Origin: Candidatus Zhuqueibacterota bacterium
GTDB taxonomy: Bacteria > Zhuqueibacterota > Zhuqueibacteria > Residuimicrobiales > Residuimicrobiaceae
DNA: 41,759 nucleotides
Direction of reading: 5' to 3'
NCBI GenBank assembly: GCA_963169875.1
Contig: CAUJEL010000171.1
Location: 1 to 41,759 of the forward strand
Positions 1 through 41,759 of the stretch are shown piece by piece. The notes beneath the pieces were generated by a model that was not told the DNA's origin, searched no databases, and saw only the letters and a program-made list of their open reading frames with translations. The first letter of the stretch is position 1, and each line of letters begins with the position of its first letter. Position numbers and translations under genes: made by a program.

Positions 1-408
1 GTGAAATGCGAACCATTCGGACAACATTCGGCTGCTCATGCCGCCGCCGAGCAAATGCATGGTGAAGTTGGGCCAGTATTGCGCCTGGATCGAGATTATT
101 CTGAATGGCACGAGTTCAGAGGTGATAAAATCCGCCCAGCCGAAGGCTTTCACGGCGGCGACCGGATGAAATAGATTGCGCCATAAATTATCCCAGCCTG
201 CGGCGTAGGGAAAATCGAGAATGTTCCTGGAGCGGTTCTCCATGGCCATGATGCCATAGCCGCCATGCAGAATCATCGTGATGGGATGCACCAGCGACTG
301 GCTGCCGTAGGTGTAACCCTTATAAAAATAAGCGCTGCGCTGTTGCGCATCACTCGGTGCAAAGGTGAAGAAGAGAAACAGAAGAAAAATATGGATTTTC
401 AGGCGCAT
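1..408 (-). CDS. Secreted hypothetical protein, 3' part cut off by the window edge
   Basis: Only the first 136 codons are present; the reading frame runs off the window at base 1. The start ATG (406-408) is followed by a short basic N-terminus (MRLK) and a strongly hydrophobic stretch ending near 'APSDAQQ', which reads as a Sec signal peptide, so the product is exported to the periplasm or outer membrane. The mature part is rich in aromatic residues and glycine, with segments such as 'WDNLWRNLFHPVAAVKAFGW' and 'PNFTMHLLGGGMSSRMLSEW'. These suggest a membrane-embedded or outer-membrane protein, but I do not recognise the family with confidence. A purine-rich AGGAAA lies roughly 10-15 bases upstream. 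It is oriented like most neighbours but separated from the TonB-like gene by about 470 bases of decayed sequence. Confidence 0.6.
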   Translation of the reverse strand, partial: MRLKIHIFLLFLFFTFAPSDAQQRSAYFYKGYTYGSQSLVHPITMILHGGYGIMAMENRSRNILDFPYAAGWDNLWRNLFHPVAAVKAFGWADFITSELVPFRIISIQAQYWPNFTMHLLGGGMSSRMLSEWFAFH

Positions 409-541
409 CGTCACGGGATGTTTCCTGGACAGGGGGTATTTTCGTGTTTAGTATGAAATTTAACTTTTATCCTGCGAAATGCAAAGAAAAATGTTACCTA
501 TGGAGTCGGAGCAACTAATTTTTGACTAAACAAAAACATAG

Positions 542-830
542 ATGCAGATCCCGCTGCGGTGGGACGGCGACACGACCAATGGCTGGCGCGGCGCCCAATT
601 AGGCGGATTCCCGAAGCAGGGCGGGGTGGTCAAAGATGGCATCCTCACTGTTTTAAAAAACAGCGGCGCAGAGTCACGCAGCGGTGGTGATATCATAAGG
701 GTGAAAAAACATAGACGGCATTCTCACGCGCCTAAAAAGCTTTGGTGCCGAATCGCGCGCCGGGGGTTAAATCATGAGGGTGAGAAAACACCATAACCTT
801 GAACTGGAACGTTTTTTTGAGGCAGGCATC
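542..830 (+). pseudogene. Decayed DUF1080 (3-keto-disaccharide hydrolase-like) gene fragments
   Basis: Conceptual translation from about 545 gives 'DTTNGWRGAQLGGFPKQG', then 'VVKDGILTVLKNSGAESRSG' and 'GDIIRVKKH'. This closely follows the N-terminal pattern of DUF1080 domains (FDGKxxxGWRG ... W.v.DG.L ... GGDI.T...Y.nFEL). The fragment has no proper start and is then interrupted. From 714 the same segment appears again in another frame (DGILTRLKSF, GAESRAGG, stop, IMRVRKHHNLELERFF). The family is secreted sugar-binding or glycoside-processing proteins common in Bacteroidota and Planctomycetota. No intact gene remains; the rest of the region to 881 has no open frame of its own. The identification rests on motif recall, not on a search. 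Confidence 0.5.
635..796 (+). repeat. Diverged 79-bp direct duplication inside the DUF1080 remnant
   Basis: Bases 635-713 and 714-796 are imperfect direct repeats. Each translates as DGILTxLK-x-x-GAESRxGG followed by I(I/M)RV(K/R)KH. The spacing of 79 is not a multiple of three, so the copies are in different frames. The second copy has a stop where the first has aspartate. Many differences are synonymous, so the copies probably come from two diverged paralogues that recombined rather than from a recent slip. Confidence 0.6.
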
Positions 831-881
831 CTGTGCTGTTTTTGGCTGTTCAGGCAGGTCAGCGTGCGGATTTGTCGCAAG

Positions 882-1625
882 TCATTGCTGACTGAAGGTA
901 TAATCGCATCTGGTCCAACAGGTGACAGCCCGCTCCCTGGATCGGGCTGGTTCATATCTGGAGCCGAGAGCAGCCTGCCGTGCGGAGACGGCAAATGCCT
1001 CTCTGCCGGTGGGATTATCGAGGACGATCACGCTGTCCACCTTACCCTCCGTATTGACGCGCACCGAAAGTTGTACAGTAACGCCGGTTTTGTATTTTGC
1101 TTCCGATTTGGGATAAGCGGGCATGGCCATGATGAGCAGCCGCGGTGGTGTCGCGAACCCCCCCATGCCATCGCCGATACCGTCACCCCGTCCGCTGCCG
1201 CTGCCGCTGCCGATACCCGAGCCGCTGCCACTGCCAATGCCGCTGCCGTCGCCGATGCCGATTCCCATGCCGGTATCGGAAGTCGGAATGTTGATGGCGG
1301 TTACCGCAGCGGAATCCACTTCCTTAACCGCGACCGGTGTCCCCATGCGAATATCCGCCAAGGTGACATCGCCGGCTTCGGCTGCGGGGATTTCTTTCTG
1401 CGGACCACCGCCGCCTCCTCCGCCCTCCCCATCTGCATCATCCTTGAAGTAATTGCTCAGATCGAGCAACTGCACGGTGACATTCTTGCCCGTTATGGGT
1501 CTCAGCTCAATGTATTCTTCAGGGATAAACGAGGCAGCAATTCCCAGAATGAGACTGGCGCAAACAAAGGAGACGATCAGATGGAGATTATCGGCGCGCG
1601 CATTATATCTGGATTCAACATTCAT
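882..1625 (-). CDS. TonB-family energy transducer protein
   Basis: 247 residues. After a short cytoplasmic N-terminus comes one membrane anchor at about residues 13-34 (LHLIVSFVCASLILGIAASF), then a periplasmic linker, then a C-terminal domain from about residue 160. There 'MPAYPKSEAKYKTGVTVQL', 'VNTEGKVDSVIVLDN' and a final 'DYTFSQQ' match the TonB C-terminal fold (YP..A...G.V...V...G.V..V.V ... Y.F). TonB proteins use the ExbB/ExbD proton motor to open outer-membrane transporters. The linker is unusual: instead of the Pro/Lys-rich spacer it has a seven-glycine run (about residues 68-74) and a long G-I/G-S/G-D alternation (about residues 118-157) encoded by GGCAGC-type hexamer repeats. No ExbB, ExbD or receptor gene is in the window. 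The start ATG at 1623-1625 has only a weak ribosome-binding site. Confidence 0.75.
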   Translation of the reverse strand: MNVESRYNARADNLHLIVSFVCASLILGIAASFIPEEYIELRPITGKNVTVQLLDLSNYFKDDADGEGGGGGGGPQKEIPAAEAGDVTLADIRMGTPVAVKEVDSAAVTAINIPTSDTGMGIGIGDGSGIGSGSGSGIGSGSGSGRGDGIGDGMGGFATPPRLLIMAMPAYPKSEAKYKTGVTVQLSVRVNTEGKVDSVIVLDNPTGREAFAVSARQAALGSRYEPARSRERAVTCWTRCDYTFSQQ

Positions 1626-1731
1626 GGATGAACTCTGATTCTCATCACCTGTATTATTTTTCGCAAATTAGCCAAACGACGTTTGAAAAGCAAGGACTAA
1701 AACGATGTCAGATTCAAACCCTGATCCGGTG

Positions 1732-2210
1732 TCAACGATCGGCGTAATCCTGATTCAATGCACCCATACGGTGCTGCATGCAATCACTGTAGCCATGTTT
1801 ACTCAGAATCCGATTCAAAGCCGATCTTCCTATTTTACGCTGGTTGCCGGAAAATCGTTTCAAAGGTACCGCAGTGGGTAATTCCGGAGTCGCCAGTCTG
1901 TCGGGATTGGCCGGGGCGCCCAACACGACGGCGGTTGAGCAGTATGCAGATGCAGCTTCGTGTGCTTTCAAATCTCCTCTATCCAGCATCTGCCCAATAC
2001 TTTTTTGTTTTTCAATAAAAATCCTTCCGCTTCAATCTTTGTATGAAATTTCATGGCATTATCCTGAAACTCGCTCCATTCTTTGCCAAAACAAAATCTC
2101 ATCATTTCCTGAAGCTGTGGATTACTGATTGCCCCATTATTAGATAGTTCTTTGATTTTGACCAGATAAAGTGGGTGATGATTGTTGGTGACCGATGCTA
2201 TAAGGAACAT
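1732..2210 (-). pseudogene. Small gene of unknown function, split by a -1 frameshift in an A-rich run
   Basis: The first frame starts at ATG 2208-2210 behind a good Shine-Dalgarno (CAGGAGAG, 4-5 bases away) and reads MFLIASVTNNHHPLYLVKIK... to a stop at 1968. At the A5-C-A6 run (about 2002-2013) the neighbouring frame continues naturally as 'QKSIGQMLDRGDLKAHEAAS' and runs to 1732. Joined, the product would be about 160 residues: 'LYLVKIKELSNNGAISNPQL' near the start and 'RFSGNQRKIGRSALNRILSK' near the end. I do not recognise the family. One missing A in the run would explain the break, so this may be a pseudogene, an assembly error, or programmed frameshifting; no canonical slippery heptamer is present. 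Confidence 0.4.
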
Positions 2211-2270
2211 TTTTGCTCTCCTGCTGGCCTATAGGTTCTGTATCGACTATAGTATAATTTGGACCGCCCC

Positions 2271-2340
2271 CCTCTGCTCCTTTCGGCAGAGGCACGAAGC
2301 TATCGATTCCGCCCAGGGAAGGGAATCCCTGGGCGATCGA
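2271..2340. other. Two adjacent GC-rich stem-loops
   Basis: CCTCTGC (2271-2277) pairs with GCAGAGG (2286-2292) around an 8-base loop. CGCCCAGGGA (2310-2319) pairs perfectly with TCCCTGGGCG (2326-2335), extended by TCGAT/ATCGA across a 2-base bulge. They lie downstream of the stop of the giant beta-helix gene and about 60 bases upstream of the small frameshifted gene, all on the minus strand. They could end transcription of the large gene, although neither has a U-tract. A TATACT box (minus strand, about 2247-2252) follows them and could start the small gene. Confidence 0.45.
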
Positions 2341-2492
2341 AAATGTGCGAGAAAAACCGACTTTATTTGCTCCAAATGATCTGATTCTGAAGCATTGTCA
2401 TATTCCCAACCGTAGCTTATACAGGTTTTGAATCTCCTCTGGAGGTTTGGCGCGATCAGCTTTAATTTAGATTCCTCGAAATGACATAAACG

Positions 2493-5400
2493 TCATCGAA
2501 GAAGCATCAGCTTGCGTATTTTTTTATAGTCTGGTGCTTCCATTTTACAATAATAAACGCCAGTTGCCACCCTCTGACCGCTGTGTCCCCGGCCATCCCA
2601 GGATAGCTGATGAAATCCTGGCTTTACGGTTTGATCAACCAACGTCTTGACCAATTGTCCCATAATATTGTATATTTTGATAGTTACCTGTGCTGCCTCC
2701 GGCACTTGATAACGGATCACGGTTTCGCCATTGAACGGATTGGGATAATTTTGTCCCAAATTAAAGGACTTGGGAATTTCAATTTGTGAATCTGCCACTT
2801 TGGTTATCCTGGGCGGTGCCGGAGGCAGGGTTCCGTATTCATGATAAAAGGAAGCTAATAAAGTGTTTCTCGTTTCCAGGGAAAGTGTATCCAATACATC
2901 CACTTCTTTTCCAAAGCTGATATCCCCTTCACAAAGCATGGCAATCCATTCGCCTTGGCCCGGTTGCAATGAATCCGTCAACATATAAGTGTTTTTTTCC
3001 TGGTCCCAGTTGTACATTCCAGCCATTGCCCCTCTAGGTGAAACATATATTTCATCCAGACCAAGGGTACGATGTAATCCACCGATCAAATGCCAACCAG
3101 GCAGATAATGATCTCGCCGTTCAAGCTTCATTTCTCCAGCGCGAACGACTGTGACCGGGCTCGCCACACCCAACCAATATCCCCTGCCAAAGTTCAGGGT
3201 TTCGGCTGGTTCATAAATCCTGTTGACCGGATTCCAGCAGAATGCCTGACTGCCAACCGGTAACAAGCTGGCAAGGGAATCCTCCGACACTGCGTTCATT
3301 AATGAAATCAGATACCAGCCCGCAGCGGGGTACTGGTATCTGGCGTTAAATATAAGCAAATCAGGATTATTGGGAACACTTTCCATATTTCCGACGCTGT
3401 CGGTTGCGACGGTATAAAAAGCATACGAATGATCCGGCTGTGCGATGTAATTAGCCGATAATGAGGAGCCGGCTATTTGCCATGAGGAGTACGGCCCGCC
3501 ATTTTCAGAGATATAAATGGTGCATGTCTTGATGCCAGCGCCTGAAGAATCATCCATTGCCTGCCAGATAAGAGAAAAATCGTTGCTTGCTGTTGTATCG
3601 GCATAAGCTGTGATCCGGCTTGACGGCGGCTGGCTATCGAGTGTGTTAAAAACGGTGTTGGTCATCAATGGCCGGTTGACATCAAAAACGATGCTGGCGC
3701 GGTTATGAATTTGCGTGCCAGAGGGCCGTTTCAGTGCGTCGATTGTAAACTCAACATGCCCTTCTCCTTGCGGTGGTGTGCGATTGGGAGGCAGTAAATC
3801 CGCCAATTCGCCCGAATCCACATGCTTGCCGAGGAAATGCCAGTCTGCAATGCCAGTACTCTGATCCACGGCTGCGCGAACCGCCATGGTGGTCGAATCC
3901 GTCAGAACAACCGAGAAATCGAGCGATTTACTTCCCGGGCCAATATGGAGAAGCGTGTCGCCGAACTGGATATCGCCAAAAGTCAATGTCGTCCAATCGA
4001 GATCGGCATCCAGCGTATCGCGAATGGAGATTTCCTGGGCGGGTGCGGTAGCGTTTGCCAGGTTTTCAAAATAAACGAGATAAGTAAGCGGCTCATCTAT
4101 GGGCAGCGCGTTGGTCCCGCCATATCCCTCTGGCCCGGCTTTTTCGTTGGGATCGATGGAGGTGAGAATTTCTACTTCAAAGGGATCGAATTGTATATCG
4201 TCCGGGAAACAGACTTGATCTTCACCCTGATAGAAATCCTGGAAAGGACTCAATGAGGGATATGAACTCTCGAAGTTGTCATTTAAATTAGGATTACTAT
4301 TGATATGACTATAAAGAAGAATATTAGGTGAACAGGGGTCCGCACAATCCTTCGGAAGAATGACGACCTGGCTACTACTAAGACAACCACTGGGCAATGT
4401 TGCAGGGTCAATTCCAAATGCAAGTGCAAATTCATCTGCACGATATGGCTCATCTTCCCCTTCATCAACGAATCCCCCTATTATATTTGCTCCCTTTTTA
4501 TCTTGAGCTATCGAATCTGGAGCAGTAATACAGTCTCCGCCTACATCTGTATATGCCCGAATACTAAACTGTTTTCCAAGAGTAATTAGTTGAGCGTCTG
4601 TCACATCATTCCTCAACCAATAGCCATCTGCAAAGACGCTTTGAAGGATGCGAGTACAGATGGTTACACCGGGAATGTCACCTTTTCGAGTTTCGAGTAT
4701 CACCCCATCGTCGTTGAGGTCTTTCATTCTTTCGGTTTTATAAATTTCAAAATGCTGCTCGGTTTCTGGGTAGACTTTACGCTTTTTAGGGTTTTCTGTC
4801 GAAATAAAAGTATAAACAATACCCCCCAGATGAAAATAAGGATGGCGTCGACGCCAACGCCAATAACGAATCGTTGGTGGACTTGTATTTCTATTAACGG
4901 AGTATTCCCAGCCTTTTTCGTCGTTGATGGTGACATACAACCGATTTTGGGAATTCAGGATCAGGTCCGCATCTGGTATTCTTATCTGCGCTACCAGTTC
5001 TCGTTCTTCAACAGGGCCTGTAACATCCAGTACATTTAATACCATCGCTGTTGCCAGGTTGATAGTTTCCACCAAATAGACCGGCGTCAATGAAAGCTTT
5101 AGTGTCCGCGTCTCCAGTCTTTCCATCCTGCCTAGATAGCACTCTAAGGTCACGATGGAGTCACTCTCGCTCTCCTTGTGATGTGTGGTCAAGTCTGCGA
5201 CATAAGGCTTCTGCAGCTGTGGGGACTCTATTTTTATTTTGAAACAGCGTGGCACACGCAGCAGCAGACTAGCCGAGGGAGCCTCCCGGCTCCCTGAATT
5301 TCCCACAGTGAGTATCAGGCTGTTCTCTCTGCCAAGGCGAAATTGCCTCCGGCCTGTCAACCTCGACCACAGATTAACCCGACCCTCATCGATTGTAAAC

Positions 5401-8400
5401 GCCGCTGGCAATTTCAACTTTTTGCCGTCCGGGTTGATCACCGCCACATCCCAGGCGCCCAATGAACGATCCGTCAAATCAAGGCTGGCAATGATGCGCG
5501 TGGAATCCACCACTTCCACCTTGTACGCAACAATGTCTTTAAAACCATTCAAATTGAGTTGTACGGCCGCTCCAGGCTGAAATCCCTGCCCATAAATGGT
5601 TAATTGAATGTTGCCCTTATTGGTCCAATTATCGTGCGAAATCGCCACAACACTGGGTATATTACGCAACCAGGGGGCATAGAGTACACGTCCATACTGT
5701 GATGCATCACGGCCATCATAAACAGCCTGGATATTCGAATCATCCCCCTCTGCTTCCATCTCTGTTGTCGTGACCGGACCCCAAAAGTTTTGCGTCGCAT
5801 TTATCAGGCCCCAAGTCAGATTCTGCAAGTCATATTTACGATTATTGAGCAGATGATTCAGTCGAATGAGAAAGTCCGAACCGTCAAATAACTCGATGCC
5901 GTATTCGTTGGCGGTGATCAAATTATTCTCGATGCTGCAGCTTACCGTGGAATGTACTTTTATGCCAGCACCTCCATTCTGATAAATCTGGCAGCCATAA
6001 ATTTTTACATCATCCTCACTACTGAGGACAATCGCGTCGTCTGTGTTGTTAAAAAACCGGCAATCACTGATCTCCGCGCCGCCATTCACCTGCAGTCCGC
6101 TGGAGGCAGAAGAAATGTGGCAATTACGCAACACTGCATTGGCTTCATTACTGATGCGCAAACCCCGCCATGAGGAATCCGCATCAAGTGCTGTAAAGGT
6201 GATCGGTTGCTCTGGAGTACCGATGGCACTGATATGATTGTCAATACTGAGCGATGCGTTACCCCCAAAGCGCAGATTTACACCTGGAGATATCCGCAGA
6301 TCATTGAAAAAATATGTGGATAAAAGGGCATAGTCTCTTGTCTGTTTTCTGAGTAAAATTTCATCATCAATTGGGAATGGATTGCCGATGAGCAGTAACT
6401 CTGAATGACCATTATTTGCACCCGGTAAGTAACTGCTCAAAGTGATCTCTGTCTGGGCGCTGATCCCCAAAGGCCAGAGGTTATTCTCAAAGAGATTTTT
6501 ATCGCCAAGATGGAGCGCCAAAGCCCCGTCGGTGATCAAGGCGGCTGGATTATCCTTGAATACCTGAAGATCGATCGCAATATAACTGCACCCACTGATG
6601 ATCAGACCAGCCTTATAGTTATTAATAAACTGGTTGGGTGTTTTAATTTTCAGGGTATCGCACTGGAGCGTTCTCATCTCCACGCCGATTTGATTTCGCG
6701 TAAAGGTGCAATTGTCAAGAGGCCACCCAGTCATTGTAAAGAGAAATTGAACACCAACATCATTCTCTGAAAACATACAGTCGCGCACAATATTAGGGAA
6801 AAACGGATTATTTAAAGAGATATCTATGGCACTGCCACAATGGGAAATTGAGCAATTCGTTAATTCTACAGCAGCGAGCGAGGTGTTAATACCGTAGAGA
6901 GCATGACGGATTGCAGTATAGCGCAGGACCGTCCGCTGCGAAGACATAATATCCGTCAAGATGTTAATGCCATCCCATTCCTTTTCATCACTCATCTCAT
7001 AGGCTGTCATCATCACGCTGTCGATAGCGGTCCCCATGCTCTCGAATCGGCCTTGAACAGTCAGGCTGACACCCGGATAAAACTGTATGATGACGCCGGG
7101 ATTAATTGTGAGTGCTTGCCCACGGGGCACATTTATATTCTCGGTTACGATGTAAGGATTGAATTCCTTGTTCCAGGAGCCCGAAACAGTGCCACTCCAA
7201 CCCCCGAGTAAAGCACGATCTTTGATCTGCTCTTTTTTTCCGTTGGCATTTTTTAGCTCAAAATAAGTCACACTCAGAAACTGGCCATTGCGAATTTGCA
7301 GTATGCCATCTCCAATCACCTGGCCGATTGCTTCCTGCCTTGCCAGACTTGTCCACTCCTCATCGATCTCCTTCAATATTTTAGTACGTGCCTCACTTTC
7401 CTCTTTTGTTGACAATTTGCTTACCGTTCTGTTTAGCCGTTCATGGAGGCTGTTTTTTATCGTTAAACCAGGTAGTACATCCAAAGCGATCGAGCCTGTG
7501 AAGACAGCGGATTGATTGGAGGTCTCCCTCAATAGCACCCGTTCACCAAGACTATCTAATGGGCTAAAAAAAACCACGCTGACTGTATCTCTGCTGTCGC
7601 CGTGCAGATTCAGATCTGTATCCTCAAGACGGACAAAGGCCTTTCCAGTGCCTCGGGGATAACTCAGTCCGATCGGTTCGAGTTTCTCATTGGTCAATGC
7701 CAATACGCCTGTAAATCCATTCTCCAGCCTGCCCAGCCATCCGGCATACTTGATCAATCCCAAGCCTGGTTGATCAAGTCCGTCGTAAATTTTGGTGATA
7801 TTACCAGGGTAATTCACCTCATTCATTTCCGTAGTTGTCGGTTCCCCCCAATCATTATACTGGCCATCGAGCGAATCTGAACTGTTGTTGTACCAATCAA
7901 ATTTCCCATTATTGTACAAGGTGCAGTAATTAGCGGAAGTATGGTTATTCTCCCCATAACAATAAATACCATTCATCGTGTTTTGGACAATATAACATTT
8001 TCTAATTTCCACTTCCAAAGGCTGAGCGAATGCACTGGTTGTAATGCCGTTTTTACCATTAGAACCAATATAGCTGTTCTTGATGGAGGAAATGTAATTG
8101 GGATAGTATAACATTTCATCATAGATTACACCGTTTTCTTCATTAGAGATGATATAACAGCTATCAATGCTGGATCCGGGACCTCGGCTTGCAATACCAT
8201 TACGATTATGACGAATGGAAGAATTCTTTACTATGACATTAGTGAAAACCGTGATTCCTATATCAGCAAATTCGACCACCGAATAATTTAACTGGCTCTT
8301 CAAATTGGAAAAGCTCATAGAAAAGTCGATGCCCTGCCAATCACCTGGACTGGCATTGGCTTTGTCGGAGGTAAAAATGACGCTGTCCTGCTTGGTACCC

Positions 8401-8723
8401 TTGGTACGAAGTCTGCCCTTAACCCTGATGCCAAAGCCGCTTTGGAAGCGCACTTGAACACCAGCCTCGATGACGAGGCTGTCCATGAAAGATACCGTAC
8501 AATCGCCATCGACAATATAGGGGCTTTTAGCTTTGGTCCAAATACCCTTTACTTGTCCATGGACAAATTGCCCTGTGTTAACTCTGGCATTATTCACGGG
8601 AATGATTGGGCTGCTTTCCTGCGCAATATCTGACATTTCTTGGGGATTTGAATAGAGGGAAAAAACACAAAAATGAATTAGTAAAAACAGAACGCCAAAA
8701 AGTTGCCCTACTCTCTGTACCAT
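2493..8723 (-). CDS. Giant T9SS-exported beta-helix surface protein (2076 aa)
   Basis: The N-terminus (MVQRVGQLFGVLFLLIHFCV) is a signal peptide. Residues about 40-330 and 480-1010 contain repeated short segments such as 'NSSIRHNRNGIASRG', 'CQIYQNGGAGIKVH' and 'NLITANEYGIELFDGSDF', typical of right-handed parallel beta-helix proteins that bind or cut polysaccharides. An IPT/TIG-like Ig domain follows near 1020-1115. At about 1520 the motif 'SIDPNEKAGPEGYG' opens a DUF11-like conserved domain ending in 'HNRASIVFDVN'. An fn3/Ig-like domain follows (about 1700-1790). The last ~91 residues (NLGQNYPNPFNGETVI ... RKLMLLR) are a T9SS sorting domain, so the mature protein should be surface-attached or released. 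Start ATG at 8723 has AGAGGGG 7-9 bases upstream. No catalytic residues can be assigned. It is probably monocistronic. Confidence 0.85.
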   Translation of the reverse strand: MVQRVGQLFGVLFLLIHFCVFSLYSNPQEMSDIAQESSPIIPVNNARVNTGQFVHGQVKGIWTKAKSPYIVDGDCTVSFMDSLVIEAGVQVRFQSGFGIRVKGRLRTKGTKQDSVIFTSDKANASPGDWQGIDFSMSFSNLKSQLNYSVVEFADIGITVFTNVIVKNSSIRHNRNGIASRGPGSSIDSCYIISNEENGVIYDEMLYYPNYISSIKNSYIGSNGKNGITTSAFAQPLEVEIRKCYIVQNTMNGIYCYGENNHTSANYCTLYNNGKFDWYNNSSDSLDGQYNDWGEPTTTEMNEVNYPGNITKIYDGLDQPGLGLIKYAGWLGRLENGFTGVLALTNEKLEPIGLSYPRGTGKAFVRLEDTDLNLHGDSRDTVSVVFFSPLDSLGERVLLRETSNQSAVFTGSIALDVLPGLTIKNSLHERLNRTVSKLSTKEESEARTKILKEIDEEWTSLARQEAIGQVIGDGILQIRNGQFLSVTYFELKNANGKKEQIKDRALLGGWSGTVSGSWNKEFNPYIVTENINVPRGQALTINPGVIIQFYPGVSLTVQGRFESMGTAIDSVMMTAYEMSDEKEWDGINILTDIMSSQRTVLRYTAIRHALYGINTSLAAVELTNCSISHCGSAIDISLNNPFFPNIVRDCMFSENDVGVQFLFTMTGWPLDNCTFTRNQIGVEMRTLQCDTLKIKTPNQFINNYKAGLIISGCSYIAIDLQVFKDNPAALITDGALALHLGDKNLFENNLWPLGISAQTEITLSSYLPGANNGHSELLLIGNPFPIDDEILLRKQTRDYALLSTYFFNDLRISPGVNLRFGGNASLSIDNHISAIGTPEQPITFTALDADSSWRGLRISNEANAVLRNCHISSASSGLQVNGGAEISDCRFFNNTDDAIVLSSEDDVKIYGCQIYQNGGAGIKVHSTVSCSIENNLITANEYGIELFDGSDFLIRLNHLLNNRKYDLQNLTWGLINATQNFWGPVTTTEMEAEGDDSNIQAVYDGRDASQYGRVLYAPWLRNIPSVVAISHDNWTNKGNIQLTIYGQGFQPGAAVQLNLNGFKDIVAYKVEVVDSTRIIASLDLTDRSLGAWDVAVINPDGKKLKLPAAFTIDEGRVNLWSRLTGRRQFRLGRENSLILTVGNSGSREAPSASLLLRVPRCFKIKIESPQLQKPYVADLTTHHKESESDSIVTLECYLGRMERLETRTLKLSLTPVYLVETINLATAMVLNVLDVTGPVEERELVAQIRIPDADLILNSQNRLYVTINDEKGWEYSVNRNTSPPTIRYWRWRRRHPYFHLGGIVYTFISTENPKKRKVYPETEQHFEIYKTERMKDLNDDGVILETRKGDIPGVTICTRILQSVFADGYWLRNDVTDAQLITLGKQFSIRAYTDVGGDCITAPDSIAQDKKGANIIGGFVDEGEDEPYRADEFALAFGIDPATLPSGCLSSSQVVILPKDCADPCSPNILLYSHINSNPNLNDNFESSYPSLSPFQDFYQGEDQVCFPDDIQFDPFEVEILTSIDPNEKAGPEGYGGTNALPIDEPLTYLVYFENLANATAPAQEISIRDTLDADLDWTTLTFGDIQFGDTLLHIGPGSKSLDFSVVLTDSTTMAVRAAVDQSTGIADWHFLGKHVDSGELADLLPPNRTPPQGEGHVEFTIDALKRPSGTQIHNRASIVFDVNRPLMTNTVFNTLDSQPPSSRITAYADTTASNDFSLIWQAMDDSSGAGIKTCTIYISENGGPYSSWQIAGSSLSANYIAQPDHSYAFYTVATDSVGNMESVPNNPDLLIFNARYQYPAAGWYLISLMNAVSEDSLASLLPVGSQAFCWNPVNRIYEPAETLNFGRGYWLGVASPVTVVRAGEMKLERRDHYLPGWHLIGGLHRTLGLDEIYVSPRGAMAGMYNWDQEKNTYMLTDSLQPGQGEWIAMLCEGDISFGKEVDVLDTLSLETRNTLLASFYHEYGTLPPAPPRITKVADSQIEIPKSFNLGQNYPNPFNGETVIRYQVPEAAQVTIKIYNIMGQLVKTLVDQTVKPGFHQLSWDGRGHSGQRVATGVYYCKMEAPDYKKIRKLMLLR

Positions 8724-9453
8724 ATAACGCCCCTCTCTTGTAAGACAATTTAAATCATTTAATACAAGCGCTGCAGCATTTTTTAATATAATCGATTTGG
8801 GCAGATCGTGTCTCCTTAGAGGAATATAAACAACATAAAGAATGGAAGCAAGCGGTGATTCTCAGAATACATGAGGTTTTAATTCTCAGGGGACATCAAC
8901 CTGAGCATAGGAATGGAACATTTTCTGCAAACTACACAGGGGGCACTTCCCCGTCGTTATTGACTACAGTACGAAAATGGCCGGTACTGAGCGCCCGTTG
9001 CCGCAAGGAACTCGTTTCCCCAAATTCCCGGTACTTTGTGAGTCTGGGGCAATCTTCTCTTTCAAGTCTTGGATTTTGTGCGGGGCGATAAACTAAAAAG
9101 TATAAAATAGTCCTTGGAATTCATTATTCATGCCAATAATGGCGTTTTTTAGATACCCTAAGGGCGGAAATATCCTTGAGGGGCATGGTTGTAGCAGGTT
9201 CCAGCTCGCTTAAAATGCAAAAAAAAGGCAAAAAATTGATTCCAAGGCCGTTTTTTAAGCATGAAAATTACTTAACAACAATATAAATAATAATATATTT
9301 TGGTCCAACACTGTTATAAAACATTAGACAGGGTCCTCGGAATTTTCACCAAGCCCAAAAGAAGCCTACCCATTATCTGCAAGAAATCGAACCGAAACAT
9401 ATGATCAGACATATCTTCAGAGGATCCTGTATCTTTTAATTTTTCTTCTGCGC
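8724..9453. other. Non-coding region between the beta-helix gene and the BREX locus
   Basis: 730 bases without a credible gene. It holds the ribosome-binding site of the beta-helix gene, one copy of a dispersed repeat (about 9115-9300), and a loose inverted repeat (CAGGGTCCTCGG at about 9328; CAGAGGATCCTG at about 9416) downstream of brxL that could act in transcript ending. Short open frames here lack ribosome-binding sites and family resemblance. Confidence 0.6.
9115..9300. repeat. Dispersed non-coding repeat, copy 1
   Basis: This segment aligns with 35781-35960 in the same orientation. Shared blocks are TTCATGC.AATAATG.CGTTT, GA.ACCCT.A.GG, GGCAT.GTTGT and AAAATGCAAAAA.AAGGCAAA, followed by a run of T and an AT-rich tail. 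It lies about 390 bases upstream of the start of a large T9SS-cargo gene on the minus strand; copy 2 is placed similarly (about 285 bases). It contains no conserved open frame. Confidence 0.6.
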
Positions 9454-11523
9454 TCAAAGACTACTTGCAGAAGCTCCGATTTTAATAAACGTAGCCTCAA
9501 ATGCCTTACAAGGGCGGTATTGCTGCAGCCGATTTGCGAAGGTAAAAGCATCAGTCATCTCGTAGTGCTGAAAAATATCGAGTCCACGATCCAGGGAGAT
9601 TTTCCAGCCGTGGTCGGTCACGATGTGACGGGAATGGATGGTTTTGTTACTGTCAAACTCCCAGGTAAAGTTTACGCCCACCGTACTGGCCGACTCTTTA
9701 ATCTTCTCAAAGTTTACCTTCTGCTGTTCGCCTTTGAACTCGTCCTCTATTGTTATCAAATGAACCGACACTTCCTCATCAGGAGTTTTAAGCCTGACTA
9801 TAGTTTCTAGAAATTCCATAAAGTTACGCATCTGGTAAAACAGGCGGATATACGGATCGGTGACTGTGATAACGGTTGCTCCCTTGAGATAGGGGCCTAG
9901 CAAAGTATCGAAGGAGAGGCCTTTTTGATTCTCCTGAAAGGTTAGGTGTTTTTCTTTAAGGACAGGCTCGAGCGGTACCCGAGGATCTGACCCGATCTCA
10001 TGCGCAGCGGATTCCGCAGCGTCGGAGGTTTTGCCGTTTTCGTCTTCGCTTATTGATTTGTGGTAATAACTGGGGTATTCCTCCTCTTCGAGCGTGGTGA
10101 CACGCTTGGTATGCTTAGTTGCGTCGGTATAAGCAAAACGGACGATACGGTAGGTGGAATCAATTCGCATCAGTTGGTCTTTAACGCGCTTGCGGCCTTC
10201 AATCGCGAACCGAAGCAATTCCTCAACCTCTTCTTTGCTCGCTTCACCTTGTGGGAACAAAATCTTCATCAGTCCAGAGAAGGTCTTGTTGATACCGTCA
10301 CGATCCCGCGTTGAGATGTCGGAAGAGAGGGAAAAATGGCTTTCATAACGGTCCGAGTAATCATGATTGCGTAATGAGCGTAAAATCTCAGCAAGGTAAT
10401 CCACCACAAATCCGTAACCATTGCAGAACATTTCGCCACGAATGATATCGACCTCCCAGCCCGGAATATAGAAATGGATACGGTCGAGGAACGCAGAGTC
10501 GTAAAACTTTTCAGGCAGTTCGCAAAACAGGTCCGAATGTTTTAGCATGTATGGCACATTGTGCTGGGTGTTACCTACAAAAACCATGGATGCCTCTGCG
10601 CCCAGTGTCTCGATGCCCCGCGAAAAGGACTTGTTGGCCATATAGTTCTTCAAAATGTCGACGAGGGCCTTGTCGACGCGCTTTTGTTTTCCAGCGAATT
10701 CGTCGAAGGCAACGCAATCCCAGTAGCCGACCAGGCCAATCTTTCCTGAGGAGTTATTTACGAACAGCTTGGGGACAGTGACCTCACCACCGGAAAGCAG
10801 GATGCCGTGCGGCGAGAATTCCGAATAGATATGCGATTTACCGGTCCCCTTGGGGCCAAGTTCGATCAGGTTATAGTTGCGCTCGCAATAGGGGATCAGG
10901 CGGATCAGCTGTGTCAGTTTGCTGCGCTTGCCGAACATCTCCGGATTGAAGCCGATGCTCTGCACCAGCAGATCGATCCACTCGTCGGTGGTGAATTGCT
11001 TGCGGGCCTCAACATATCCTTCGAAATCGAACTGGGAGAGTTGGATTGGCTTGAGGGTCGATAAGATCCAGGGGCTGGCGCTTTTATCTTCGGTAAACTC
11101 ATATTCCAGATCAGCAATGCACCACACTCCGCCGACCAGGAGCTTGGGATGCTTTTTCACCGTTCCTGAATCAACAAGTACCTCTTTGATGCCCAGGTTG
11201 GAGAAATCTGCCTCATAGACATCCTTCTTGTCGTTGAGGTCAACACTTATTTTGTCGATGACCTTGTAGCGCCCCTTTTCCTTTATGTTCGAGCGAACTA
11301 ATCCGGCTTCATTCCGGTGAACATAATGTTTGGCAAGGATCTCTTTTACTGTTTCGATGCCGGTCTGGATGGTTGGCTCATCGCTGGTGGCACAATACTG
11401 CCCGAGCAGGTATTCCAGCACGTAGGAGGGAACTATGGCGTTGCCCTTGACCGTTTTGACGAGATCCTTGCGGACAACGAGGCCCGGAAAGTGGGCGTTG
11501 ATTTTTTGATCTAAGGGAGTCAT
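9454..11523 (-). CDS. brxL: BREX AAA+ protein BrxL with an MIT_C-type C-terminus
   Basis: 689 residues. The N-terminal part (about 1-200) and the AAA+ core match type I BrxL: 'AHFPGLVVRKDLVK', 'VPSYVLEYLLGQYCA', 'YKVIDKISVDLN'. Walker A is GPKGTGKS (223-230), Walker B is DCVAFDEF (269-276), a sensor-like 'MVFVGNTQHNV' follows, and 'FLDRIHFYIPGW' holds the arginine region. BrxL is the ring-forming DNA-dependent motor that is needed for phage exclusion but not for host methylation. After 'RKRVKDQLMRI' the usual Lon (S16) domain is missing. Residues about 536-675 instead read 'TVTDPYIRLFYQMRNFMEFL' ... 'IHSRHIVTDHGWKISLDRGL', resembling the MIT_C phospholipase-D-like domain of human MITD1. No GxSxG-type Lon serine motif is visible. 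It is the last gene of the locus, 136 bases after pglZ, so it may have its own promoter. Confidence 0.93.
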   Translation of the reverse strand: MTPLDQKINAHFPGLVVRKDLVKTVKGNAIVPSYVLEYLLGQYCATSDEPTIQTGIETVKEILAKHYVHRNEAGLVRSNIKEKGRYKVIDKISVDLNDKKDVYEADFSNLGIKEVLVDSGTVKKHPKLLVGGVWCIADLEYEFTEDKSASPWILSTLKPIQLSQFDFEGYVEARKQFTTDEWIDLLVQSIGFNPEMFGKRSKLTQLIRLIPYCERNYNLIELGPKGTGKSHIYSEFSPHGILLSGGEVTVPKLFVNNSSGKIGLVGYWDCVAFDEFAGKQKRVDKALVDILKNYMANKSFSRGIETLGAEASMVFVGNTQHNVPYMLKHSDLFCELPEKFYDSAFLDRIHFYIPGWEVDIIRGEMFCNGYGFVVDYLAEILRSLRNHDYSDRYESHFSLSSDISTRDRDGINKTFSGLMKILFPQGEASKEEVEELLRFAIEGRKRVKDQLMRIDSTYRIVRFAYTDATKHTKRVTTLEEEEYPSYYHKSISEDENGKTSDAAESAAHEIGSDPRVPLEPVLKEKHLTFQENQKGLSFDTLLGPYLKGATVITVTDPYIRLFYQMRNFMEFLETIVRLKTPDEEVSVHLITIEDEFKGEQQKVNFEKIKESASTVGVNFTWEFDSNKTIHSRHIVTDHGWKISLDRGLDIFQHYEMTDAFTFANRLQQYRPCKAFEATFIKIGASASSL

Positions 11524-11659
11524 TAGTAATCAGCCTTCAGTATTCAGTTGTTTTTCTATCGAGTGGATAAAGCCAACCAACATTGCGGAGATTTACCGGG
11601 TTTCGTTAACCCAGATTTTGCCTTGATCGGACTAGATGTATCCAATATCCATGCCTATA
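11524..11659 (-). promoter_or_regulatory. pglZ-brxL intergenic leader
   Basis: The only gap of this size in the downstream half of the BREX locus. On the minus strand it has a small inverted repeat (GGGTTAACGAAACCC) and, just before the brxL ATG, a 7-base periodic stretch (ACTGAAT ACTGAAG GCTGATT). A separate promoter for brxL is plausible, but no convincing -35/-10 pair was found. GAAGG lies about 12 bases before the start codon. Confidence 0.35.
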
Positions 11660-14158
11660 TCAGAAGTCGAAATCGTTGGTAAATGATCGCCGCATCAAGT
11701 ACCTGAGCGACTTGTATTCCTTGTAATGTGAAGTCCCGGCGTGTTTTTCCTCCAGCCGCAGGATGACCTCCTGGCCGTTGGCCTCATCGGCTTTGCGGGT
11801 GAGCACAAAGCGCACCTGCAGTTCCCGCTCCCGCGGGTTTTCCGAGCCCAGATCGAAGGTCAGCGCATGGCTGTCGGAGATCAGGTCACCCGCTTCGGTG
11901 TAGATGCCGACCCGCAGCACGCGCGGCTGAATCTTGTCTGTCACTGGCCCGGCCTGGTACAAGGTCACGGCCAGTTGCCCGGAGGTGATCATCGTGCTGG
12001 CTCCACGCAGGATATCGACTTCAACAGTGGTGACATCACTCTGGCGTTTCTTGTTGATCTTGAGCACCGGGATCACCACCTCCTGCAGCGATGCACCACC
12101 ATGCACAAAGCGGCTGCCGGAGCCCTTCAGGCGCAGACGGTTGATCGATTTGGGTATCTGCACTTCCACATCACCGTCAAGCCCAAGCTGCCCGGAGGTG
12201 AACTTGTGCATGCTGGATGCCTCGGCAAGCCCCTTGCCTAGCACGAAGCGGCGGTCGCGGTACAGAACCTGATCTCCCCCGGCATCGATTCCGGAAAAGT
12301 CGCTCTCCTCAATGGCGCGGTTCTGGTAGATGAAGCCATGGTCTGAGGTAACTAGCAAATTGTTGGCGTTGGCCCCGGTCAGTTTCTTGATCAGACGAAT
12401 CAGCTCCTGCAGGGTTTCTTCCACTGCCTCGAAAACCAGTTCCTCGGATTCCTTCTTGTCACCGGTAGCGTCAATCCGGTTGTGGTAGACGTAAATCACA
12501 TCATGATCGCGAACAAGTGCCCGGCACTCCTCCCCTTTCATGGCCATCAACTCATCGGCCCTGCAAGCCGTTGCCCGCTGACTAACTGCCTGGCCGAGAA
12601 TTTTGATGCGGTTGGCTACTCCCTGCGAACTTTTGCCATCCACCAGCACAGCGCCGGTCTCATTGTCGGCAAGCGTCAGTTTTTTGTTGGGCAGCAGTGC
12701 TGCCATGCCAAGCTGGGTATAGCTGGGCAACATCGAGATCGCCGGTTCCAGTTCAGCGCTGTAACGGTCCTCTTGTCTGATGAGACTCAACAGTTCCTCG
12801 CCAATCTCGTAGCGCATGGCGTCGGAGATGATGACGCAGACCTTGTTTTCCTTATGCAGGAACGGCCGTGCCCAATATTCGAAGAACTCATTCTGCCTGC
12901 GCACGGGTAAAGCTTCCCATTTGGCGGCTGTATCCACAAAGGTCTGGAAGCGGTCTCCCAGTTTTAGCAGGTAGTTGTTGGAATAGAGGTTTTCAATCTG
13001 ATCAGTCAAATGGCCCATCAGTGATGCCTGCCCCGACATGCGCACATGGTAAGTGAACTTGCGGTAAAGCTGATCGAGCCGATACCAGAAGCGGCTGTAG
13101 CGCTGCACGCCATCAGCCAGGCTATCCATGGCGAGCTTGGCCTCACTCAGGGCATGGGTAAACTGGGCGGCGAAATCAACCGCCTCATAAAGATGCCGGT
13201 ATTCCCTATACCAATGGCCCTGCCGCCGCTGACGGACCCAGAGCGATACATCGGTGCTGGAGACTGTGCGCGATGCCAACGCCCGCACCAGGTCGCTGAT
13301 GATCTTCTGGTCAATCAGGCGGAAATAATCCAGTTCAATTAACTCGCGGAAATCGCGCTTGGCCAGATCCTGTTCAATACCGAGGACCTCGGCGCATTCT
13401 CCAGAAAGTATCTCGAATCCGCCTTCAAACTGGCGGCTATCCTTCCAATGCTTGAGAAACACCAGGCCGTCGCCGGTGAGTTTCACCTGGCCATCGGTGC
13501 CCATGGCGTAACAAGACTTGAACAACTCAATGGCAAAGTCGCGAATGCCCGGCTCTTCGGACTTGTAGCCATAGCAGCGGGTCATCTGTTCCCAGAAGAA
13601 ACCATCCAGGTTGCATCGGCCAATCAGCTTGATTTTCTCGTCCCGGCCGTCTGCCAACTCCTGCAGCAGGGTTTCCGCCACCGCATCCATGCGCGGCTCG
13701 GTGCCGGTACAGACCGCCAGCATTTTCAGGCGGATTTGTCCGGCGGTGTCGTCGGATTTCAGTAATTTCTTGAGAGCGTCCTTGCGCTTTGCTGCCTGGA
13801 AGAATTCCGCATGGGCCTCCACCATATCGGTGAACTCCAGGCCAAGATCCAGTTCGGACAGCCAGATGGCCACCTGATCGGTGCGGAACACGCCGTGTGC
13901 CAGCTGTACATCCAGCAGCCAGTTGTCCAGATCGGCAGGCTGAGGACCTTCGCGATAGAGCAGGAACTTTTGTTCCGGCTGCTCGCGCAGCAGCCTGTAT
14001 TTGATGCCGTACTCGTTGTTGATCAGCTCCAGCTTCTCGACGTCGGGAAGCTGGAGTGATTCGAAATCGCCGCGCAACTCTTTCTTGGCGTCATACCAGA
14101 AGACGATCCGGTGCCGGTAGAAGAGTTTGGTCAGGGCCTGGGCTATGCGGTTTTCCAT
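11660..14158 (-). CDS. pglZ: BREX-1 phosphatase-like protein PglZ (type A)
   Basis: 832 residues, the usual size of type I PglZ. The N-terminal segment 'HRIVFWYDAKKELRGDFESL' is characteristic. The central alkaline-phosphatase-like core has metal- and nucleophile-type motifs: 'IISDAMRYEIGEEL' (from about 443), 'SMLPSYTQLGMAALLP' (about 475-490), 'HNRIDATGDK' (559-568), 'LLVTSDHGFIYQNR' (601-614) and 'SRFVHGGASLQEVVIPVL' further on. PglZ works with BrxB, BrxC and PglX in both modification and exclusion; its biochemical target in the cell is not settled. The gene starts 12 bases after the pglX stop, so the two are almost certainly cotranscribed. The last ~150 residues form a beta-rich C-terminal region. 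No truncation or missing motif was seen. Confidence 0.95.
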   Translation of the reverse strand: MENRIAQALTKLFYRHRIVFWYDAKKELRGDFESLQLPDVEKLELINNEYGIKYRLLREQPEQKFLLYREGPQPADLDNWLLDVQLAHGVFRTDQVAIWLSELDLGLEFTDMVEAHAEFFQAAKRKDALKKLLKSDDTAGQIRLKMLAVCTGTEPRMDAVAETLLQELADGRDEKIKLIGRCNLDGFFWEQMTRCYGYKSEEPGIRDFAIELFKSCYAMGTDGQVKLTGDGLVFLKHWKDSRQFEGGFEILSGECAEVLGIEQDLAKRDFRELIELDYFRLIDQKIISDLVRALASRTVSSTDVSLWVRQRRQGHWYREYRHLYEAVDFAAQFTHALSEAKLAMDSLADGVQRYSRFWYRLDQLYRKFTYHVRMSGQASLMGHLTDQIENLYSNNYLLKLGDRFQTFVDTAAKWEALPVRRQNEFFEYWARPFLHKENKVCVIISDAMRYEIGEELLSLIRQEDRYSAELEPAISMLPSYTQLGMAALLPNKKLTLADNETGAVLVDGKSSQGVANRIKILGQAVSQRATACRADELMAMKGEECRALVRDHDVIYVYHNRIDATGDKKESEELVFEAVEETLQELIRLIKKLTGANANNLLVTSDHGFIYQNRAIEESDFSGIDAGGDQVLYRDRRFVLGKGLAEASSMHKFTSGQLGLDGDVEVQIPKSINRLRLKGSGSRFVHGGASLQEVVIPVLKINKKRQSDVTTVEVDILRGASTMITSGQLAVTLYQAGPVTDKIQPRVLRVGIYTEAGDLISDSHALTFDLGSENPRERELQVRFVLTRKADEANGQEVILRLEEKHAGTSHYKEYKSLRYLMRRSFTNDFDF

Positions 14159-14170
14159 GAATATCGCTCC

Positions 14171-17100
14171 TTAATCCTCTTCTGCATCCAGGCCGACGAT
14201 TTTTTTCAAAGCAGCACCAAGTTTGGGATAGTTTACCTTCACGCCGTCGTCGAGGTCGATCTCTACCTGCTCGGTGGCCAGCGGGTAAAGTACTTCGCGC
14301 TCGTACTCTTCCATCTCGGCAATCATTTTAGTGATCTTTTCGATCTCTTTCAGGGCCCTGGTTTTCTCCGCTTGCGATGCAGAACCGCTGATGCTAATCG
14401 CTGCCAGATGGTTCTTGTGTGAAGTGAGCTTGGTACGGAACTCGCGCAAGTAGTTATTGAGCACCAGGCTGACTGTATCCGGGCGGTAACGATGCATGTA
14501 GATCAGCGCGTTGAAGCTGCCCTTCGTGCTGGAGAATAGCCAATAGATGGGGCGCTTCTTGTAGCGTTTCACATGGTCGGTGTAGAACTCGCTGAGGAAA
14601 TAATCGCGGATGCTGTAGTCGCGTTTGCCCTTTATGTTCAGTGCCTGCTCGACGAAGCGGAGGTTGTCCTCATAATGTTCCTCGCCAAAGGCCACGCGCA
14701 GGAACTTTCGGAAGCGCTCGGCGATGTCGTCGGTGAACCAGTCGCCATCCAGCATGGGGATGACGTTGTCATTGTCGGCCGGGAAGCTCGGTTCCGGAAT
14801 CCGCTTCAGATAGTCCTCGATGGTCTCGCCCTGGTTGGCCAGGATCAGCCCTGGCTTGTCCAGCGCATAGCGGCCAAACATGCAGCCAACGGCATAGGAG
14901 ACCAACTCGTTCATGGTATCGGCCAGCAGCAGCTTCTCCAACTCGTCTTCGCTCTTGCCGTTGCCGTAGCGGTAGTGGGGGTTGCAGGTCAGGGTGATCT
15001 CGTTGAGCGGCACCTCGGGCGTCAGCTCATCCTGCAGGCCATAGGCCTCGATGAAGATGCGGTTATTCTCTTCCTCCAACCGCTGCATCTCCAGCGTGAT
15101 CTCCCGCCAGTGGGCGCGGAGCTTCTGGTAGGTGGCCTTCAGGGTTGGCTGGTGGTAGTCAGGATTCAGCAGCGGCTGGCTGGTGAAATCCCAGGAGGTT
15201 TCGAAGGAGTCCCAGTCTATCCTTGCCGTAGCCACCAGCTCTCTAATTTGTGAGCAACTCCCTTCTGTTTCTTTCAAAGGTAATTTCGATACGACGCCAC
15301 CGTTAAAGTCTAATGTTGGAGAAAGAGCCGCTAAGAAGTAGTACGCGACTTTAGAGTTTAACAATCCAAGCAAATTATCTTTGTCGCTTTCGGATTTTGG
15401 GAAGAGCATTTGCCCCTTTGTATCAAATAAAAATCCGTACCCATTATCTCTGAGCGAAAAATCAGCAGATGACAAGGAAGACCATGTCAAGCCGTTCAGG
15501 AAATAGAAATCCTGATTCCAGCATTTTGAGTTATTCGGAGTTATCCTGCCATGTTCTAAATCTCTGCGCTTTCGTTCTTTAATGTCGAAGCCGTCGTTTT
15601 CCCAGTTAATGGAGTATTCCTTGTTTCCGTGCCATTTGCGATAACCGCCACCTTTGTTGTGAGGAAACCATCTTGCTTTCGACTCAACTGACTCTTCCCT
15701 TGAGCGACAGGTTGGCCGAAACTTCTGTGCACTAACTTCAAACCAATACCTTAGAAATGTGTCATTGTCACCCGTTTGTAGTCCGGCCCTGAATGTCGCC
15801 TTTTCGCTTAAGGGAATATTAATAAAGGCATCCCTCGCTTGCTTGCTAATCCAGTAAGCAATAGGGCTTCCGGGAATCGCCAAAACATCGGAAACTGAAG
15901 TAGTAAATCGCCAGCCACATCTAGGATTCAATACACTTTCTCGAAGAGCTTGCTCTTTTTCCCTCTCTGAATTCCCCTTGACTAAACGCAAATACACCCC
16001 TTCGAAATTTGGGTTGACGCTATTCGCAATAACAAACGCTGTAGTCGAAACCACCTCTCCACTTATGCTGTCGAAAGCTCTAGCGCCAAGGTGCGCCATT
16101 GATCTTATTGTTCCTTGGTGAAGAAGTTTAGAGCGCACTCCTTCATACGATGACAAGAACATCCAGCTTTGCATGGTTATCATCGCTATCAGGCCGTCAT
16201 GCATCGTCAGACCAAGATTTCGCTCAATGAACATAGCGAAAAGGTCTGATTTGCTGATGATGTAATTGTCTTGAACCCATGCCTTGAGTCTTCCATTCAT
16301 CCCGCCTCTTCCCATATACGGCGGGTTAGCAATCACCACATGGTATTTCGGGCTCAGGTAATCAGCCTGCCGCAGGGCTTGCAGCACCTTCTGATGGGTC
16401 ATGCTGTTGAAGAACGAGTGACTAGTGGCCAGTGACCAGTGGCTAGTCAGATAGTCCCGGAGCTTGGTGCATTGCTCAGAGGTGAGGTGTGGACGGACGA
16501 GTGAACCAAAGTTGTCCGCCTCCTCGAAAAGATTCAGGTCGTGCAGAATGTCTTCGCGCGAGGCGCCACAGGCCACTGGCCACTGATCACTAACCACTAA
16601 CTCGTTTTCATCGAAAACGAGTTTCTCCAGCACGCAGATATTCGGTCTGACACCCTTGCTGAAGAAGCGGTGCTGTTTGGCGCGAGCCTTCATGGTCAGC
16701 GCAAAGGCCGCCAGCTCCCCGGCGCGTTCGTCGATATCGATGCCGTAGAGGTTATTCGTTAGGATCTTCTCTGGAATCTCGCCGGGCTCGTACCCTTCCT
16801 CCTCGTAGATAGCGTAGAGAAGGTCGAATGCATAGGTGAGCATGTGGCCAGAACCACAGGCTGGGTCGCAAATCTTGATCTCTTCTGGCTTCTCGATGCG
16901 CAAATAGTCTGTCTCGGCCTGTTCAGGCTTGATGTAATAGTCCATTTTCTCGACCAGCTTCGAGCCAGGTCGATTGAGCAGCCACAGGCGGCCGAGAGAG
17001 TTTTCGACCAGGTAGCGGACGATCCAGTGTGGAGTGAAAAGCTGGGTGGCGGCTGGGATGTTCTCGGGGGTGATTTTCTGATTTTTCTTCAGCCCTTCAA

Positions 17101-17737
17101 ACACCTCGTCCTTCTTCTCGGAGATATAGAACTGGTAGAGCCAGCCGATCACCTCGACGTCTTTGCAGGCATCCGGCGTCATCGCCTCGCGTGTATAAGC
17201 GAGGATGGAGTTGCCCGAAAGCAGGTCGTCGGGCATCAGCAGCTCGGTGTAGTCATCGATGCGCTGGAATAGGAAAGGCATGGCCTTGTTCCAGAAGTTG
17301 CAGGCGGCTACAACCAACAGGCGGTAGGCCTCGCCCTGCGGGTCACGGCTGGGCGCTTTGCCGTCAAGCAGGGCGAAGATCTGCTGCCGGACCTTGTCGT
17401 GTACCATCTCTTCGTCGATGTGCCCCATTTTGGCTTCGGCCAGAATCTCGGGCTGGAACTGTCCCTCAAGGGGCGACACCACACCGATGCGGGTATAGCG
17501 GTTCACGTCCATGAAGCGCAGGGCGCAGAAACGATTGAACCAAACGTAGGCCACCCGTTCGATGATTTGTTCCTTGCCGTGCCCCTTGAGGGCCTCTTCG
17601 AGTTTCTTGACAGCCTCGGCACTTTCGCGCCGGGCGGCGCTGTTTTCTGCAAGCACTAGTTTCAGTTTGGCGGAGACCAGATCCATCAAGCTGCGCCGGG
17701 CGAACTGGGCGAATTTTTTCAGTTTCGCTGTTTCCAT
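14171..17737 (-). CDS. pglX: BREX-1 adenine-specific DNA methyltransferase PglX
   Basis: About 1188 residues. Amino-methyltransferase motif I is 'ICDPACGSGHML' (around residue 293) and motif IV is 'VIANPPYMGRGG' (around residue 473), the N6-adenine type. PglX methylates a non-palindromic site to mark host DNA and is the specificity factor of BREX. The C-terminal half (specificity/target recognition region) is full length. I chose ATG at 17735-17737 (METAKLKKFAQ); a GTG at 17743 would overlap the upstream nuclease stop by 4 bases (GTGA). Either way the gene directly follows the nuclease gene, implying translational coupling. Between motifs I and IV the frame contains two short inserts built from heptamer repeats ('VVSDQWPVACGAS' and 'LTSHWSLATSHSFF'), which look like selfish or slippage-derived DNA tolerated in frame. 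The recognition site cannot be inferred here. Confidence 0.95.
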   Translation of the reverse strand: METAKLKKFAQFARRSLMDLVSAKLKLVLAENSAARRESAEAVKKLEEALKGHGKEQIIERVAYVWFNRFCALRFMDVNRYTRIGVVSPLEGQFQPEILAEAKMGHIDEEMVHDKVRQQIFALLDGKAPSRDPQGEAYRLLVVAACNFWNKAMPFLFQRIDDYTELLMPDDLLSGNSILAYTREAMTPDACKDVEVIGWLYQFYISEKKDEVFEGLKKNQKITPENIPAATQLFTPHWIVRYLVENSLGRLWLLNRPGSKLVEKMDYYIKPEQAETDYLRIEKPEEIKICDPACGSGHMLTYAFDLLYAIYEEEGYEPGEIPEKILTNNLYGIDIDERAGELAAFALTMKARAKQHRFFSKGVRPNICVLEKLVFDENELVVSDQWPVACGASREDILHDLNLFEEADNFGSLVRPHLTSEQCTKLRDYLTSHWSLATSHSFFNSMTHQKVLQALRQADYLSPKYHVVIANPPYMGRGGMNGRLKAWVQDNYIISKSDLFAMFIERNLGLTMHDGLIAMITMQSWMFLSSYEGVRSKLLHQGTIRSMAHLGARAFDSISGEVVSTTAFVIANSVNPNFEGVYLRLVKGNSEREKEQALRESVLNPRCGWRFTTSVSDVLAIPGSPIAYWISKQARDAFINIPLSEKATFRAGLQTGDNDTFLRYWFEVSAQKFRPTCRSREESVESKARWFPHNKGGGYRKWHGNKEYSINWENDGFDIKERKRRDLEHGRITPNNSKCWNQDFYFLNGLTWSSLSSADFSLRDNGYGFLFDTKGQMLFPKSESDKDNLLGLLNSKVAYYFLAALSPTLDFNGGVVSKLPLKETEGSCSQIRELVATARIDWDSFETSWDFTSQPLLNPDYHQPTLKATYQKLRAHWREITLEMQRLEEENNRIFIEAYGLQDELTPEVPLNEITLTCNPHYRYGNGKSEDELEKLLLADTMNELVSYAVGCMFGRYALDKPGLILANQGETIEDYLKRIPEPSFPADNDNVIPMLDGDWFTDDIAERFRKFLRVAFGEEHYEDNLRFVEQALNIKGKRDYSIRDYFLSEFYTDHVKRYKKRPIYWLFSSTKGSFNALIYMHRYRPDTVSLVLNNYLREFRTKLTSHKNHLAAISISGSASQAEKTRALKEIEKITKMIAEMEEYEREVLYPLATEQVEIDLDDGVKVNYPKLGAALKKIVGLDAEED
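16416..16454. repeat. Heptamer-periodic insert in pglX, copy A
   Basis: The plus strand reads GTGACTA GTGGCCA GTGACCA GTGGCTA GTCAGATA, a tandem of 7-base units of the form GTGrCyA. It stays in frame and encodes 'LTSHWSLATSH' on the minus strand. Sequence of this kind is unlike the surrounding codon pattern. Confidence 0.7.
16570..16621. repeat. Heptamer-periodic insert in pglX, copy B, plus 21-base hairpin
   Basis: The minus strand reads TTAGTGG TTAGTGA TCAGTGG CCAGTGG CCTGTGG, the same heptamer family as copy A but in the opposite orientation. It is next to a perfect 9-bp inverted repeat, CTCGTTTTC (16601-16609) and GAAAACGAG (16613-16621). In frame it encodes 'ELVVSDQWPVACGA'. Confidence 0.7.
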
Positions 17738-17739
17738 TA

Positions 17740-18282
17740 TCACAACCCAACCAAATGATTGAACTGAAGGTGATGAGGTGATGAAATTTTCAAAAATTTC
17801 TCCGGTGAATCATGCAGTGGTGACGATTTGTGTCGGGATGGTTTATTATTGACGCTTACATTAACCATGCCAATATACCGATGTGCATAACCATCGAGAA
17901 ATGCATTTTCGTTCCAGAAATGCTTTCCAATTTCTTTGCAATAGGAAATTACGCAGGAAGCACCCTTAAGTTGTTTAATTATATAGCTGCTATCCTTTGG
18001 GCCAGCCTTCAGTTCAACATAAAGAATGACTTTTTTCTCTTCGCTAATAATAATGAAATCAGCCCGTTTGCATTCTCCTTTATCGCCTTTAAAAAATGTC
18101 TTTGGCGTGGGAAATTCGTCAGCTTTTATGACAAGAGCATCGGTAGGTATATTGCGGATGAATGAAACAGAATTCTTGTGTCCTTCTTCATGGAGCTTGA
18201 TGATTGGTTTACCATATTCATACTCATGCGGAACCAGCGCAGATTCTAGAATCAGTTCAGAGAGGATTTCAATATCCTGCAT
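17740..18282 (-). CDS. PD-(D/E)XK nuclease-like partner of the adjacent AAA ATPase
   Basis: About 180 residues. The segment 'KRADFIIISEEKKVILYVEL' followed by 'KAG' and 'IKQLKGASCVISYC' gives D76, E91-x-K93 and Q105 (numbering from the upstream GTG). That is the D-(14)-ExK-Q arrangement of PD-(D/E)XK nucleases, with the expected beta-hairpin and following helix. Predicted role: DNA- or RNA-cleaving effector controlled by the ATPase encoded just upstream. ATG at 18280-18282 overlaps the ATPase stop by one base (TGATG); a GTG at 18285 would overlap by four. GGGGAGGGGATGA gives a strong ribosome-binding site. The stop sits 2 bases before the pglX ATG. It lacks the DUF4435/TOPRIM features of AriB from PARIS. 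It is not a known BREX core protein. Family name unknown; the fold call is by motif only. Confidence 0.7.
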   Translation of the reverse strand: MQDIEILSELILESALVPHEYEYGKPIIKLHEEGHKNSVSFIRNIPTDALVIKADEFPTPKTFFKGDKGECKRADFIIISEEKKVILYVELKAGPKDSSYIIKQLKGASCVISYCKEIGKHFWNENAFLDGYAHRYIGMVNVSVNNKPSRHKSSPLHDSPEKFLKISSPHHLQFNHLVGL

Positions 18283-19676
18283 CACTCATCCCCTCCCCAA
18301 ATGATCTCTTCCTGGATTCGATTCATATCCTCTATGGTTTTGTCGAAACTGCGTGCCTCTATCCCAAGGCTGCTATCAATGTTGGCTTGAACAAGTGTTT
18401 GGCATCTTTTTTTGCGTTGTGCCCCATCCAGCTTAATGAGTGCTTCTTCTGCTATGTACACTCTTACCTTGTCGGGACTTAACATTTCAAAATCGTAGTA
18501 ATGCTCACGATCAGCAAGTGCTTTTAGCCGCTCTCCTCCCTGATTAAGCATAATCAGGGTATTCAGTTCTTTAATGATGTAGTCGCTGTGTGTCGTGATA
18601 AACACCTTGATTCCAATATTGACCAATCGCGCAAAAAGCCGTGCAACCCTCCGCTGATTATCCGGATGCAGATTCAGTTCTGGCTCATCAACCATCAGAA
18701 GGTCGCCCGGGGCGGCTACATGGCGAAGGTAAAAACCAATATCCAGCAACGAACGTACTGCGCTTGAACTTTCGACAAGTGAAAGCTTTACCCGCTTGTT
18801 CGCAGATGGAATGAACTGGACTTCTCCGTCTTTGCTAACGTTGTAATGCCCACCGATAATGTCCTCAAAGGATCTGAGGATTTCAGAGTGATTTTTTAGT
18901 ATGAAACTTCCCTTGTTTTTTAAATCAGGTAAAGTTCGTATAAAATCAACATTCCTGCGGACTGCAATAGGATATTCGCCACTAAACTTGCTCAAGAACT
19001 GAATAGGGTGCAATTTCGATGATTTTTCCCCCAACATTTCAACCAGGCGATTCTTTGTAAAATCCAGTTCTTTCTGAAAAATTGCAGCGCCAGTTCTTTC
19101 GGCACTTGCAAGAAAGGGTTTTGGAACTAGCTTTCCAAGGACAGTAGCAGCAATTCCTTCGCCGATCATATTCTCTATAATATGCTTTGGTGGCAGATCA
19201 TCGTTATCCTTCTCTAAAATCAGGCTGGCCACTAATTCGTATTTGGATTCCGATGAAGAAATCTGCAGGACACTCCGCTTGGCTGTACCATACTTTATAT
19301 GAACCTTGGTCGGCGAAAGTGAATCTGCTGTTCCCAGACTAAACGTTAGTTCAGCGTTTTCAAACCGGCTCTCATTGCCAGCGAATACTCGATACATAAT
19401 CTTTGAGTACCGCCTACTTGCATCATTCAAGTAACTTTGCAAGCGGTCAAAGTATGGTTGCAGCGGGATATTTACAGAACCCTCTTTTAGAAGTTTTTCT
19501 ATAACATCGTTCTCAAAAGGGAACTCCTCATTTGTTCGGAGGTAATCGAAAAATCCATAAGCGGCATGCATAGCATATGTTTTACCAGTGTTATTTTGTC
19601 CACAAATAATTGTCAGTTCCCCGAGAGTAAACTCGGCCTGTTTAATAGGGCCAAGATTTTTTATGGAAATCTTCAT
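18282..19676 (-). CDS. AAA_15/OLD-like ABC-type ATPase, BREX-embedded accessory
   Basis: 464 residues. The N-terminus 'ISIKNLGPIKQAEFTLGEL' and Walker A 'CGQNNTGKTY' (GQNNTGKT, 26-33) are typical of RecF/OLD-type ATPases. Walker B is 'LLMVDEPELNLHP' (about 326-338) and the switch histidine is in 'FITTHSDYIIKELN' (H363). The protein ends without a TOPRIM domain, so catalysis is expected from the separate nuclease encoded next. Its architecture is like AriA of PARIS or PtuA of Septu: an ATPase that senses phage and releases or activates a partner nuclease. GAGGAG lies about 10 bases before the ATG. Upstream are 249 bases holding a brxC-tail remnant and a repeat-palindrome array, so this gene probably begins a sub-operon that runs ATPase-nuclease-pglX-pglZ. 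Confidence 0.85.
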   Translation of the reverse strand: MKISIKNLGPIKQAEFTLGELTIICGQNNTGKTYAMHAAYGFFDYLRTNEEFPFENDVIEKLLKEGSVNIPLQPYFDRLQSYLNDASRRYSKIMYRVFAGNESRFENAELTFSLGTADSLSPTKVHIKYGTAKRSVLQISSSESKYELVASLILEKDNDDLPPKHIIENMIGEGIAATVLGKLVPKPFLASAERTGAAIFQKELDFTKNRLVEMLGEKSSKLHPIQFLSKFSGEYPIAVRRNVDFIRTLPDLKNKGSFILKNHSEILRSFEDIIGGHYNVSKDGEVQFIPSANKRVKLSLVESSSAVRSLLDIGFYLRHVAAPGDLLMVDEPELNLHPDNQRRVARLFARLVNIGIKVFITTHSDYIIKELNTLIMLNQGGERLKALADREHYYDFEMLSPDKVRVYIAEEALIKLDGAQRKKRCQTLVQANIDSSLGIEARSFDKTIEDMNRIQEEIIWGGDE

Positions 19677-19689
19677 TTCATCGTTCTCC

Positions 19690-19743
19690 TCAAATCTGAA
19701 TTGTTTTCCCTTTGCGGATTTCTTCCAGCAGCGTCGCGCGTAT
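19690..19743 (-). pseudogene. Degenerate duplicate of the 3' end of brxC
   Basis: The minus strand encodes 'IRATLLEEIRKGKTIQI' and a stop. The true brxC (stop at 21426) ends in 'MREAMLEEIRKGKRIQI'. By eye 12 of 17 residues and 41 of 54 bases agree, with many of the differences at third codon positions, so the copy comes from a diverged brxC allele rather than a fresh duplication. A stop codon lies directly before it. It sits 13 bases upstream of the ATPase start, between that gene and the 12-bp repeat array. Confidence 0.8.
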
Positions 19744-19764
19744 TTATCGTGCGAGCCTAATATG

Positions 19765-19820
19765 TTCTATGCACGATTCTATGCACGATTCTATACACGA
19801 TTCTATACACGCGTGTATAG
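19765..19820. promoter_or_regulatory. Four 12-bp repeats ending in an 18-bp perfect palindrome
   Basis: Units TTCTATGCACGA (19765, 19777), TTCTATACACGA (19789) and TTCTATACACGC (19801) are head-to-tail. The last unit continues into CTATACACGCGTGTATAG (19803-19820), a perfect dyad whose half-site is the repeated unit itself. A multi-site operator or iteron array is the simplest reading, placed upstream of the ATPase-nuclease-pglX-pglZ genes and downstream of a wHTH protein that could bind it. It could also be a recombination site at the edge of an inserted cassette. Confidence 0.6.
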
Positions 19821-19925
19821 TATAAAATCGGAAATCGCGGCTTTTCAGCGCTATGAACATATTTTCGTTCATGGAGCATAAATACGAACGGGTACACATT
19901 ATGTATCCATTTCGGCTGTTTGCCC

Positions 19926-21416
19926 TCATGGCGCATTCCTTTTTATCCACTCTTTACCCGCTGCGGTCAACCGGTATTTCTGCAAGCGGCTGTTGGGTTT
20001 GGCGGGGATGGTCATTTCGATCTTACCCTGTCCAAGCAAAAGGCGGAGTTGCTTTTTCAGTTCACCGGACACGGTTTTGTGACCAAGTTTTTGCGCCAGC
20101 TCGGCTTTTCCCGAAGGCTCTTGCGCTAGCAATAAAAGTACTTTGATGGCCAATGCTGACTCGGGCCGTAACTCGGGCCGTGACTCGGGCCGTGACTCGG
20201 GCCGTGACTCCAGGGTGGTGACTTCCAGTCTCTCGCCAAACTCCGGCACTTTGACTACTATTCTAAACACATCTCCCTCAACAAGTTCCGGATCTGCTCC
20301 GCCATATGCCCGACTGTATTTCATCATTTTGCGCATGCCGGAGCCGAGTTCGTCGGCGCGACCAATCTGGCGAAAGAATTTGGCAATCACAGGGTTCTTG
20401 GGGAAAGGAGTAAATGTTTCCGGATCAAGCCGGCCAAAGCCATGGGGACGACTGCTGTTCTCGGTGCGCACTATACCACGCTCGATGATGAGCTTGGCGG
20501 GGAAGGCGTTCATGTATTCCCGATGGATCAGGATGTTCGAAGCCACTTCTCGAAAGATAGCGTCGCGGATGCTGATGCTGGTGGTCCCTTCCAGAAAAAA
20601 CGGGTCGGGCAGGTGTTTGTGGATAAAAGCCATGATTCGTTCATAACTTTCCACCAGATTGACATCGACGAAATCGCGGTCATCGTAGCGATCAAGATTC
20701 ACTTTGCGCAGGATCAGATCGGTGCGGTGGTGGGGTACCGTATTCAACAACGGCAGTTGCTTCCCCAGCAGCAGAATCCCCGCCAGGGTAATACCGCTTG
20801 CACCACTTTCTGGACTGGTCTGATAAAGCTGGGCGCTTTTGAGCAGCTCCAGATCATCCAAATCTTTCCATGGATGATTTTCCCAACGGAGGGTCGCAAT
20901 CTTGCGGCATTTGGCGATCAGATCACGGTCCAGATCATCAAGCAGAAGATGAGGAAAGATTCTGTTTTCGCTATAGGTTGACTGTTTGCGCTGATATAGG
21001 TGTGCAACCTGGGCCGTATTGTCTGTGATATCGAAATCTCCATCCTCATTCCGATCAAAAATACGGCCATTGCAGCGGTGGACCTGTGAACTTTCCGGCA
21101 CATAAATGTAAAGCAATTTTTTGCCTTCCAATTCAGCATCTAAAATGGAAAGGTAGGTCGGCGGCGTCAGTTTCTGCGGATTGTTGATGCCGGTGACAAA
21201 GTCCTTGCGAATCTGATCGAGCTCGCCCGGATCAATTCCAACAATCGAACCGTCATCAGCCACGCCCAGCAGCAGGGTGCCCCCATGCCGATTCAAAAAA
21301 GCGCACACAGTCTGATAAACAGATTTGGGCAATTGATCGCGACAAGCCTTGAACTCAACATCAAGCCCCTCGCCTATTGCAATCATTGCCTGTAATCTTT
21401 GTTCATCGGTGTTCAT
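19926..21416 (-). CDS. AlbA_2 / HATPase-like putative transcriptional regulator
   Basis: 496 residues. The N-terminal AlbA_2 (Schlafen-type, DNA/RNA-binding) domain shows 'EGLDVEFKACRDQLPKSVY' and 'FLNRHGGTLLLGVADDG' (about 16-56). The middle has an HATPase_c_4-like segment, 'IFREVASNILIHREYMN' (about 288-304), and 'GRADELGSGMRKM'. After a linker made of SRPE repeats (about 403-420) comes a C-terminal winged-helix region (about 421-490). Such proteins are usually called RecG-like or divergent AAA_4 regulators; they occur in defence islands and some control them. It starts 9 bases after the brxC stop with GGAAGC before the ATG, so it is read with brxA-brxB-brxC. It is not a BREX core gene and may replace the BrxR-type regulator, which is absent here. 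The gene lies between the true brxC tail and a second degenerate brxC tail, suggesting insertion as a cassette. Confidence 0.8.
   Translation of the reverse strand: MNTDEQRLQAMIAIGEGLDVEFKACRDQLPKSVYQTVCAFLNRHGGTLLLGVADDGSIVGIDPGELDQIRKDFVTGINNPQKLTPPTYLSILDAELEGKKLLYIYVPESSQVHRCNGRIFDRNEDGDFDITDNTAQVAHLYQRKQSTYSENRIFPHLLLDDLDRDLIAKCRKIATLRWENHPWKDLDDLELLKSAQLYQTSPESGASGITLAGILLLGKQLPLLNTVPHHRTDLILRKVNLDRYDDRDFVDVNLVESYERIMAFIHKHLPDPFFLEGTTSISIRDAIFREVASNILIHREYMNAFPAKLIIERGIVRTENSSRPHGFGRLDPETFTPFPKNPVIAKFFRQIGRADELGSGMRKMMKYSRAYGGADPELVEGDVFRIVVKVPEFGERLEVTTLESRPESRPESRPELRPESALAIKVLLLLAQEPSGKAELAQKLGHKTVSGELKKQLRLLLGQGKIEMTIPAKPNSRLQKYRLTAAGKEWIKRNAP
20158..20205. repeat. Four 12-bp repeats coding an SRPE linker
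   Basis: Four tandem copies of (G/A)ACTCGGGCCGT, in frame with the AlbA_2 gene, code for repeated S-R-P-E before the winged helix. The unit length is four codons, so copy-number change would lengthen or shorten the linker without breaking the frame. Confidence 0.85.
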
Positions 21417-21425
21417 CTTTGCTTC

Positions 21426-24400
21426 CTAAATCTGAATCCTTTTTCCCTTGCGTATCTCTTCCAGCATCGCTTCGCGCATGGATTCCAGGTAGCGTTCTAC
21501 ATCGGTCTCGTCGGCTAGCCAGGCTTTATCGAAAGAGACCTTCACAGAGCGGCTGGGCACATACTCAATGGGCGGTTCCGGCTTGGCGTGTGGCGCAGGT
21601 TTCGCCTCTTTAACCAGCGTAGCGGTTTCACTGGATTTCGGCGCGGGCTTGGGTGTTGGCGCCGGTTGCGCCCATGATGTCAGCTGCGAAAGCAGACGCT
21701 GGTACTCGCCTTCCTCAAACCGGCGCAGGGTATCGCGGATGACGGCAATTAATTTTTGGCGCTCAAGGTCAGCTATGATTTCGTTGAACGGTCGGGTGAT
21801 CTGATCCTGTTGATCACCATTCAATGCGCTAAATTCAGCCATGCCGCAGAGACGGGCTTTCAAAGCGGTGACCGTCTCCTTTGCCTTGGCAATCTCGGCC
21901 TCAATCTGATCGGTGATTTTCTTCTGCAGCCTTTCGACTTGCGTCTTCACCTGCTGCATACGGTTGCCCCTGAAACATTCCAGATCGGTCAAGCTGGCGA
22001 CCACCTGAGCGGTTTCGTCGCCTTCGATATAGGAAAAATTGGGCTCCTGATTTTGAACGAACCTGCAGGCGTTATCGAAAATGCCCCTCTGCGGACCGCC
22101 CATGAATTTGCGGACGGGATCGATGACGCTTTCCTTCATATCGAGCAGCGCGTCTTCCTGGTGGGTGAGTTCGGTCAGATACCAGGAATAAGGCTTGCCG
22201 GTCAGATCCTTGAGCTTTTCAAGGACTGGTGTCAGCGCATTCAGGAACGGATATTGGGATGCCTGTGCCGCCAGCAGTGTGAGCTGATGCGAGAGATCCT
22301 GGAGCGCGGTGCCGGTTTCCTTGCCGAGCGCCTTCGCTTCACTGGCGCGGGGCGGGGCATCGAAAAAGTCCTCAAAGAATTCTTTGAGTGCACGGACCTG
22401 TGAAGCTGTAAATTCGACCTGCGGTTCCAGCACCACATTGCCGTGACCATGGGTGTTGCGCAGTGCCCGTTCCAATTCATCCTCTTCGAGCAGGTTGCCA
22501 TCGGCGCGAACCTCGACTTTGCCGCGCGCGCACAGGTTGGCCAGGGTACAAAGCACAGCAGCGTAGTACCAGCCGTACGGTTTGCGCTCGAACTTCTCCA
22601 GCAGGTTTTTCAGGGTGGTACGCACGCCACCCCGGTTATTGCTCTGAATAAAAGCCAAAAGCTCTTGCTCAGACTCAGCCAGAGATGTGGCATCATTGCC
22701 GAACAGCCCCTGCTGCGAATGCTTGAGGCATTTGCCGATGTCGTTCTCGGTATAAGCGATGCCGCGCAGCATGCGAAGGTTCGGATAGGCACGGGAGATG
22801 AGCTCGTGGAATCCGCGCACTATACGGGTCTGCGCGTCCTCTGAACCGATTTCAATGTCGGTGCCTGCCACGAGCAACTTGGCTTTGCCCATCAGGCTTT
22901 GCACACGCTGCTGCACATCGCTGTAGCGTTCCCGGTTCTGGAAGCCTTTATCGGTCAGAATGCGTTTCACCGCTTCCTGTTGCGTGATCGAAATAGTCTG
23001 ACGGATGTATTTCTCTGTCTTCTTATACATGAGGATGTCACGAACAAGACGTTCATCCGCAGGCATCAGGATCAGCAACTCGTCCCGGCCCATGCTTTGC
23101 ATCCGCAGGATTGACTCGTTTTCGGCATTTTCATGGAACGGGCTGATCGCATGGATGGCCAGCTCGTATTCCCGCCCATGCAGCCGATCATCGAGCTTTC
23201 TGGAGAACGCGTAGTCCTGGCCATTTTCGTCGTAGCGGATCTTCCGATGCTTGATGATATGGTCAAATATTATCTTTTCAAGTTCAGCGGCAACATCCGA
23301 TGACTCCACCTCGGTGTTCTTGATTTCCTGCTCGACATCTTTTTCCTCGTCTGTGAGGTATTCGTAAAGCTCGCCATTACGCTGCACATAAGTCTGCTGT
23401 TCCAGTAGCCTGAGAGCTTCTTCGACACACTTTCTCAGCGCAGGCAGATCCTGATTAAAGCTGTCAAGCATCAGGACGCACAGGTTGCGAACGGTCGGTT
23501 TGAACTCTTTGATGTATTTTACCAAAAAGAGGGTTTTCAACAGCCGTATCGCAAATGGACCATCGAGATGCTTTTCTGCCTTGATGATGGCTTGCTGGAT
23601 ATTGGATTTCAGCGTGGTGCGAATGCCCTCGAACATCAGATCAAAGGTTGCCAAATGACCAATTTCATGCTTCTCGATCTGTATAGCTACCTGCTGGAAC
23701 ACGCCCAGCATGGAGCGTTCACCCACCGAGCTATGCTTGCCCTCAAAAGCGTTATGCTGCGAAAGATTCTGAATGGCCGATTGGAAAAGCGCAAACTGGT
23801 ACGGAATGAACGGATAGCCATGAATGAAATGATCCCGATCCTGAAAATTCCTGTAGGTTTGTGAGCCGTCGGCAAAGTCGAATAGTGTCTTAAAATTGTT
23901 GGACTGCGCGTGATAAATGTCCGACAGAAGACGAACGCCTTCTTCGGTTTTCATGAGTAGACGCTTCTGGATAACTTCCGCCACATCGGCGCTGGTCAAC
24001 TTCATGCGATTAGCGAATCGGGCCTGAATTTTTGAAAAGTCGTTGCCTTGTTGTTTGCCCATCTCGCCGACAACCGTCCCCATGTCTTCCTGGGCGGTAA
24101 CGATGACCCATGCGCGGCCTCTGCATTTGGTGGCCAGGCTCTCGGCGATGGTCTGGAGGTTGGTCATCAGCTTGATGTTTTCTGCAATGTACTGACCGAC
24201 CTCATCAACAAAAAAGTTCAGGCGGAAATTGGGAGATTGCCGCTCGATATAAGCATGCACCTGTTCGGCAAAATCTTCGATGGAGACACGGTATTGGCTG
24301 CGGTATTTATCCAGTATCCCCAAGGCCGATACCTCGTCACCACCGGTTGTCTGGGCATAGGCTTTGGCAATATTGTTAGCTTCGAGCAGGGCCTGCTCGC

Positions 24401-24974
24401 GCCCCTTTTGCCATGATCTGCCCGCTATGGCTTCATAAGCCGATTTGAATTGCTCATATAGGCCACGGCTTTCGAGGTCGCGCTCGAACTGGGCTATATG
24501 TCCCTGCTTGCCGTAGTAGCCACACATCTCGTCGAAAACTTTAACAAAGACAGCAAGGAGCGCATCGATCTGGGTCTTGCTGATGACATCTGCTTTCTGG
24601 TCGATATTGAACAGAATACTTTTCGAAGGGATGGCGACTGCACGCTTGAGATCGCCGCGCAATATTTCGTTGTCACCACACTTTGGCAGGAACAGATCGA
24701 GAGTCGAGGTCCCGTTGATCTGCCGGTTTTCGAGCAAGAGCGCCAGCATCTTTAACAGATGGGATTTACCTGACCCAAAGAAGCCGGAAATCCAGACACC
24801 ATTTGCACCTTCATAGTTATTGTAGGCATCCAGAAAGGACTCAAACCGCTTCTCAACTTCGTTGGTCAATACATATTCTTCAATCTCGAGGTGAAGACTG
24901 GCTTCATCATCAGCTTTGATGACACCTTCTATGGGGCGGTCAACTGGCTTGCTAAATATGGACTTTAGAGTCAT
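21426..24974 (-). CDS. brxC: BREX ATPase BrxC
   Basis: 1182 residues. The N-terminus 'KSIFSKPVDRPIEGVIKADD' is the BrxC signature. Walker A is GFFGSGKS (about 64-71) and Walker B is 'LNFFVDEVGQYI' (about 253-264), as in ORC/Cdc6-like P-loop ATPases. 'FIPYQFALFQSAIQNLSQHN' and 'GERSMLGVFQQVA' are conserved in the family. BrxC is required for both methylation and exclusion and associates with BrxB, PglZ and PglX. The C-terminal third has coiled-coil-like helices and a Pro/Ala/Lys-rich linker (PAPTPKPAPKSSE) before a terminal segment ending LEEIRKGKRIQI. ATG at 24974 is preferred; a GTG sits one codon upstream, behind GAAGGAAG. It begins 11-14 bases after brxB. The final 17 codons are duplicated in diverged form at 19690-19743. 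Confidence 0.95.
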   Translation of the reverse strand: MTLKSIFSKPVDRPIEGVIKADDEASLHLEIEEYVLTNEVEKRFESFLDAYNNYEGANGVWISGFFGSGKSHLLKMLALLLENRQINGTSTLDLFLPKCGDNEILRGDLKRAVAIPSKSILFNIDQKADVISKTQIDALLAVFVKVFDEMCGYYGKQGHIAQFERDLESRGLYEQFKSAYEAIAGRSWQKGREQALLEANNIAKAYAQTTGGDEVSALGILDKYRSQYRVSIEDFAEQVHAYIERQSPNFRLNFFVDEVGQYIAENIKLMTNLQTIAESLATKCRGRAWVIVTAQEDMGTVVGEMGKQQGNDFSKIQARFANRMKLTSADVAEVIQKRLLMKTEEGVRLLSDIYHAQSNNFKTLFDFADGSQTYRNFQDRDHFIHGYPFIPYQFALFQSAIQNLSQHNAFEGKHSSVGERSMLGVFQQVAIQIEKHEIGHLATFDLMFEGIRTTLKSNIQQAIIKAEKHLDGPFAIRLLKTLFLVKYIKEFKPTVRNLCVLMLDSFNQDLPALRKCVEEALRLLEQQTYVQRNGELYEYLTDEEKDVEQEIKNTEVESSDVAAELEKIIFDHIIKHRKIRYDENGQDYAFSRKLDDRLHGREYELAIHAISPFHENAENESILRMQSMGRDELLILMPADERLVRDILMYKKTEKYIRQTISITQQEAVKRILTDKGFQNRERYSDVQQRVQSLMGKAKLLVAGTDIEIGSEDAQTRIVRGFHELISRAYPNLRMLRGIAYTENDIGKCLKHSQQGLFGNDATSLAESEQELLAFIQSNNRGGVRTTLKNLLEKFERKPYGWYYAAVLCTLANLCARGKVEVRADGNLLEEDELERALRNTHGHGNVVLEPQVEFTASQVRALKEFFEDFFDAPPRASEAKALGKETGTALQDLSHQLTLLAAQASQYPFLNALTPVLEKLKDLTGKPYSWYLTELTHQEDALLDMKESVIDPVRKFMGGPQRGIFDNACRFVQNQEPNFSYIEGDETAQVVASLTDLECFRGNRMQQVKTQVERLQKKITDQIEAEIAKAKETVTALKARLCGMAEFSALNGDQQDQITRPFNEIIADLERQKLIAVIRDTLRRFEEGEYQRLLSQLTSWAQPAPTPKPAPKSSETATLVKEAKPAPHAKPEPPIEYVPSRSVKVSFDKAWLADETDVERYLESMREAMLEEIRKGKRIQI

Positions 24975-24988
24975 CACGCTTCCTTCGT

Positions 24989-25600
24989 TTATGCTTCGCA
25001 GTGAAAGATATTGAAGGCCCGGTAATATTTGTCGTCATGCAGTCTTCCAAAGAGATCGAGCGATGCTCCCGACTCCAGGGAGTGGGTGTATGCTCCCGGG
25101 AAAAACATGACGGTCGGTTTCTCTTTCGCCGTGCTTTGCAAATTGTTCAAAACGTTGTGTGAGCGGATGTAGGGGAACACCTCTCCAACACCGCACAGAA
25201 AGAGAACATCGAAATCCGTGCTTGCCAGCTTGGTTGCAATGGCCGGAACAAGGTGCGCTTCGGGGTCCAGTACGCCTTGCAACAGTTCCTTGAGCTGCTC
25301 TTTGGCGACAGTATTCTCCATCTCGAGAATCTGCTCCCAGATGTCACGTTCTTTGAGGATTTCGATCGAAAGGTCATAAAGGTTAATCTGCAGAATCCGA
25401 ATACCGGCCTGCTCAAGACGGTTGACAAGCAGACGCTGGAGCCGGCCCATTTCGACAGACTCTTCCGGCTTGAAAGGACAGATGAAGAACGGAACCTCGT
25501 TGCCGAGACCTTGCTTGTTTAGAAAACGTTTACTCGAGATCACAGAAAAGAGATGTTGAAATCTGTCTTGCATTGGCATTCCGCCACTATGAGCTGTCAC
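24989..25600 (-). CDS. brxB: BREX protein BrxB (DUF1788)
   Basis: 203 residues from the GTG at 25598-25600, which overlaps the brxA stop by four bases (GTGA) and has GAGGGGGA about 8 bases upstream, indicating translational coupling. In-frame ATGs at residues 8 and 10 are alternative starts; family members usually begin close to 'MQDRFQHLFSVISS'. The conserved C-terminal segments 'FLCGVGEVFPYIRSHNVLNN' and 'DKYYRAFNIF' identify DUF1788/BrxB. BrxB is small and cytoplasmic, with no known catalytic activity. It is essential in type I BREX and is thought to bridge PglZ and the other core proteins. Confidence 0.93.
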   Translation of the reverse strand: MTAHSGGMPMQDRFQHLFSVISSKRFLNKQGLGNEVPFFICPFKPEESVEMGRLQRLLVNRLEQAGIRILQINLYDLSIEILKERDIWEQILEMENTVAKEQLKELLQGVLDPEAHLVPAIATKLASTDFDVLFLCGVGEVFPYIRSHNVLNNLQSTAKEKPTVMFFPGAYTHSLESGASLDLFGRLHDDKYYRAFNIFHCEA

Positions 25601-26211
25601 CGCTTAATCCCCCTCACATCGGAATCAAATGCAGGAAAGTACAAAACCTCATTGTGATTGCTTTGATGGATCAGCTCCAGCAGTCGTGGAGTGAGCATGG
25701 CGGCATTAATGAAGTTGTTGGTATTTATGATGTCCGCATCTTTAAGTATCTTGAACAGGACTTGCCGCAATTTGTTTCTCGTCGCGGGGCTGATCGCATC
25801 CAATTCTGCATGCCATTCGGATTTTCGGTTTAAGAAAGAGTCAAAATCCTCATAGGTCAAATCAGTCTTTAAACTGATATAGCGCTCTCGAATCACTTCG
25901 ACCGCAAAATCCGCGATAAATTTATAGCGACGGCATACGGCGAGCCAAAGTAGAGAACCTTGCTCTTGATGGCTGGCTTTAACAAGGAATTCAAGCTCAG
26001 TTGGATTCAGAGTCATCAGTCGAGAGACAATTTCACGGTAGACTCGCTTAAGCGAATTCAGTGTTCTGGTTTGTAACAGGTTCTCCGCAATAACTTTGTC
26101 ATGGACTGAATTCCAATCACCAAGATCAAGATACAGAGCGGCAAGCTTTACCGACTCACGGTGAAAGAGACTGCCTGTTGTAAATGACATGATGTACCTG
26201 TCGTTGCTCAT
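25597..26211 (-). CDS. brxA: BREX protein BrxA (DUF1819)
   Basis: 204 residues, first gene of the locus. 'YIMSFTTGSLFHRESVKLAA' at the N-terminus, 'TLNSLKRVYREIVSRLMTLN' and 'LLWLAVCRRYKFIADFAVEV' match DUF1819, an all-helical, NusB-like small DNA-binding protein. In several type I systems BrxA contributes to phage exclusion but not always to methylation. Start ATG at 26209-26211; AAAAGGA lies about 12 bases upstream, so the ATG at codon 8 is an alternative. Upstream is a leader of about 195 bases from a candidate promoter; no regulator gene such as brxR precedes it. Confidence 0.93.
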   Translation of the reverse strand: MSNDRYIMSFTTGSLFHRESVKLAALYLDLGDWNSVHDKVIAENLLQTRTLNSLKRVYREIVSRLMTLNPTELEFLVKASHQEQGSLLWLAVCRRYKFIADFAVEVIRERYISLKTDLTYEDFDSFLNRKSEWHAELDAISPATRNKLRQVLFKILKDADIINTNNFINAAMLTPRLLELIHQSNHNEVLYFPAFDSDVRGIKR

Positions 26212-26640
26212 TCTTGATATGGTTCCTTTTAGAAAGCCTTAGAGCTACCGGTAGTATTTAGTCGGTAACGTCAATGGGTAGGGATTTATGTGTATGCTCA
26301 CCCAAAGCAGGTACAAATAAAAAATGCCCGGCCATCCATAAATGACTGAGCCTTAATATTTTCCCGCCAACTCCCCTCCCAGGTTATGCGTTTGCATTCG
26401 TTGTATGTGACTATAATATATAAATTTAATACTAATAATCAAGACAAATTGCGGAAAAGTGATGTTGATTTTTTATATACTTAGGACTCCAATTATGATC
26501 ATAATAATGAAACGATTTGCTTCCATCAAACTGACAAATAACTACGCAATGCTTACCATAGTGATATGTTAATTTTTCAAGGACTTACATTGACTTTTAA
26601 TTGCATAGCCAGATCAGATTCCATTTCTCATCAAGTAAAC
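26212..26640 (-). other. Upstream region of the BREX locus
   Basis: No gene is visible in this AT-rich region. It includes a 10-bp palindrome CTACCGGTAG (26247-26256) followed by TCGGTA at about 26262, possibly an operator close to brxA, and a candidate promoter at 26413-26442. The rest is unassigned. Confidence 0.5.
26413..26442 (-). promoter_or_regulatory. Candidate BREX promoter
   Basis: On the minus strand TTGATT (26437-26442) and TATTAT (26413-26418) are separated by 18 bases in an AT-rich stretch, close to a sigma-70-type promoter. Transcription would begin near 26406, leaving a leader of about 195 bases before brxA. The promoter consensus of this lineage is unknown, so this is tentative. 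Confidence 0.35.
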
Positions 26641-26672
26641 TAAAAATAAGGATGCCCTCAGGCACCCTTATT
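26641..26672 (-). terminator. Rho-independent terminator of the two-gene T9SS operon
   Basis: AATAAGG-A-TGCC (26645-26656) pairs with GGCA-C-CCTTATT (26661-26672) around the loop CTCA, with one mismatch. Read on the minus strand the stem is followed by TTTTTA. It lies about 155 bases beyond the stop of the 673-residue protein gene and insulates the BREX promoter from upstream read-through. Confidence 0.7.
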
Positions 26673-26745
26673 AAGCCAAAATCCTCTTCTGTGTAAACGA
26701 ATAATGCCTCTCGCTACCTATAATGATTACATCAGTGATGGAAAA

Positions 26746-26788
26746 GGGATCAGACTAACATTTTTACAAAATAATTTAGTCCGACCCC
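26746..26788. repeat. REP-like imperfect inverted repeat
   Basis: GGGATCAGACTAA (26746-26758) faces TTAGTCCGACCCC (26776-26788); 11 of 13 positions pair, separated by 17 bases. The GGGTC(A/G)GACTAA type of end resembles sequences that flank REP-associated tyrosine transposase (RAYT) elements. No transposase gene is present, so this is at most a solo or relic element. Confidence 0.5.
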
Positions 26789-26824
26789 ATGTAACACTTC
26801 TGTAGCTCGACGAAGCTCGTCCAC

Positions 26825-28846
26825 CTACCGCAGCAGTAATAATTTGCCCCCCTTCACCGCACCCGGCACGCGGATCCGGCAGAAATAGACACCGGAGGGC
26901 TGGCGAGAAGCATCCCAAACCACCTCGTGCATGCCTGCGCTCATCACACCCAGGGGATGTTCTGCGACGACCTGCCCGCGCATATTTAGCAAGCTCATGG
27001 TCACATCAGCCGCCTCGGGCAGTGAAAAGGAAATCACCGTACTGCTGTTGAAGGGATTGGGATGACTGGCATAAACCCGAAATTCCTCCGGAATCGTTTC
27101 GATCTGTTCCACTTCCACGGCCAACGCATGCCCATTCTTGTCTGCGCATTGGGCACTCGTCACCTGAACTACAGTGCTCCTGGTAAAAACAAGCTGCGCC
27201 AGTTTCCCCGCACCATTTGCGCCTGCATGCGCGCCATAACTGAAAGCGCCTAACGTTATCTTCTCCTGATTCGCGTCATAGGAAGGCGGCAGGGCGATCA
27301 CGGTATTGCCGGTTTTTGGCAAAAATTCCCCCAACACCATCTCCCGCAATGCAGCATCCTTCACAGCCAACTCCATCTGAAAAGCCGCCAAATCCCCGGC
27401 CGCATCGATCCAGATTTCACAGGTCTCCGCTCCCGTCTGGATCAGTTTCATCTTGACCGTGCCAGCCGTGGCTACGGCATCCTTTGCCAGCTTGAAAGAG
27501 GGCAACGGCTTGTTCCACCACGAAGCCACCAGCTGAATGTCGAATATGTCAATGCAGCCGTCCGAATTGACATCGTACAGCGCCAGATAATTGGCACTGT
27601 ACTGATCCGTGCCCCAGCGGCCGGCCACCAACTGGATATCCATGATGTCGACGTCGTGATCGCGGTCCACGTCGGCCCAGAAATTGGAAGGTTCGGATTG
27701 CGCCAGGAATAAATCCCCATACGAAAAGGGAGCATAGGCCCACAAGTAGCCCGAAACCAGGGCAGGCAGTTTGGCGACGGTTTCCTGCGGCCAGGCGCCG
27801 TAAAACTGCCCGTTGGCGCCGTCAAAGGCATACAACAAAAATCCCATGGCAGCGAAGGGCAAATAACTGAAAGGCGCCACCCTTAAGTCAATGGCGATTT
27901 CGGTCTGCACATGCCCGCTGGCCGCGGAGATGCCCTGGCTTATGCCAGAGAGGACGACAGCACCCTCTGCCGTGATTTTGTCCGGCCATTTGCCATGATC
28001 GGACATAAAGCGGTTTTTGGCCGTGCCATTGTCCCAATAGACCTGTATAAGGCCTTCAGCTTTGGCATCACTCGACCATTCGCGATCCATGTCGCGGTCG
28101 AAAAATATCCCGACACCATCGGAATTATCCAGCTTTATATTTTTTTGATCATCCACGGCGAGAAAAAGCCGGTTCTGATCATTCTTTACATAGAGCCGCG
28201 TCACACCGGTCAGACCCGGATAGAGCACATCGACCGCCTGCGCCTGGGCCCACTCCGCTCCGTTGATGACACCATCGATGGTTGGCGCTGCGGTGCTATA
28301 CCCCGAGCGGATCACATAGCCATTTTCCACCGCCACCGCGCTGCTGAAACTGGAAAATCCGCTTTCAGTGTTTATATAAATTGATTTAATTTTATAATAA
28401 CAGGTGATACCCGCGGCCATCCCCTGATCGCGATAATAGCAATTCAGGATCGACTGGGCCACGCGGGAATAGGGTCCCGAGGCGGAAGTGCTTCTGTAGA
28501 CATCGTACCCGGTCAACGTATCCGATGTGACCGGCTTCCAGGCCACCGGTATCAGGCCGTGATATCCACTCATGGCAACGACGGCGGCGGGCGGCACCAG
28601 GCTCGCGTCTAGCTGCCCGTTGTTTGGTGTCGCGTCACTTGTGCAAGGGATTAGCCTTGTAAATGCGTCCAGAGGGGCGATCTGCAGGGTTGGCTCGGCA
28701 AGCCCCAGGACATGTACCGGGCTGCGAACCTCGATGGCCAGTGCTGGCGTCTTGGCGGATTCATCCAGCAGATCAACCATCTGCGATTGAGCCTGAAGCA
28801 TCCCTGCCAAGACCAGACTGCAAACAAATATTTTCATCCATTTCAT
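26825..28846 (-). CDS. T9SS-exported multimodular protein with dockerin and cohesin-like domains (673 aa)
   Basis: Signal peptide at 1-19 (MKWMKIFVCSLVLAGMLQA). An fn3-like module follows (about 85-180, 'YHGLIPVAWKPVTSDTLTGY', 'YRSTSASGPYSRVA'), then a CBM9-like carbohydrate-binding module (about 185-360, 'APTIDGVINGAEWAQAQAVD'). A type I dockerin lies at about 392-450 with two calcium loops, DVDRDHDVDIMD and DVNSDGCIDIFD. A cohesin-like domain occupies about 455-575 (AAFQMELAVKD, TLGAFSYGAHAG), and a T9SS sorting domain about 583-673 (VYASHPNPFNSSTVISF ... GKLLLLR). It is expected on the cell surface or released. It lies 33 bases after the 2205-residue gene, so the two form an operon; they share the same module set and the segment 'VASWWNKP'. 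No enzymatic domain is seen. A terminator follows at 26641-26672. Confidence 0.85.
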   Translation of the reverse strand: MKWMKIFVCSLVLAGMLQAQSQMVDLLDESAKTPALAIEVRSPVHVLGLAEPTLQIAPLDAFTRLIPCTSDATPNNGQLDASLVPPAAVVAMSGYHGLIPVAWKPVTSDTLTGYDVYRSTSASGPYSRVAQSILNCYYRDQGMAAGITCYYKIKSIYINTESGFSSFSSAVAVENGYVIRSGYSTAAPTIDGVINGAEWAQAQAVDVLYPGLTGVTRLYVKNDQNRLFLAVDDQKNIKLDNSDGVGIFFDRDMDREWSSDAKAEGLIQVYWDNGTAKNRFMSDHGKWPDKITAEGAVVLSGISQGISAASGHVQTEIAIDLRVAPFSYLPFAAMGFLLYAFDGANGQFYGAWPQETVAKLPALVSGYLWAYAPFSYGDLFLAQSEPSNFWADVDRDHDVDIMDIQLVAGRWGTDQYSANYLALYDVNSDGCIDIFDIQLVASWWNKPLPSFKLAKDAVATAGTVKMKLIQTGAETCEIWIDAAGDLAAFQMELAVKDAALREMVLGEFLPKTGNTVIALPPSYDANQEKITLGAFSYGAHAGANGAGKLAQLVFTRSTVVQVTSAQCADKNGHALAVEVEQIETIPEEFRVYASHPNPFNSSTVISFSLPEAADVTMSLLNMRGQVVAEHPLGVMSAGMHEVVWDASRQPSGVYFCRIRVPGAVKGGKLLLLR

Positions 28847-28879
28847 AAAAGGTCCCTTCGCTCGTTCTGATTGAAATGC

Positions 28880-31800
28880 CTAGCGAATGATAACCATCTT
28901 TCGGGACAGCGTCTGCTGTCCCGATTTTAAAACGTAGATATAAACACCGCTGCCGACCTTGCGCGCTCCCTCATCCATACCATCCCATTCGATGGCATAG
29001 CGGCCGGCTGCCTTTTCACCGCTTAACAGGGTGCGAACCCGCTGACCGGTGATGCTGTAAACGATCAGGCTGACTTCCCCCTTTTTGGCAACGGAGAATT
29101 GAATCCGGGTATCCGGATTAAACGGATTGGGATGATTCTGCTGCAAAGCAAATTCATGCACGGATTCATCCACGCCTGTCACCCCGGTCTTGATGGAATC
29201 CACCGCGATGACTCTGCCATAGCGATCCGTGAAAGTCATCCCGCCGATGATGAAACCGGGCATCTGCTCTGAAAATATTATGGTCGCTAATGTGCCGAAT
29301 CCATCAATGCCCTTGTTGCCTCCATAACTATAAGCGCCAAAGGTAACTTCAGTCTGCTGATTGGCATAGAGCGGCCCCAGCGCCATGGCGGTGTTACCGG
29401 AACCCGTGAGGAGAGAGCCGGGATTGATGGCCGTGACGTTCAAAGGCGCTGCCGCGCTGAGATGCATCTCGAATCCGCCCAGTTCGTGGGCTTTGTCCAC
29501 CACGAGTTCGAGGGCATTGGGGCCGTTCTTCTGCAGGTAGAGCTGGATGGGCGTTGTCGATGCAGGCACACCGGGCACATAGATCAGATTCTGCGCGGGT
29601 ATGGGTTTGTTCCACCAGGAGGCGACCAACTGCACATCGACCACATCGACATCGCCGTCGCCTAATCCGCCATGATCGACATCACAGGAAACACCATAGA
29701 GAGGCTCTCCTTTTATACTCTTCCAATGTGATGCAGCCTGCTGGGCATCGGTCAGGTTGAGGAGATTGTTGGCATCGACATCCGCCCAGAAATGGCCGGT
29801 AACGGTGATGGCGCTGTTTTCCAGCAGATTGGGCACTTTTCCACCGTTGGAATCACTCACTTTGACTTCGGCCAGTTGTATGGCAGATGCTCCGCGCGCC
29901 ACGCCCCGGCAAATTATCCTGGCAAGAACGCCATTTCCCGAGAAACCAGCGGCTGTGCCCACACTATAGGCGCCAAAGAGAATCCGCCCCTCCTCCTGAT
30001 TGAGTTGAGGTCCCAATGGATAATAGGTGCGCGCGACATTTTTGCTGAAGGATCCCAGCTGCACATCGGTCTCTTTTTCCACCTGCAGGATATTACGATC
30101 GTAGAACAGGGTGAACTCAAAACCGGCCAGATCGGCCGCGTTTTCGATGTTCACATAAATCGTGTCTTTCTGATCAACCTGGATGGAGGCATCATGGAAA
30201 TCCAATTTGATTTTTCTATTCAATGGCGGCGGTATAGGCGGCGGCGTGACGGTGCCGCCTCCGCCTGGTCCAACCGGCGGCGGCGTATTGTCGACGTATG
30301 GCTCGGCGTCTTCGTTATCGCCGATGCCATCGCCATCGCTGTCGCGGACCGTGGAGATCTGGATGGAGAGGACCGCGCTAGCCGTGTTGCCATCGTTGTC
30401 GCGAAGCGTGAGGGTTATGGTGTGCGTGCCGGGCGTCAGGCTGTCGGCAGAGACGGTGGAACCCTTGCCCAACACGCCATCCAGGCTGGAGGTCCAGGAA
30501 AAAGCCTCCTCCGGCAGCGTCAAATCTTCCATGTCAAAGCCATTGCCAGAGAAAATGATCCGCCTGCCTTTATGGAACTTGGCGCCATCGTCCGGCGAGC
30601 TGATGAAAACCTGCGGCGGTTTGCCGCGCAGGGTGAAACTGTTGTCGGACATATCCTCAGTGGTGTTGACGCCATCGCAGGCAACCACTTTGATGCGGCC
30701 ATTGCTGCTGCCGCCGGATTGTCCGGTATTCCAGATATAACTGCGACTTTCGACATTCAGGGCCAGAGCATCCCAGGTGGTGCCGCCATCGCGACTGTAA
30801 AAGAGATCAAAGGTGAGCGGATCGTTATCGGCGTCCGCCGCCACCCAACTGATGTTCTCGCGATTCCCCAACATCTCGCCGCCGTTGGGATAAGTCAGGG
30901 TCACCTGCGGTTTATGTGCAGAAATGGTAATCGTGTGCAGCACCACGGCGCCCTTTTTGATGAGGATGCGGCTGGTGTTGGGATCATCGGGGATCATCTC
31001 GGCGAAATGGGCCGTGCCCGCAATGGGATCGATTGGATCCGATGGAATCAGATCGAAATACCGGGTGTAGATAACACCGCCACCTGTATTTTGCAGCTCG
31101 ACGCTATAAGCGCCCTGATTCGGGCTCGCTTCATCCGGTTGCGTCAGCATCTGGCGTTCACACTGCAGGAATAAAACCGTGCCGGACTGATCGATGCTGC
31201 CTGAAATGAGGATAAACGCTTCGGGTTGCTGCTGCGATTGTTTCGCCAGAGAGGCGTTTTCAGATGCCCAGGCATCCAGAATTTTTTTATACATATAGGC
31301 GGATATCCAGGTGCCAGTTGTGGTATCCGTTCCACAGGGAGAATACGACATGATATCATAATATTTATCCCGGCTGAGGATTTTAGTCCCGTCCCAGCCG
31401 TTGCAATCGATCAAACCCAATGTATCGCTATGATCGGGATAATCTTCGAAATAAGGACCGTCCGTGTCGCAATTATCGCGCACATGCGCTGCACGCTTGA
31501 GTCCATTGTGCCACACCGAGGTTAGCATATGACCGACCTCATGGGCCATGGTTTCGCCGCCCACTGTTTTATACACGGTCCAATCGTTTCCTTCGCGACA
31601 GCCCCAGGCGGCACAGCGATCCCCCCACCCCTTCGCCAGGCCGGTTTGGGCGTCACAATCCAGCAGCCAGGTGCAGGGATCAATATCGTCGCACACCATG
31701 CCATAGTATTTTGTATGCGGCGGATCATTGATGGTCTTGGCCAGAAACCACATGTCCGTCACCAGTTTGAAACCGTTGTAGGCGCTCGTGGTGGGATCAT

Positions 31801-34800
31801 AGGTAATCCTGTAATCGGGTCTTTTGATTAAATTCACGCGCGCCAGCGGATAGATGCGCTCTAAAAAAACGAGCGCATCCCGGATTTCGTTCAAACTGAC
31901 GGGCGCACAGAGGCTGTAACCCTCCACATAGACATTGGCGCAGCTGTAAACCGGCACCACCTTGAGCGTCAGATCGAGCGGCGCCTGGAAACGCAATTGC
32001 ACACGGCGGGTTTGAACGAAAATGGTCTCACCACCCGGCAACTGACAGGTAATATTAAAGGTCAGATAAAGTGGATACTCAAAAATCCACCCCCCCGGAA
32101 TGGTAAAATTAAGTGTATGGGAGAGCTGCAGCGGATTATATTCCGAACGGGCCGGAATATTGATGCTGTTATCAAATGGATAGATTTGATTGGGCTGGCG
32201 AATACCGTTAATATAAATATCCATGGGCAGACCATTTTCATAGACGAAGCGAATCCAGCCGGAAGCCGAGACAACCGTTCCGGCAGGCTGATCGGAATCG
32301 AGATGGACCCGGACCAGGGTGTTTTTTCCATAGATCAATGGCACACTGTCATTTTCGTCCTGCACCACCTGGATGAATTCGACACGGCGTACCGTGATTT
32401 GCGTGGGACAAGCATCGCCAACACCATCATGGTTGCTGTCGCGTTGATCGGGATTGTAGGTGTCCGGACAATTGTCACATAAATCGCCGATGTTGTCATG
32501 ATCACTGTCCATTTGATTTGGATTGTAATTCAGCGGACAGTTATCCGTGCTGTTATTCACACCATCACCATCTTTATCCGGATCGCAGGGATCGCCGCTG
32601 CCATCATGGTCCGAATCCAGTTGATCCTTGTTGCTAACCGTCGGACAATTGTCGCAGGCATCGCCGACGCCATCGTGATCCTGATCTGCCTGGTTGGCAT
32701 TTTTAACTGTTGGGCAGTTATCGCGTACATCGGCAATACCATCCCCATCTTGATCCGTACTGGTTATGCGGACGGAGATGTTTTGGGCCCCACCGTTGGA
32801 ACAGACCGTTATTTGTCCTGTGCCGGAAATGCCCGATAGAAAGTAACGTTCAACCTTGACCGTGACCGTGTCGTGGCCGCTGCCAGTGACCGGATCAATG
32901 GAGGTGATCCAGGCGGCATCCGGGTTCTCGGCCACATGCCAGGTGAGCGTGCCCGCGCCGATATTATCGATGACGAACTTTTTCTCCGTCGCTGTGGCGC
33001 CGAAATCCAATGACAACGGATCCACTTTTAGTTGTGGATTGTTCCCCGATGAGGCTAGTCGCAGAGAGCCAAAGGCAACAGGATACGCGCCCCAATATTG
33101 CTGCGCAGGCTCGACGGCCAGCAATTTTTGCGATTCCTGCGGCCACACCGCGGCATAGCCATTCGGATTCTCGCCCTGCGTGCCCGCTCCGAAGAGGATG
33201 CCCAGCATGTCGCCGGTGGAAGCGCCCAGTTTACCCTCCGTGAAGCTGATGCTGGTTTCGAATTGCTGATGGCCATCCCGCGCTGTCATGCCCTGCGTCA
33301 CCCCGGCGTTGGCATAGGATAACGTGCCGAGACTGAGATGATCCGGCCAATAACCCCAAATCGATCGATAGCGGTTAACGGCCGTCGAGGATGATTGATT
33401 CCAATACATCCAGTAGGCGCCTTCTTTACTGCTCGACGACGGCCACTCCTTGTCCTGATTGCCATCAAAAAAGAGCGTCATGAAATCGCCGTCGCGAAAA
33501 AACTCGCCGCTGACGACATCGACCGCCAGGTAGAGTCTGGTGCTGTTATTCATGACATAGAGTTTGACCGGTTGCGACTGCCCCTGATTGGTGATATCCA
33601 CCGAGATAGCGCTGCAATATTCATAGGGATTGATGATGCCATCGACCGTGGGGGCAGACCAGGCCCAACCGGATTGCAGCATATAACCATTTGTCCTGGG
33701 GATGGCCTGACCCGCCGGCCTTTTTTCGCTTTCTCCTGTATTGTAAACGGCTGAAATCTGATAATAATAAGTCTGGCCATTCTGCACCGAGGTGTCGCGA
33801 TAATACTGTCTGGCTACTTTATCGGCGACTTTGGTAAAAGTCCCGTTCGCGGTTGTGCTGCGATAAATATTATATCCTGTCGAGGTGGGCGGATTGGAGG
33901 TGCCGGCCGGATCCGGTTTTTCCCACGCCAATAGAACGGCACCATGATAGCCGCTCAGGGCGACGAGATCTTTGGGCGGATTCAGCGGCGCCGGGGTGGC
34001 GCCACAGAGAAAGAGATGCACCGCGCCTGATTGCACGCCCGGTGTGGTACCGCCATAGGGATGAAAGGCGACGGGGTCGCCGACGACGATATCGCTGCGC
34101 CCATCGCCATTGATATCGCCAACCGCCATGGTTTGGCCGAAGGCGATGCACATGCTACGTATTGAATACATGGTGATATCAGCTGGATCGAGAATGAAAT
34201 CGCAGGTTTCCGGCGTCGCCCCCTGTCCCAGACCAGTGGGATCCTGTGCCGTGGCGGGCCCGCCGTACCAGATGTGCACGCGTCCGTCTTTGCCCAGGGT
34301 GTTATCGGGATTGTAGGACCTGTCGCCGATGAAAATATCTCCATACCCATCTCCATTGACGTCGCCGGCGCTGCCCATGGAAGGGATGTAGGCGCTTCCG
34401 CTCCTGACCGGGATGTCCGATACGCTCCAATCATAGGGAATCGGACGGTCGCTGGTGTTGACGCGGTCATCACTCCCCAGGTACAAGAAAATCTTTCCGG
34501 CCACGGTTGATAATCTTTTGGCGCCAACCAGAATTTCGGGATGGCCATCGCCATTGACATCGCCGGCGTTGCCCAGCGCATAGCCAAATTCAGCATAATA
34601 TCTCTTGTCGCCGGAGAGCAGCCACCAGCGCGGCCCGATGAGGGCTGCGCCGCAGTTTTTTTCATTATTGTCAAAATAATTATTGCCATTGAGGTCGATA
34701 TCGGCGCCAGGGATGCCGATGATGAAATTATCGACATTGAAACTGCTCACGTGTCCATCTTTGCCGACTACATTGCCCAGTGAACCGGAAATATCATATT

Positions 34801-35497
34801 TGATCGTGCCCTGCGTCATGACCCATTGATCATTAATGGGGATGATGGCATCAGCCTCCTTATCAGCGGGCAAGCCATTCGCGGATCCGTAATAAATATA
34901 TGTTCTTCCTTTATTGGTGGACTCGCCCGGAGAGCCGGCGATGATATCGTCTATGCCGTCTCCATTCAAATCTCCGGCATTCGCAATCGATTTGGCGAAT
35001 TGGGGGGCGCCGGAGACCAGCCAATTCGCCTGCGTCAGCGGTTCGAGGACAAGGGTTGGATTGAACCTCGACCACGCTGTAGTGCCATAAAAAGCGTAGA
35101 TGTAGCCCGAATAAGAGGAGAGTGCTCCCCGTCCGATGATGATGTCCATGAGACCATCGTGATTGACATCCGCCATCGCCACCGCGCTGAAATCGGCTCG
35201 CGAGTCCGGCCCGATCTTCAACATCGGTTCCGCCCAGCTCCACGAGTCCTGCGCCCGCAGCGGACCGGCGTAGACATAGACCCATGATTGGGTACAGACG
35301 GCGACATCGGCGTAGCCGTCGGCGTTGACGTCGCCGACGGCGATGGATTGCCCGAAATTTTCCGTATGATAGGTATCGCTGCCATCCGGGTCAGGCCAGA
35401 GGCTGGTGAGCCATTTGATGTCCTGGGATCGAACCTGATTAAATGCGGCTGCCACAAAATAGACAGTCAGAATCAGAGGAAACAGTTTTACTTTCAT
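28880..35497 (-). CDS. Giant T9SS-exported FG-GAP / TSP3 / metalloprotease / cohesin-dockerin protein (2205 aa)
   Basis: Signal peptide at about 1-24. Residues about 25-500 hold repeated FG-GAP units (GDVNADGYADVAVC, GDLNGDGIDDIIAGSPGES), an integrin-like beta-propeller. Then come fn3 (~505-600), CBM9-like (~604-800), a BACON-like Ig domain (~817-915), thrombospondin type 3 calcium repeats (~915-1030) and a metzincin-like protease: 'GGETMAHEVGHML' (about 1314-1326) and Met-turn 'YDIMSYSP' (about 1382). Ig-like/PKD-like domains, a cohesin-like domain (~1770), a dockerin (~1906, DVDANNLLNLTD and a second loop), a second cohesin-like domain (~1976) and a T9SS sorting domain (~2113-2205, QQNHPNPFNPDTRIQF) complete it. 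The third zinc histidine is displaced by an insertion after HEVGH. Start ATG at 35497 has AGAGGAGGG about 7-10 bases upstream. It is the first gene of the operon with 26825-28846. Confidence 0.85.
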   Translation of the reverse strand: MKVKLFPLILTVYFVAAAFNQVRSQDIKWLTSLWPDPDGSDTYHTENFGQSIAVGDVNADGYADVAVCTQSWVYVYAGPLRAQDSWSWAEPMLKIGPDSRADFSAVAMADVNHDGLMDIIIGRGALSSYSGYIYAFYGTTAWSRFNPTLVLEPLTQANWLVSGAPQFAKSIANAGDLNGDGIDDIIAGSPGESTNKGRTYIYYGSANGLPADKEADAIIPINDQWVMTQGTIKYDISGSLGNVVGKDGHVSSFNVDNFIIGIPGADIDLNGNNYFDNNEKNCGAALIGPRWWLLSGDKRYYAEFGYALGNAGDVNGDGHPEILVGAKRLSTVAGKIFLYLGSDDRVNTSDRPIPYDWSVSDIPVRSGSAYIPSMGSAGDVNGDGYGDIFIGDRSYNPDNTLGKDGRVHIWYGGPATAQDPTGLGQGATPETCDFILDPADITMYSIRSMCIAFGQTMAVGDINGDGRSDIVVGDPVAFHPYGGTTPGVQSGAVHLFLCGATPAPLNPPKDLVALSGYHGAVLLAWEKPDPAGTSNPPTSTGYNIYRSTTANGTFTKVADKVARQYYRDTSVQNGQTYYYQISAVYNTGESEKRPAGQAIPRTNGYMLQSGWAWSAPTVDGIINPYEYCSAISVDITNQGQSQPVKLYVMNNSTRLYLAVDVVSGEFFRDGDFMTLFFDGNQDKEWPSSSSKEGAYWMYWNQSSSTAVNRYRSIWGYWPDHLSLGTLSYANAGVTQGMTARDGHQQFETSISFTEGKLGASTGDMLGILFGAGTQGENPNGYAAVWPQESQKLLAVEPAQQYWGAYPVAFGSLRLASSGNNPQLKVDPLSLDFGATATEKKFVIDNIGAGTLTWHVAENPDAAWITSIDPVTGSGHDTVTVKVERYFLSGISGTGQITVCSNGGAQNISVRITSTDQDGDGIADVRDNCPTVKNANQADQDHDGVGDACDNCPTVSNKDQLDSDHDGSGDPCDPDKDGDGVNNSTDNCPLNYNPNQMDSDHDNIGDLCDNCPDTYNPDQRDSNHDGVGDACPTQITVRRVEFIQVVQDENDSVPLIYGKNTLVRVHLDSDQPAGTVVSASGWIRFVYENGLPMDIYINGIRQPNQIYPFDNSINIPARSEYNPLQLSHTLNFTIPGGWIFEYPLYLTFNITCQLPGGETIFVQTRRVQLRFQAPLDLTLKVVPVYSCANVYVEGYSLCAPVSLNEIRDALVFLERIYPLARVNLIKRPDYRITYDPTTSAYNGFKLVTDMWFLAKTINDPPHTKYYGMVCDDIDPCTWLLDCDAQTGLAKGWGDRCAAWGCREGNDWTVYKTVGGETMAHEVGHMLTSVWHNGLKRAAHVRDNCDTDGPYFEDYPDHSDTLGLIDCNGWDGTKILSRDKYYDIMSYSPCGTDTTTGTWISAYMYKKILDAWASENASLAKQSQQQPEAFILISGSIDQSGTVLFLQCERQMLTQPDEASPNQGAYSVELQNTGGGVIYTRYFDLIPSDPIDPIAGTAHFAEMIPDDPNTSRILIKKGAVVLHTITISAHKPQVTLTYPNGGEMLGNRENISWVAADADNDPLTFDLFYSRDGGTTWDALALNVESRSYIWNTGQSGGSSNGRIKVVACDGVNTTEDMSDNSFTLRGKPPQVFISSPDDGAKFHKGRRIIFSGNGFDMEDLTLPEEAFSWTSSLDGVLGKGSTVSADSLTPGTHTITLTLRDNDGNTASAVLSIQISTVRDSDGDGIGDNEDAEPYVDNTPPPVGPGGGGTVTPPPIPPPLNRKIKLDFHDASIQVDQKDTIYVNIENAADLAGFEFTLFYDRNILQVEKETDVQLGSFSKNVARTYYPLGPQLNQEEGRILFGAYSVGTAAGFSGNGVLARIICRGVARGASAIQLAEVKVSDSNGGKVPNLLENSAITVTGHFWADVDANNLLNLTDAQQAASHWKSIKGEPLYGVSCDVDHGGLGDGDVDVVDVQLVASWWNKPIPAQNLIYVPGVPASTTPIQLYLQKNGPNALELVVDKAHELGGFEMHLSAAAPLNVTAINPGSLLTGSGNTAMALGPLYANQQTEVTFGAYSYGGNKGIDGFGTLATIIFSEQMPGFIIGGMTFTDRYGRVIAVDSIKTGVTGVDESVHEFALQQNHPNPFNPDTRIQFSVAKKGEVSLIVYSITGQRVRTLLSGEKAAGRYAIEWDGMDEGARKVGSGVYIYVLKSGQQTLSRKMVIIR

Positions 35498-36101
35498 GAT
35501 GCGCCCTCCTCTGGAGGATCAGAAGAATTGGGAAATAAATTTCTCGGCTGAAATCTGTATTTGGCCCCCCTGGGCGGAGAAGAGATGATGGAATGAGGCA
35601 GAAAACATGGATTGAATGAAGTGGAAGCGCGAAGGGCCGCCGCTAAAATATAAAACAGAAGGGTAAAAGGAAATATTCAAGTCAATTTCCGAATTCTTCA
35701 AGCAGCCAAAGGGGGCGAACAAATTTACTGTTCTATTAAACATCAACATAGCTACAACAAAAAGTTTAAAACAGTATTCAGAATCCAATTTTCATGCAAA
35801 TAATGTCGTTTCAAGACACCCTCATGGGGGGAAACCCAGCAAGGCATAGTTGTGATCCAGTTAATAATCCATAAAATGCAAAAACAAGGCAAAAATGAAT
35901 GCTAAGACCATTTTTTTGCCAAAAATCGCATAACAATAATGCACATAATGAAGTAATATTACCCAATCCCTGAAAACGTTCCTTGACGCCATTTATCTGA
36001 AAATCATTCAATATTCAACTTGATGACTCTAAGTATTAGTGAACATCCTGCCGGATACTACGGCCGTGCGTCGAACGTTTACGTTTGCAAAGGGGAAAAC
36101 C
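35498..36101. other. Divergent intergenic region
   Basis: About 600 bases between the giant T9SS gene (minus) and the lipoprotein gene (plus). It must hold both promoters. It contains the second copy of the dispersed repeat (35781-35960). Open frames inside it overlap the repeat, lack ribosome-binding sites, and are not conserved between the two copies. Confidence 0.6.
35781..35960. repeat. Dispersed non-coding repeat, copy 2
   Basis: Matches copy 1 (9115-9300) in order and orientation: TTCATGCAAATAATGTCGTT, GACACCCTCATGG, GGCATAGTTGTG, ATAAAATGCAAAAACAAGGC, then a T-run and an AT-rich end. It is placed about 285 bases upstream of a minus-strand T9SS-cargo gene. Confidence 0.6.
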
Positions 36102-37469
36102 ATGAAGAACTGGCATTCTGTTTTGATCTTTTGCTGTATCCTGGTTTTGATGGCAGCCTGTGATAAAAATCCGTCGGGACCGGATGACAATGGGGCTGCG
36201 CTGAGCGATGCAGAAAAAATTGCGCTGGACCTCATCAATGCCTCCGGCTGGGAAGCGTCTCTCTCTGAAGCGCTGAAAAAGTACAAACCGCAGGCGATTC
36301 CCTCCTACAAACGGGAGGTCCTGACCGGGAATGTGGTTCATTATTCCTTTCAGGTGAAAAACGGAACCGGAGCCCATGATCTGGTCGGCATTCATCGCGT
36401 CGTCAAGGAGCAAAAGGCCGGCCAGCCGGTCAAGACGGTCCGGAATCTCTTTTTGCAGCACGGCGACTCCAAGGATTTCACCGGCATGTTCCTCAACGGG
36501 GTGCGCACACCCCATATCGCGGATGATTTTGGCATTGCCATATTTCTCGCCCAAAACGATATCGATGTCTGGGGCATTGACCAGAACTGGGCACTGGTGC
36601 CTGAGAGTGTGAGCGATTTTTCGTTCATGAAGGATTGGGGCATGGACAACCAGGTCCGGAATTTGCGCCTGGCCGTGGAAATCGCCCGCAAAGCCCGCAG
36701 CTTTTCGGACTGCGGTGACGAGGCCCTCAACCTGTCCGGGTACAGCAGCGGCGTCATGACGGGCTATGCCCTGCTCAATGAGGAGGCCAGGCTGGCGAAT
36801 GACAAACGCATGGTCGGAGGATGGATACCCGTCGATTGTCTTTACAAATGCAACGATCAACCCACGCGTGAAGTCTGGAGCGCTGTGTACGAGTCCTACA
36901 AAGATAAAGTGACAGCCGGGGAATATGCAGAAGTGCAATTATTCCCGCTTGCCGGCCGGGCGGTGCGGGATGATCCGAATGGCGCCTCGGCGCTGATAGA
37001 AGGTTTTACCAATTTGCAGGTCGCGATGTACTTCGGCGCCGCGCAGGTGCTCGCTCCACTGACATTTCATTATTTCGCCGGCGTCATGGAGAGCGATTTT
37101 CCGGTCGATTTTCAGTACCTCAGCAAAGAGGCCGCTTTTGATTTCTTCGTCGACTCGGTGCCTTACGAAACGCAGGTATTCATGCGGGATTATTCCGCAA
37201 CGATCTCCGGCGCGATCGAAGTGCCCTGGGATGATAATCTCGGCTTGATCACCGTGCCGGTCTTCAATGTCGCGGCCAGCGGTGGCATGGGCGACCTGAG
37301 CACGTATACCACGACGCTGCTGGGAAGCACAGACGTGCAGAATCTGGTCGTGCGTCTGCATGCGGTGGGTGATGAGGCCATTGATTTCGGTCACATCGAT
37401 CTCTTCATGGCGGACAATGCGGAAGCCCTGGTATGGAGGCCCATCTTGACCTGGCTGCAGTCGCACTAG
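36102..37469 (+). CDS. Lipoprotein with alpha/beta-hydrolase fold (455 aa)
   Basis: The start ATG at 36102 is behind AGGGGA (36091-36096, 5 bases' spacing). It gives MKNWHSVLIFCCILVLMAAC, a lipoprotein signal with lipobox LMAAC and the modified cysteine at residue 20, then a short Asp/Pro/Gly-rich tether. An upstream in-frame ATG at 36039 would bury the signal, so it is rejected. The body reads as an alpha/beta hydrolase: 'RNLFLQHGDSKDFTG' (oxyanion loop region), nucleophile elbow 'LSGYSSGVMTGYALL' (GYSSG) and a late 'DFGHIDLF' that would supply the catalytic histidine. 'VPVFNVAASGGMGDL' may lie near the acid position. Probable role: esterase or lipase anchored in the outer membrane; the substrate is unknown. 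It is transcribed alone, away from the T9SS operon. Confidence 0.75.
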   Translation: MKNWHSVLIFCCILVLMAACDKNPSGPDDNGAALSDAEKIALDLINASGWEASLSEALKKYKPQAIPSYKREVLTGNVVHYSFQVKNGTGAHDLVGIHRVVKEQKAGQPVKTVRNLFLQHGDSKDFTGMFLNGVRTPHIADDFGIAIFLAQNDIDVWGIDQNWALVPESVSDFSFMKDWGMDNQVRNLRLAVEIARKARSFSDCGDEALNLSGYSSGVMTGYALLNEEARLANDKRMVGGWIPVDCLYKCNDQPTREVWSAVYESYKDKVTAGEYAEVQLFPLAGRAVRDDPNGASALIEGFTNLQVAMYFGAAQVLAPLTFHYFAGVMESDFPVDFQYLSKEAAFDFFVDSVPYETQVFMRDYSATISGAIEVPWDDNLGLITVPVFNVAASGGMGDLSTYTTTLLGSTDVQNLVVRLHAVGDEAIDFGHIDLFMADNAEALVWRPILTWLQSH

Positions 37470-37475
37470 TATCGG

Positions 37476-37521
37476 CTCCCGGTGCAGCTGCAGCCATAGC
37501 GTTTACTTGCTGCGCCGGGAG
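37476..37521 (+). terminator. Hairpin after the hydrolase lipoprotein gene
   Basis: CTCCCGGTGCAGC (37476-37488) pairs with GCTGCGCCGGGAG (37509-37521), 12 of 13 positions, starting 7 bases after the stop codon. The stem is strong but no T-run follows, so it may end or protect the transcript rather than act as a classical intrinsic terminator. Confidence 0.5.
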
Positions 37522-38161
37522 GGTTCAACCTGGCGGCGCTCGATCGATTCCAGTCTCCAGTCGGTTTCACCCGCTTGCACCTCCTGACGTGCTCATGACA
37601 CCCCTTCGGTTTGCCGCGTCACCACGCCAGATTTAATGGCATTCGCATGGAATCCAGGGAAAAATGGGTTGGATCATCCTTGCAGTTGGCTATTTTACGA
37701 AAACAGCATGCCACCGCTGTGATGTTAACAGAATACACGGAGGTATGCAGCATCCGGTTGAGGTTTATCCGCGCCAGCCGTTTTGGTGATTTTCATTATT
37801 TCCCGCTGGATATTTTTATCAAACAGACAGCCCCCAAAATCCTGGTTGCGTTTTTTACGTTGATATATTTTGCGGCAGCCATCGGCTTCTCCGCCGTCAA
37901 CCATTACTGACTTGGCGGTCATCGTCAGATGACTGATCCGCCGCCGCTGACATGACAGCTTATACCTTAGTCAGCAGCCAGGAAAAGATACTGGCGTTCT
38001 AATCTCCATGCCATGGCCTGCAGGTGATCAAAAAATCTCATATTTTACTTGGATATGAATCCTGACTTTAGTACCATTCAGGAAAACAGGGGATCTGAAA
38101 CAGGCGTGGATGCTGTTACAGACCATAGCGGATGGGGTTAATTTGAACTTCTACCTTTTTG
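37522..38161. other. Intergenic region with no recognised gene
   Basis: About 640 bases before the glycosyltransferase gene. Short open frames on both strands (for example 37611-37910 plus and 37725-37922 minus) overlap one another, have no clear ribosome-binding sites and resemble nothing I know. It must contain the promoter of the glycosyltransferase gene, which I could not locate. Confidence 0.5.
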
Positions 38162-39715
38162 ATGATGTACAGACGTCGATCGATCAACATAATAGCCGCA
38201 AAAAACAGGGAAATTGAAAATCCTTTCATAATACCCATTGGATTCTCAATCGTGCTCGCGATTCTGGCTCAATTTTTATTATATGAGAGCGGTTTGTACT
38301 CCATTTCCGCCGACGAATCGAGCAGAACCAGAATCGCCTATGATTTTTCCCGGGACAACTCCCTTGCAGTTGGAAATTGGCTGCCATTCCATACGCTGCT
38401 TGCAGGCGCCGTATTGAAGATTTGGCCGGATCTGTTTTTAGCACCCAGACTATTAAGCCATGCTTTTGGCATCCTGGTTCTGATCTCTGTCATCGTGCTC
38501 ACGCATGGCCTTTTTCGCAATAACCGCGCAACCATCCTGGCTGGATTTACAGCAGCCCTCCTGCCGCAACGTGTCATTCTTGCAACGGTGCCACTCTCTG
38601 AGATTTTCCTTATTTCCAGCGTTTGTCTTGGATTCGTCTTTCTCAATCTGTGGATCGAACACCGCGAATTCAAGTACCTCGTTGCGCTCGGAATCAGCAT
38701 GAGCCTGTCCACCATGACGAGATACGAGGGCTGGGCTTTTGCAGCCGCCCTGATCCTCTATTTCCTGCTGTTAAAGCATCGCTATAGTCGCCTCCCTGTT
38801 TTACGGCAGCGACTCGTGCTTCTTGTACTGGTAAGCGCCTTTCCATTTATCTGGTTAATTCTGCAGTTTTACACCACCGGGAATGCCCTGGCATTTACAG
38901 AGCGAGCCGTCACCAGTGAAAACAGTGCTCTGGTATGGAAAAATCTGACCTTCATCCCGATTCTCAAAGAGACCCTGCAGATGAATGTACTTTATCATTT
39001 TATCAAACAAAACATTGCATCTTTGAATGGGTTGGCATTTATTTCGATTTTTCTCACGCTCAACAAAAATCAACGGACGCATGCCACCCTCTCCATCGCG
39101 GGATGGGCGCTGCTGATCATGTCGATCATCTGGTTCCTTGTTCTGTCTATTCCGGGAGCTACCTTTCGCCTGATACCGAGCAATGCCTGGAGATTTGCTG
39201 CGGTCTGGTCTGTGTTGTTGATACCGTTTACGGCTCATGCGATGGTAGTGATGGAGGATGTCTGCAAACACAAAAGACGGTTAGTCAATTTTCTATTCAG
39301 GATGATACTCTATGCGATCGTCACAATATTCTTCATACAGCAGATTAACCATTTGGCCCAGGAATCCAGCTTTTCAAGAGATGAGAGAAATTTGGGAATC
39401 GTACTCAAGAAACGGCTGGCTGAAGCGCCCTCGGCCAGAGTGCTGATCGACAGCCCCGACTGGGCCTATCTTAATATAGCGATTGCTTCGAATTATCCAG
39501 ATAATTTCATCGCCAACACAGGCAGCAATCCGAGACAGCCGACGAAGGCGATCCTGCAAATCGACGACGCCAGCGAGGATACGATCCCGGATGCTACCCT
39601 ATTCTCATTCTATGTATTTCGCAGTGAAAAATACAAACAATGGTTGTCCTCACAACCGCATCTGCACCTGATCGCAGAAATTGGCAAGTGGAGCGCTTTT
39701 GAGTTCAGGCGATGA
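38162..39715 (+). CDS. GT39/ArnT-like integral membrane glycosyltransferase
   Basis: About 517 residues, with roughly ten or more hydrophobic membrane segments (first near residues 24-42, IIPIGFSIVLAILAQFLLYE). The first extracytoplasmic loop carries 'ISADESSRTRIAYDF', where the acidic pair after the first helix corresponds to the catalytic Asp/Glu of GT-C enzymes of the PMT/ArnT (GT39/GT83) type. 'STMTRYEGWAFAAALILYFL' resembles the conserved Arg-Tyr-Glu segment of this superfamily. It would transfer a sugar from a polyprenyl-phosphate donor to a protein or glycan at the periplasmic face. ATG at 38162 or 38165 is likely; no good Shine-Dalgarno is visible. The last 14 codons (AEIGKWSAFEFRR, stop) are part of a 76-bp unit repeated downstream. 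Confidence 0.75.
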   Translation: MMYRRRSINIIAAKNREIENPFIIPIGFSIVLAILAQFLLYESGLYSISADESSRTRIAYDFSRDNSLAVGNWLPFHTLLAGAVLKIWPDLFLAPRLLSHAFGILVLISVIVLTHGLFRNNRATILAGFTAALLPQRVILATVPLSEIFLISSVCLGFVFLNLWIEHREFKYLVALGISMSLSTMTRYEGWAFAAALILYFLLLKHRYSRLPVLRQRLVLLVLVSAFPFIWLILQFYTTGNALAFTERAVTSENSALVWKNLTFIPILKETLQMNVLYHFIKQNIASLNGLAFISIFLTLNKNQRTHATLSIAGWALLIMSIIWFLVLSIPGATFRLIPSNAWRFAAVWSVLLIPFTAHAMVVMEDVCKHKRRLVNFLFRMILYAIVTIFFIQQINHLAQESSFSRDERNLGIVLKKRLAEAPSARVLIDSPDWAYLNIAIASNYPDNFIANTGSNPRQPTKAILQIDDASEDTIPDATLFSFYVFRSEKYKQWLSSQPHLHLIAEIGKWSAFEFRR

Positions 39716-39952
39716 CCTCCTCACCTCACATATACTTCAGGAACCGATTGCAGAAATTGGGAAGTGGAGCGCCTTTGAGTTCAGGCGGTGACCTCCTCAC
39801 CTCGCATATACTACAGGAAGCGATTGCAGAAATTGGCAAGTGGAGCGCCTTTGAGTTCAGGCGATGACCTCCTCACCTCGCATATACTTCAGGAAGCGAT
39901 TGCAGATATTGGGAAGTGGAGCGCCTTTGAGTTCAGGCGATGACCTCCTCAC
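39674..39952 (+). repeat. 76-bp tandem repeat array spanning the glycosyltransferase stop codon
   Basis: Units begin at 39674, 39750, 39826 and 39902 (GCAGAAATTGG.AAGTGG...), giving about 3.7 copies with only a few substitutions each. The first unit includes the real end of the gene; units 2-4 re-encode the same AEIGKWSAFEFRR-stop peptide in shifted frames, since 76 is not a multiple of three. Units 2-4 are more alike than any is to unit 1. The following bases to 40203 hold no recognisable gene. Confidence 0.95.
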
Positions 39953-40203
39953 AATTTCTATAATGCAGGAACATACAGGGATTTTGATTTTTTCGCAGAT
40001 GGGCTGTAATCGCCTTGGCGGCAAACGTTTTGATTAAGCGCCTGCGTTGGATATGATACTCCGGAAGCCTTCAATTCATTCTTCCTGTCGCAAGGATTCC
40101 TTCAGAAAGACAATGAGGCACTTTAACATGCGCCGGCAATGCCGCGGATCGAGCTCCGCAGCCTGCCGGGAAAATGGTATGGCGTACGATTACTATGATC
40201 AGC

Positions 40204-41643
40204 TCATTTGATCAGCGTCGCCTTTTGCATGAGGCGGATGCCCGGGGCGCTGAGACGAATGAAGTAAATGCCCGATTCACAAGCTTCGGCCGGCCAGGTG
40301 ACGCTGTGGGCGCCGGCCTGCAACTCGCCGTTGGCCAGCTCCGCCACCGCCTGTCCCCGGAGATTAAAAACGGTCAGGTTGACGTGCTCCCGCCGGGGCA
40401 GGTGAAAAGTCATGCGAGTCGAAGCATTGAAGGGATTGGGATAGTTTTGCGCCAAACTGATCTGCTCGGGGAGTATGACCGGTTTTTCATCCACGCCCGT
40501 CTTGGGATTAGCGTACATGCGTAAGGAACCGCCCGTCATAATATACAAGGCATGATTGGCAATGATGGGAGCGGAAGAGCAACTGACTGTCGTATCATGG
40601 AACACAACATTGCCGCTCGCGAGTTCAAGACCCCACAGGCTCCCATAGGCTTCTGCTGCATAGACGACGCCGTTGGCGATCGCAGGCGTGAAAAAGCCAT
40701 ACTTGTAAGTACTTTCATGATCCCACGCCATGGTGAAATCCGCGAGTCGCACAGTCACCATATGGCCTTTTTCAAGAAGGGTATCCGTCAGGCAGAGGCA
40801 CAGGTAGTCATCCGAGAGGGCGCCCGCGCTGGGGAACATGGCGTCCATGGCATAATTGGGTGGCAGGGTCCAGGTTCGTGCAATCTTGCCGCTTCTTTTA
40901 TCGCGCGCCACCACATTCGAGCCGTCCAGCACGTAAAGATATCTGCGGTCCACCGTCAGCAGATAGAAGCCATCATTCTCAACCTCCCATTTTTTCGCGC
41001 CGGTGAACTTGTTGAAAGCCCAGCAGATTTTGCCCGCCATCGGCCTGGAGACCGCATACACCGTGGAATCATCCACGGCAGGCGTCATCTGCGACCAGCT
41101 CAGTTTCTGCTTCCAGATTACGACGCCGGTGGCAGCCTCAAAACAATAGAGACTGTCGTTTATATAATAAAGCCGGGGGCCATCCAGAATGGGATGTTTG
41201 TGATAAATGGGCTCGCTAAATGATTTTTCCCATTTCACCGCACCGGTTGCCCGCTGCAAGGCATATAGCGATGTACTGTGATATCCGGAACAAAACAGAA
41301 GAGATTCAGAGAGGGCTGGTATCACAGCCGCAACGCCACTGGTGCCCGGGATCTCATAACTCCACAACACGGTGGCGCTGGCCAGATCGACCAATTCTGC
41401 GATATTGGGGGATGGATATTTATCCCACGTGACGCCCATGTAATGGCCATCGATCGCCATGTATTTTGCAGAAAGTGCGACATCATTGACAATCTCGAAC
41501 GGCGGCTGGAGGATTTTTTCGTTTCTCACAAATGCCGAGAGTTCGCGATTGCCATTGGCCATAAGCCAATCATATTGAGCATAGGCGAGAGCGGCGAACA
41601 GCAACATCCAGACAAGTCCACTGAACAGAATGCGGTTCCTCAT
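40204..41643 (-). CDS. T9SS-exported PQQ-type beta-propeller protein (479 aa)
   Basis: Signal peptide at 1-22 (RILFSGLVWMLLFAALAYAQ). Residues about 60-380 form repeated blades of the PQQ_2/outer-membrane BamB-like kind: 'LYALQRATGAVKWEKSFSEP', 'LYCFEAATGVVIWKQKL', 'FNKFTGAKKWEVEN', 'VVARDKRSGKIARTWTL', 'LWGLELASGNVVFHDT'. These give a WD-like propeller of seven or eight blades without evident PQQ ligands, so a binding or scaffolding role is likelier than dehydrogenase activity. Residues about 390-479 are a T9SS sorting domain (ISLAQNYPNPFNASTRMTF ... LMQKATLIK). The ATG at 41643 has an excellent Shine-Dalgarno, AAAGGAGGT, 5 bases upstream. It is oriented like the other T9SS cargo genes but lies apart from them. 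Confidence 0.85.
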   Translation of the reverse strand: MRNRILFSGLVWMLLFAALAYAQYDWLMANGNRELSAFVRNEKILQPPFEIVNDVALSAKYMAIDGHYMGVTWDKYPSPNIAELVDLASATVLWSYEIPGTSGVAAVIPALSESLLFCSGYHSTSLYALQRATGAVKWEKSFSEPIYHKHPILDGPRLYYINDSLYCFEAATGVVIWKQKLSWSQMTPAVDDSTVYAVSRPMAGKICWAFNKFTGAKKWEVENDGFYLLTVDRRYLYVLDGSNVVARDKRSGKIARTWTLPPNYAMDAMFPSAGALSDDYLCLCLTDTLLEKGHMVTVRLADFTMAWDHESTYKYGFFTPAIANGVVYAAEAYGSLWGLELASGNVVFHDTTVSCSSAPIIANHALYIMTGGSLRMYANPKTGVDEKPVILPEQISLAQNYPNPFNASTRMTFHLPRREHVNLTVFNLRGQAVAELANGELQAGAHSVTWPAEACESGIYFIRLSAPGIRLMQKATLIK

Positions 41644-41759
41644 GGCTACCTCCTTTTACAGGGTGGTAAAAATCAAACACAGGATTGACCGATTACAGCT
41701 GAATGGATAAATTCTCTTCCGGAGCCGGCCGTTCTGGTATGCGTTTTATGAGACAAATT

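Follow-up and report, generated by a model that had tools for sequence, protein, structure and literature searches.

A BrxL of a type I BREX operon with an MIT_C domain in place of the Lon-like tail, and its kinship to human MITD1

Introduction

BREX systems are widespread, and the way in which they stop phage is still argued. The structural account in PMC10164562 describes BrxL as an ATP-dependent DNA-binding ring, the C-terminal domain of which joins two rings tail to tail. According to section 19 of Rakesh and Krishnan 2026 (PMC12839542), the Lon-type tail of BrxL is without a catalytic dyad. The same report finds that in 1030 of 2913 type I BrxL an "HKD-endoDNase" carrying an HRD motif stands where the Lon-like domain would be, proposes that the tail supplies an extra nuclease effector, and credits an earlier note of such a tail to Li et al. 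2025.

The BrxL tail swap and its nuclease reading are already known from that report (PMC12839542), the main text of which does not contain "MIT" or "MITD1" as whole words. The literature search, covering titles and abstract openings with few subscription papers and no preprints, returned none linking the BrxL tail to MITD1. The present analysis differs from that report in naming the tail as MIT_C, in tracing its relatives more widely and in showing where the HRD motif is incomplete; the close kinship of the tail to MITD1 is less appreciated.

Results

The window (the whole analysed stretch of 41,759 nucleotides) carries a type I BREX operon on the minus strand, and brxL (9454-11523, 689 aa) is its last gene. 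It follows pglX (14171-17743) and pglZ (11660-14158), both identified by Pfam, PADLOC and NCBIfam profiles, and it stands together with brxC (21426-24977), brxB (24989-25600) and brxA (25597-26211), also identified by profile matches. Inside the operon sit a pair of accessory genes matching PADLOC PDC-M47B (17740-18285, minus) and PDC-M47A (18282-19676, minus) and a gene for an AlbA_2 (Schlafen-type) protein with a Fic-like C-terminal domain (19926-21416, minus).

BrxL_N (PF20442, E 3e-50) covers residues 11-141 (11101-11493, minus) and the BrxL AAA+ ATPase domain (PF13337, E 3.8e-132) covers residues 153-460 (10144-11067, minus), with GPKGTGKS read from the sequence as Walker A. A phmmer comparison with PDB sequences matched 8emc over residues 4-470 (E 1.2e-148), and the NCBIfam model TIGR02688 scored 678.8 bits against 329.3. 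Both the two domains and the operon place are those of a type I BREX BrxL, and the BrxL identity given in the earlier note holds. PADLOC PDLC02508 matched residues 1-682 with 1206.6 bits, so BrxL with this tail was already present in the PADLOC 2023 library.

The C-terminal part differs from the Lon-like domain that is usual, not universal, in BrxL. MIT_C was detected by Pfam (PF16565, E 2.4e-43, 147.9 bits for a cut-off of 25), and phmmer matched MITD1 chains 2ymb and 4a5z over residues 524-672 (E about 4e-17). The AlphaFold2 model of residues 455-689, built on 41 homologues, has pLDDT around 90 across the domain core and under 50 across residues 491-517, a disordered linker (9973-10053, minus). 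The best PDB fold matches are MITD1 chains (Foldseek E 2.7e-15), and human MITD1 superposed with VIA Z 20.2, rmsd 2.5 over 149 residues and 31% identity. SauUSI (Z 10.5), NgoAVII R (8.6), Nuc (8.2) and BfiI (8.0) come next, placing the tail within the PLD fold; nucleases and lipid enzymes of this fold are mixed at equal rank, Z about 7-9.4, among the matches listed. Profile above the curated cut-off and MITD1-type fold together assign residues 535-680 (9484-9921, minus) to MIT_C, in agreement with the MIT_C/PLD-fold tail of the earlier note and with the outcome of the structural comparison with MITD1 that it had suggested. An MIT domain, which in MITD1 is N-terminal, was not matched by Pfam anywhere in the 689 residues (E up to 0.1).

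The Lon-type tail, which the earlier note had also reported as missing, was not detected by Pfam (no Lon match at E up to 0.1), by NCBIfam, the BrxL models of which end at residue 456-478, or by a profile of 19 Lon-type BrxL tails, which gave -0.3 bits and touched only residues 458-482. The two tail types share a similar short opening (VRFAYTDATKHTKRVTT in the window, VHFSYIDKESLEERFISV as a Lon-type example), which in the window is a two-strand segment of residues 463-475 (10099-10137, minus). The first part of the protein is BrxL-like up to the proposed boundary of about residue 455; since both tails begin alike, the real switch lies nearer residue 478. That first stretch is all that resembles a Lon-type start and would speak for a diverged, unrecognised Lon S16 domain or an artefactual ORF fusion. 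The MITD1-type fold and the 19-tail Lon profile refute the former and the presence of BrxL and MIT_C in one ORF at 68 of 70 genome loci rules out the latter, leaving the two jointly a very small probability. The best 50 structure matches listed include no Lon chains, an absence that alone proves nothing. The protein is almost certainly a BrxL of type I BREX with MIT_C, a single PLD fold, standing in for the catalytically dead Lon-like tail. The proposal that proteolysis is not needed also fits, since even the Lon-type BrxL tail is described without its catalytic dyad (PMC12839542).

We examined how common this tail is in phylum samples that were evenly drawn, with seeds picked for having MIT_C added (one for the Pseudomonas phylum, two for the Belliella phylum). 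In the Pseudomonas phylum sample, PF16565 was over the cut-off in 7 of 398 genomes and PF13337 in 17; all seven MIT_C genomes are among the 17 BrxL genomes, and the other 10 have Lon-type tails. The Belliella phylum sample has MIT_C in 15 of 32 over-cut-off BrxL places, partial ORFs included. A Lon-like tail is not defining for BrxL, because 22 of the 49 BrxL places of these two samples carry MIT_C instead. Roughly a third to half of type I BrxL carry MIT_C, so the tail does not mark a rare sub-type. When six samples are taken together with their seeds, BrxL holds 39 of the 45 PF16565 places over the cut-off. In the window's own phylum the domain was over the cut-off in 1 of 82 genomes, namely the window's own, a rarity in keeping with horizontal spread. 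Weak PF16565 matches near 20-22 bits were left out of the MIT_C counts, as L003, the one inspected, proved to be an ABC transporter.

The scan of genome contigs with peptide patterns, biased toward near relatives, yielded the 70 loci mentioned above; the two exceptions are a broken gene and a contig edge. The scan of the viral collection gave a single locus (L074), an 89-kb contig encoding a BrxL-MIT_C of about 89% tail identity. Some such genes in public plasmid records are annotated "MIT C-terminal domain-containing protein". A disrupted brxL, its frame interrupted by a stop or frameshifts, was also observed in Stutzerimonas stutzeri KOS6 (L012, near 5845) and on a Hymenobacter plasmid (L200, 8523-10564).

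Whether the tail switch follows accessory genes, a check raised by the earlier note, was addressed with 20 regions, a small sample, 18 of which hold BrxL. The order pglX-pglZ-brxL occurs with both tails in most, the AlbA-like gene was found in just one Lon-type locus, and M47A reached only 26 bits, in two MIT_C loci. In these regions the accessory genes of the window do not follow tail type.

The BrxL tree was built from the N-terminal and ATPase parts, with 47 rows picked from the retrieved set and near-copies dropped. MIT_C appears in three clades: 26 rows (the main clade, with the window), four rows including L159, the second BrxL of the window's genome, and three rows from operons with SspC-like BrxC. 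A single clade for all MIT_C BrxL was rejected (p-AU 0.00012, the clades having been named after the tree was seen), so the BrxL-MIT_C pairing arose at least twice. Uniting the two type I MIT_C clades was not rejected (p-AU test, p 0.258). An earlier quick tree, with 55 of 127 rows, agreed in kind.

The three-row clade deserves attention since type 4 BrxL are said in section 19 of PMC12839542 to lack C-terminal extensions. In L161/L208, L206 and L207, the operons that encode a BrxL-MIT_C also encode an SspC-like BrxC and a divergent PglZ. The L161/L208 operon encodes an Eco57I methylase, a DUF4007 (SspB-like) protein, SspC-like BrxC and divergent PglZ. It may be related to type 4 BREX, the phosphorothioate type, without belonging to it, and has the look of a methylating relative.

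Outside BrxL, the domain was detected in several other proteins. A 2023-aa DruE-like helicase (Druantia; L209, 4663-10734, plus) ends in MIT_C at residues 1881-2002 (56.8 bits). In L164 (9113-12310, plus) MIT_C is followed by Sel1 repeats, and an SNF2 helicase, an Eco57I methylase and an Mrr endonuclease lie nearby. L165 (7868-10706, plus) has an AAA ATPase with an NsnB-like match and then a 308-aa protein, behind a type III restriction enzyme; this 308-aa protein has a weak Pfam MIT_C match (32.1 bits) and an HDRxxxxD motif, and despite the former MITD1 was not matched when it was compared with PDB sequences. A dynamin-like GTPase of 947 aa from a Thiodictyon plasmid (L201, 5640-8483, plus) carries MIT_C at the C-terminus and is the sole membrane-type partner seen.

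These partners bear on the idea of the earlier note that the tail acts at the membrane. MIT_C could target BrxL to the membrane as the domain of MITD1 does; the MITD1 fold match and the one dynamin-like protein would favour this. Most prokaryotic MIT_C partners are DNA-acting defence proteins and BREX acts on DNA; no other membrane feature came to light in the profile and fold comparisons. Beyond MITD1 homology nothing spoke for membrane targeting, and we regard it as improbable. Action on DNA appears the likelier role of the tail.

The motif pair quoted in the earlier note was located in the ORF 9454-11523 (minus), DPYIRLFYQMRNF being residues 556-568 and HSRHIVTDHGWKISLDRGLD residues 630-649. 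Conservation of the pocket was counted over 87 distinct MIT_C sequences. In the DPYIR motif (residues 556-560; 9844-9858, minus), D556 and R560 are invariant. The HxRxxxxD motif (residues 630-637; 9613-9636, minus) is a variant of the PLD HKD motif, with H630 in 85 sequences, R632 in all 87 and D637 in 77. RGLD (residues 646-649; 9577-9588, minus), which probably stands in place of the PLD GSxN, has R646 in 85, G647 and L648 in 87 and D649 in 86. Q564, T591, W640, I642 and R670 are likewise found in 87 of 87. In a comparison of nine chosen proteins (BrxL of three clades, Sel1, dynamin-like, DruE-like, ATPase-linked and human MITD1), D556, Q564, T591, H630, R632, G647 and D649 are kept in all, R560 in seven, W640 in six, and D637 and R670 in eight each. 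The pocket, being so widely conserved, therefore does something.

The window has HxRxxxxD where PLD and HKD nucleases have HxKxxxxD. The position of the HKD lysine is arginine throughout the 87 sequences, the histidine is missing in two, and the aspartate of HRD (D637) is replaced in 10 (N in six, S in three, G in one); human MITD1 has N there. Judged by its residues, the pocket is not a clean HKD enzyme signature. PLD1 K898R and PLD2 K758R are mutants used in PMC3648575, the methods of which list catalytically inactive PLD1 and PLD2 mutants; given these mutants, the change from K to R may not preserve activity, contrary to what the published account assumes. The substitution leaves the putative activity uncertain.

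These gaps would agree with MIT_C being a PLD fold without catalysis that serves for dimerisation and for binding phosphate or DNA, and thereby fills the structural role of the Lon-like tail. The replaced tail is itself described as inactive (PMC12839542) and as joining rings (PMC10164562), and the two tail types were exchanged more than once. The invariance of D556, R560, Q564 and R632 in 87 of 87 sequences, and their being mostly kept in the Sel1, dynamin-like, DruE-like and human proteins, would be left unexplained by a structural role. This explanation is a serious possibility, at somewhat over a one-third share of our belief. A catalytic role of the pocket on DNA stands at about even odds.

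The kinship with human MITD1 was followed in the domain sequences. The C-terminal stretch of human MITD1 is 47.6% identical to L199 (the BrxL tail of a Thioflavicoccus plasmid), 46.9% to L110, 43.0% to L001 (the second BrxL of the window's genome) and 32.4% to the window's. Within the sample, its nearest relatives are BREX BrxL tails (43-48% identity). By phmmer, MITD1 scored 134.7 bits with the second copy of the genome and 65.2 with the window's. That second copy, the tail of which is much closer to human MITD1, lies in L159 (G000:C75:52000-71990) at 8354-10411 (minus), a BREX-like locus with PglX-like pieces, M78/HTH, AbiEi, divergent PglZ and BrxL.

In the unrooted domain tree of 51 rows, obtained from a 53-row tree by dropping three long-branched rows and adding one, human MITD1 and five tails (four of intact BrxL, one of a broken one) are split off by a branch with support 100/100, and within this group human MITD1 stands beside the five (96/84). 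With the long rows kept (53 rows) the branch is weaker (95/89) and also includes a long-branched row. MITD1 is listed among metazoan innovations (PMC3789837). The tree, unrooted and with a single eukaryotic sequence, is compatible with an animal ancestor having captured the domain from bacteria.

Discussion

The explanation that we favour, believed about as readily as it is doubted, is that BrxL forms an AAA+ ring on phage DNA and its MIT_C tails act on the phosphodiester backbone. The N-terminal and AAA+ parts would assemble as an ATP-driven ring on phage DNA, as in other BrxL, with the MIT_C domains hanging from the tail of the ring by flexible linkers. PLD folds commonly pair, forming the active site; the MIT_C domains could pair in this way and take over the ring-to-ring contact made by the Lon-like tail. 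A phosphodiester-handling pocket would thereby be brought to the DNA exit of the ring, where DPYxR, HxRxxxxD and RGLD would work on the DNA backbone, most likely as a BREX-switched nuclease or nickase.

The Pfam and PDB matches, the fold including SauUSI, the near-invariant pocket and the DNA-acting defence partners argue for a DNA-acting tail, and the endoDNase conclusion was reached independently in PMC12839542. The arginine for lysine and the losses of aspartate and histidine argue against it, as do lipid PLDs scoring level with most nucleases. MITD1 shares the pocket and is reportedly known for membrane binding and not for catalysis, a point attributed to work by Hadders in 2012. Recognition of nucleic acids appears to be the better half of the earlier note's functional proposal; it has been published as an HRD-motif endoDNase, the putative activity of which the lysine-to-arginine change makes uncertain.

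We tentatively propose, with slightly less than even confidence, that MIT_C moves between prokaryotic anti-phage systems as a C-terminal module (at least two independent BrxL pairings; a Druantia-type DruE; dynamin-like, Sel1 and ATPase-linked proteins), always with a single conserved pocket for handling phosphate, and that animals captured it from a BREX BrxL lineage as the C-terminal half of the cytokinesis protein MITD1, the pocket being kept and perhaps still used on a phosphodiester. An active nuclease in the tail would give at least a third of type I systems a second effector in addition to PglZ; a dead tail would mean that the published nuclease reading has to be revised. The MITD1 tie connects a human ESCRT-III partner with bacterial immunity and makes MITD1 a candidate for having a phosphodiester ligand or activity.

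The PLD-family nucleases SauUSI, NgoAVII R, BfiI and Nuc share with the window tail the fold (Z 8.0-10.5) and the histidine of the HKD motif; they have HxK and GSxN, whereas the tail has HxR and RGLD. MITD1 (4a5z, 2ymb) is like the tail in fold (Z 20.2), pocket residues and sequence (32% identity), and differs from the window BrxL in having an MIT domain and N in place of D637. As described in PMC10164562, Acinetobacter BrxL (8emc, 8emh) corresponds to the window BrxL in the N-terminal and ATPase parts (residues 4-470) and differs in its own C-terminal domain, which is Lon-like. The BrxL reported in PMC12839542 agree with that of the window in the replaced Lon-like tail, the HRD motif and the type I BREX operon with PglZ.

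What the first reader, a model, noticed from the sequence alone, without database searches (positions are those of the whole stretch)
19690..21440. A diverged second copy of the brxC 3' end bounds the AlbA_2 gene: signature of a cassette swapped into BREX
Seen: the true brxC ends in LEEIRKGKRIQI (stop at 21426). About 1.7 kb downstream, just before the ATPase gene, a fragment encodes LLEEIRKGKTIQI plus a stop (19690-19743), 12/17 residues identical with many third-base changes. Everything between the tails is the AlbA_2/wHTH gene and a repeat-palindrome array. Inference: an ancestral brxC-ATPase junction was split when a segment from another BREX locus, or an accessory cassette carrying its own brxC tail, recombined at the 3' end of brxC. 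That would be a way to exchange BREX accessory genes.
Basis: partly seen in the sequence, partly recalled or inferred. Interest (0 to 1): 0.75.

Follow-up and report, generated by a model that had tools for sequence, protein, structure and literature searches.

The report
Core-gene tail scars in BREX
A leftover scrap of the end of one phage-defence gene sits between two add-on genes in this BREX locus, and the same kind of scrap in related loci shows that BREX swaps add-on defence genes by recombination at the ends of two of its core genes.

Summary
Window 19690-19743 (minus strand) carries a diverged, start-less copy of the last ~17 codons of brxC, 1.7 kb past the real brxC end. It lies between an AlbA_2/Schlafen gene and an ATPase pair. 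Chance is excluded.

Several related BREX loci have brxC directly followed by the same ATPase family. The scrap plus the start of the window's ATPase gene aligns collinearly across that junction (161 nt at 81% to L091; 1,515 nt at 69% to L050).

The scar recurs. Five of ~73 brxC-pglX intervals have one, each behind an AlbA_2 gene and before a second module. Five loci show the same at the 3' end of pglX, with other cargo: YhcG nuclease, PIN toxin-antitoxin, Septu. No scar was found after brxA, brxB, pglZ or brxL. Near-identical empty/filled pairs (L016/L023 at brxC, L016/L091 at pglX) show the insert bringing its own core-gene 3' end and leaving the native tail behind. Scar lengths vary (~28-131 nt) and copies are unequal, against site-specific integration.

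Most likely this is homology-assisted illegitimate recombination, like effector displacement in Vibrio T6SS clusters. Whether AlbA_2 or the ATPase arrived last in the window is unresolved.

The parts
19690..19743 (-). Remnant (scar) of a brxC 3' end: IRATLLEEIRKGKTIQI + stop, no start codon, in-frame stop just upstream
19674..19689 (-). Retained native-type junction behind the scar: GGAG ribosome-binding site, spacer and ATPase start codon, same layout as intact brxC-ATPase junctions in L091/L025
18282..19676 (-). ATPase gene (Pfam AAA_15; PADLOC PDC-M47A, also matches PD-T4-4_A)
17740..18285 (-). Partner gene of the ATPase (PADLOC PDC-M47B)
19760..19835 (.). Array of short inverted/tandem repeats at the 3' flank of the AlbA_2 gene, ending close to the scar
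19926..21416 (-). AlbA_2/Schlafen gene (SLFN_AlbA_2 + HATPase_c_4 + winged-helix-type C-terminal domain), the module between the two brxC tails
21428..21479 (-). 3' end of the intact brxC, the other copy of the repeat
21426..24977 (-). brxC (BREX type I ATPase), intact, 1183 aa
14171..17743 (-). pglX methyltransferase, second core gene whose 3' end is a scar site in relatives
14158..14220 (-). pglX 3' end / pglZ start: unoccupied (empty) counterpart of the site that holds a YhcG nuclease plus a pglX tail scar in L091
11660..14158 (-). pglZ
9454..11523 (-). brxL
24989..25600 (-). brxB
25597..26211 (-). brxA

Best explanation
The remnant is the tail of a brxC gene that once ran directly into the ATPase gene. 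Two BREX loci carrying different add-on genes behind brxC recombined. One end of the exchange fell in homologous DNA of a core gene. The other end was an illegitimate join a few dozen bases before the stop codon of the other parent's brxC. The product keeps one complete brxC (its own tail followed by AlbA_2), then the cut-off tail of the other parent's brxC, still serving as leader for the ATPase pair. brxC stays intact because the incoming DNA supplies a full 3' end. The same process acts at the 3' end of pglX, so BREX has two places where add-on genes are exchanged, or stacked with a scar between new and old. Shown: the repeat, its collinearity with intact brxC-ATPase junctions, recurrence with different cargo and scar lengths, and empty/filled pairs at both sites. 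Inferred: the recombination route and the order of events in the window.
For: Collinearity: the remnant, the ribosome-binding site and the ATPase start align with intact brxC-ATPase junctions (161 nt at 81% to L091, 1,515 nt at 69% to L050), and the remnant-ATPase spacing (+14) equals the native +13/+14, while brxC-AlbA_2 has the usual +10. Recurrence: brxC tail scars in L023, L027, L052, L085 and the window, all behind AlbA_2 and before a second module; 5 of 12 stacked intervals against 0 of 61 others, Fisher p = 5e-5 (loci are not phylogenetically independent). Generality: 494 gene ends tested; second tails only for brxC and pglX, none for brxA (79), brxB (90), pglZ (35), brxL (14) (Fisher p = 2e-4). 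Empty/filled at brxC: L016 (brxC-ATPase) and L023 are ~91% alike through brxA-brxB-brxC. In L023 the last ~250 nt of brxC diverge, AlbA_2 follows, and homology to L016 resumes inside the brxC tail with the last ~28 nt of brxC (AAATCCGCAAAGGAAAAAGGATTCAAATATGA) and the ATPase pair at 94%. Empty/filled at pglX: L016 and L091 are 95-96% alike; L091 has a YhcG nuclease gene after a pglX whose last codons differ, then the native pglX tail and the native pglZ leader. Plain swaps: L076/L081 share about 90-99% of brxC up to about codon 925, then about 60% to its end, a different module, and 86% again in pglX.
Against: In the window itself brxC shows no clear breakpoint against its relatives, so the homologous end of the exchange is not located. 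Identity of the 48-nt tails cannot assign either tail to a donor. Pairs with different modules do not always differ in the brxC end (L016, L018, L091 are >90% alike there), so some swaps carried little or no brxC. All named scar loci are from metagenome assemblies, though decayed scars with lost stops are not what chimeric assembly produces. No second brxC tail was found in 53 E. coli records with BREX.
Confidence: 0.8

Rival explanations
1. Same final structure, opposite order: the ATPase pair came in last, bringing its own brxC tail, with its homologous end in pglX and its illegitimate end just behind AlbA_2. (This shares the core claim of the best explanation and differs in the order of events.)
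For: In the window, the ATPase 3' half, its partner and the pglX start are closest to L028 (84% over 1,868 nt), while brxC is closer to L016/L091 (86-88%), so that side is mosaic. The brxC proteins of window and L091 are 91% alike but their ATPases only 60%.
Against: In L023, the one brxC case with a near-identical empty relative, the ATPase pair belongs to the backbone (94%) and AlbA_2 with the brxC end is the foreign piece.
Confidence: 0.3
2. Site-specific integration at the 3' end of brxC (and pglX) by a recombinase, the repeat being a duplicated attachment site.
For: Insertions sit at fixed gene ends and restore the reading frame.
Against: Scar lengths vary (~28, ~36, ~52, ~69, ~131 nt at brxC; ~57 to ~130 nt at pglX), copies differ by ~20% in the window, scars decay, and no integrase lies in the exchanged segments.
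Confidence: 0.03
3. Local tandem duplication of the brxC end with later insertion of AlbA_2, no second parent involved.
For: It would also give two tails in one locus.
Against: The remnant is nearer to other loci's tails (L020 42/48) than to its own brxC (38/48), with silent changes in the part whose protein sequence is conserved, and it is collinear with the ATPase junction of other loci. In L023 the real brxC end differs from the empty relative and the scar matches it; in L091 the scar, not the real pglX end, carries the native last codons and pglZ leader.
Confidence: 0.06
4. The short stretch is kept by selection as a leader for the ATPase gene (ribosome-binding site, translational coupling), its history being incidental.
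For: It carries the GGAG and start codon used by the ATPase.
Against: Seven other AlbA_2-ATPase loci (L040, L044, L045, L049, L064, L079, L082) have no recognisable brxC tail there, and in L085 the tail has lost its stop codon.
Confidence: 0.08

Closest known systems
Sequential displacement of T6SS effector genes in Vibrio cholerae (Kirchberger et al. 2017, PMC5361080) and Rhs C-terminal displacement (cited there)
   Same: A new module enters behind a constant gene part, the older module is shifted downstream with a 3' remnant, no integrase, homology-facilitated illegitimate recombination proposed.
   Different: There the remnant is of a displaced effector and orphan immunity genes are kept; here it is the tail of a core gene of an anti-phage operon that stays intact, and it happens at two core genes.
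Add-on genes in type I BREX: brxU between brxC and pglX (PMC8565348); ATPase-DUF4435 (ariA/ariB, PARIS) in Salmonella StySA with proposed later acquisition (PMC9009780, PMC12205998)
   Same: Interchangeable defence genes inside the BREX operon (brxU in this same interval), acquisition after the BREX core proposed for Salmonella.
   Different: No core-gene tail scars or exchange mechanism were found described in the passages read.
Schlafen RNase with minimal histidine kinase and wHTH domains in BREX loci (Rakesh and Krishnan 2026, PMC12839542)
   Same: The AlbA_2 gene matches this known accessory class, reported in at least 1017 taxa.
   Different: That survey catalogues the effectors; the passages read do not treat how they move.
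Gene-end integration of islands by tyrosine recombinases (general knowledge, not tested against a named element)
   Same: Insertion at a 3' end that restores the gene.
   Different: Here repeat lengths are variable, copies are diverged and no recombinase is present.

Membership tests
[quoted passage not shown]
Schlafen/AlbA_2 accessory effector of BREX | SLFN_AlbA_2 domain followed by HATPase-type and winged-helix-type domains, inside the BREX operon | tested here: met
   (68.7, 26.2 and 36.8 bits, each above the curated cut-off; the HATPase match only just)
Schlafen/AlbA_2 accessory effector of BREX | RNase activity | not testable with these tools
   needs biochemistry
PD-T4-4-like / PDC-M47 two-gene module | ATPase matching PDC-M47A (and PD-T4-4_A) followed by partner matching PDC-M47B | tested here: met
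Displacement by homology-facilitated illegitimate recombination | 3' remnant of the upstream gene left before the older module | tested here: met
Displacement by homology-facilitated illegitimate recombination | one end in homologous DNA, the other non-homologous | tested here: inconclusive
   consistent in L016/L023; not located in the window itself
Displacement by homology-facilitated illegitimate recombination | RecA-dependent event observed directly | not testable with these tools
   needs experiment
Site-specific integration (attachment-site duplication) | identical core of fixed length in both repeats | tested here: not met
   79% identity in the window; scar lengths vary between loci
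Site-specific integration (attachment-site duplication) | recombinase gene in the inserted segment | tested here: not met
   inserted segments hold AlbA_2, YhcG, PIN/antitoxin-like, Septu or kinase-like genes only
Transposon insertion | transposase gene in the insert and a short target duplication of fixed length | tested here: not met
   no transposase in the inserts, variable repeat length

The most novel reading that the evidence does not exclude
The palindrome array at the 3' end of the AlbA_2 gene is the working end of a mobile cassette. It folds or breaks and promotes joining next to the tail of brxC, whose ATGCGCGA motif resembles the array units. BREX would then have a cassette-exchange site built from a core-gene 3' end and a structured cassette end, without an integrase.
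Probability: 0.1. Interest if true: 0.8.

Novelty: new variant of a known kind. Interest (0 to 1): 0.6.

Why it matters
BREX and other defence operons carry varied add-on genes, but how these are exchanged without breaking the core has been unclear. Core-gene tail scars mark single exchange events in sequence. They show which module arrived where, point to two sites (the 3' ends of brxC and pglX), and give a way to find unrecognised defence genes: look for genes lying between a core gene and a second copy of its tail. The BrxC C-terminal ~80 residues form a dimerisation motif in the Acinetobacter protein (PMC13326643), which would explain why incoming DNA must bring a complete tail.

Tried and rejected
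A tree of the two tails was not made: 17 codons carry too little signal, and identity ranking already shows no clear donor. A general test that brxC ends diverge more between loci with different modules than with the same module gave only a weak effect outside the closest pairs, so it is not used as main evidence. Extra genome searches (395, 251 and 86 genomes) mostly returned loci already held and added 13 stretches; of these L135 has a pglX scar and none showed a second brxC tail. E. coli BREX loci (53 records) have no second brxC tail. A possible third scar in L027 (AAAAGGAATCAAATATGATC before the ATPase, behind a short fragment that I guessed to be DinD-like) was not confirmed: Pfam gave no match for the fragment. 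The own genome has one other AlbA_2 homologue, 29% identical, not a source.

Full report
What is there. The window holds a complete type I BREX operon on the minus strand: brxA, brxB, brxC, AlbA_2, ATPase, partner, pglX, pglZ, brxL. The remnant at 19690-19743 is a 52-nt, 79% identical copy of the brxC end. It encodes IRATLLEEIRKGKTIQI and a stop, has an in-frame stop directly upstream and no usual start codon. A brxC-tail profile finds nothing comparable in 1.6 Mb of shuffled DNA. The BREX island itself looks acquired: no match to this ATPase passed E <= 1e-30 in 59 relatives, and the best brxC matches in 98 relatives were partial and about 30% identical.

Comparison set. One scan of public genomes gave 80 loci with brxC 64-91% identical, to which plasmid loci and 13 further stretches were added. 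Between brxC and pglX there is either little or nothing (16 loci), AlbA_2 alone (18), an ATPase pair matching PADLOC HEC-02A/B (16), AlbA_2 plus that pair (9), the PDC-M47 pair (4), and single other cases. The window is the only complete interval with AlbA_2 plus PDC-M47; L085 looks the same but its contig ends.

The remnant is an old brxC-ATPase junction. In L091, L025, L028, L031 and L050 brxC runs straight into the PDC-M47A-type ATPase. The window remnant with its GGAG, spacer and ATPase start aligns through that junction: 161 nt at 81% with L091, 1,515 nt at 69% with L050. The spacing of both window junctions equals the native spacing for each module, +10 for AlbA_2 and +14 for the ATPase.

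It recurs. Second brxC tails were found in L027 (about 131 nt), L085 (69 nt, stop lost), L052 (36 nt) and L023 (28 nt), each behind an AlbA_2 gene and before another module. A search with 494 gene ends of all BREX genes found second tails only for brxC and pglX, apart from paralogous AlbA_2 genes and one weak reverse-strand match. At pglX the cargo differs: a PIN toxin with a small partner before a YhcG gene in L031 and L135, a YhcG gene in L091, Septu PtuA/PtuB in L057, a zeta-toxin/kinase-like gene in L070. L031 and L135 probably share one event, which leaves about nine events in all.

Empty and filled sites. L016 and L023 share ~91% of brxA-brxC; in L023 the last ~250 nt of brxC are foreign to the group, AlbA_2 follows, and L016-like sequence resumes in the last ~28 nt of brxC and continues through the ATPase pair at 94%. 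The AlbA_2 protein of L023 is closest to copies in Halomonas and Marinobacter-type loci (about 80%), not to those of its own brxC group (about 71%). L016 and L091 share 95% of the backbone. In L091 pglX ends with different last codons, a YhcG gene follows, then the native pglX tail and native pglZ leader as in L016. L016 and L091 also differ by a clean swap of HEC-02 for PDC-M47 with joins at the brxC stop and the pglX start. L076 and L081 differ from about brxC codon 925 to the pglX start, a plain homologous replacement that carries the brxC end and the module together.

Mechanism. The simplest account is that incoming DNA holds a core-gene 3' part and the add-on gene. It pairs with the resident core gene at one end and joins illegitimately near the resident stop codon at the other. 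The core gene stays whole, the new module lies next to it, and the resident tail is left in front of the older module. Kirchberger et al. 2017 proposed homology-facilitated illegitimate recombination for the same pattern in T6SS clusters. When both ends are homologous the module is replaced and no scar is left, which fits the many scar-free loci. In the window the order is open: the mosaic ATPase-pglX side (84% to L028) could equally be the newcomer.

Limits. The loci are related, so the Fisher tests overstate independence. The named scar loci are metagenome assemblies. Literature was searched only in an open-access library; nothing on core-gene tail scars in BREX was found there.

Noticed in passing
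window 19760-19835; 3' flanks of AlbA_2 genes in 31 loci (L018, L020, L042, L057 and others): AlbA_2 genes in BREX loci are followed by arrays of short inverted repeats whose sequence differs between loci (TATGCGC, TATGAGC, ATACGAGC, TATACACG types). Mean 4.9 six-base stems per 110 nt against 0.8 in shuffles (20 of 31 with z > 3); flanks of the HEC-02 pair show none of this.
   Followed up: partly
L057 15313-20028, L070 4981-11604, L131 3629-11134: pglX is split into two ORFs (about residues 2-604 and 613-1190) with a gene resembling the AlbA_2 protein between them; in L057 only its C-terminal HATPase and winged-helix-type part is present.
   Followed up: no
L052 16445-16923: A 105-residue pglX start is followed by another decayed brxC tail (55% identical), suggesting a chain of exchanges; the contig ends there.
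   Followed up: no
window 20157-20216: A 12-nt in-frame tandem repeat encodes ESRPESRPESRPELRPES in the linker of the AlbA_2 protein; L085 has a different repeat in a similar place (about 4760-4835).
   Followed up: no
window 16931-18798: The ATPase 3' half, its partner and the pglX start are 84% identical to L028 over 1,868 nt, against 78% in brxC, a mosaic boundary inside the ATPase gene.
   Followed up: partly
L025, L050, L076, L084 brxC 3' ends: Sharp identity drops near the 3' end of brxC between otherwise close relatives suggest frequent replacement of the brxC end.
   Followed up: partly
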